64,000 nt of DNA from assembly GCF_037975245.1 (NCBI RefSeq), contig NC_092567.1, positions 18,154,376 through 18,218,375 on the forward strand, written 5' to 3'. This stretch comes from Apostichopus japonicus. Taxonomy: Eukaryota; Echinodermata; Holothuroidea; Aspidochirotida; Stichopodidae. Below the pieces are notes generated by a model. It worked only from the letters and a program-made list of their open reading frames with translations, ran no database searches and was not told where the DNA came from. Shown here piece after piece: positions 1 to 64,000 of this stretch (positions are counted from its first letter, which is position 1; every line of letters starts with the position of its first letter). The translations under genes were made by a program, and so were the position numbers.

Positions 1-180
1 GGCTGGACTGTTTTATCAGGAAGGAAAATAAGTTAGTGCGCTCCACGCGCAGTGCTCACATTTTGTTGCCTTAGGCTTTGCGCAAAAAGTCGAAAAATCG
101 AGCGAATGGTTCATACGGCCCCCTACTTCATCATAATCATTCCATGTGGCCCTCCTCTGCAAAAGGTTGGACAACCCTGC
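1..180 (-). mobile_element. End of a hAT-like DNA transposon (partial)
   Basis: Read on the minus strand, the segment starts at about 179 with CAGGGTTGTCCAACC, close to the terminal inverted repeat of many animal hAT elements. It continues into a purine-rich stretch typical of short non-autonomous copies. The other end lies outside the window. A 62-residue open frame inside it has no recognisable domain and is not called as a gene. The family assignment rests on memory of hAT termini and is inference. Confidence 0.45.
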
Positions 181-815
181 TGTAGACCGATGTGATAGAA
201 ACACGAGCTACTGTGCTACAAAACTCGTCTAGGCCTATTCCAATTGTGTGTAATTAACTTTACAATTATCAATATGATCTTGGGAAACATCAAATTGGTA
301 CCGCCATGGAAGCTGAAACACATCACATGACAGTCCATGCATGGTACCCACATGCCCTTTGATGTAGTTCTTCTAGCCTATAAAAAGGCTTTCTATGGTT
401 GTGACAAATAGCTTGATTCAAGCTATAGCAGACAATTACAGCATAACCTGTACTTTCTAATGTACTGTACTGTATACTGTGATGGTATCCTGATACATGT
501 TATGTCAGAAAAAATTTCACTAAACGTTTTTTTTACTTCTTCAGTACTAAATGATGGAAAATTGTAGTGTTAATGATGTCAGTTCTAGAAAAATCCAAGT
601 AATTTGATGTTCCCAGTAACATTCATACCCAAATATGTAGAATATCATTTTAGACTTGTCACAAGTCATCAAAAGATGAATACATGTTGGTCAAATGACA
701 CCAAAAGTTAAGAAGCATTCTGTTGTAGGATCTTAGTGTATTCTAGCACACTGAAATCAACCAATTAAACCATTCAGTTGAAACTAGTGCTGTTTTACAA
801 TATGTTGGATTCACA

Positions 816-1615
816 AAAGTGATGTCCGAAACACATGGTGATGTCCGAAACATACTTTTAAGGTTATTTTGCTATAATATTTGGTACAAGATGGATAAAG
901 TTTTGAGTAGTGCAGTATGTATGTTTGTAACAATAGAACTTGTCATAATATATGAAGTGCTCATCTATTGTGTCTTTTTTTCAAGCAACATAAAGTAGTA
1001 TTAATTAAAACTTGTTTCGGACATCACTGGTGTTTCGGACATCACACACATGGACGGAAAAATTGAAATGGTTATAAAATCAAAACGGAAGAGTGGAAGA
1101 GTGTCATGTACATACTGTAGTTGGGGGAGTACTTATGCTTTAATTAGAGTAACAAAACAGTCTTGTGGGTTTTAACATACTTCATATATTAGATGCTTCA
1201 TGACGTTTCGGACATCACCAAATTGTGGACGGAAACATTTTGCATGTTGTTTAACTTCATTCTGTAGTAAAATGTGGCTGAATGGACATGCATCTGATAT
1301 ATATTTTATTTGATACAACTATGACAGTATTGAAAAGGCACACCACTGTCAACATTTGTTATTTAACCCCAGACTATGCCACTCATAAATTGGTGTATAA
1401 ATGTGGACGGAAAAAGTGATGTCCGAAACACTGGTCCAGTTTCGCAATAATTCGCAAATTCATCGATGAAATTTTCTGAAATATTTATGAGAGGGAACCT
1501 ATAGCCACAAAGTTCAATCATGACAAAATTTGGAGTACTCCTCTTTTGGAGTTGAGAATAGATCAAAGTACAAATTGTGCAGTTTGAAAACGGCAACATT
1601 TTCCGTCCACATTTC
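816..1615. repeat. Cluster of two short words in both orientations (unclassified element)
   Basis: GTGATGTCCGAAACA occurs in forward orientation near 819, 838 and 1416 and in reverse near 1013, 1030 and 1204. A second word, GTGGACGGAAA (with variants), lies near 1049, 1222 and 1402 and in reverse near 1599. The words sit in otherwise unremarkable AT-rich DNA. This arrangement resembles the subterminal binding-site repeats of some DNA transposons, but no transposase or clean terminal repeat was found. Confidence 0.5.
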
Positions 1616-1909
1616 GGCACTTCTGGGAGTATAGCATACCATACGCATATCTCAGGAAATTGTCTATGCTATGGTAGGTACAGCTAGGTGGACTCTCACC
1701 ATGGGGATAATATTTGTATCTCTAGAATCTCTAATTATTTTGTCACAATGCTCCAAATGCCATTTATGCTAATTTGGGCGCTTTAACGTGAACAGACCCA
1801 TACCTTAGTTAAGGAGTAGCAGTAGTTGGAGAAAATAGATCTTTGTAGAATAATTTGCTTCATGTTTTCGTGTCTTTATTCATAAAAACTGAACATTACA
1901 AGAACTCAC

Positions 1910-2087
1910 CACGATGCCATTTTTCCAAAGTATTCGCCACATCCTTCCTCCCCATAGTATTGTAGAAGAAATCCCATAGGTTGCGGGCATCTACGATGTC
2001 ATTGCCTTTGTCCTTGGTATGTGTCTTGTATATTATCCATGTCGGACTCTGTTTACCCAATGAAGTCAGCGAACGTCTCCAGATGTC
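1910..2087 (-). CDS. Death-domain paralogue, exon 2
   Basis: Encodes 59 residues plus one base of the next codon and is preceded by a TTTTGATAG acceptor and followed by a GTGAGT donor. It contains GKQSPTW and later NLWDFFYN, aligning with RRSPTW and KLWYLLYF in the plus-strand gene. Length (178 bp) and end phase are identical to exon 2 of that gene. It is too short and too divergent to be found by length alone. Confidence 0.75.
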
Positions 2088-5000
2088 CTATCAAAAGATT
2101 TTTTTTTCAAGAAAAATCTTTAAATATTAGTTCATTCCCTTGGCAGAAATATTCACTGACATAATTCCGTGTCTGAAAATGGCATTTCTGTAATTATTCA
2201 TAACGCCAAGGAATAATGAAGTGCTTTATTTCTAAACATTTTATCAAGGCTTGATCATCTACAAATACTGTGCAATGTACTACAGTGTACTGTTCACTGT
2301 GCAATGTACTACAGTGTACTGTTCACTGTACAATGTACTACAGTGTACTGTTCACTCTGCAATGTACTACAGTGTACTGTTCACTGTGTAATGTACTATG
2401 TAGTATACTGTTCACTGTGCAATGTACTACAGTGTACTGTTCACTGTACAATGTACTACAGTGTACTGCTCACTGTGCAATGTACTACAGTGTACTGTTC
2501 ACTGTACAATGTACAACAGTGTACTGTTCACTGTGCAATGTACTACAGTGTACTGCTCACTGTACAGTACAATGTACTACAGTGTACTGCTCACTGTGCA
2601 ATGTACTATAGTGTACTGTTCACTGTACAATGTACTACAGTGTACTGTTCACTGTGCAATGTACTACAGTGTACTGCTCACTGTGCAATGAACTACAGTG
2701 TACTGTTCACTGTACAATGTACTACAGTGTACTGTTCAGTGTTCACTGTACGATGTACTACAGTGTACTGTTCACTGTGCAATGTACTACGGTGTACTGT
2801 TCACTGTGCAATGTACTGCAATGTACTATTCACTGTACAATGTACTACAGTGTACTGTTCACTGTACAATGTACTACAGTGTACTGCTCACTATACAATG
2901 TACTACAGTGTACTGCTCACTGTGCAAAGTACTACAGTGTACTGCTCACTGTACAATGTACTACAGTGTACTGTTCACTGTACAATGTACTACAGTGTAC
3001 TGCTCACTTTACAATGTACTACAGTGTACTGTTCACTGTGCAATGTACTACAGTGTACTGTTCACTGCACAATGTACTACAGTGTACTGCTCACTGTGCA
3101 ATGTACTACAGTGTACTGCTCACTGTGCAATGTGTACTGCTCACTGTGCAATGTATTACAGTGTACTGCAATGTACAGTACCATAGTATCTAAGCACTGG
3201 GCACAGTACAGAACATCACCTTCTGATACACTTTATAAATACTTTACTGTACATGCAACATGTATGCAGTTAATTCAAACTGTACAGGTATGATGAAAGC
3301 ATACAGTACAGTACAGTACTACAGTACAGTACTGTACATGTGTGTGCTGCACTTTGGTCCTACTGTAAAATATGACAAATAAATTTCTTCCTTGGATGAC
3401 TTTTAACTTGTTCAAGCGTAAGGGTAACGTTGCAGACTTATAAGTTCTAAAGACAAATCTGTCTGTACTGTACTGTCTTTAACACAGTCTACAATAAACT
3501 GAAAAGGTGTTAATACAATGGTCTGTATTGAAACAGAAGTGTACACAGGGTGTCAGTTGATTCAACTTGATCAGCACAGATAATCTCACAGCTTTTGCCA
3601 ATTGAATTCTCCAAGCCATCAGAAGGACTATAAATGGGTTCCATATTTGGGGATGACATCATAAATTTATAATTTTGCAAAGAATTTTGCTCTTTTCAGA
3701 GTACAATGATTCCTTGACATGATATGGTCAGACCTGTACACAGAGTTACCATTTACAGTTTGTACATGTATGTGTATATACTGTATGTATCTTAATTAGG
3801 GTTACCATATTTCTTTTTATCGAATTACTTCAATTGTTCAAAGTGAGACTACTATGCAGTGCGGTGACATGGTACAGTAGATACAGTATCTTGTGATACT
3901 ACTGTACACAATCATATATCGTTGGACAGTTTCAAACATTCACTTTATATATATCTGAAATAAGCTGACGACCAAGTTCTTATATCAATGTCCTAAAACT
4001 TACATATTACTGAACTTGTTAATTACTGTATATAATTCATCTTTTTGACGAAAGTATCTGAGCAGTCATTCTGTATGAGGGTCTAGTAATATCTAATATA
4101 TCTATCTATATCAGTAATGTTATTAGTGAAAAAAAGTTTGCGTCCCACGGACGCAAGCCCCCGAAAAAGTTTGCGTCCCGTAAAAAAAAGCTTGCGTCCC
4201 AATCGAAAACCAATTACGTTTATTGTATGACCTACTGTTGCTAATACTAGTGTACATAGTATCACAGCCTATACTTTGTGAATGTTATACACAATATAGG
4301 GCAGAAATGCTCAGTGCCTTAACTTCGCTATTTTTCCCCTCCTTTCGACCACCCTGCCGTTTCAACCCATTTTTACCCCCAGTCCCCCCCTCCTTCATCC
4401 GTCCTTCTACTTCCCTCCTCGCCAACTCCCTAGTAGATCGTGCTTTGACCTTGCAGCGATTCCAACAAACAACTCTTCAACAATAATATAATAATTTCTA
4501 GTAATTATATCTGATTAGGTGAAGGCACAAACAGTGTAGGTACTGTAACCCTGAAAAGGGAAGTCAGGGAGATATGTTGTTCTGCAAAGGACTTCCTGAG
4601 ATTACTGTATAGAGCTTGATATCTCCTGTTCACTATAGAACTGTACAATAAATAACAGTGATGTTTTAAACATAGAAGACTAATTAATGCCCAGTTTTCT
4701 CAAAACATATGTTTGTTGTCAAATATCTCAGTGATACTGTACAGACATGGTACCCTAAGCTGCGGGTCGGGAGACTTGTGACCGAAAAATGATCGCCATG
4801 CATATAAACAGTGGGTAGGTACTAGTGTAAGAATGACTGGTACTTAATTCTAATTTGTATATGTTGGATGTTGGTATGTAGGAATTTGTTGTTGTCTTTG
4901 ACAAAGATTTGTTATGTTAATTAAGCTACACTAGGTCGATGTAGAAGTATTATTTTTGTGAGTTAGTCTTGGTAAGGTTCTCGTTCAATTAAGTTATGCA

Positions 5001-6325
5001 CTATATATTTAATATATTCGTAGCACACCACGCTGTTTCCACTCTGCTTTATATGTTAATCTCCAGCAACAATCTCAATCTACTATTAGACTTTCTCTTG
5101 GGACGTGTCCCCCATACAAGAACCCAACCACGTTACAGTAGCTAGGTAGAAGCAGGTAAATATGTAAATTACAATGCTGATCAGTACGATAGTAAACAAT
5201 GTTGGTACAGTATCATCAGAGTGACCCAATTATTATGTTTCCCAAGATTTGAAAAATTTTGTATGCCCTGTACAATGTCCAATATGTGTGCCATTGTGAA
5301 ACAATCAGCCAATTGACTACTGTATGCATGCAATCAATTTTAACCAGATCAGTCAATATGGACTTGACGTAATGTACCAGAGCAAAGGTGACTAAATTAT
5401 CGAACTGGGTCAGTTTCAGGCCTTTTAAAAATGTATGGATGATACAGTAACTAATTATGTACAGTATGTAGCACAGAGAATTAACAACGTGTGTAGCCAA
5501 GGAAAAAATTTTGGGAAGCTTGGGGTTACAGTACTTATCTGCAGTCCCGACAGAATGGCACCATGGCAGAGTCAAACCACAACCTTACCCATGGTCCACC
5601 CCAAGGCATGCACCCTTGAATAGACTTGTTATCTCACGTCAGTACTGTAATCGATCCCTCCTCCCCCCCACCACCCCCCCACCCTCCCCCCCATCATATG
5701 ATATGTAAAATACCTGAGCTCCAATATGGATAATCTCTTAAGAGCGAAAGGTTTCTACCACAACACACTACAGGTGGTGCAGAGCCTTTGCTTCCAATGT
5801 CAACGGAAGGTTGTTGATAATGTTACAAATTCAACAGATCAGGCCAGTTTCTTCGACAAAATTACTTTGTTTTTACATATATATATATAGTATGTTGCAT
5901 ACAGTGTTACTACAAAACTTTATGTCAATCTTTCGCTTTTCACCTCAGTTGTAAACTGCAAGTACTAGTTTAGCTCATTAATTAAAGCAATGTATACATT
6001 TCATTTGGGACATTTTGAATGGATGGTGCCAGGAGAAAGGGGAAAGGTTCCCCACTAGGTTTTTTTTTTTGCTCTTTTCAATTCCCTTTTTTTTTCCCTA
6101 CAAAGTTAGGATAGAGACTTACACAATACAAATTATAATTGCACTTACATCGAGGTCGATTGTACGACAGTTAAGAAGGAGGGAACCAAACTCTCGCCAA
6201 CTTCCTCGAAATTGCTTCTCATTGTCCAGTTCCCGGCCTAACTCTTCCAGGAACTCTTCCGTAAGTTCACCCTGACCTTCCAGAGGGCACTTGCTGTAAA
6301 AATCTTCTTCACCGTTACAAGCCAT
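1910..6325 (-). CDS. Death-domain adapter gene, 5' part (paralogue of the plus-strand Death–SEFIR gene)
   Basis: Two exons are visible, 6149–6325 and 1910–2087, joined in phase 0 across a 4.06-kb intron. Together they encode about 118 residues forming one Death-fold domain. The second exon carries an SPTW motif followed by a helix with LW, as in Death domains. By eye, about 27 of 41 residues at the end of exon 1 match exon 1 of the gene starting at 16737. Both introns fall at the same place and phase, and exon 2 is 178 bp in both genes. The start at 6325 has A at -3 and G at +4; an ATG three bases upstream is possible. The C-terminal exons must lie left of the window or be lost. A role in immune signalling is inferred from the paralogue. 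Confidence 0.75.
2268..3185. repeat. 29-bp minisatellite in intron 1 of the Death-domain paralogue
   Basis: About 31 imperfect copies of a unit that runs CAATGTACTACAGTGTACTG and then TTCACTGTG. Each unit contains CAGTG and CACTG arms about seven bases apart, so it can fold. Because 29 is not a multiple of three and the unit lacks in-frame stops, the array is open in all three plus frames for hundreds of bases. Variation is mostly T/C and G/A changes at fixed positions. Confidence 0.95.
3186..6148. other. Rest of intron 1 of the Death-domain paralogue; no gene seen
   Basis: Contains short TACTGTACAGTA-type runs just after the minisatellite (about 3300–3340), a set of inverted GCGTCC words at 4138–4200 (TTTGCGTCCC, GGACGCAAG), a pyrimidine-rich stretch near 4330–4420 and a C-rich tract near 5655–5695. 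No exon matching the paralogous gene was found here. Confidence 0.6.
6149..6325 (-). CDS. Death-domain paralogue, exon 1
   Basis: Encodes 59 residues from MACNG to TIDLD. The core LTEEFLEELG is nearly identical to VTEEFLEELG in exon 1 at 16737–16889. The splice donor reads GTAAGT directly after the Asp codon, as in the paralogue. The open frame extends 22 codons further upstream, but that extension has no counterpart in the paralogue. Confidence 0.75.
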
Positions 6326-9300
6326 CATAATATTTCTTTCATCTTTGCTTGCTAGGTATCTCAAGAAATGTACAGCTACTTTTTTGATGACCAACTGATA
6401 TCCTTTAAGATCATTTAGTGTAAAGGGCGTCTCAGTTCATCTCTTTTAAAGGTCCTTTCCAAAAAACGAACTCATCTGCAGAGATCAATGATAAAAAGTT
6501 CAGGAAGAATTTACATAAACAGTATCATGACTCATTTGTGATATCTTGCAAGTTGCAAACCACAACCAAATTTACAACAAATTTCAAATTTCGAAAAATG
6601 CTGCAAAATCACCAGACAGCACAGCAAACTAAATTCCAGTTCAACAACACAAACACAGCTGTGTGTATTTATGTTTAAAGATTTAATTTGTTAATCGAAT
6701 TTGGAAAGAAACTTTGAACTGCCGCCTGTCTCCCTTTGTCACAGGAAGAGATCAGAGCACAGGTAGTCTGAGAGAGGACGTCATGGCAACTGTTTCATCA
6801 GGAGGGTATTTATTTTCTTAATTTATAATTGTTTTAATAATTTATAATCAATTTATCCTTGAAATGTTATACTTTTAGAAAGTTTGTTTAACCGTCAATT
6901 TTTTCTGAATGTAGAATTTTATTACACTATAAAGATAAAATACATTCTTTGTTGCTATGATGATATCACTTTTCATAACTCTGCTGATGCCAGAAACATT
7001 AAATACATTCAACAAAAAATTAATAGATATTTCCCCTCGACAAAATGTTATGAGGGTACACATGTACATACATGTATGTGGTTCAGACCTAAAGGCTAAA
7101 GCTCAGAATATTGCCAGCGATTAAACAAATAGCATGGAGAGTGCCAAATGCAGGAACACTTCCCAAAAAGTCTTCACCTTCAATAGCTTATATACACACT
7201 ACTGTATGAACAAAGAAACACTCCCATTATTAAAACTTTTAGAAAACTCCTTACGAGGGGAGGTAACCAACCATGGAGAATTCTATGAAGCTATTTCAGG
7301 GAGAACTTTGCAATAAGTTAAGAGACCATAAAATGACACAATTCTAAAGATTCCATTGCACACATATTTAAAATATTCCTCCTTCCCAAACCATCTAGGG
7401 CAATTTTTGGCTGTTGATACCTCAATCCAATGTCATACAATGAGATACAAATGAAACAGCCAAGGTACAGCACCACTAACTACTAAGCCCTACTTGTAGA
7501 GTTTCTAGAGATTCTTTCTGGTCAAGGCCTTCCACATTTTGTTTCTAGCCTAGATATTTACTCATCAAATCGATCTTAATTACTCTTCGTTAAGTTAAGC
7601 TGCCATAAGAAGTAACATTATTCAATGTATCGACTTTGTAAACTTTCGTTATTGAGAAGGATATCTGCCTAGCAAGTACGACCTATACGTCATTCTTAAC
7701 TTGTTTGTTAATAATTTACCTGTTCTATGTTAGGCCTTGGCACAACCACTACTAGGCCTATGTACTAAGCTCAAGTTGGCTAACAAGGAGTCGGGGCTCG
7801 AGGCTAGACCTGCAGCTATGTACTGCATACTTTGCTACTGTTTCTAACATACAACTGGAACATGGAAGTCATAATGCACTCTGTTATGAAAATTATCGTC
7901 TAACTGCAGAATACTGTCTTCGTGTAGCCTTAGTGTACCGGAGGGAATATGATGGAATGACGTTCACAGCAACACGTACAGTAAGCCTAGAAACCTTGTA
8001 CCTAAAACACAAGCCTATGGAATTGAAATCTAGCATAACTGTCGCAGCACTAGATCCGTTACTTGCAAAATACTTACACTTTACGTTGTAAATATGTACA
8101 GGAGAACCACATCCGTAATAGAAACCAGAACGTTTTCGATCTCCTACAGAAATATTTTATACTTAAAATAAGAAATTCCCGGGTTAAATCGTAGAATCCA
8201 AATATGATATCAGGACCAGTTACTGTAAGACACTCCGAATTAAATGCTGGTCCGCAGCATACCTAATATACCAAGGTAAGTAAAGATACTAGCGATGTGT
8301 GTAACGTTGTTGTTGTTCTACGTACGGTTACTTCCTGTTAATTCTTATGAAGAAACCTGTTGCCATTATCAGACCATCAAATATGCTACGTCTGGTTCTT
8401 CATGGTCAACAATGCAAGTTACCGTAACATTTATATCTCCTCAAAATCATTGAATTTTACGAGGAAATCTGGGAATTAATTAAGGTTGAAAACTTAGTTG
8501 GTGTTCATAGGTTAGCTTTAGTCGAATTGAGTGTTTGATTGGGGGCCAGAAGACAGAATGCTTCTGCCAAGTTACGATATGTTGATGGTTCACATTATAA
8601 TATGAAGACACCATGTCCCGCGTAGTGTGCACTTCCTTTTCGTCCTCGGCAGGCATATGACCTATGGAGGTTCAAAGAGGGAAGAACCTGTAATTTAGGA
8701 CATTTTTGGAAGTGTTTTGTCGTCCACCCGGGAACTCATTTGCAAACGTTGGAGGTACTTACGAAAACTTACGGTTGGATAAAATATCTCCAGCTTAATT
8801 CTTAGCCTTAGTGTTGCATAATTATGCTAACAATTCGACGTCTACTGATGACACAGAATGTCCTTTAATTAACCAAATGGTCCCGGTTCGTTCTTCAAAT
8901 GCTGAGTGGTTCTCATGTCATCAGTGGCATGGTTCATTAATTTTTTAAACCACATGAAATTATTGCACATGCCCACTCCTCTTGTAGACTGAATAGGTCT
9001 ATGTACATCATGGACTCACGTTCAACTTATCATTTTCCCCGGCTGTATATGATACGACAGAAACAATAATAATAACGATAGGAATGACACAATATATTGT
9101 CCGCTATGTATAGGCGATGCCGAGATGCGATAAATCAAATCAAAAGGAGTTCAAACCCTGGTCGATCTCACAAGAGGTCCTTTGGGGGTAATAAGTTTGT
9201 TTGTAAAGAATAGACACTTTTTCTCCCTTTTTCTTCTTTCATTTTGCTTGGAAAAGTTGTCTATGTTCAGCCAGGGAATTGCTGATAAATGTAGTCTTAT

Positions 9301-9432
9301 ATAATTACATTGTACAGATAGCCTTAAACATACCCGAGGTCGGAGTCGAAGAGCCAATTAGCGAGGGATTGCTATAAGTACCGAGGGTTGTGAAGACGGA
9401 GCTACAATGTTATATATAGCTCTCAATGTTAT

Positions 9433-9482
9433 ATATAGCTCTCAATGTTATATATATATATGTATAACATTGAGAGCTATAT
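9433..9482. repeat. Near-perfect palindrome with TA core
   Basis: The left arm ATAGCTCTCAATGTTATA is repeated in inverse as TATAACATTGAGAGCTAT around a TATATATATG core. Two further direct copies of the GCTCTCAATGTTATATATA word lie just upstream (from about 9408), so this is a small tandem run that ends in an inversion. Confidence 0.85.
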
Positions 9483-10303
9483 ATATACTGTATGAAACTC
9501 GTTTGAAGATTATCTGATCATGCGCACTGATGTTTCGACCACATTTGTTTTCAATATTGGATCGAGTAATAAAGAGCTATATGGGAATCGACCCCATTCA
9601 AGACTGAATATGACAACGTAGACAACAAGTGAAGTCTTTTCTTGAAAGGGTTATGGATGTGATAGTACTTCTTAACACAGGCATTAATTTAAGGGGGAGG
9701 GGGGGGGCATTTAAGACGTTTGCTTTGTTACTCTTAAGTTTGTTAATGCTTCACCGAACTTGTCCTGTGGTCGGTTTTTCTATTAGACATTAGATATTAG
9801 ATATACCAGTGTCTACTATTGAAAAAAGCAAGAAATTATGAAGACAAATATGCACCTGCATCAACACTTATACACAGCAATAATGGCATATTGGTTGTTA
9901 TATTACTGTGAGGTACCTTAATTCAGTTGAACATTTCATCAGAAGATCTTTCATTGAGCTTCAGCTTTTGTCAATTTATAACCATACACATTTTCAAGAA
10001 AAGCAAGTTACCTCAACATAAGTTTGCAGTGTATACCAGTCTTAGTTATCATTCACCGAGCATTGGTCTAAAATATGTGTCTATATGGCTCTATTTGAAT
10101 ATGAACCTCTCCCCAGCAATCCGGAAGGCAGGCTGGATCCAGGGGCATGCCCCTCCACAGACTATGGTATGTTCTCCCACCCCCGCCCTTTCAAGTTAAT
10201 TTTTCCCATCAATTATGTGAACAAAACCTTCACAGGTACACAGTACATCAGTATTGTCGCCCTCCTTCGATTATTGCGTGCCCCTCAATAAAATGTTCGT
10301 GCC

Positions 10304-10589
10304 TTTAAAGGCACTGAAGACTCGCCCCAAACCGCGTGCCGCCCTCTGATTAAAGCTAATTTTCCGTTGCTTGCAAGTGAAGTTTTTTGTTGTCGCTACA
10401 AACTGCAGACAGCAATGAAACGTGATACCTTGTTATCTTTACCTGGACCTGAGATGTAGCAAGCTGTGTGTGTATTTTCTGGGATCGATTGTGGTGTCTA
10501 ACACTTTTGTTACACCTCATTCGAAACTAGGTCAGATTACCGGCATCCTGCGTTTCTTTGTGCGCGAGTCTTCACTCCCTCTAAGGGCC
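10304..10589 (+). mobile_element. GAAGACTCG inverted-repeat element, copy A
   Basis: Bounded by TTTAAAGGCACTGAAGACTCG-like and CGAGTCTTCACTCCC-like ends. It is inverted relative to three other copies in this window (19826, 23717, 26803). Shared internal words include ACACACAGCTTGCTAC, AAGATAACAAGGTATCA and GAGGTGTAACAGAAGTGTTA (here reversed). No coding capacity, so it is MITE-like. Confidence 0.8.
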
Positions 10590-11894
10590 TTACCTAAGAT
10601 TGTACTACATTTGCGAACATATTGGGATTTGTTTTTAAAAAGTAAGAACAACTGCGTAAGCAGCGGCTAAATACCCCGTGAGTTGTAATTCATTTCATTT
10701 AGTATATTTTCCCATCACAAAAATTAGGTCCCAAATAGCTTATTTTGGAATACATACTATCAATAGTAATAAACTTCTCTTTTTTTCTTTTTCTTTTTGT
10801 ATTTTATGTTAAAATAGTATTATCTAAAATATTTCCTATCATTTCAGGCTAAAATTGTGGAAATTGGTTGAAAAATTTACCTATATATAAGGATTGGCAT
10901 AAGACCTGGGCAGCCCCTCCTCCAGGCTATATATATAAACAATACACGTATATAGACGCACACCTGCACCGTACCCATTTTGCAAAATATTTCTTACAAT
11001 GATTGGTGGCGCAATGCCAATATTCATTGCTACACTTTTGTAATATTTAATAAATATGTAATACTTAATATTTATTACATTTTTGAAAAAGGGTGTACGG
11101 TGACCGAGATATGATTTTTTTGAAACAATCAAGAGTTTTCAACTATTTTTTCGGTTTTTGGACGGAGTTTTAGCAATATTCCGATGATATTTCAAATGTC
11201 CAATTCTTTATAGTCTTGATCTATCATGGTAATAATTTTTTATATGTTGGGCTTGTTCTAGAACATTTATGAAGGTGCGGGCGGCCGGGTTCTAAGTGGA
11301 GCTTATATGATTTTATTAAAAAAAAGGATTTTGAACCAAAACGAAGCTTGAACTAAAATGTTGGTAATAAACATCATAGCCCCCCCCATTCCCCCTGCAT
11401 CTAAAACATAATATTTGTGAATAGATCTGTGTATAAGCTTTATTGCAACACTCAAACCAAGTCTATAGCTAGAAGGGTTGGGAAGATACACTTTTTTCAA
11501 AGTGTTAGGGTTTTTTTTTTGGGGGGGGGGGGACAATCCGCCCAGAAAAACCCGTGGTGGAGTCACTTGTTACTATATGGTTAAAAGAGTAGAGCGCCAC
11601 CGATATGAGTGGACATAAATATGCAGCATGCTACCCTCTACGTAGACGAATCATATAAATAAAATCAGATTGAAGTCAATTCAATTCGAGTCGTCTTTTT
11701 TTCCGGCCTTTTGGTTGCTATTTGTTGAACAGTGATATGTTGGTACAAGTGGCACAGTACTACCACCTTCACTATACCAGACTACTGGGATGAGTGGACC
11801 TAAGACATAGCCGGCTCATAACTATAGCTTCTAAATGTCTCTCAGTGGTATACATATGTCAAAATATTTACATGTGGGCAGAAGATGATGATGG

Positions 11895-12182
<288 letters not shown>

Positions 12183-15100
12183 GGTTTGGACAGGGTAAAC
12201 TAAGTTAATACTTAAAGAGGACATTGCAAGTCATTTGTGTCCACCAGAAGGTCTGAATGTATCAGTTTGTAGTTGTCTGAGGAAGTTCGCAAGCTGGCAA
12301 CTTAACAGTTGTGGTCTTATCATCGCAAATTTGCCTCCCTCCTTCACCCCACCCCTCCCTCCCATGCCTGCTTCATATAGTGACAAAGTTAGCACTCTTC
12401 TGCTATATGTACAGTATATGTACAGTGCTCAACAATGTCCATGCATTTTCGTGGAATAGGCGAGTAAAATAAAAATGCAACAATAATAAAGGTCAATTAT
12501 GTTTTATATAGATTGTATATAGATATAAATTATATAGATATGTATAGTATATAATTATTGCTATTAATAACCTGCAGCCAATTAATGTGAGCAAAGGACC
12601 TTCACATCACAGAAACAAATATTAATATTAACGGACAGTGAAGGATAGATGGACACACATCTATAGCAGTGCCATGATTCCAAGGACAGTGATGTGGGAT
12701 TGCCCAAATGACATGCAGTTGGTGAACTGGATGCTGATGTCATTCCTGCGGCGAGGTCCAATGGTTGGATGGGAGACAAAAATGCACATGCCATTGGTAT
12801 TTTTTACTCACCATGGGTGACCATGCATCGTTTCATTCCATGGTGAAAAATACACACGAGGGACAGTTGAAGATTACAAAATCCCTCAATTGTAAGTTGC
12901 ATTTAGCCTCTGATCTTCATATTTGTTGGGTATACATTATTGATCGTTTGTTCACCTAACCAATTTTCTGAGATGTGTTTTTTTTTCCTACAGGTATTGA
13001 AAGAAGAAAGAGGATAGTCCTAAAACAGTATACGGAGTGGGTAGGACATATCAGTTGAAAACTTCTATGTTCTAGCGGCAACGGCCTTGGAAAGTGACGA
13101 GTTTAGTATGACTGTAGAAGTCGCGACACCTATAGTAGGTCACATACAAACAAGGATGCAACCGAGAACGTGTGTAGCCTGGTATTCATCTAGTTCTCTT
13201 TCGATGAGACTCGCGATACGTCATGCAACATCACCATGGTTTTAATCATTCTCGAATTTAGCGGGACTCAAGTTGGGTGTTGAACTTTCCAGCTAGGCTC
13301 ATTTGCCTGGCATGGTGAAGCGCCCTCTGCAGGAAACAGTTTAAGCGATATTACAATATTGGGCACTTGATCAACGTTTGACCAATGAAAATGCTTGGTG
13401 GTGTCGTAATTGTCGATCTTCGGAGACACACATATACACTCGCTACTCAATGCGAAGTACGCGACTGGGATCAATTTCAGCGCATCACCTTACCTATGTA
13501 CAGTAGTATATAGTACATACTGCAGCCTAGAGGACTTCGCAGTTTCGTTATTATGGGGTGACATATTTATAGGCCTAACGACCCTGGCGTGCTGTCCGAA
13601 TCCGTTATTGGGTTAATGCTTCTCTTCTTTGGACTCTCTCAACACTCGCTGTGCTTGCATTTAATTTGGCCGCTTTTACGCTTCGCATCCTGATTGAAAA
13701 ATAGAGCGATATATTGTGGTATGTTTTCATTTTGAACTGGCCTATCAAAGGCTGCTAACTATAGTAACAGTAACAGGTGTATTAACTATTTGACTAATTA
13801 AGCCTACTTAAGTACAAGTTTGTACTGGCCTAGTCTAGGCCTAGTCTCCTAGTCTAGGAGTTAAGAGTGAGGGCCTAAAGGCTAATGGGTGATTATAGCT
13901 GAGGCGCTAGGCCCAGGGGTATACGGAAAGAAAGAGGGAAATGGTACAGTTGGAGGAATTTACATTCAGTCATGGAAGAATTGGACCTTTACTATGGGTA
14001 TATAACCTCCCCTCGCCTTCATTTCTTTCAACCTTTTGTTTTCAACCTCAAACTATCAGTTACACAAAGTATCTATTATTCTATATTAGCAAAAACTTGC
14101 ATTGAGGGAGAGGGGGTGCACATCCCACAAATACCCTACATAGGACTTTGGAGATGACATCCCCTCTATTTTAAAATACTTCATTTGCATATATTGTCAC
14201 AGTTTTGTCACACAATATGTTTGCTTACCTGTCATTGACTGTAATAATTTCTTAGGAATTTGCATACAGAAAACTTCTCAAAATGCTCTCACATTAGCAC
14301 AATGTTTTAATCCATAATTTGGGAAATATCTATATCAAATCTGGTCTGTTTTACACTTTGTAAATTATTATCTGGAAAATGTGGTTGGATACGCACTAAC
14401 ACTTTGCACAAGCTCGTTCTAATTTCAAGTTTTGAAGTCCATCCAAAGGAAAGCAATGGAAAACAGCTCGATAAAAGACATATTTTAATAATGCAGGTTA
14501 AAGGCCTATAAAACCCCACAAACTTTCAATGTGAAGTGCATGTAAAACCAAGAACTTGTTCAAAACTTTTACATGTGATTAAAATAATTTAAGACAAGTC
14601 TTGCCCAGTGTAACAGGTGGTCGGGTCATTGAAGCTGACTTCTACAGAGGAGTGTTTGGGTGGGGTCCTCTCCCAGACAAATGGTGTTTTTTGAGGAATA
14701 TTTAAATTAAACTGTAGGTACAAGCTTATATATATTCACTAGCAATAGCTCTGAACACAAATTGTGCTAATGAATAAGAAAAAACTCCAAAATGTTTCCC
14801 TAATTGATTAAGCTTATTGTAATTAATGAGTTGGTATACACATTAACTATTGTACAAATTCAATGAGTCCTATAGATAGCTGCGTCAGCATTTATAATTA
14901 CCACTGATTTATGTTGTTGCGTTATATTTACATACTGTGTCGGCCAAATTTTGTACATATATATGATAATGCGTACTGTATGATTAGTTCCTAATGCTCA
15001 AATATCTTCGTTATTGTCTGACTTTTCTGAATATGTTTGTCCCTGCCTCGGACAACCACAAGGAAAAACTGGCTGGACATCCTAAAGAAAAATTAATCAT

Positions 15101-15240
15101 CTTTCAAGGACGACCGTTAAAATGTTCCCTGTGTAGCTGTCATGGTTTATTATGAATGTAGAAGGAAATCTATGATCTAATATAATAGCACAAAAGAGAA
15201 TAGAAATTGCGTAAAATTTAAAAAAAAATGTATATAACAA

Positions 15241-15483
15241 AGTGGATATATAGCCATCAGACGGTTCCCGATTCCAGTTTACTATTTAGCCGTCATTTCC
15301 GCAGTTATCTTGCAGACTTTTTTTTTTTATTCATTTTTTTTCTCTTTTTTCTCTTTTTTTCCATTTTTTTTTATTTTTCATTTTTTTGTCATTTTTGGTT
15401 TTTTGTTGTTGTTTGTTTTGTTTTGAAGTGACGGCTAAATAGTAAACTGGAATCGGGAACCGTCTGACGGCTATATATCCACT
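15241..15483. mobile_element. Foldback element with 55-bp inverted arms
   Basis: The left arm 15241–15295 and right arm 15429–15483 are inverted copies with one mismatch noticed (GCCATCAGACGG against CCGTCTGACGGC). Outside them, TATATAA and TATATA also pair loosely. The centre is a T-rich spacer with no gene. MITE-like; only one copy was seen in the window. Confidence 0.85.
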
Positions 15484-16360
15484 GCCTATATATAACCTTA
15501 GACACAATTCAAATGAATTTTCAAGTAGAAAATTGTGCACAACATTGCAACTCTCTGCCAGTGGCCTACATTAAGAACATAAATATCCAAATCAAAACAG
15601 TAAAACTGAGGTGTGAAAGTAGGGCAAGATGTTTAGCCAATTGTATATTTTTGTTTTATATCAAGTGGCTTCAATTGTGAAATTGATAAATATGTTACTA
15701 CTGCCGATTATTGTCATGTTATATCAAACCTATGTTTCAGTGTACTTGCATGACTATTTGTTACTGAATTTGTGTGTACAGCACATACAGTACTTATAGT
15801 GCAGTACAGTATAGCGCAGTACAGCATACTTACAGTACAGCACAGTACACAGTACTGTTCTGTAATGTGTGTAGATTACTATTTAGAATGTTTGTTTGCA
15901 TAGTAAACAGAAAAAAACCATTATTAATAGTCATGGCTGATTACTGTAGGTCACTTTAATATAGCACTTGTAGGCGGAAACAGTTGAATGGCAGTACTTG
16001 CTTACTTTTGGTTAGACAGATTTTTAGTACAATGCTACTGTAGTTTCCAACCTTTGTTCACCTTTCATGCCATAGGAGAAGTTGAAAAGGTTATTTAAAA
16101 TTGTTACCCTTCTAAAGCACTTTTTTTACTGCAACCTGTGTGTTTTCTCTGCTTTAGAAGAGTATCTGGTTGGCAGACAATAGTGGATAGACATGAAAAA
16201 TATTATTCCACCCTGTTAGGTGAAAATTACCTCATCTCAATATCTTGAAGAAAGAACTTAAAAAAGAATAAATAAATAATCCAAAACTATATTTTCTTAC
16301 TTAAAATCAAACTTAATATGTTTTACTTCTTTTCTCAACCCTTCAGGAACATTCCCAACG

Positions 16361-16640
16361 ACTTGTGAGTTAATGCACTGTTAACGTAGTACTGTTAACG
16401 TTTGATGTAGGTGCTTCTGTAGTACTATAACGTGCATCCTATGCATACAACTTGTGAGTTAATGCACTGTTAATTAGGCACTGTTAACATACTGTTAACA
16501 TTGACCTAGGTGCTTCTGTAGTACTATAACGTGCATCTTATGCATACAACTTGTGAGTTAATGCACTGTTAATGTACTGTTAACATTGACGAAGGTACTG
16601 TACCTCTGTAGTACTATATAACGTGCATCTTATGCATACG
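16361..16640. repeat. Three tandem copies of an 89–99-bp unit just upstream of the Death–SEFIR gene
   Basis: Units start at 16361, 16450 and 16549 with ACTTGTGAGTTAATGCACTG and end with TAACGTGCATCTTATGCATAC. Each has one to three GTTAAC-type words and a GCTTCTGTAGTACTATA-like word (third copy variant). The array ends about 97 bp before the start codon, so it overlaps the likely promoter or 5' UTR. Confidence 0.9.
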
Positions 16641-16736
16641 ACTCTACCGTACAGTGCCGTCTGGTGCGACCAATGCTACGAAAATTTCACAGTCATTCCA
16701 AGTTGAGGCGCAAGTGTAAAGTACAGTAGTTACAAG

Positions 16737-16889
16737 ATGGCTGTCCAGTGTCCAGTAAGAGGGATTGGAGAAGTCACGGAAGAATTCCTTGAGGAATTGG
16801 GCAAGCGACTAGATAATGAGTCTAATTTTATTAGATCTTGGAGGAATTTTGCGACCATGCTTTTGTCTTGTAGTAAGATTGATCTTGAT
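16737..16889 (+). CDS. Death–SEFIR gene, exon 1
   Basis: Encodes residues 1–51. The ATG at 16737 has A at -3 and G at +4. It ends KIDLD followed by a GTGAGT donor, phase 0. It matches exon 1 of the minus-strand paralogue. Confidence 0.85.
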
Positions 16890-19800
16890 GTGAGTATGTG
16901 TTATAGCTTTTCTATTTAAATACTGTACAAAGTTGATTTGATATGTCAACATTGTCAGTTGTAGATGTGCAGATGGGGCAAAGTACTCTTAATATTTCTC
17001 ACTTCCTGTTAATAAGTTCTGCTGATCGACAATTTCAGTACCAGGTTTAAAGTTCAGTATAGGTGATATTTTCACGTTCAAAGTTCCCCATGTGGATTGC
17101 AGTGTATCTAGACCTGTACGCATTGCGACTAGATCACGCTGTGATCACAGTTTAATATTTTCCTTTTTTTTTTTTTTTTTTATAAATAGCAATTTTATTA
17201 TAATTATATATTATATACTTATAGCTAGCCTTATTATACTGTACTTGTAAACCTTGAGTGAGGTAGCTTCCAAGGAAGAGGGCATTTAACCAGAACAATG
17301 AGGGGGGGGGGGGGGGCGGGGAAGGGGAGGGGAGGTGGACCATGCTATAGGGAGATTTTGGCATGTACTGATGATGATGGTGATGGTGGTGATGATGATG
17401 ATTGTTTTTATTATTTTTGTTTTATTATCATTGTTTTTGGTATTTTTATTTTTATTAATATTGTTGTGTGACGACTTCCCTTAACAATATAAACAATAAA
17501 CATTATGCTTAACTGAATTTGTAAAAGAAACAAGAGATTCAATATATGTTTTAATTCAGAACAATGTTTGTATAACGCACAATCACAAAGTAAGTTGGAA
17601 TGTTTCACAATAATTACATCATTCATTACGGTTGTCTATTCTGTACAGTATGTGAAATGAAACGGGCCTATATGGTCAAGCAACAGTACTTATAATGACC
17701 AATACTGTTTTGCAAGTTTATTGTAGATAGACCTAAAAGTACAGTATTGAAAATTTCATCAAATTCAAATTCAAAACTCGATCTGCATGATCATCCTATC
17801 CATTATTCGCTCCTGACGAGGATGAAAGGGTTGAGAGACGATCTAATCTCTTGACCAATTTATTAAATTATTTATCCCTGCCCACGACAGGATTATTACG
17901 GAAAATCCACGAGAGATCCGATCGGCAGGCGTAGCCCAACATGGGAAGTTTGGCAAGTTTATATTCGACAGAGGGGAAGAAAAGTTGATATAGCTAAGCT
18001 GTGGTACCTGCTGTACTTTCAAATGCAGAGAGAAGATATTGCTTGCCTATTGGTGGATATGCATCATGGTAAGCTGCAAACTTTATTGGGCCTAAGTTGC
18101 AAATGGAGGATATTATTAAAACTAATTAGCTTATAAACCAAGCTTACATGTATGTAAGTAGCAGTGGGATGCCAAGCTATGGTAACTTGCATATCATGAA
18201 TCTCTTCGGGTTACAGTGATCAGTGACACTTTAAAGCAAAATAAAATAAAACTGTTAGCAAACTGCTTATCCACTAGAGAGCCTGTGTAAGAGAATGTGT
18301 AAAAGTAAGTTAGCCTGTCGTTTCGATCCTAGCAAGATCTTCTTCAAAGGCAAAAAAAAAAAATTAAAAAATTCATAATTTCCACACAAAAAAAAACAAT
18401 CATGAGGGGCCTTTCTGCATCCATCATCACTGCCTTTCTTTAATCCTTCTAACTAATTAACTTATCTATAATCTGTGCATGTTTTTGTCCCTTCTGTTAC
18501 TGTTACTTGTCATTTAACTTTTGAATTCGGGTTACAGTGATCAGTGACACTTTAAAGCAAAATAAAATAAAACTGTTAGCAAACTGCTTATCCACTAGAG
18601 AGCCTGTGTAAGAGAATGTGTAAAAGTAAGTTAGCCTGTCGTTTCGATCCTAGCAAGATCTTCTTCAAAGGCAAAAAAAAAAAATTAAAAAATTCATAAT
18701 TTCCACAAAAAAAAAAACAATCATGAGGGGCCTTTCTGCATCCATCATCACTGCCTTTCTTTAATCCTTCTAACTAATTAACTTATCTATAATCTGTGCA
18801 TGTTTTTGTCCCTTCTGTTACTGTTACTTGTCATTTAACTTTTGAAGAAGATCCTGCTAGGATCGAAACATCAGGCCAACTTACTTTTACACAACTAATT
18901 AACTTATTATGTTCCAAAAGTTGATGGAGAAAGATTATATGTATAGTAGGGACAAGAACTCTTTATGCCGTTGCAATAAATATATTGTGCTCTCTGATAT
19001 AGCTGGCTAAGAAGTCAGTGACTGGATAATATGATGCTTGAACTGGGTGTTTGGGCAGAGATAACCTATGACCTTGATGATGTAATTGCATGGTCGCTAT
19101 GCTGAAACCCTCAACCAGTTGGAGACGATTTCATTATCTTTTTGAGTGTAAGGCTTTTGAAAATTACTGTACACTTTATATGAAGTCATATTTGTGGAAT
19201 AGACCGAACACATTAAAAATGGAGCAATTGCTTCAATCAAGTAACAGAACAACCATTTCCAACCTTGTTAAGCAATTTGCAGAGAAATTTACTACAAATT
19301 TCAGTAGTTTCTTGCCATAGGCATTGTAAACTAGATTTTTTTTTTCTTTTTTTTTCATCAACTTATTTAAGCATGTGAAGCCATTTATTCTTTTCCATTT
19401 CGCATTTCCGTCCACATTTCTTTTTCTTCTTATACTGGGGCCTGGCGCCACCATTTTCCATGTATACATTTTTTTTTTTTTTTTTTTAAATTCTTTTTGT
19501 CAACGTTGTTGTCATATGAACTTTGTAAGCATATTTGTACTCTACATACCTCACACGAAGGAGGTGCACAGAGATTGAATAAACTTGTAAACTTGTAGCT
19601 AGGATAGTGGGCTGGTCCATTGCTATGCTAGGGGTGTTGGTATATAATGGAATGGAAGATGACACATATAGACACATAGATTAGTAGCTCAGGCAGTTTT
19701 GCTTGAATCTGTCAACTGTTTTTAACTGTATGCTGGTGGTTAATATAAAAGAACAGAACTGAAAACTATCAGGTCAGATTGTGTTTCTATAGATATCATG

Positions 19801-22800
19801 TTATGGGTTTTTGAGAATTGCCCCATTAAAGGGTGTGAAGACTCGCGCAAAAAGAAACGTCTAAATGCCGGTAATTTGACCTAGTTTTGAATGAGGTGTA
19901 ACAGAAGTGTTAAACACCACCATCATTCCCAGAAAATACACACACAGCTTGCTACTGTACCTTCGGTAATTAGACACTAGGGTACAGTCAGTATATATAG
20001 CTGCGGTCCATACCCACAGCACAGTGTCCAAACGATACAGCGATGGACATCTCAGGTCCAGCTAAAGATAACAAGGTATCACGTTTCATTACTGTCTGCA
20101 TTTTGTAGCGACACGAACAAAACATCACTTTCAAGCAACAGAAAGTGAACTTTTTCAGATGGTCGCACACGGTTTGGAGTGATCAAGTCTTCAATTCCTT
20201 TAAAGCAATTAGTTGCTGTATTGGCTTGCTTTGTAGTGGGTCAATGTAGGGTTCTGATTTAGGCGCTGAAGGGTGAAGTTACGCGGATAAAGTTTCTTAA
20301 TGCATGCACCACCTAAAGTAACTCCTCCGCATGGGGTAAGTTTGGAAGAAATCAAGCGTTTATGACATAATTAGCGATATCACAGAAATTATTGCCCATC
20401 ATCATAAAACTGTTCCTATATCCCTGCAGAAGGCCGATTGCTTCTGCAGCCAGCGAGGGGTGATGCAGGCGGTCCACATCCCTTGGGTCCAAGTCCTACA
20501 TCGCACGAGGATCGCTATCAGGAAATGTCCGATATAAGAGGTCCATCTATCTGGTCGTCGAGGAATGAGCAATCTCACAGCTATGGACCACTTGCTTCAG
20601 CGCAGAAACAAAATATAGGACAGGGAACTTTCCAAGAATCGTACGGTAGGCTTCTTTTCCTCCTGTCAGTTTTATCCTTGTTGTAGCTAGCGCACTGTTG
20701 GGGGGGGGGGAGGGTGCAGGAACATAACGGTGGGGGGAACGAGTTTAATATAATGATACTTAAACTGAATGCATGCAATGTTTACAAGCAATGTACCTTG
20801 TCAAACCACTCTTATTCATAGTTATGATTTAAATTTAAATTTTCAAGTAATTATGAAAACGAAAAACCCCCCTCCCCTTCCCCCCTCCCCCTGCCCAAAT
20901 CAACAAGAAAGGAGAAAAAAGTGATTAAATGAAGACTGGCTGAAATACATAGCTATTGATATCCACCCACTTTGGCATAAATTTATCTTGTCATCGTTAC
21001 AAGGTTTGTCATTCGAATGTTAATGTATAACGCATGTCCCACAGCTGCCCAAGCGTTATGGTATGTAATCTCTTGGGTCATGAGCCTGTCACAGTCATCC
21101 TCTGTTTGTGATTCAGGTGGTACCCTGCTGAGTTGCCCTCAGGGAATGCCTGGCTATAGCCATTACTCTCTTTCTGGAAGGAACACGTCAGATAGTGGTT
21201 CATCGGCTAGTGGTACATCGGGTAGTGGTTCATCGGGTCGTGGTTCCTCCGCTGACACTGTGGTACCGTCACGAGGCTACAACGTCGGACAGCGCCTCAA
21301 TCCCAGCTGTGCATTAAACCTCAATTGCTCTCAGGGAGCATGTGACTACTGTGAAGCTTTGCGAGATCTGTCTGAGGGGAACAACGTCGATCACGAACCG
21401 ACCACTCCAAAGAGAAATAGAGACGGTGCCCATCCATCCTCACGAAACGATATGGATCTGCTCCCCGATCTGGCTCAGCTGTACCTCAGCGTTGGTGAGT
21501 CATCTGTCTTTAGCTCATTCTGTCATTTTTATCAAAAGAGGTTTGATTGGTCTATGACCACCACCCCATTCCCGTTGATCGTTTCCAACTTTTCGTGACA
21601 TTTAATTTTAATACCACCATTAAAGTTTTAAGTGAAAAACTCCCATCTCAATATCTTGTTACTATAACACAAAATGTGTGTGATTGAATGTAAACTACTT
21701 TTGACTGGCTAAACACTCTATCACTCCAAAAAGTGGATCAAAGTATGTGATCTGTTTATATCACCTTGGCAGTGGTTCAAATATTTTACTCTTTTTTTTT
21801 TTTTGAAATGTTATTGTTTATTTAGCCTTGAAATGTGATACATTTGAAAGTTATATATATCTTAGCTCTACACATTGGCTCTGTCTTAGAATTCCATCAA
21901 AATGCACCACTTTGTAGAAATGCTCCTAGAATTCATTAATGAAATAGCTCAAAAAAAACCCCAAAAATTCACCTCAATTGACACCATGACGATGTTATTC
22001 AATTTTAGCTGTTGCCAGATACATTCGCAAAGCATCACCAAATTTGACAAAAAAATCATATCTTCAGCATATAGATATGCTAAATGGATATGGTTTAGGC
22101 CGAACGATGCCAAACTCTTTCAACGATTTATCTCATTGAGAGAATAGATCTTCTTACATTCTGCCAATTTCTCACATTTTTTTTATTGTTTTGAAGAATT
22201 TTGCATGATAAAAATGAAAAACAATAAATCATTGCACATATACTGTACAAAGCACTTTGTCAGTGAAATGTTCTGCATGTGAAATGTACTACGGTCCGTA
22301 TATTACGTATTCGTCCCTGTAGAGACTTCCAGACCCATGAGTGATATGAGCATGTATCAAGAAGACTTCCAAACAGGTGCCCATTCAGCCCGGACATCCG
22401 GAAGAAACAAATCAGGGCCACGAGATCTAACATTCCAACACGGTCCAATGAGCCGGGCGTCGTACCTGCCGGAAGGTAACTCGTTGCCCGGTCGGGAAAA
22501 AAACCGCCGCAAGAGACGGCTGAATAATGCATGGCGACGTCAAGATTCACAAGGCAGGAGTTACGTAACTTCAGAATCGGATGACAATATGTCCCAGGTC
22601 ACAATGATGGATACTGGACAGTTCTTTGAAGCAGACCAAGAATTTGTGAGAACACAGACTGGGTCTGCTGCAGCTCTGAGGGGAATTAAAGAATCAAATT
22701 GTAAGTACATTTTTTTTGTTGAGCACATTAGTTTTTTATTTCCTTGGTTTCTTTTATACTGCAGTGTGTTCCTAAATGTCTGGAAGATTTATCGCCGATT

Positions 22801-25800
22801 GGTTTGTCTTCTCCACTCCCAATCTCTCCATCCCTTTGGTAATTCCCTTCTCTCCCCTCCTCCCTCTATCCAAATTTACTCTCTCTCCCCCCTCTCCCTC
22901 CCACCACCTTCTTTTCCTCTTCTCTCTTTGCCGTTCTCTCCTATCCTAGCCTATATCCTACTGCATAACCTCTCCCCTCCCCATCCTATCCCCTCCTCAT
23001 CCTCAATAATTAAAATTGTGTTAAAAGTTACAATTTAATTATACATCATATGTGCTTTACCTGCCGTGTTCCCTCCCTCCCCATCCCTGCCCATCCAAAT
23101 CCTCTCCTCTATCTCTCCCTACTCTCTCTCTCCACCCCTCCCCTCCATCTCCATCTCCTCCTCCTTGACCTCTACCAACCCCATCCATAATAGTTTCTAT
23201 TGCAAAGATATTACAAAATGGATAGCATCAGGGTCCAGATTTTTTGCAATTTGTTACAATTTGAATTTCAAAATCATACGTGCCTCATCTGCTATACGTT
23301 CAATACATTCTGGCCAAACAGCACTGCCCCCAAAAAGAAAAAAACCTGGAAAAACTTGAAAACAGATGCAAATAATAAAACTTCTTTGCTGATAAAAATT
23401 AATGATGGCTCTGTCTCTCTCACTTGATATTTCAGGCCTGGTGGGAATAACATTCCACGAACAAGATGCAGCCCTAGCAAAGAGAGTAAAGATGCATCTA
23501 AATTCTGAAGGATGCAGGTCTGTGTTGATGGACAAGAGCACGATGGGTCTGTTTGACGAGGTTAGAATTGATTTTTTTCTAGAATTGATTAAAAAAAATT
23601 TGATAATTTTAGAGTGTTTTAGGAAAAGGGGAGTGGAGTGAGGAAAACAGTGGTATGAGGAAGGAGTTGGGAGGGGGGGGGGGGGGAAGGGTGGTCAAGC
23701 GAAATGGAAAACAGTCAAAGGGAGTGAAGACTTGCGCTGCACACAAAGAAAGGTCTGATACCTTTAATCTCATTTGAAAATGCGCCCTTTAATACCACTG
23801 CCATAACAGTTTACCTGCCTCGGGCATTTGAGTAGGCTCTCCTAGTAGATCAGGGAAACTGTGTGAGCTGAGGAAGAGAATTTTCCATGCTCCTTCCCTT
23901 TGCTAGGAGGCATGGCGAATTGATTACTTATGTCACACAGGCTAATGTACCCGACTAATAACCTTGAAAGGTGCAGAAGTTGCCAGTGGCGAAAAATGAA
24001 CGGCAGTCTTACTAAAGGGCGGATTTTCGAATGTGACTTAGTTTCGAATGAAGTGTAACAGAAGTGTTAGACACCACCAACGATCCCAGAAAATACACAC
24101 ACAGCTTGCTACCGTCGGTAATTAGACAGTTAGTGTGCAGTCAATACCTACAGCTACGGTCAATATCCACAACACAGTGTACATAGCAGCGATGGACATC
24201 TCAGCAGGGAGTTGTTATGGAACTCCCTGATCTCAGGTCCAGATAAAAGATAACAAGGTATCAAGTTCCGTATACACTCTGCTTTTAATAGCGACAAGAA
24301 AAAACTTTTACTTGCAAGCAAAGGCAAGTTAACTTTTTGAGTGGGCGGCACCCGGTATGGGGCGAGTCTTCAATGCCTTTAAGAACGGAATTAACATCTC
24401 CTGTTTGCATGTCTGAATGAGTATTAACCTTGGCGGAATGGTAGATAAAAGCAGTCCCCATTGTCCATATCCTGTTCCATTGAATTTTTACCCCGGATAT
24501 GCTGAAAGATAAAATGAATTCTTTGCTGCCGTATATAGTCACTGTGAGGCAGTGAGTTTTCTACCATGTGAACTTAATTCCTCACCCATTTTGCCGTATA
24601 ACTAGCAACTTGTCATGGGAATCTTAATATAGTGTATTGATTGTAAGTTTTAAGTCAAAGCTGCATTCAAGCATGTCCGTAGCAAGTTTGCTTTGGCTTT
24701 TTGGTACTCAACACAATGCTGTTTATATTGTAATAGTCAACAGTGATACAGTTTGTACAGTACTGTATGTGGTCTACATTCATGCAATAATCAAAAGTAC
24801 ATTGTATTAGATAAACCCATGCTATATTATCACAGACTTCAGTCAAAATCTATTATCAAACACTTAGTCAAAATCATAAGAAAGCAATCAAAGTAAGTTA
24901 CAGTGTGTTAAACACAGTGAGCACATCTGTGGACTTTGTTCAGGCTTTCGTGGATTCTCGATCAGCCGCCCAAGTTAGATAAACAAGAAAGTTTAGCAAA
25001 CTTCTATTGGAGCTTTTACATTGTATGCTAAGGGTGGTCTGGCTTTGTGTGTGAAAAAAAAAGTTAGAACAGAGTGAACACTCTTGGTTAGGCTTCATAA
25101 TTTAGCCATAAGGCATATATGCTCGTCAGGATTACCATCAGGCTAATTACTTAATTGTTTGGGTCTTCAAAGAGTATGAAATGCACACGAACAATGCAGG
25201 TGAATAAAGAGCTCTTTTCAATTTTTACCACCGTCTGTGAACTCCTTCCCTATGATGAACGGCACAAACTTTTTGAAATATTCTAATAAAAGAACTGTTA
25301 GTTTGGTTCATTTCCACATATATACATATCTTTCTCGAAAAACATAACAGGCAAAACCTAGACAGCAATGACGACGATATACTAAGCTTCTTGACGCTCA
25401 TCGTTATTCTCAGAATTTAACTGCGATGTCATTCTATTTGAAGGTTTTGGTTTTTTCCCCCCTTCCAAAATTGTTGCACGATGCATTAGCATAAAACTTG
25501 ATAAATTACCAAGTTTGAAACTCTCCAGTTCTGCCCAGGTTTATCTTAATTGTGAATAATCACCTAGGTGTCTGTATTGTTACATGATACGAGCCAGTCT
25601 ACATGATAACAATTACCAGTGACTCTAACAATCTGTCTGTTCATCCGTAACGCAGTTTCGTTTTCTTTTGGGCACAGTCCCGATGAACTTTGTTCTTTAT
25701 GAGGATTGCGAAACACCCTCTAAGGCAGCTTATGCAATGGAGAAGTTCCTGATTTATTAATAGATCCTTAGACCGCAATGTTGACATTTACAGTAAGGAT

Positions 25801-27743
25801 CATGTGCAGAATAAAGAGAGTTGAAAGGTTTGATGATTTAAATCGTTTTGTTTACATAAAAAGCTACAAATATTTCTGTTCATACAGTAAATATTGGCAG
25901 AGACGAACGCAGAATGGCTCCATGGACAGAACTATAATTGCCAATGCACGATCCTTCCTGGCACATGTAAAGCTAGCAAGTTTAACAGCATCACTCTCGG
26001 GGGGGGGGGGGGGGTGCATTTTCGTCACCATTAATAATATTCCAAAGTCCATCCTTCATTAAGGTCATTCTACACTGCACCTTCCAAGTCGCATAATTCG
26101 ACCCATTGAACGCAACTACAATAAAAAATTTCACGTCTGACGACGTCTTCACTCACATAGGGAGTAGTTCAGTGAAACCACTTCAATAGCACACAGCAAT
26201 GGTTAACCGTCACACTAGTTCAAGTATGTTGCGCTACGTACTCACGTTAACACGGTTGAGACTGGGCCCATAACCTATTGGCAGAGACGAACGCAGAGAT
26301 GTGATTTATAGCCACAAAACGACTATAGTCAACTGAACTTCGTAGCCATAAAAGAAGCACAAATGGACTCCAGACTAGATTAAATAGTCAAACACACAAC
26401 TTTAGTTTACCGGTACTTCAAAAAACAATCAATGTGTTTATTCAATCAAGGCTTCTTATCAGGAGGTTTTCAGTGTTTCTAAACACGCAGATCGAAAAAT
26501 CCATGACGGAATATCCAAGTGATATTGCGCAATCGTACAGTAGCACATAAACAATATTTCTCCTTGGAGGTTTGAGGATTTGCTTGCACTTATATACCTC
26601 AATATCATATACGTGTTAAACAGTTAAACATGGTAGGTATAAATGAAAGATAAATAGAAAAACAGTCCAAGCAAAAGTGAACTTCACAAACAGTAAAAGC
26701 CTCACAATTTTCTGCAGTTCTTGGTAAAATATCACGATTTCCATCATATTACTGTACGACACTCTTATACTGGAAAAAAATATGGTGATGTTTTTTAAGG
26801 CTTAAAGGGTGTGAAGACTCGCGCACAAAGAAACGTCGCATGCCGGTAATCTGACCTACTTTCAAATGAGGTGTAACAGAAGTGTTAGACACCACCATCG
26901 ATCCCAGAAAATACACACACAGCTTGCTACCGTCGGTAATTAGACACTAGTGTACAGTCAATACATACAGCTGCAGTCAATACCCACAATACAGTGTACA
27001 TAGCAGCGTGGACATCTCAGGTCTAGATAAAAGATAACAAGGTATCACGTTTCATTACTCATGTCTGCATTTTGTAGCGACAAGAGGAAACGTCATTTGC
27101 AAGCAATGGAAAGTTAACTTTTTCAGAGCGCGGCACACGGTTTGGGACGAGCCTTTAAATCGTATGTATATGTTTCAGTTTTAGTAATGGCCATGACTGG
27201 CAGAAAATTTGCCAGTGCCTTTTATCTTTGTCTACTTGGCAAATACTGTAGCCCAATATTCAAGCTCTGAGCTTGTGAATATTTTGTGGTTGATAATGTA
27301 AACAGGTACCACAATATGCTTCAGTCCGCCACACCTCTCTTTGTAATTGTACAAGCTTTTTGTGGCACAACAATGTGTGTGCCGATTAAACTCAACTACA
27401 GACTTATACTGACAAATATCAAGCCCTGGTGTTACACTTTTCTATCCAACTAAGGCATCCATCCATGCTATACCAAAAGGTCAACACCAAAAGTATTCAG
27501 GCTGTAGGTGTCTATGGTTTTTGTTTTTTTTGACGTTCACCATTCTGCTAAAGGAAGAAAAAGAAACATTTATACATGAAATATGTGTCATGACATAGGG
27601 CCAAGAATATGCAAGAAGGACAGCAATAACTTGTGTATGTATACTGTAGGCCTACCTCATCTATCAGGCATGAGACTCTTCCGCGGAAACGCGGATTTCC
27701 GATTATTTTTTTTTTCATTTTCGCGTTTTTTCTCGTAATTCGC

Positions 27744-27776
<33 letters not shown>

Positions 27777-30700
27777 CGAACATGCTGGACTGTGAAGGGA
27801 AGGAACACCGAATTTGACCAGTGGTGGAATCAAGTAGCACAAAGCAAGCAAAAAAGCCTTTTTTTTGGTTCAAAAAAGCTAATGGATAAATTATACAAGC
27901 AGAAATTCCACACTTTTTTGGCGAGTTACGTGATGTGATAGATTCCATCTAGAGTCCACCATTTTGCATTTAAGCCCTCCTTACCTGACAAAAAAATTCT
28001 TAAGGGGAGGGATTGTCCCCCTCCCCCAGGACAGCGATCGATAAATTTCAGATTTTTTTTCCCCGGCTCAGTCTCATCCCTGATCTATACATAACTTATA
28101 ACATATCACTTTAACCTGTACCTATAATTACCATCTCTTTTTAACTTGAACCTTGCACCCGTTATATATATCTCTTCGTCTTGTGCTAACCTTAGAATTA
28201 ATGTCTTGTCAACATCACATTACACGGTATTTTCACGTTTTACCCAATAACGAAAAAACAAGGGCGTACGTGTCTTCCATTTCTCGGTACATGTATGATG
28301 ACATCATCTGATTAATCTTCCCACTCCATATTTATTTTTCACTGTTAATTCAATGACAACATGTTTGCTTCATTAAATATTGTCTGATACATTTGCAAGT
28401 ACTATAATGGCGGGGCTGGTGGGGGGGGGTGAGTATTTATTCACTGTTAAAGTTAAAAAAAAGTTGAAGGTTTACAGTCTTGTATGAGGCTAATGCCTCC
28501 TCACATGACTTTACAACTTAACCCCTGGTCATTGGTAACTTGTCACACCCACACACCAAAGTGTGCACAATTCAATCAATCTCTCCTGGGACACCACAGT
28601 GCACCACAACCACGTGTCCCCCGGGGGACTTCCCATAGGGTGCAGCCACAAACCGGCGCATGCAACTATATTAACAAGTTACCTAGCAGGTCCCCATTTA
28701 TACACCTGGGTGAAGAGAGGCAATGGAGATAAAGCGCCTTGCCCAAGGACACAACGCAATGATCTGGCCAGGGTTCGAACCTGTAATTCTTAGATCACAA
28801 GTCCACTGCCTTAACCACTTGACCACAACACCCTCCACTGTTAATTCATTGACAACATGTTTGCTTCATTAAATGTTGTCTGATACATTTGCAAGAACTA
28901 TAATGGCTGGGGGGCCCGGCTGGGGGGGCGGGGCTGGTGGGGGTGGGCGGTGGGTATCATCAGTTTGACCTTGGTCGACCATTGTCATCATGAGGGGTAG
29001 GAGAAGTTGACCAGACAATAACCTGGCATCGAGATTTCCAGTCATTTCTGTCTTCCATAAGGGTTGCTAGCTCACACGTACTTTCAGCCCCATGACTGTC
29101 CTCTAGTAGGAAATGCAGGAAGGTTTTATGCCTTGCACCATGCAGGGGTACCATGTTTTGGCTCCCAGAGAATGAACTTGTTGGCTGCTTCTTCTGGGTG
29201 TCGGTGGTAGTGACCAGCTGCTCTAAGTCTTCTTTCTCTGATTTTCATGGACACCTTTGGAAGATCGCCATTAAAGCTGTGTGTTGAGAATCTTCTGTTT
29301 CCAACTAATATCAAGGGCAGCCCTCGGTAATCTTGTGTAACAAGGTCTATGTGGGGGGGGGGGGGTAGGTAGACGGGGATACCTCCTTTCTGTCGATCCA
29401 TTCCCCTTGGGCCACATACAGCATCTCCCACTGGAGGGTGGCTATTAAAGAGATAGGAGGTGAAAATTTGGTTCACGAGGCAAAGACAACATGAAAATAC
29501 CCGGGCATAAGACCACACTGCACAATACCTATTTTGTTTCTAATTATGATTGTTCTTATTTGTTTGTACTATAGATGGATGCTATAGTAGTGATATACAG
29601 CTCTCACTTTAAGAAATCTGTCATTGAGAAGAAGTTTTCTTCCCGCCTCAATTGTGAAAGGTGAGTTATATACATCCAATATTTAGGGAACATGTACTGC
29701 ACATTGTACGAAAACAGTGGCGAAGATAGGGGTATTGGTCAGGAGGGGCGAGAATGGTCAGGAGAATGGCGAGAATGTAGGGGCGCTTTTGACACTATCC
29801 AAGCGGAGCGCCACCACAGGTTGGCGCGTAGCGTACAGAAATTTTTTGAGTAAAGATACTCCCTAGATCGCCGGAAATGACCCTTTCCGGGCCTGGCTAA
29901 TTTGCAGATAAACGAAGAATAAATAGGTGTCATCGCCAAACTACACCATCAAAATGTGACAAATGTCAATAGGTAGATGAGAGCGCAATAAAAAAGTCAA
30001 TAATCGCGAATAAGTAAACAGTGTTAAAGAGCTGAAAAGGGCACCAGCAGTCCATTTGAGTCTTTCAGGGGGAGGGGGGGGGCATCCGCCCCCCTTGACT
30101 GTATGGACGCTCCACCACTGTACAGAAAGCACACAATATCAGATCTTATAATGAACTAGTCTGCCTAATTCGAAAGCTTTTGTTATTTTTTTCTTTTTCT
30201 TTTGGGGTTGTATAAAAATCAGAGACACAGTGTAAAAGGCTGAATTGACCTTGGTAAATGATGTCATAATGGGAGAAGCATTTTGGGCTAGGGTGTGTTG
30301 CAAAGTAAATAGTGCTGAAATCGTCGAGCGTAACCATTTGTACCCGATTTTAGACGTCACAATACATCACATTAGGGGATTATTTGGAAGAATTAAGTTG
30401 TGTATATATACCTCTATATACCTATAGAAAATTAAATAGCCTGAAATCGTCGAGCGTAACCATGTTTACCAGATTTTAGAAAACCTAATAATGGAATAAA
30501 AGGAGTAATTTACAAACTCCTAATCCTATAAGAGGACAATAAATTGAAAGGGATGTATAATTTATGAAATTGTCTGTAGGTAAAATAGCAATTGTCCTTT
30601 TGTACTAAGTTACCATGAAATTGTTCTATGAGGTGTTTATTAAATATATGAACATTGTTGCAAGTTTTTATAATAGCCTACTGACGTAGATTTCTCTCAA

Positions 30701-31166
30701 CTAGGAATAGTTCACACGCTTTCTCATAGCCCCAGAAGTGATGTATAATTAAGAAATTTTCTCTAGACATAATAGCAATTGTCGTTTTGTACTAAGTTAC
30801 CATGAAATTGAACTATGTGTTTCTTAACAACATGGACATTGTTGCAAGTTTTTCTAATACCGACGTAGATTTGCAACAGTTTGCACGCTTTCTCATTGCC
30901 CCAGAGGTAATGTATCATTTTTTCAAAATTGACAAATCCGATAAAGCTCGTTTGAAATTTCTCTCTAACTCTCGCTCTCTGTCCTTCTCGTTAGGAAAGT
31001 CTACAATTTGCTGAAGAATGAATGGAAAAACCACAGCCAGCAAAATCGGAGATGCGTTTTTTACCCCGAGATGGAACTTGTCAAAGGCATGCATATTCCT
31101 CGAATATTTTGGGATCCCCCGAGCAACTTGTTGGCTCTCGGCGTCTACTACTATCTGTTTGAGTGA
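16737..31166 (+). CDS. Death-domain plus SEFIR/TIR-like signalling adapter (eight exons)
   Basis: Exons 16737–16889, 17891–18068, 20430–20645, 21117–21494, 22323–22700, 23436–23560, 29575–29660 and 30995–31166 join without a frameshift into 1686 bp (561 residues). Residues ~13–106 form a Death-like fold (LEELGKRLDNE, SPTW, KLWYLLYF). Residues ~206–229 are Ser/Gly-rich. Residues ~366–381 are strongly basic (KNRRKRR), a possible nuclear signal. Residues ~436–561 resemble a SEFIR domain: VGITFHEQD (box 1), DAIVVIYSSHFKK (box 2) and RCVFYPEMEL…PRIFW near the end. SEFIR domains are found in IL-17 receptors and Act1/CIKS; Death–TIR is the layout of MyD88. The protein lacks a signal peptide and membrane segment, so a cytosolic adapter is likely. 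The SEFIR versus TIR choice was made by eye. Confidence 0.8.
17149..17320. repeat. Poly-T and poly-G tracts in intron 1 of the Death–SEFIR gene
   Basis: A T-run at about 17162–17180 and a G-run at about 17303–17330, with TGATGATGG repeats following near 17370–17400. Simple sequence only. Confidence 0.8.
17891..18068 (+). CDS. Death–SEFIR gene, exon 2
   Basis: Encodes residues 52–110 plus one base. Acceptor CCACGACAG, donor GTAAGC. It completes the Death domain (RRSPTWEVW, REDIACLL). It gives no long stand-alone open frame and was found from the splice sites and by comparison with the paralogue. Confidence 0.85.
18208..18895. mobile_element. Foldback element of the AAGATCTTCTTC family, partly duplicated in tandem (321-bp period)
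   Basis: Copy 1 starts at 18208 and copy 2 at 18529 with the same GGGTTACAGTGATCAGTGAC. They are almost identical through CATTTAACTTTTGAA. Copy 2 goes on to an inverted arm (18843–18891: GAAGATCCTGCTAGGATCGA) that pairs with its own internal GATCCTAGCAAGATCTTCTTC arm. Copy 1 lacks this right arm. Lies in intron 2. A third copy is at 62690–62880. Confidence 0.85.
19120..19320 (+). mobile_element. Possible non-LTR retrotransposon C-terminal relic
   Basis: An open stretch reads FHYLFECKAFENYCTLYM and later EQLLQSSNRTTISNLVKQF. This pattern (H-x-L-x-x-C, then a short helix with L-L-x-S) is common at the C-terminus of LINE reverse transcriptase ORFs. No RT core was seen nearby. Weak, based on pattern memory. 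Confidence 0.35.
19826..20205 (-). mobile_element. GAAGACTCG inverted-repeat element, copy B
   Basis: Runs from TTAAAGGGTGTGAAGACTCG to AGTCTTCAATTCCTTTAAA in intron 2 of the Death–SEFIR gene. It is opposite in orientation to copy A. It shares the ACACACAGCTTGCTAC, AGATAACAAGGTATCACG and TTGTAGCGACA words with the other copies. Confidence 0.8.
20430..20645 (+). CDS. Death–SEFIR gene, exon 3
   Basis: Encodes residues 111–183 in part, with both end codons split. Acceptor CCCTGCAG. Composition is Gly/Pro/Ser/Gln-rich (GGPHPLGPSPTS) with no recognised domain; it begins the linker. The donor GTAGGC is weaker than the others. Confidence 0.75.
21117..21494 (+). CDS. Death–SEFIR gene, exon 4
   Basis: Encodes residues 184–308 plus split codons. 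Acceptor GTGATTCAG, donor GTGAGT. It holds the Ser/Gly run SGTSGSGSSGRGSS and a Cys-containing segment (CALNLNCSQGACDYCEAL) followed by a charged stretch. Likely disordered linker with phosphorylatable serines. Confidence 0.8.
22323..22700 (+). CDS. Death–SEFIR gene, exon 5
   Basis: Encodes residues 310–434 plus split codons. Acceptor CCCTGTAG, donor GTAAGT. It contains the basic stretch REKNRRKRRLNNAWRRQ (possible nuclear localisation signal) and an acidic/Ser segment SESDDNMS. It is also 378 bp long, like exon 4, but the two are not similar. Confidence 0.8.
22820..23190. repeat. Polypyrimidine tract in intron 5 of the Death–SEFIR gene
   Basis: About 370 bases dominated by C and T on the plus strand (CTCTCCCCTCC-like), interrupted by an AT-rich patch near 23005–23050. 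Simple low-complexity DNA; the open frame across it is not a gene. Confidence 0.8.
23436..23560 (+). CDS. Death–SEFIR gene, exon 6 (first half of SEFIR/TIR-like domain)
   Basis: Encodes residues 435–476. Acceptor ATATTTCAG, donor GTTAGA. It carries the predicted first strand VGITF and the helix ALAKRVKMHLNSEG, then SVLMDKSTMG. A purine-rich, G-run-containing intron follows. Confidence 0.8.
23717..24382 (-). mobile_element. GAAGACTCG inverted-repeat element, copy C, with internal insertion
   Basis: Same ends and core as copies B and D, but 666 bp long. About 260 unrelated bases (about 23790–24040) separate the left end from the core, and the GTGACTTAGTTTCGAATGAA part follows them. Lies in intron 6. 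Confidence 0.75.
26803..27159 (-). mobile_element. GAAGACTCG inverted-repeat element, copy D
   Basis: About 357 bp from TTAAAGGGTGTGAAGACTCG to GACGAGCCTTTAAA. The best preserved copy: it contains the GGTGTAACAGAAGTGTTAGA, CACACAGCTTGCTACCGTCG and AGATAACAAGGTATCACG blocks in order. Lies in intron 6 of the Death–SEFIR gene. Confidence 0.8.
27663..28084. mobile_element. Element with ATCAGGCATGAGAC terminal inverted repeats
   Basis: Left end ATCAGGCATGAGAC (27663–27676) pairs with right end GTCTCATCCCTGAT (28071–28084), with one mismatch. Next to the left end is TCCGCGGAAACGCGGA. The interior includes a T-run of about 28 bases. A shorter relative lies at 33535–33702. Confidence 0.65.
28340..28442. 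repeat. Left copy of a ~105-bp direct repeat flanking a SINE
   Basis: Starts CACTGTTAATTCAATGACAA and runs to GGGCTGGTGGG. It is repeated at 28838–28945 after a SINE, with only a few differences and a longer G-rich end. Confidence 0.85.
28480..28837 (-). mobile_element. tRNA-derived SINE, copy 1 (CTTGCCCAAGGACACAAC body)
   Basis: Read on the minus strand, a tRNA-like head carries a box A-like TGGTCAAGTGGTTAAGGC and a box B GGTTCGAACCC. It is followed by a body with the word CTTGCCCAAGGACACAAC (reverse) and a CCATTTATACACCTGGGTG segment. It shares head and body with 49262–49562. Similar sequences are widespread in marine invertebrate genomes (from memory). Confidence 0.75.
28838..28950. repeat. 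Right copy of the ~105-bp direct repeat
   Basis: Near-identical to 28340–28442 (CACTGTTAATTCATTGACAA onward) with an expanded G-rich tail. Too long for a target-site duplication. Confidence 0.85.
28990..29275 (-). pseudogene. Non-LTR retrotransposon ORF, C-terminal relic, frameshifted
   Basis: On the minus strand one frame reads SMKIRERRLRAAGHYHRHPE and LWEPKHG (29269–29129). It is continued in another frame by GAESTCELATLMEDRNDWKS (to about 29028). This order (IRERRLR.AGH.HRH, LWEP, ELATLMEDR..W) is the familiar C-terminal end of LINE reverse transcriptases. The frame break near 29130–29150 shows it is dead. Lies in intron 6. Confidence 0.75.
29575..29660 (+). CDS. Death–SEFIR gene, exon 7
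   Basis: Encodes residues 477–504 plus two bases. Acceptor TTGTACTATAG, donor GTGAGT. It carries box 2, DAIVVIYSSHFKKS, typical of SEFIR and TIR folds. It lies after a 6-kb repeat-filled intron. Confidence 0.8.
29713..30122. mobile_element. Possible inverted-repeat element with ACAGTGG ends
   Basis: Left ACAGTGGCGAAGATAGG and right CCACCACTGT (reverse ACAGTGGTGGAGCGTCC) are similar in inverse orientation. A G-rich interior ends GGCATCCGCCCCCC. No coding capacity. Lies just after exon 7. Confidence 0.4.
30311..30480. repeat. Short direct repeat in intron 7
   Basis: GAAATCGTCGAGCGTAACCA occurs at about 30318 and again at about 30443, each followed by a similar TACC-GATTTTAGA segment. Confidence 0.8.
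30550..30915. repeat. Tandem duplication, ~188-bp period, in intron 7
   Basis: Copies 30550–30738 and 30739–30915 share GATGTATAATT, AATAGCAATTGTC, TTTTGTACTAAGTTACCATG, ACATTGTTGCAAGTTTTT and CACGCTTTCTCAT in the same order. The second copy ends about 80 bp before exon 8. Confidence 0.85.
30995..31166 (+). CDS. Death–SEFIR gene, exon 8 (terminal)
   Basis: Encodes residues 505–561 and a TGA stop at 31164–31166. Acceptor TTCTCGTTAG. It contains RCVFYPEMELVKGMHIPRIF and WDPP, resembling the end of Act1-type SEFIR domains. The protein ends shortly after, so there is no C-terminal extension. Confidence 0.8.
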
Positions 31167-32060
31167 ATACACGGATGCCCCTGAGTCATTTCAATGCCAA
31201 AGGGTCAGTGGGTGAGACGGTGGGTCCTCACGACTATCGAAACGAAAAATAGGTCTCAACTGAAGAGTTTAGTCAGGTCTCTGTTCAGACAGGCCGGTTT
31301 GATGCTTAGCTTTAACACTTATACGGAAACCTTCGAGACGTGACCGAAAAATACGAGGAGAAATTCAAGAATGAGGCAAACATGGCATGTTTACTTTCAT
31401 GCTATCAATGATCACAGTGTATATCTTTAAAAGAGTAAGAAGAACAAGGGTAATTTATTTTAGATACAGGACCAAGTGAGAAGTGGATTTATGTACTTTT
31501 AACTTCTTCTTCAAGACTAAGAGAGTTATACTTATCTTTAATCAAACTAAGGGAAATGGAAAGAGTGCAACTGAAATTTCTGCATTGCAGCTGATTAAAT
31601 TTATATTTACTTCCATCTTGCTTTCTTGGAGTATAAAGTTTTGCCACCCAACTTTCATATCTCAAAACTAGAGTTTTGAAAGCAGTTTAGTTCATTTGGT
31701 TGGAAACTTCACCAAAGTATCAGTGTTATGCAATTAAAAATTACATAAAACTGGTATTGTAATTCTATAGCCTTGTAATTCTATAGCCTTAAAAACAATT
31801 AGATTTGTCTCCAAAATGAAGGTTAATTTGCAATGACAAATGCATCGATTTGACTCTCTGAGGTTAATTATATCTGCCCTGACAGTTAGGTTTTATAAAT
31901 TAATAATAATCAAATGGTAATTATGATAGAAAACTGAAATATTGTCAAAACTTGCGACTTTTTCCATCATTCTGAAATTTGAGTAGCCAGATCTGTGAGT
32001 TTCCATATTAACGAATTAAAATTGCTTTGTACATATTTTTTTTAATACAAAATAATATTG

Positions 32061-32066
32061 AATAAA
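32061..32066 (+). promoter_or_regulatory. Possible poly(A) signal for the Death–SEFIR gene
   Basis: AATAAA about 895 bp after the stop codon, followed by an A-run. The region is AT-rich, so chance occurrence is likely. Confidence 0.25.
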
Positions 32067-33534
32067 CGGTAAAAAAAAAATCAAACTTTTTAAGAAGGAA
32101 AACCCTTTTTTTCTTTTTTTAATTTTCCTCTTTCTATACTTGTTTGTAAGGACTTTATTTTAACTCATAATTTTAATTTGATAACTTCAGCAAGGTAAAA
32201 AATTCTTGTGCCAAATGGCCCTTTTTTTTATCTTTTTGGGTTGGACCAATGGGCTACTGAAAGCGGCCAAAGCTGACATGAGAGTTGAGGAGAATTGACG
32301 GTAATAGTAAAATAGATCACAAATATTAGGAAAGAAATTATTTTAGGTTTTTTTTTTAAATATTTTTATAAATTTGATGAATTCAGCAATGGTTGAAAAT
32401 TCTTGTGCAAAATGACACTTTTTTAGAGTTGCATAAGACAAGTATTCGGTGCAAAATGTAATTTCAGGTTTTGAACAGTATTTTATACAAAATAATGTAT
32501 TCGATTTTTCATTTATATTTATGCAAATTTTTAAAATCAGTTATTGTATGTCAAGGATCATAGGTCTTTCATCCCTACAAAGTGTCTTATTGCGAAATTG
32601 AAATTTTGTTTATGTCATTGATCTTTCAAAATGTTTTATTGTTTTTTAAAGTAAATTATAATTAATGCAAAGTCTATGTAATTACTGCATATTCATGATG
32701 AAATGTATTTTTATACTGATTTGTTAAAAATGAACTTTTTTTTTTTTAATGTGGTGTGGTATGTGAAAGCAATGTAATTATGTTATGTATTCATAGAACT
32801 TTTACATTTTTTCATTCTTAACCTGTTGGTGTAATCTGTGAAAAATTTGTTAAGGGTGCAGATGGGTAAGATGATTCCTACATCTGTCTTTCTCAACCTT
32901 AGTTTTAGAGTTTAGAGGCTCTGTAGAGGGCAAGGAATCCGGAGGGGGGGGAGGGGGGATCTGCTGAAAGATTGGGGTGCTCACAGAAGAGCCAGATGGG
33001 GTGGTCAACATTTCAATGACTGATTTTCTGTTTAAGGCAGTCACTTAAATTCGGTGCTACGCCTTGCTTACTTATTTTGTTTTCATAAGTTTGTTTGCAT
33101 AATAGCAGATGCCAATTAAACATGATTTAGAAACTTCTTTAGATGACTGTAACCTTGTTTATAGTGCTAAAAAGTCTACCAGATTGTTGTAAAATATACG
33201 AAAAGGTAGTCACAGAAAACATTTGGTCGGTATTAATCAGGTGGATACTTTAAAAACTACCTCACAGTACCATCACCTCTGCACTGAATTTGTCGCCTCT
33301 CTGCCATTTTGCCGGTCTTGGATACTAATAACTTTTCCTTCTCATAAATTACAAAGCTCAGCATGAGATTGTTCGATGGTTCTTGGCCAACCAATTCAGA
33401 ATTTGGTTGTCATTCAATTAAAAACTAACTTAGTAGTGAATCTGCTATAGCGTTTTAGTAAGTAGTTTAAAGAAGAAAAACATCTATGCTGCCGTTTTGA
33501 CCAGTCTGCTTAGGTTATGGAGCCAAAATTTTCT

Positions 33535-33702
33535 ATCAGGCATGAGCTTTTTCCGCGAATTCGCGGAATATCCGTGATTTCTTTTCTACCGCGGGGACAA
33601 AAACTATTATCCTAACACACTGTAGCATATGCAAACTGGAGCCTATACCGCAATTTTTGCAAAGTTCCGTGATTTTTTTTACCCCAGGCTCTTCCCTGTT
33701 CT
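33535..33702. mobile_element. Short relative of the ATCAGGCATGAG element
   Basis: Starts ATCAGGCATGAGC and has TTCCGCGAATTCGCGGAA, like the TCCGCGGAAACGCGGA of the element at 27663. It ends GGCTCTTCCCTGTTCT, a decayed version of the right terminus. Confidence 0.5.
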
Positions 33703-33740
33703 ATGAATTGGTTTGTTTGGTTGTTGGACCAATCAGGTGG

Positions 33741-34086
33741 AGTTTTAGCATAAACTTTGAGAGTATCAATTGTGGACGGCTTGTTGCTTTGGCATGGCAT
33801 GGCATGATCCAGAGTTTTGTTGTTTGTACACTAGTTCCGTATGTAAATATTTCTTACCATTTTAGAATCAAGTATGTCTCAATAGATCAGGGTACTATGG
33901 GTGATGTCATGCATACAGTTTTAGCATAGACTTTGAGATGATCAATTGTGGGCGGCTTGTTGCATTGACATGGCATATGATCCAGAGTTTCTGTTGTTTG
34001 TACACTAGTTCCCTATGTAAATATTTCTTACCATTTTAGAAGCAAATATGTGTCTCAATAAATCAGGGTTCAATGAGTGATGTCAT
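33741..34086. repeat. Tandem duplication, 176-bp period
   Basis: Copies 33741–33916 and 33917–34086 both start AGTTTTAGCATA.ACTTTGAG. They share GTTGTTTGTACACTAGTTCC and ATGTAAATATTTCTTACCAT and end GTGATGTCAT. Confidence 0.9.
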
Positions 34087-36659
34087 ATTCCAAGAAATCA
34101 CTGTCTTTGTTACCAGTGTTTGCCAAGTGTAAGTTGGTTAGCTGTGCGGATATGGTGGTAATTAATTATTTGTTAGTTTGCTCAACTAACAAAGGTTTGG
34201 AAGTACTTCTCAGTAGGTTGTTGACATGGCCCTCAAATTTGGTGTCAGATACTGCAGAAGGTGAAATTGTGGGGAGGGGGAGGGACAGGCAGGAGGGGGG
34301 AGGGTTGAGCCATGATTCTGGTAAAAAAGTTGTATAGATTCATTAAGTTTATGCATTTTACTCATGTATATTGTGTTTGTAGCAAATATATATATTTATT
34401 TGACACTACTTGATCCACTACATAATCAGGTTTATAAAGGAGATATTAATTGGATACCAAATATCGTCACAAATGGATTTAATCAAAGGGACTTAAAACA
34501 GATCTTGTTTAATAAACCCAAATTGTCGATGGTTCGAATCCAATCCTTGCCAGAGGTATTTCTTTACTCTGTACAAGATTAATTCTGTCATACAACGGAA
34601 AGTTAGAAACATAGCCATATGGCACGATGTCAGTAGTTTGATTATGTCTTTATAATTTTTAGTTACTTGCATATTAATAGTCGAGATTCTTGTGAAATCT
34701 CAGTTTGCAAGGAAAAAAATTAAAAAATTGATATGAAAGAATGGACTGGTTTTGCCTTATCATTTTAGGCAAATAACATATTGCTGGTTTGACATCGACA
34801 ACAGTGATCATACTGTTAAGTTTACTCTTTAAGCCCTGTTCCTGCACCCCCCCCCCCCCCCCCCCCATCCGCAACAGGTGTTTTGTCATTGTGGCAGTTA
34901 TAGTGCTACAAAGTAAAATTGCTGATGGCTCATTTACACAACTGGTGGACTTGCAAGGGCCTTGCAAATCCAAACGGGTTTCAGTACAGCGGTACATGTA
35001 AACCGACCCTGATGTAGACTGAACATGTACAGATGTTTGATATTGATAGAATTTACATCGTGTCTCTCATCATGTATGGCCATCCTGTGGCACTAGATGT
35101 CTCTTAAAATCTTTCACATAGATTGGAAAATTTTCTCCTGGATTCTCGTTCTGGGCGTCTGGGAAATTGTGTAAGCTTTGATTTTTTTACAATCTGATAC
35201 ACAGACAAAGGGCAAATATAACAATAACTTTATGTATGTCCAAGTTGAATCTTTAAACAATACCTTCAATTTATTACAAACCATCAACCAATTAACGTTA
35301 TAATTCTTAGATTAAATATCAGGATTTCAACATACCAGGAACCTGAATTGCCTAGTCAGGGTTCACCTTCCACATGTCGACCACGTGTCAATAAAGTTGA
35401 GACTCAGTCCACTGAAATGAGTCAAAATTTCATAAATTGGGGGTCCGACGTCTCACAGGTCTTTTTGTGTCCCCTTTAACTGAAAATTTGAAAAATTACG
35501 TGATTTTTTTTTATTTTATTTTTTTAGTCTCCACTATTTCAAAGGAACCATTTTCTTGATTTCTTGGGCTGCATAAATTCTCTATATAATATAGATAAAT
35601 TATCCAAACTTGTTGCTCAAAGTTGCTGTATCTAGTCGTACCCGACTCGTAAATTCATCTCCTTACCCAACCGTATGTAACTTTTAACAGCTGGAAAAAA
35701 TATTTAACAAAGTAAAAAGAAAATAAACAACAGCTGGGTATATATGAGTTCAAACCATAGAAATTTGACATAGGATGAAAAACTTCAATTTGAATTAGAA
35801 AGTAAGTAAGTAAAAAAAAAAACTTTGTTCATTAGTAGAACCCTGTGATGAAAAATTCAGCCTAAAGTATTCTCAATTTAGACTGTCTGAGATGATTATT
35901 TGGATCCAGTCCTCTCTTAATATTTCATTTATTACGTATCACAAAAACAAAGAGGAATCAAATTTTACATGTCAAAATAAAATGGGACGTTTGCGTCTCA
36001 CTTATCTTCACACCTATAATTCCAACTGGCATCCCACACACAGTAAACCATACGCTAAAACCAATTAAATAACGTACACCCCATCAACATACAAGAAATA
36101 GGAGTATAAATGTTATCTTCGTAACACACAGCTGAAATTGTTCGCTCTTTCCGACTAAGTTCTGCCAGTACTCTCCTTTTAACTTACTAAACACACACAC
36201 ACTATGCAAAATATGAAAAGACATAGGATCCTTATATTTTTACTTGTGATTTTCTAATCGTGAAAAAATCACAAACGAAAATAATTCCTCCTTGAGGCCT
36301 ATGAACCCCCGCTTCTCACATCCCGATTTATTTTTTGGAGTGTGTTTTTAGGAATGGTGGGTTTGGACTGTGTGGATGTGTGGAAGCTTCCAAGTGTCGA
36401 GTTGCGACTTGATGGTACACAAGGTTTTTAAAGAGATCACATGTCCAAACATCATCATTCTCAACCGTAAAATACAGATACGTTTTGGGGCTTGCTTCTA
36501 CTACTTTTATAGCTATAACCGGTGGCCAGAAGTTATTATCAAATCTATCTAGCACACAATGACAACTTATAAAACCAAACTTACACCACCAAGCCACCTA
36601 TTCTTTTGACACATACCTATTTAACCAGTAATTGCAATACACAAATTATACACAATTGT

Positions 36660-36775
36660 GCAATATATACACATATATACAATATATATATATATATTAT
36701 ATATATACACATATATATATATATATACATATAAATATATATATACAATATATATATAATATACACATATGTGCA
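36660..36775. repeat. TA-rich dinucleotide repeat
   Basis: About 115 bases of imperfect (TA)n with ACATATA interruptions. Confidence 0.95.
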
Positions 36776-37772
36776 ATACACAAAAAAATTACAATATTCT
36801 ACCACAATGATCATTTGCACGGACCCATCCAAACTAATGTTATGATTAATGTTTAATTACACTGTTATTAATGAGATAATATATCATTCATGTTTGTTAG
36901 AGTACAAAACCTGCACCACTGAAACAATTGTAAACCAAAAGTAATAAATATATATTCTATTTATATGTGAAAACAAAAGTAAGAACTCATGTTGAACGTA
37001 AGGAAAAGGATTTCTGTTTTTGGTATCTCTGGGGCAGGGGCGAAGGAAAGGGGTTGAGCCAATTAAAAGGGGAGATAATGTTAGTGGAGTGAAGGGTGAG
37101 GAGGATGGTTAAAATCCGTGGGTAATGTCGTAAACGCCTTTTCTCATGATTCTCGAGCTCCTTTGTTACTATAGAGCAATCCAACTTTGAGAAATGGAAG
37201 AAAATATTCTCCACCTCAGGTAGGAACATGCATACAAATTATTTCCTCTCAGGGAAAGCCTCCAATTTTTTCAACTATTGTGTTTACCGATCTATGGTCC
37301 ATGGTTTCAAACGAGTTAACATAAACACAGCATGAAGAAGTGACGTGACGACATTCAAAATTTTGCAACAAATTTGGCTGATCTTTTCTAAACATATTGC
37401 TGAGAATAATTTTTTACCATAAAATGATCCAGTTATTGGAAAAATGGGAATGGAAAAGAAAAATTGGTGGGGGGGGGGTGGAGGGATTGGGAGGTGGCTG
37501 TGGTCAGGACAAAGCACCTTTTTGTGTTTGTTTACCTATCTCTTGTTAATATGTAAAACAGCTCATCGCAGCTGCGAAGCAATTGACGATCTGTTTTTGC
37601 ACCAAATCGATGTTAATTAGCAAAATAGTTACCTACATCCTGACCTACTGAATTGCACTTATATATGCGTTGTCATCAGTGCAAGTCAATAATTACAAAA
37701 CACCTGAAAATTTCAATCAATTTAAAACATCTAGGGGTGGGTGAATATCTATCATTGGTTGACATCTACATG

Positions 37773-38250
37773 TTGTTTTGAAATATATTACGTAGGGTTT
37801 GTGGAACAGGGACGAACTTGCTTTCATTTTTACAAAAGTTTATTTTTAACAGACATAACAAACTTGTTATTAGGTTAGATGGCAGAAACATACGTACAGT
37901 GTTACTAACACTCTATACTGTCCTCTCCAATCATGCTTCAAAGCACTCGTACTGACAGTATTAAAAGTTCCTACCCTATGTCTATTCTGATAGACTTGAA
38001 ACAGGATAATTCATACTGCTTGCTCACACTGTCAGTATGAGTCAATTGAAGCGTGACAAGAAAGGTGGTAAATAACAGGAGTGAACATTTTTTTTTATCC
38101 ACACATTGTTTTGAAATATATTACCTAAGTTTCGTGGAACGGGGACGAAACCAAACACAAAGAAAATTCGCTTTCATTCTTACATCAAGTTTTGTGTTTA
38201 ACAGACATAACCAACTTGTTATGAGGTTAGCTGGCAGAAAAATACGCACA
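37773..38250. repeat. Dispersed direct duplication (37773–37905 and 38107–38250)
   Basis: Both blocks read TTTTGAAATATATTAC, GTGGAAC.GGGACGAA, CGCTTTCATT-like and AACAGACATAAC.AACTTGTT, then GGTTAG.TGGCAGAAA. They are separated by about 200 bp containing the inverted words TACTGACAGTA and ACTGTCAGTA. Confidence 0.85.
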
Positions 38251-38553
38251 ATGCGATGTGAAATATTAATATAACATGCATCATGTCAATAGGAAAAGCT
38301 GCAGCAGATTCAAACTCTCCTGCAGCAAGGCTGAACCAATATCAAACAATCGAGAACATCTCTGCAAACCAGCGATGCCTATCTTGTGAACCTGCACAGC
38401 ACAAAATATATTACAATCTTCCACAGACTGGCTGGCGGGAAGCTGCAGCCCCCTCAGCATCCTATTTCGGACACGGTACCCTAAAGAAGTTTTTTGCACA
38501 AATACCTTCTAGCGGACATTCCTAGATTACGAGTAAATTATCTTTTAAAGGGG

Positions 38554-38723
38554 TTATTCAAATTTCTTCCTGAGGTATTGTTTAAACACTGCCGGTAATA
38601 TAGACAACACGGCCAGAATTGCCAGAACGATGACGGAGGTCCACGAAACCGCGTCGCCGGTGTGGGTCAGCTGGTAAAGAGTGGTACCGGCCTGGATTGC
38701 CACAAAAGACGGAGGCGCCACAC
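38554..38723 (-). CDS. tmem41b: tmem41b exon 7 (terminal)
   Basis: Encodes residues 239–294 and a TAA stop at 38554–38556. Acceptor TTATGTAG. Contains APPSFVAIQAGTTLYQLT, the last membrane helix and the KKFE C-terminus. It is not visible as a long open frame and was found from splice sites and conservation. Confidence 0.93.
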
Positions 38724-41700
38724 CTACATAATATGAAAGGTAAGTAGGACATTTGGCTAGCGGAACATATATATTATATCTATATATATATATATATCTA
38801 TATATATATATATATATATATATAATTGAAATTGTAGTGAGTTGGCAAATCGAGAACAGTGGAAAAACTTCCAGCCTCCACCGGGAATCGAACCCTCCCG
38901 CTTTATGCGAACACCCTAATCACTAGGCTATGGACGCTGATTGTATGTCCAGAGGTTCAAAACCGGTAAGGAAGGTCGTAATTCCACTGTAGGCATTTGT
39001 CACCAGTATCGAACAATACTAGTTCTGTTTTCCTTGCATGATAAGATCCTTATTTGGTGACAATAATCTTGGTCTGCTTAAAATATCAGAAAAAGTTCCA
39101 CTTTTTGTTACATAGTATATTCATTTTGTTTTTGTTGTTTTCCCGGTGAAGTCTCGACTACATCATTCTAATACAACTTCCATGAAACCATACTTGAGTA
39201 TCACCTCTAAAGTGATGTTACAGCTGTTTAAGCTCTTCTGCAGATATATGCAAACGTCGCGATAATTTAGGAGTCGCTGGGGGTCATGGGTCATGTAATG
39301 TTGACAACAAAAACCAAAAAAGGTTCTAAAATATTAAAGAGAGAAAAACATATTCTTACCCAGGAATGTTCCCAAGAAAAACGGCCACAGTGGTACCTGG
39401 AGTACCGGGGAGGTGATGTTGATGAACCAATTGGGAAGGAACGGAGTTATCCGTAAAAAGATGATGTAATTTAAGAGGTGTTCCCGATGCCGAGCAATCT
39501 GAACAGTGGATAAAAAAGTAAAAGGTTTAACCTTTGGAAAAATAGAGCCCATGTTTCCATTTATGAGCTGTTAGATTATTTAGAGCTTAACATTTAAATT
39601 GATGAAACCTCCTCACATACGACTGGAGTGCATTTCCTCCTTCTGAGACTTCACGATAGATATTAAAACAGTGTTGTTGAAACCAACACAATTGTCAATG
39701 TGCAGTTTGTTGATCACAACCAACAGCGGCAAGAATAAAAAAAAAAGTGTTTTCTTAGAAAACACTTTCAGTCGCTCCATTTCTGACTACTCCTGACATG
39801 TAAAACTTGCATACTTTGAAAATTCAAAGTCTATATATTAAAAAAAATATATATATGAATTTAAATGTAAAAAATTTAAATTTAATAAAATAAAAATAAT
39901 GAATTAAAAAAAAATGTTTTTTCTTCCTCACCCCCAATCCCCTCCCCTCCCTCCTTACCGATCCCACCACATACCCCAACTTCTCCCCTTACTATTATCT
40001 ACTACAAAGAAGGTTGAACCATAGAATATGTTCTTAAGTTGACGTGGTTAATGCCCGGGCCAGTCTTTGAATTCGAAGGCAAATGACACTTAATGCTGCT
40101 TCAAAAGACATGTTGTTGGTTTATGACTGATGCCGTGTAAATGTCGTCTTCGAGTCTCGACAAATGAACGAAAAACCTGAATGCTATTTTAACCGGTGCG
40201 TAGATACAGGTTCTTGTCAGATGGGGTCAATATGCTATATAACCGGTGCATACAAACATGTCCTTGTCAGATGCGGTCAATATGCTATATAACCGGTGCA
40301 TAGTAACATGTCCTTGTCAGATGCGGTCAATATGCTATATAACCGGTGCATAGACACATGTCCTTGTCAGATGCGGTCAATATGCTATATAACCGGTGTG
40401 CAGAAACAAGGCCTTGTCAGCTGGGTCACTATGCTATATAACCGGGGCACAGTAACATGTCCTTGTCAGATGCGGTCAATATGCTATATAACCGGTGCAT
40501 AGACACATGTCCTTGTCAGATGCGGTCAATATGCTATATAACCGGTGCATAGTAACATGTCCTTGTCAGATGCGGTCAACATGCTATATAACCGGTGCAT
40601 AGTAACATGTCTTTGTCAGATGCTGTCAATATGCTACATAACCGGTGCATAGAAACATGTCCTTGTCACATGCTGTCAATATGCTATATAACCGGTGCAT
40701 AGACACATGTCCTTGTCAGATGCGGTCAATATGCTATATAACCGGTGCATAGACACATGTCCTTGTCAGATGCGGTCAATATGCTATATAACCGGTGCAT
40801 AGTAACATGTCCTTGTCAGATGCGGTCAACATGCTATATAACCGGTGCATAGTAACATGTCCTTGTCAGATGCTGTCAATATGCTACATAACCGGTGCAT
40901 AGAAACAAGTCCTTGTCACATGCTGTCAATATGCTATATAACCGGTGCATAGACACGTCCTTGTCAGATGCGGTCAATATGCTATATAACCGGTGCATAG
41001 TAACATGTCCTTGTCAGATGCAGTCAATATGCTATATAACCGGTGCATAGTAACATGTCCTAGTCAGATGCGGTCAATATGCTATATAACCGGTGCGTAG
41101 AAACATGTCCTAGTCAGATGCGGTCAATATGCTATATAACCGGTGCGTAGACACATGTCCTTGTCAGATGCTGTCAATATGCTATATAACCGGTGCAGGC
41201 TTATATAAAGATACTCGTAGCTTTGTACTGTTGTATGACTTTGAAACAAGTGAAAGGAGGAGGGAGAAACTGACAGGGAAACGTTAGACGATGGAAAAGA
41301 GCGAATGAAATTAACCCCTTCTCTGCCACTTTCTGGGTTATATTGATTGACTGAGGTTTGACCCCCCTCACCCCCCCCCCCCCCCCTGGTAAGCTCAGTT
41401 AGTAGAGCGCTGGTCTTGTAACCCTGAGGAAACTGGTTCCAATCCCTTTCTAACCATGAATTTTGTTTGCTCTGTTTCGTTCATTTTGAGATGGGTTGGT
41501 CTTGTGTTGTTTCTCAGTCATTGCAGTACCTCTCCATACACAGCTTAGTATGTGCCTTGTATATGAACGTCACATGTTATCACCCCCAGACATCGATAAA
41601 ATTCACTTACAGCACCGGACCATTTTTCTACCCTCTCGGGGATGTACTTCTTAACCAGCTTGACCCCGACAAGGTGTGACAGAAGATAACAATTAGAAGC

Positions 41701-44700
41701 GCCGGCGGCGGAACACTGAAACCAGACAGACAAAGTAATCAATTGTTGTTATAGCAAGTAAAATCTCCCACAGTGCATTATTCACCAAAAAAAAAAAGTT
41801 TAATTCATCAATTCAAATCGATAACATATTTATATACTACTCAAATTTTTTAAGGACAACTCTTCTAGATTATTCCCTTGAATGAAGACAAAAAAAAAAT
41901 AATTAAACGGTTGAATCCATTCTTGAAAATGGTTACACGCACTGTGACACATTCACAATTTTCAACTTCTCCCAACAATGTTTGAAAGAAAAGTTGGTGA
42001 GGCAACAGGGATTGGTTTGAGAATCTAGGATTGGAAATTGACCAAACTTGACAAAGAAGATGCTAATAAATAAATCAGCCCACAGAGGCCTTGTACAATA
42101 TGAATAATATACTCTGTGCTAGTATATTTATCTCTGTACAGGAGGTGGGTGACATTATATATAAGATATAAAATATAATATGATATAAGAATCTTTATTG
42201 ACCATAAAATGAATTGGCAATCACTCCATCTCAGTAAACAGATTATAAAACAGTCATAAATACATCGAAAAAACATAAAAATCTCATTACTAAAACAAAA
42301 AAATTAAGACAACGTCCATGTTCTGACACATAAAATTGGCCTATTTCCTACAGAATTCATTGGCAAGATTGAGAATATGCCCTTGGCAAAAAATAACGCC
42401 TGTTGTCTCTCATTTCGGCATCTCATGACAATGGGTCTGCCCGCCGTTCGATTGCTGTAATCTACACGACGCCCCAGAGGATGTTGGGATGATATGATTA
42501 ACTTACATTGCAGGCACACCGCAATGCTGCCTGAAATCCTCATTGAGAATGTTCTGATGATGACAGACGATGTTACACTTATCTCTACAGCAAACAATAT
42601 TCCACACTATCAGTTAAAAAAGGCAAAGACCCAAAAAAAACACACATCTCGAGAAACATCTTCTCCCTAACCCTAGATATGGTTGATTGACTGTAACCAA
42701 GAAACCAACTATGAAAAGTTTAAACTGAATGCTTCCCTCACTTCAGGAAGTGAATCACAATAGGATCTGTGACATAATAAATAATCGCAGGTGATCTTCA
42801 AAGACGATACATTCCTCCTTAATCTTCTTGTTAATTAATTAAATGATGTTGATTAATTGATGTGGGTCCAATACCGAAAGACCTTTCAAGTTAACTCCGT
42901 GTAGGATAGAATCGAATATAGACAGTCCTGATACGGATGATATTATTACGCATACTCACTAAACAGACGAGGAATAACGCCAACGGAAAACGAAATAAGA
43001 ACCCTGAGAGGATGCTAAGTGATATAGAACCAGGAATGGCAAACGTTTGTAGACTGAGGATCAAAAGGTTAAGGAAAATGAAATACAACAATTGACACAC
43101 TGTATTTAATAGCCTGCATTAAAGAAATCACTGGGACCTAGATTTTATTCCAGGTCAAATGTTAATGTTCTTTCTTCGTTGCTATTATTACCCTTTCATT
43201 GTGACCTTGCTGGCCTGGTCTGTGAGATTTATACTGGTGAAGAATAAAGTACATCTTCAATTAAATAAGTGTTTGTCCATTTAATTGTTTGTGTGTTTTT
43301 GTATTATTGCTGGCTAAAGTCGTAAGTGTTCATTAAACTTACTCGTATCTGCAACGGAAGACAAAATTCACGTTATATAAAAATAAACTACATAAACTGA
43401 GACCTATTGCTGCTATAAACAGCTATATGAAAATCGAATATAATTATTATTATTACATATGCAAACTGCACTGATAGACACTGTAGTTGGAGGTGCTTAA
43501 ATGTCAACATTTTAATATCTTTGTTGGAGTGCTAGTTTAATATCTACAGCCTACATGAATATCCACAATTGAGCTTTAACTTATAGTACAGACTAGACTG
43601 CCAAAAAGGTTCTACAATGGAATAATGACAGTATATTCATCCTACCTACCTTCCTTCTCTGAAACATGATTTAGTTTGTTCACAAACCTTTTTGGTAAAA
43701 ACAAGATATTATTTCAATAAATTTCTCAATGGGTAAAACACCGTATGCTAATCGCCTAATTGAGCAAAACCACCTACAAGTTGAAGAGACAAGCAAAATA
43801 CCAAACTATAGTAAAATAAATATAACAGATTTTTCCTGTACTTTCATTCCTACTGTATACTTTACAAGTTTTATGAATGAGGTGTAAATCGTCTTCATAT
43901 TTAAAGCCAACCGACCACAGAAGACATTTTACTTTTTTAAATCAAAGGATACAAGATATAGGTACAAAAGAATCCTGCCATGACCTGGTAGTAATATTTA
44001 TCGTTATAACGTGAAAGAACTTTTCCTAAGGCCTTGGCATCGTCCAAGTCTCTCGGAAGTTTGATGTGCTGTTTTTCATCTCTGCAAGAAGGGTAAACAA
44101 GAAAGAAAGAATAAAATACATTAGATAAACTGTCAGAAAAATGACGGGACTAAATGCTGTTTTTGTGGTTAAACGAATTACGTACAAGACAGCAATGCGA
44201 AATCTCAATACTACCGAGCTGTTCTTGTCAAATTTGATGAGCAGTGTATCACTCTATAGGACCAGGAATTACTGTAGCCGAATTTAAATCTTTGTACTGA
44301 CTTTAATATATAATCTGGTGGAACATTTATCCTTCAACGAAGGAAAAGCAGAAGACATCTTTTTTATTTTGTCCATCAAGATCACCATCATGGAACAACA
44401 GAATTAGGCATAACTTCAAAGGTAAAACAAATCAAAATATCATAAACATGTTACATTAAATTTGTTGAAGATCGACTTTTCCATACTGGACATATAAGGA
44501 GCTTAAAGGAGACGCAAGCCCCCAACCACCATCAGGACAGAGACCTGTGTGAAGAACAACTCCTCCACACAGCCTAAGAAAAATCTTGCTCCAGTTGGAA
44601 ATATACAGTAGTTCTAGTTTAAACGTTGTATACTGGGAGCTGTCATTTCATAAAGTAGTAACGTCATAGTGCCACTAGTACCCCTAAGCCCTTTACTTTT

Positions 44701-47700
44701 TCTTTGCTCTTTGTTTCAATATTTTTCAAGGTAAGCTGTTTTAAACAGTATTGACACTTAAATTGAATGCCTTCATTAGGTTAATTCCAGACTGAGCTCT
44801 TGAATATCTTAGATCTCAAAAAATTTGCAGAATGATGGAAGCTACAATCTGATGTATAATATACAGTATCATATATCTAGATAATATATCATATAGCCAA
44901 GTGGGGTAAAAAAAAAACAATTTACCTTAAGTTTGCTCTAAAAATTGATGAGTAAGAGGTATTGTTTCGGTTCCAATGTTCAAGTGTGTGGAGTGGGATT
45001 CTCTTAAAGAGAATCTAACAAAAATAACTTTTTTGTAAATGGAAAGTGTCGTTTTTTGCGAAAAATGTTGTTTTTTTTTACCCCCAAAATTTGCTTAATT
45101 CGGGGTAAAAAAAACAATGCCGGGGTAAAAAATAACAATGCTAGAAAACAGCTATTTCTTCATGAATGTATCTTAAAATCATGTTTACATATAATTACAT
45201 CTAAGTATGAGCTACTACCTTGACATGAAAAAGGAAAAAAATTGTGAAATTGTCTTTAATTCGAAATTATGAATGGCTCGTGTCATATGTCATGCTCAGC
45301 CATATTCATACTGTACAGTGTGTATATGATGCTACACAAATGTGGTGTAATATAGTAGAAACATTAGAGTTGAGCCAATTTCAGTTACTTCTGCCCAATT
45401 ATTTAACATTTTTGACACATGACAGACATGAAGCTATTTGCCTAACGTCTAAAATCAACATTATAGAAAAATTTATCCATTCGGCAAAATAGGGAGTACA
45501 TTGGAGCCGGAAAGTACTTGTTTTTTTTTACCCCATTCGCATCATTTTTTGGGGGTAAAAAAAAAACAAGGCCCCCCATGAAGCGTGAATGAAGTTGGAG
45601 TAATTCTACCATGGGGGAGTGTAATATCACTAACTGCTATGCTGTAAATGCTGAAATAATCTCCACATCATATAAGCTGGGTATGCAGGAGAAAGTTTTG
45701 GATATGTGATACAAACTTCAAATTTTGCTAGTTTAGCATTCACTTGATTCGATGAAGAGATGGTTGGCAGCGAAGTGACATAGAGTTCCAGAAATTATAT
45801 AATAATAAGCTAGACATATAAGACTATCACCCAAAATAAATTATAACTTTGGCTAAATATTCCCCTTCTATAAAAAGGGGTTGTTTTTTCTTACCCCAAC
45901 TACCCCCTTGTTTTTTTCTACCCCAACTGACTATACATAATATAAATATTCATATAATGTATAATATATCTAGATAATATATACATCATATATATAATAT
46001 AATACATATATAATATATGTATACTATAATCAATCATATATCTAGATAATAAATCATATACATATATATATATAATATAATACATAAATATAATATATGT
46101 ATAATAAATCTAGATTTAAACTAAGCATTAAAAACAGGTATATATCTTACTCTTCTAACTCTGGAAAACTGTAATATACAAAGAGCATGACACACAAAGC
46201 TGATAGAAAAATGACTGCCACATAGATGAGGGACTTTGTCGTCTCTCCCGATTTGGTGGTGGCAGAGTCTGATGATGCTGATTGCACTTCCCCTGAACAT
46301 AAAAGCGAGACCAGAATCTCAAAATCAAATTAATGTGGCTCACATGTCAAAAATATAAATAGGAGTGAACATTGTCGTGGCAGGAGGTAATGTTACATGT
46401 GAGATATGAAGGGGGTGGGGGAGGGGTAAGGGGATACTAACACAGAGCCAGCATAGCCACACATAAACTCTCTTTGGACTTAAAAGATAACAAAAAAAAA
46501 CTGTCTATCTGATTCATGCTCCACAGCCATAGAGCCAATGTACAATGGCCAAGAAACTCCTTTTCAGAGATTGTTTCAATCAATATTACTGCATCATATT
46601 CTTGTGTTTAACTGCTCATTAAGTACAGGCACACGGCCATTGGAGCCTGACAGGAAATTTCCTGCATACAGTATTTCATAAGAAAATTCAATATTTATGC
46701 ACAGCTTACTGCAATTAAATCTTGCTCATGCTCCACCAAAACAGAGCTGACATAGCCCCAAAAGAAATCCTTTCAGAATTTTCAAGAAACACTGACCCAC
46801 TTAGAAATTCTGATATTTATACACCACATGAACCACAGCCATGGAACCCAACAAAGCCACACAGGAAAAGTCTTCTGATTAAAACCTTTTCTTCAATAGG
46901 TACAGTACTCATGTAGCCTACTAAATTCTTGTGTGTATAAATTGTGCATCCATTGACACTGTAACTGGCTATGACCCAGAGACCGTTACAGGGTATTCTG
47001 CAGTGAATCCTAAGAATGATCTGACCCACATATTTAATTACTTTTTGAATATATGCTGGTCTGCATCAGTGATAGGGTTTTGCCTGGGAGTTGCTTTCAA
47101 GTTTTAACCTTCTACAACATGATAAAAAAAATATAATAGTAATATTATAAGTAAATGTAATGAATACCTGGCAAAAGCTTACTAGATACTAGAAAATGAA
47201 GGAAATGCCTGATGCCATTTGAAATATATCCCTGCATAAATGGAAAACTTTCAATCCTGTGGCCTTAGTCTTGTGCAGACCCCCAAAAATAACATCTTTA
47301 TTCTTAGGCCTTTGCAGTTGCAATATTATAGGTCGACTAGAGAGGAAAGTTTAAACAATATTGAAACATAATAATCAATACGTTGCATATGTTGGGATTG
47401 GCTTAATTTTACTTGTGCCTCTGCTTTGGGTACACAATTTGTTGCATTTAACTTTTACAGTAACAGGCCTTGATGTGTTGTAAACGACGGATTGGCATAA
47501 CGATGTCTATATGGAAGGACTAGTTCCACGACAGTACGAATTCCTTACGCATAGTTGGCCACAGGTAACTGTCGCTTCCACAACGTTGTAGCCTAGGCTA
47601 TACATTACGGAAAACTATTGTTAGACACAAAAAGATGTCACTGTACCTTTAGAGTTGCTCTCCGATTGTACAGTGGACCCATCTTCTTCTTTATATTCTT

Positions 47701-47762
47701 TCGATCTACTGCGTAAATTATACTTTGGTCGATTCTCAATAACATCACCCATTTTGTCAACG
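38554..47762 (-). CDS. tmem41b: TMEM41B orthologue, ER lipid scramblase (seven exons)
   Basis: Exons 47647–47762, 46151–46292, 43953–44081, 42960–43053, 41611–41715, 39360–39498 and 38554–38723 join into 294 codons with every split codon matching (vertebrate TMEM41B is about 291 residues). The N-terminus is charged (PKYNLRSRSKE). A first membrane helix lies at ~57–76, followed by the DDAKALGKVLS segment. The VTT/DedA-type domain then has FAIPGS, LSILSGF, RITPFLPNWFIN and APPSFVAI, and a last helix lies at ~268–285. The C-terminus is KKFE, a dilysine ER-retrieval form. TMEM41B is known to scramble phospholipids in the ER and to support autophagosome and lipoprotein formation. The ATG at 47762 has a good context; 38 further open codons upstream are unlikely to be used. 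Confidence 0.95.
38766..38824. repeat. (TA)n microsatellite at a SINE end
   Basis: About 59 bases of TATATA with two C interruptions, abutting the 3' end of the SINE-like element on its minus strand. Confidence 0.95.
38825..39030 (-). mobile_element. tRNA-containing SINE-like element, family 2, copy 1
   Basis: On the minus strand it contains a tRNA-like block (GCGTCCATAGCCTAGTGATT … GGTTCGATTCCCGG), followed by GGCTGGAAGTTTTTCCACTG. The same order is found at 59215–59440 in the other orientation. About 95 bp of conserved sequence lies upstream of the tRNA-like block. A (TA)n run (about 38766–38824) adjoins its 3' end. Lies in tmem41b intron 6. Confidence 0.85.
39360..39498 (-). CDS. tmem41b: tmem41b exon 6
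   Basis: Encodes residues 193–238 plus one base. Acceptor CTGTTCAG, donor GTAAGA. Contains RHREHLLNYIIFLRITPFLP and NWFINITSP, the signature loop of the family. Confidence 0.95.
40191..41197. repeat. 50-bp minisatellite in tmem41b intron 5
   Basis: About 20 copies of a 50-bp unit: ATGTCCTTGTCAGATGCGGT, CAATATGCTATATAACCGGT and GCATAGTAAC in order. Most copies differ by one to three bases; the first copy and the fifth and sixth are the most divergent. Every unit carries a TATA-like TGCTATATAA and the palindrome ACCGGT. Confidence 0.97.
41386..41460 (+). mobile_element. tRNA-Thr-like SINE head or tRNA pseudogene
   Basis: AAGCTCAGTTAGTAGAGCGC forms a good D-arm and box A. The loop CTTGTAA would give anticodon TGT, and GGTTCCAATCCC is a box B with one change. 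The anticodon and acceptor stems do not pair, so it is not a functional tRNA. A related block is at 49680–49745. Preceded by a C-run. Confidence 0.65.
41611..41715 (-). CDS. tmem41b: tmem41b exon 5
   Basis: Encodes residues 158–192 (35 full codons, phase 0 on both sides). Acceptor CTGGTTTCAG, donor GTAAGT. Contains CSAAGASNCYLLSHLVG and EKWSGA. Confidence 0.93.
42960..43053 (-). CDS. tmem41b: tmem41b exon 4
   Basis: Encodes residues 127–157. Acceptor ATCCTCAG, donor GTGAGT. LQTFAIPGSISLSILSGFLF is nearly the vertebrate sequence and begins the VTT domain. Confidence 0.95.
43953..44081 (-). CDS. tmem41b: tmem41b exon 3
   Basis: Encodes residues 84–125. Acceptor CTTCTTGCAG; donor GTATCC is unusual after position 4, but it restores a Phe codon with the next exon (TT|T). 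It contains LPRDLDDAKALGKVLSRYND, highly conserved in TMEM41B. Confidence 0.92.
44901..45927. mobile_element. Element with recurring GGGGTAAAAAAAACAA words (tmem41b intron 2)
   Basis: Left end AGTGGGGTAAAAAAAAAACA (about 44901) and right end TTGTTTTTTTCTACCCCAAC (about 45907) are inverted copies. The same word recurs in both orientations inside, near 45068, 45103, 45121, 45520, 45551 and 45882. There is no transposase-like frame. The inverted ends suggest a non-autonomous transposon of about 1.03 kb, but its limits are approximate. Confidence 0.55.
45950..46100. repeat. AT-rich run with TCTAGATAATA words
   Basis: Imperfect TATA repeats with three ATATCTAGATAATA-like words; similar words also occur near 44876–44890. 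Simple AT-rich DNA close to exon 2. Confidence 0.7.
46151..46292 (-). CDS. tmem41b: tmem41b exon 2
   Basis: Encodes residues 37–82 with split end codons. Acceptor TATGTTCAG, donor GTAAGA. It includes the first membrane helix, SLIYVAVIFLSALCVMLFVY, and SFPELE. Confidence 0.92.
47647..47762 (-). CDS. tmem41b: tmem41b exon 1
   Basis: Encodes residues 1–35 plus one base. Start context ACAAAATGG. Hydrophilic N-terminal tail with many Ser and Lys/Arg/Glu. Donor GTACAG. Confidence 0.85.
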
Positions 47763-48074
47763 AATTTAGAACACAACAAAAGACGACTGAGTATCAGATG
47801 ATCACGAATGACGTCATACACTAGGAAGCTATGGTCTACTATATAACTTGATGGTGTGATGTATATATGACGCATACAGTGGGCAACTTGAAAGGATTAC
47901 AGACTGTTTTGATGTGTCATAGTCCAAGTAAACGTACTTTAGATAATAAAATGTTTATAGTTTCCTATCTGGGGATGTGACATAAAAGTCAGTGTGTTAA
48001 GGTTTGCATATATCTTAAAGCATTTTTCATTTGCTCAGTCCTTCAAGTGAAGGGGTCAAATGTTAGGAAAGTAA

Positions 48075-48150
48075 TAATAATAATAATATAAGAATTTGTA
48101 TAGCGCTTTTATCCAGTTAAAAAAAAAAAAACTGTTCAGAAGCGCACTAA
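48075..48150 (-). mobile_element. Truncated end of SINE family 1
   Basis: TTTGTATAGCGCTTTTATCC follows an (AAT)n run, matching the TATATAGCGCTTTTTACC end of the copy at 49262. Only the 3' end of the element is present. Confidence 0.5.
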
Positions 48151-49261
48151 TAAGGTATCTACTAGTATATTATAACAAATTCAAAATTTATAATATGAAG
48201 TAGAAACACCCCCCGATTTCAAGGTGATACAAAAATTTAAAAGGTAGCTAATAGCTCTTCTTTCTCTTTCTATGGGTTGGGAGAATTAACCTAGACCCCT
48301 CCTCCTTCTGCAAAAGATGTCAGCTTTCATATCTTGCCTCTTTATATAAATGTGAATCTACCCCTGATGGTGAATTATACACTCAAGAAAAGAATTAGAT
48401 ACATCAATATTTGCTTGCAGTAGTATGTTTATTAATTTGAAGTTATGGAATATATATGTATTCTGTTTTTAATAATAGTTATAATGCATATGAAAGAGTT
48501 GTGAGTAATACAGTATCAATTTTAAACATGCAAAATGATCCATCTTACATGTTTGATAAGAAATAATACCTTTAGAAATATTAGAAAACAGTCTTTGCTG
48601 TGACAGTGCAAGAAACCAATGGCAGGGGGAGAAAAAAAGGGTGTGGTGGGGGGGGGGCGGATAACTGACATGGCCCATCTTCCATCGTCAGTTAAGAGAC
48701 TTTCTCCCCTTTCAACTGGGGAAGAGCTTGACCACTGCTTCTGGTGTACACCCTTCATTTCAGGCACACCAAATGTATTTATTAATTTGACAGGGCTAGA
48801 ATTGACACAATTTTTAGCCACTTGCTAAACAAAATACCAGTGCATAAAGCATCTAATGGTCAATTGGCATTAAACTACCACACAGAAATTTTGAAATATC
48901 AAGGCAGCATAGAGTAATGGATATATATAAAACTGGAAAGTTGTTCTTATAGCGTAGTCACAAACACAGGGTAACTTGGTAGGGTTTAATTCAATTTACG
49001 CACCCTTATAAGAATGGAAGACGTCTTAACTCTATATAAAACAGGAAGACAGTTTCTACATTTGAATACTGATAAAAACACTAATCTGAAGACAGTAAAA
49101 TGTATCCTTTCCTCTTTGAGAGATGAAAGAGAGATAGAGGTGGAGAGAGGAGGTGGAGAGAGAGGAAGGGTGCCTAGAGGAAAGAATTTCAGACACAGTC
49201 TGTGTAGTTATAGCTTCATTTAATCTTATTGTCTCTTGTGACTAATATTATATATAATATT

Positions 49262-49562
49262 TGCTTTTTTATATAGCGCTTTTTACCAGCAATAGGTCTC
49301 AAAGTGCTTTACAGACGTTATATTACCCCTGGTCAATGATAACCTGTCCCAGAGACAATCCCTCCAGTTGGCGGCAGTTATAATATACTGTGCTCAATGA
49401 AAAGTTACCTCACAGGTACCCATTTAACCCCTGGGTGGAGAGAGGCAATTGAGATAAAGCATCTTGCCCAAGGACACAACGTAATGAACTAGGCAGGAAT
49501 CGAACCAGCAATCCATGGATCACGAATCCGACGCCTTAGCCAATTGGCCACCACGCTCTCAT
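49262..49562 (-). mobile_element. tRNA-derived SINE family 1, copy 2
   Basis: On the minus strand the head has TGGCCAATTGGCTAAGGCG (box A) and GGTTCGATTCCTGCC (box B), with a loop that would read GTG. The body has the CTTGCCCAAGGACACAAC word (reverse) and the ACCCCTGGGTGGAGAGAGGC segment, ending near a TATAGCGC word. Same family as 28480–28837. Confidence 0.8.
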
Positions 49563-49659
49563 CAAAGGGATCAATCATTGGTGCTAAATATGTTACATTT
49601 ACAAGGAAGACAGATATATCCCAGTCCTTAGTTGTTGGCGATCCCTATACATAGCCATT

Positions 49660-49790
49660 TCTTTTGCTGGAGGAGCCAATCAGAAGCCTAGTTAGAGACA
49701 CCGGGCTTGTAATCCAGAGGTCACTGGTTCGAATCCCATTTCTAGTCATCAATTTCTTTGCTCTTTACCAGTTTACGGGGAAGACGGACA
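49660..49790 (+). mobile_element. tRNA-Thr-like SINE, second copy
   Basis: GCCTAGTTAGAGACACCGGG, CTTGTAA and GGTTCGAATCCC appear in tRNA order. The CTTGTAA loop is shared with 41386–41460. Stems are decayed. The tail TTTGCTCTTTACCAGTTTAC follows without a clear A-rich end. Confidence 0.55.
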
Positions 49791-50766
49791 TATTCCACTC
49801 TACTTGAAGAAAACTCTACGACCATATCTTTAACCGTAACTCTTTACTGAAAGGTTGTTCGTCACGGTTGTTCGTCACGGTTGCTTGAAATTTAGACTTA
49901 TCGTTGCCAGGTTAAGCTGTCTTGCTTAATAACTCGCGGATATTGATCACACTAGATGGTCTCTGATGATTTCATCACAGAAAAATATTCTTAAATAGCT
50001 TTGCTCTTCTTTTTTTTAATAATGTTCATTTTTATTTATCATTGAAAATATGATGAAACCAGGATTGTTTTGCTTAGCTTGCAATGACATAATCTGATAT
50101 ATAAAAAAAAAGTATTTTCTATAAAACCACAAGAATATTTCTTTCACAGAATAGTCCAATTGCAAACGCTGTGTATAATTTAAATTAAAATACTGTTTGC
50201 TGGGGGTGCTGGTTAGCTTACTGAATGGCCCATCTGGGATTTGAAGTATACAGTTAGGACTGTTAGGTCAATTATCTGGAAAACATTTTTTTGAATATTA
50301 AAAGCATTACAGCTAAGATAACAGTGTATGGAAACTATTTTATCCAATGATGAAATATTTTTTACGTCTACATAACCCTTAAATCATATTGCAATTTATC
50401 TGCCTGTTTAAATTGGTTTTATTTAGCTCATCATCATTTCATTTCTGCAAAAGGTGAAGTTTGTGGAACTTCCTCTAAAAAAAAAGTCTTTAAAATATTA
50501 ACAACCCATCACAAATAAGAAACGGTTCTTTAAAAATTCTCTTCGACATAACAGGAAGAACAACTTACGAAATGTCATCACACACTAAGGCCACTGGGCA
50601 AATAATATTAAGAAAGATCACCTATTATTTTTTGAAGTGAAGATAAAATTATTTTGAAAACGTGATTTGGTGGTATTTTCATCAAATATGTTACAAAGCC
50701 AACAAATATGTTAACAAAGAAAAAAAAACAACCCATCATTGTCTGTAAAAAGTGAAAGCGAACTTA

Positions 50767-51270
50767 TTTTAGACCCCCGTCACACGTTCATCTTTCAGAC
50801 ATAACGCTGGTCCGACCATGGTACGGTTTGCGTGTGACCGCTCTGTACTATGGTCTGACGATCGTCTGACCATCGTCCACTAAAAATGGTAATTAGCATC
50901 CTTAGCCCCGAATTAACCGTGGTCCAACCATCGTTAGCAGGAAGAACCCATGCATGTGACCGCAATTGCATTATCCAACTATGCATTTTAGCGTAAACAC
51001 TGACATTATCTACTACTTACAACTAACAACCCCGCGAAACGTCGTCAAAACCGTGACCCTTGACCGACCCTACGCAACTGTGCATGATAGCTTTGCAAAA
51101 GTATAATAAGCTCACTGATGTATGTGTCCGCGAATAACTATCGTCCAAATATAGTTCAAAGTCATGTGAGTATGTGTGACTGATACCGTAGTTAGTTTAA
51201 TATGGTCGGACTATAGTTAAAAAAAATATGGTCGGAAGATGCAATTGTTATACGTGTGACCGTGGTCTAA
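50767..51270. mobile_element. ~500-bp inverted-repeat element (TTAGACC…GTCACACGT ends)
   Basis: Left TTTTAGACCCCCGTCACACG and right CGTGTGACCGTGGTCTAA are inverted copies, followed inward on each side by a weaker match (TTCAGACATA and TATGGTCGGAAGATG). The interior repeats TGGTC(C/T)GAC-like words. No coding capacity. Sits just downstream of the last exon of the cysteine synthase-like gene. Confidence 0.65.
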
Positions 51271-51337
51271 GTTATCAATTTTGAATTTGGATACATCTAA
51301 AAAAATTTAGTTAATAAAGATTTCAGCTGCATAGTCA

Positions 51338-62262
<10,925 letters not shown>

Positions 62263-64000
62263 CTGTGAGGGAAAAAAAGGAGTTGTAGTTTTATTTTAAA
62301 GACATGGATTGCCAATTGGAAATTGTGCGTCTCCCTGACTATTTTATGGGCTCGGGTCAACCTAAACAAAATGCCTCGTTCCTCAAAACACTGGTACACT
62401 GGTCTTTTTTTGTTGGCTGTTGTGTTCCAGACTTGCGAGTGGTTTCCTTTCAGAGAAATTGAGACTGCAGGACACAGAGCACAGTACCCCACTACAAATG
62501 GTTTACTCATTGAAAAATATCCTCAAACCCATTTCAGGTGACCGACCCTCTCTGAGCCAAACTGCTATATATATCAGCTCGCTTTGTTCACGGCACCCAG
62601 TTTCTTCGGTGTAACACAAAGTATGTATCATATCAAAGAGGTTGGGCTATAGTCACAAATGTGTCTTGTCTGATTTCAGATTACATCAAAAATAAAATAA
62701 AATAAAACTGTTAGTAAACTGCTTATCCACTCGAGAGCCTGTGTAAGAGAACGTGTAAAAGTAAGTTGGCCTGATGCTTTGATCCTAGCAGGATCTTCTT
62801 CAGAGGCTAAAAAAAAAAAGCCTCTGAAGAAGATCCTGCTAGGATCGAAACTTTAGGCCAACTTACTTTTACACATTCACATTATATGTAATTTGTCTGC
62901 TTTTTGTGACACATCCCAATCAAATCTCGTATTGACTAACTAAACAGTTTGCATTCTACCCTCCACTACCAATGCCAAGTTTCTAAGGGGACGTTGCCCC
63001 CTTCACCCCCAGAAAGGACCCAAAGCCAGGCACCTTGACCCCCCCGCCGTGAGGGGCAATCGCCAATCGCAACGATGCCTTTTGCATCATGTTGCCCTAA
63101 AAAGGTTGCACACTAACTTTAAAAATTTGGACACCCACATCTACCCCGTATCTGCCCCAACCCCTGGAGGTATCTAGCTGTACAAAACAACCTTCCATGT
63201 CCTGTCTGTTTGTTAGTTGACCTTGCTTAAAATATTACTTAATCCTCCAACACTAACACTGTGTCATCCCTGAATCCTTTGCAAACAGTCCACCCATTTC
63301 AACAATGCAGGGATTGATTATTAACCAACAAAAGCATAATCTAATTAGCCTTGATCTTTTCTGAAAACTTGACCTCTCCATTATAATCGTTTACTTATCC
63401 CTTGCATATTTCATCTGAAAAAGCTCTTTTTTTAGTATTCTTTTACCGCTTTTTGCAAGAATAGATAAAAAGGAAACCCAAGGGGGGTTATGAAAAAAAA
63501 AATTCGCCCATTGGTTGATGATTCACAATAGCCGGGTTTATAGTTATTTTAAACCAATTTTGAAGTTATGATATTTGCCAAAGTTGACCACACAGTTTCA
63601 GATTTTTTTTTATCCGACAGTTGTGTGCTTTGGGGGGACGTACAAGTGCTGACAATTTAGTACCTGCACATCACATAAGTCGTTATCTCCCATTCTGGGT
63701 ATTCTCTCTCTCTGTTCCATATTCATGTTTAATGATAGCTAGAATTTTGAAATGTTGAATATTTTCGCCACCTTTTTTTTGTGTTCAAAACAATTGTAGT
63801 TCCACTCTAGTTGTCTAAAGAAGCCATCATATTGTATAATGTTAGTACCACTCCTAGATTATCTCATTCAAATTCATGTTAAATACTAAGAAACACCAAA
63901 ATTATTTTAAAATACTCAAGTGATCACTTAGACTTTGCAGATGCATGTATTCTAACAGAACAATATAATAAAAGTAAAGGACAGAGGGGTATCTTTTCGA
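62263..64000. other. Upstream intron of the cysteine synthase-like gene; no exon identified
   Basis: The missing first exon should encode the segment leading into TPLVRL. No minus-strand segment here ends in a donor with the required phase (two bases of a codon) and matching residues. The region contains one foldback element and AT-rich sequence. Confidence 0.5.
62690..62880. mobile_element. Foldback element of the AAGATCTTCTTC family, third copy
   Basis: Arms 62753–62807 and 62820–62874 (GTGTAAAAGTAAGTTGGCCT … TCTTCTTCAGAGGC and the inverse) are nearly perfect and separated by a T-A-run loop of about 12 bases. The 60 bases before the left arm (AAACTGTTAG.AAACTGCTTA) match the copies at 18208–18895. 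Its interior is deleted relative to them. Confidence 0.85.

Follow-up and report, generated by a model that had tools for sequence, protein, structure and literature searches.

We found two neighbouring, divergently oriented genes in the echinoderm Apostichopus japonicus, here called genes A and B, that are probably an ancient head-to-head pair of adapters of the Act1 type (also CIKS or TRAF3IP2), each with a predicted Death–linker–SEFIR layout. The gene models, their paralogy, the profile similarity to SEFIR and Death domains and the echinoderm origin were all computed here. Gene A lies entirely, and gene B in part, within the analysed stretch of 64,000 nucleotides of contig NC_092567.1 (the window). 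The echinoderm origin is seen in the 16,099-bp mitochondrial contig of the assembly, which has nad4L between cox1 and cox2 (Pfam E 1.8e-19, 3.9e-151 and 5.6e-65, respectively) and reads AAA at conserved asparagine positions such as MNNMSFW, both being characteristic of echinoderms. The initial annotation of this DNA had treated gene A alone and missed its neighbouring paralog.

Exon structure of gene A

Gene A occupies 16737–31166 on the plus strand, where eight exons join in frame into 561 residues and close at a TGA stop (31164–31166). All introns are GT–AG and the exon phases run 0-0, 0-1, 1-1, 1-1, 1-1, 1-0, 0-2 and 2-stop, verifying the eight-exon, 561-residue reading made initially from the sequence. 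Exon 1 (16737–16889) carries the start codon and the N-terminal half of the Death-like domain and ends in a GT donor; exon 2 (17891–18068), with AG/GT borders, encodes the C-terminal half of the domain. The linker is encoded by exon 3 (20430–20645), the Ser/Gly-rich exon 4 (21117–21494) and exon 5 (22323–22700), all of phase 1-1 and with AG/GT borders. It spans residues 111–434 and is rich in serine and glycine (48 Ser, 35 Gly). The basic patch previously reported in it is present in exon 5 (REKNRRKRRLNNAWRR), and its length, put earlier at about 330 residues, is measured as 324. Exon 6 (23436–23560) extends from SEFIR strand A to strand B and ends at a GTTAGA donor, exon 7 (29575–29660) holds SEFIR strand C, MDAIVVIYSSHFKK, and exon 8 (30995–31166) supplies the C-terminal part of the domain and the stop codon. 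The boxes from which a SEFIR domain had been proposed, VGITFHEQD, DAIVVIYSSHFKK and CVFYPEMEL, are present in gene A. There is no transmembrane-like stretch in either protein, the top 19-residue Kyte–Doolittle mean being 0.82 for gene A and 0.96 for gene B against a usual threshold of 1.6, as expected of a cytosolic adapter.

Several repeats accompany the gene. Tandem repeats of 85–99 bp occupy 16375–16643, immediately upstream of the start codon, and a 321-bp tandem duplication (99% matching, probably recent) lies at 18205–18846 within intron 2. A dispersed repeat has three copies inside gene A introns; its pieces include GTGTGAAGACTCGCGCA at 19833 and 26809 on the plus strand, with a 12-base part at 10562 on the minus strand, and, at about 24069–24128 (plus strand), a 25-base neighbouring piece common to 24104 and 26922.

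A divergent paralog, gene B

When the long open frames were translated, exon 1 proved to have another copy, on the minus strand. By tblastn, the gene A exon 1 peptide matches 6292–6149 (minus strand) with 30 of 48 residues identical (62.5%, E 1.1e-18), and the exon 2 peptide matches 2060–1914 (minus strand) at 34.7% identity (E 8.9e-8). Gene B was traced further with five 10-kb flanking stretches added to the window, four on its left and one on its right; coordinates left of position 1 are given as negative numbers, 0 being the base that precedes position 1. To the left we found a match to exon 8 at about −19.9 kb (39% identity over 56 residues, E 7e-7) and one to exon 7 at about −18.3 kb (E 0.002). 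The exon 6 match at −13.2 kb is weak (tblastn E 0.84) and flanked by good splice sites, and it was accepted on the basis of its place and those splice sites.

The resulting model of gene B comprises six minus-strand exons with GT–AG introns throughout, joining in frame into 389 residues: exon 1 (6149–6328), exon 2 (1910–2087; 178 nt and phase 0-1, as in gene A), a linker exon (−4467 to −4853) that is the best guess from 11 candidates ranked by splice score, several of which overlap, and counterparts of exons 6 (−13154 to −13302), 7 (−18333 to −18415; phase 0-2 in both genes) and 8 (−19905 to −20097). The exon phases are those of gene A throughout, one linker exon standing for the three of gene A; no counterpart of gene A exon 3 was found, and gene B may have further linker exons that were missed. 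Gene B thus begins at 6328 and reaches about 20 kb beyond the left edge of the window. The two genes stand head to head, with 10.4 kb between their starts. Its intron 1 contains a minisatellite (2267–3168, 29-bp unit, 30.9 copies).

The recurrence of exons 1, 2, 7 and 8 in a paralogous gene on the opposite strand indicates that the gene A model is more than a chance assembly of open frames. Comparison of the Death regions of the two genes gives a pS of 0.85 and a pN of 0.38; pS ranges from 0.74 to 0.90, at or near saturation, and pN is about 0.5 in the SEFIR exons. Synonymous change at or near saturation together with a lower pN points to an old duplication whose reading frames have been maintained. 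When the gene B SEFIR domain was searched against its own genome, all four matches fell in gene B or gene A.

Other features of the window

A type I hammerhead ribozyme (Rfam) is found at 51876–51918 on the plus strand (39.6 bits; gathering score 34) and may belong to a mobile element. On the minus strand, 54494–54790 and 62034–62522 match PALP (E 1.8e-4 and 5.2e-11) as exons of a PLP-dependent enzyme; by reading, they belong to a cystathionine beta-synthase-like gene. One of 124 open frames scanned matches a VTT domain (E 3.2e-8); the frame 38557–38919 (minus strand), guessed to be the source, gave no match at 0.01. There are two further minisatellites, at 40181–41197 (50-bp unit, 20.4 copies) and 53708–54368 (24-bp unit, 27.5 copies), and three tRNA-like matches, at 59311–59383 (plus strand, 46.2 bits), 28760–28832 (minus strand, 33.4 bits) and 49490–49553 (minus strand, 29.0 bits), of which the two lower-scoring ones could be repeats derived from tRNAs.

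The C-terminal domain resembles SEFIR more than TIR

The Pfam check suggested for the 561-residue model returned neither Death nor SEFIR, even at E 10. The C-terminal domain of gene A alone matches Pfam TIR_2 at E 0.13, and that of gene B matches SEFIR at 19.0 bits (cut-off 23) and TIR_2 at 20.9 bits (cut-off 28); for the full 389-residue gene B protein TIR_2 is the sole match (E 0.004). No profile match of either gene passes the Pfam curated cut-offs. The comparison of profiles, made through gene B, is positive for SEFIR and bears out the earlier preference for SEFIR over TIR. A profile of A and B scores 33.9 over 129 columns against a SEFIR profile, with a modest hhalign probability of 67.6%, and 18.4 over 13 columns against a TIR profile, which is inside the shuffle range; several rows of the reference profiles are provisional sequences.

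Gene B also connects the pair to a particular SEFIR protein. Among the references compared, its SEFIR domain is nearest to human Act1, nearer than to the IL-17 receptors, and it aligns in register across about 140 residues of the Act1 SEFIR domain (PDB 9ot1 chain E), which supports the tie to this IL-17 adapter drawn in the initial annotation. Local alignments of gene A with human Act1, IL-17RA, IL-17RB and MyD88 are at chance (400 shuffles each), as is its SEFIR domain alone against every SEFIR compared. In an eight-row tree, with human Act1 as the Act1 reference, A and B fall outside the IL-17R and TIR clades and are not united with human Act1, the three forming one group in 14% of bootstraps. 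A PDB search with the 561-residue gene A model gave 15 chance-level antibody rows matching the Ser/Gly stretch, and SEFIR, TIR and Death chains were all absent from PDB searches with the gene B domain and with two-row A+B profiles. Searches of the sea cucumber's own genome with the SEFIR family and with human Act1 returned nothing; this silence says little, because gene B itself was also missed.

A Death-like domain at the N terminus

The Death-like fold proposed earlier for gene A finds its support in the profile–profile comparison of A and B only, the most sensitive test applied. Against eight Death domains the A+B profile scores 23.5 over 79 columns (hhalign probability 24.6%), a value reached by none of 500 shuffles (maximum 19.1), and the same region scores 9.8 against SEFIR and 9.3 against TIR. 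Since genuine Death domains held out of the same test score 34–65, we consider the match weak but specific. MyD88, IRAK4 and IRAK1 each give chance-level scores in pairwise tests, and the Pfam Death domain is absent from the results for both genes. Sequence searches with the Death part of gene A likewise gave no significant Death, SEFIR or TIR match.

Gene A is predicted to lack a SEFIR helix

The SEFIR domain of gene A had been called complete. We found instead that the exon 6–7 junction removes a helix that is kept in gene B and human Act1: by hand count, 11 residues separate the end of strand B from strand C in gene A, compared with 22 in gene B and 23 in human Act1. In gene B, exon 6 goes on to encode a helix-like stretch, SLSEQERKRKCKSIFKK, and ends at a GTAAAT donor. 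The gene A frame also stays open past its GTTAGA donor, and this continuation (23561–23613, plus strand; VRIDFFLELIKK...) lines up with the part of exon 6 in gene B that holds the helix and the donor. Beyond the GT at 23561 there is no GT before 23614, and the position of the gene B donor falls between the two. Adding 23561–23613 to the gene A domain raises its TIR_2 score from 13.3 to 20.8 bits; the gain in Smith–Waterman similarity to gene B is modest, being equalled by 387 of 6220 intron stretches. A longer exon 6 that runs to the GT at 23633 was rejected, with a donor score of 1.5 and no TIR or SEFIR match. Because the sole in-frame GT donor of fair strength is the one at the end of exon 6, gene A is modelled without the helix between strands B and C. 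Either the helix is gone from the protein, or splicing departs from what the sequence leads one to expect.

Alternative readings of the pair

The gene A SEFIR domain might be complete after all by way of a small exon in the 6-kb intron between exons 6 and 7, our model being one exon short, and this we regard as highly improbable. The candidate at 24836–24892 (TSVKIYYQTLSQNHKKAIK) has the best splice sites among the three phase-0 candidates that the thresholds used leave in this intron, but it reduces the similarity to gene B (139 vs 149; 65.7 vs 70.5) and gives 15.1 bits for TIR_2, compared with the 20.8 bits reached when exon 6 is simply extended. Moreover, the gene B model has no need of such an exon, since its exon 6 already carries the helix. 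A micro-exon was therefore set aside as the poorer fit. The missing donor could also mark gene A as a degenerating or non-coding relic of gene B, with surviving frames and a SEFIR domain that no longer folds. The GT-free interval where the gene B donor falls, the chance-level SEFIR comparisons of gene A and the absence of the helix from the only fair in-frame junction are all consistent with decay, but each of the eight exons has an open frame and splice sites, the pS and pN values of the Death region imply frames long maintained, and the donor could have been lost recently, or its absence could be a matter of assembly or allele. On balance we find the relic reading rather doubtful.

It is very unlikely, in our judgement, that the two genes encode a MyD88-like Death–TIR adapter for Toll-like receptors with a diverged TIR domain. 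MyD88 shares with them a Death domain first and a TIR-superfamily domain last; it has TIR where genes A and B have SEFIR, its similarity to them is weaker than that of Act1, and no MyD88-type TIR domain is recognised in either gene, Pfam TIR_2 staying below cut-off. Within the preferred Act1-type reading, gene B, with its full-length SEFIR domain, is likely the working adapter. The Death domain of gene A is better preserved than its SEFIR domain, and this, together with the absent helix, makes gene A more likely a specialised or modulating copy, as far as sequence can indicate. A more specific form of this proposal, which we offer as an unlikely one, is that the echinoderm retained Act1 in two divergent copies, B acting as the activating IL-17 adapter and A being its ancient, SEFIR-crippled partner. 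By keeping its Death domain, A would serve as a decoy that enters or blocks the Death complex without docking onto the receptor, a logic that presumably resembles that of the short MyD88 isoform.

Relation to known Act1 systems

If genes A and B act as their homologs do, the SEFIR domain would most likely bind an IL-17 receptor, once activated, at its SEFIR tail, and the Death domain would collect Death-domain proteins of the IRAK and MALT1 types. Signalling of the NF-kB type would result, on the model described for C. elegans ACTL-1; expression, complex formation and signalling output of the pair are thus predictions from homology. The gene B linker contains PEEGSD, a putative TRAF6-binding motif, and at least one such motif occurs in 190 of 2000 shuffled linkers; the gene A linker has none.

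The initial annotation considered the layout unusual, and it is not: a Death domain is described in Act1 orthologs of most non-amniote lineages, with loss in amniotes, and the Death–SEFIR arrangement has been likened to MyD88 (Flynn et al. 2020, PMC7190641, which cites Ryzhakov et al. 2011). Amniote Act1, the human protein included, is described as lacking the Death domain (PMC7190641), unlike genes A and B. Non-amniote Act1/CIKS/TRAF3IP2 has an N-terminal Death and a C-terminal SEFIR domain, as in genes A and B; the sea cucumber differs in having two divergent neighbours, one of which, gene A, has a diverged SEFIR domain one helix short. In C. elegans, ACTL-1 is described as an Act1-like IL-17 receptor adapter, probably acting via SEFIR, with IRAK and MALT1 homologs as partners (PMC7190641), the kind of adapter proposed here, and a MyD88-like protein of the placozoan Trichoplax is reported to combine the same two domains, Death and SEFIR (PMC6321704); both are likened to genes A and B by description alone. 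The Death–SEFIR architecture is thus ordinary for invertebrate Act1, and the interest lies in its probable occurrence in an echinoderm.

Act1 was reported in 2017 to be absent from the echinoderm genomes studied, while homologs were readily found in hemichordates and invertebrate chordates (PMC5457136). That report counts 35 IL-17 genes and two IL-17 receptors in the purple sea urchin and proposes a route independent of Act1. The echinoderms it names are sea urchins and the sea star Patiria, and its main text contains no occurrence of holothur, Parastichopus or sea cucumber. In the open-access literature searched for Act1, CIKS, TRAF3IP2 and SEFIR in echinoderms, we met no later account of an echinoderm Act1. 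The gene B SEFIR domain scores below the Pfam cut-off, and two introns, of about 5 kb and 1.5 kb, divide it among three exons, so searches based on Pfam or on open reading frames could miss it; the published absence also drew on transcriptome searches (PMC5457136), which introns would not hinder. An Act1-type pair in an echinoderm would revise that absence. If true of the sea cucumber, it would imply that echinoderms did not lose the adapter at their base, and that it has maybe been overlooked elsewhere in the phylum.
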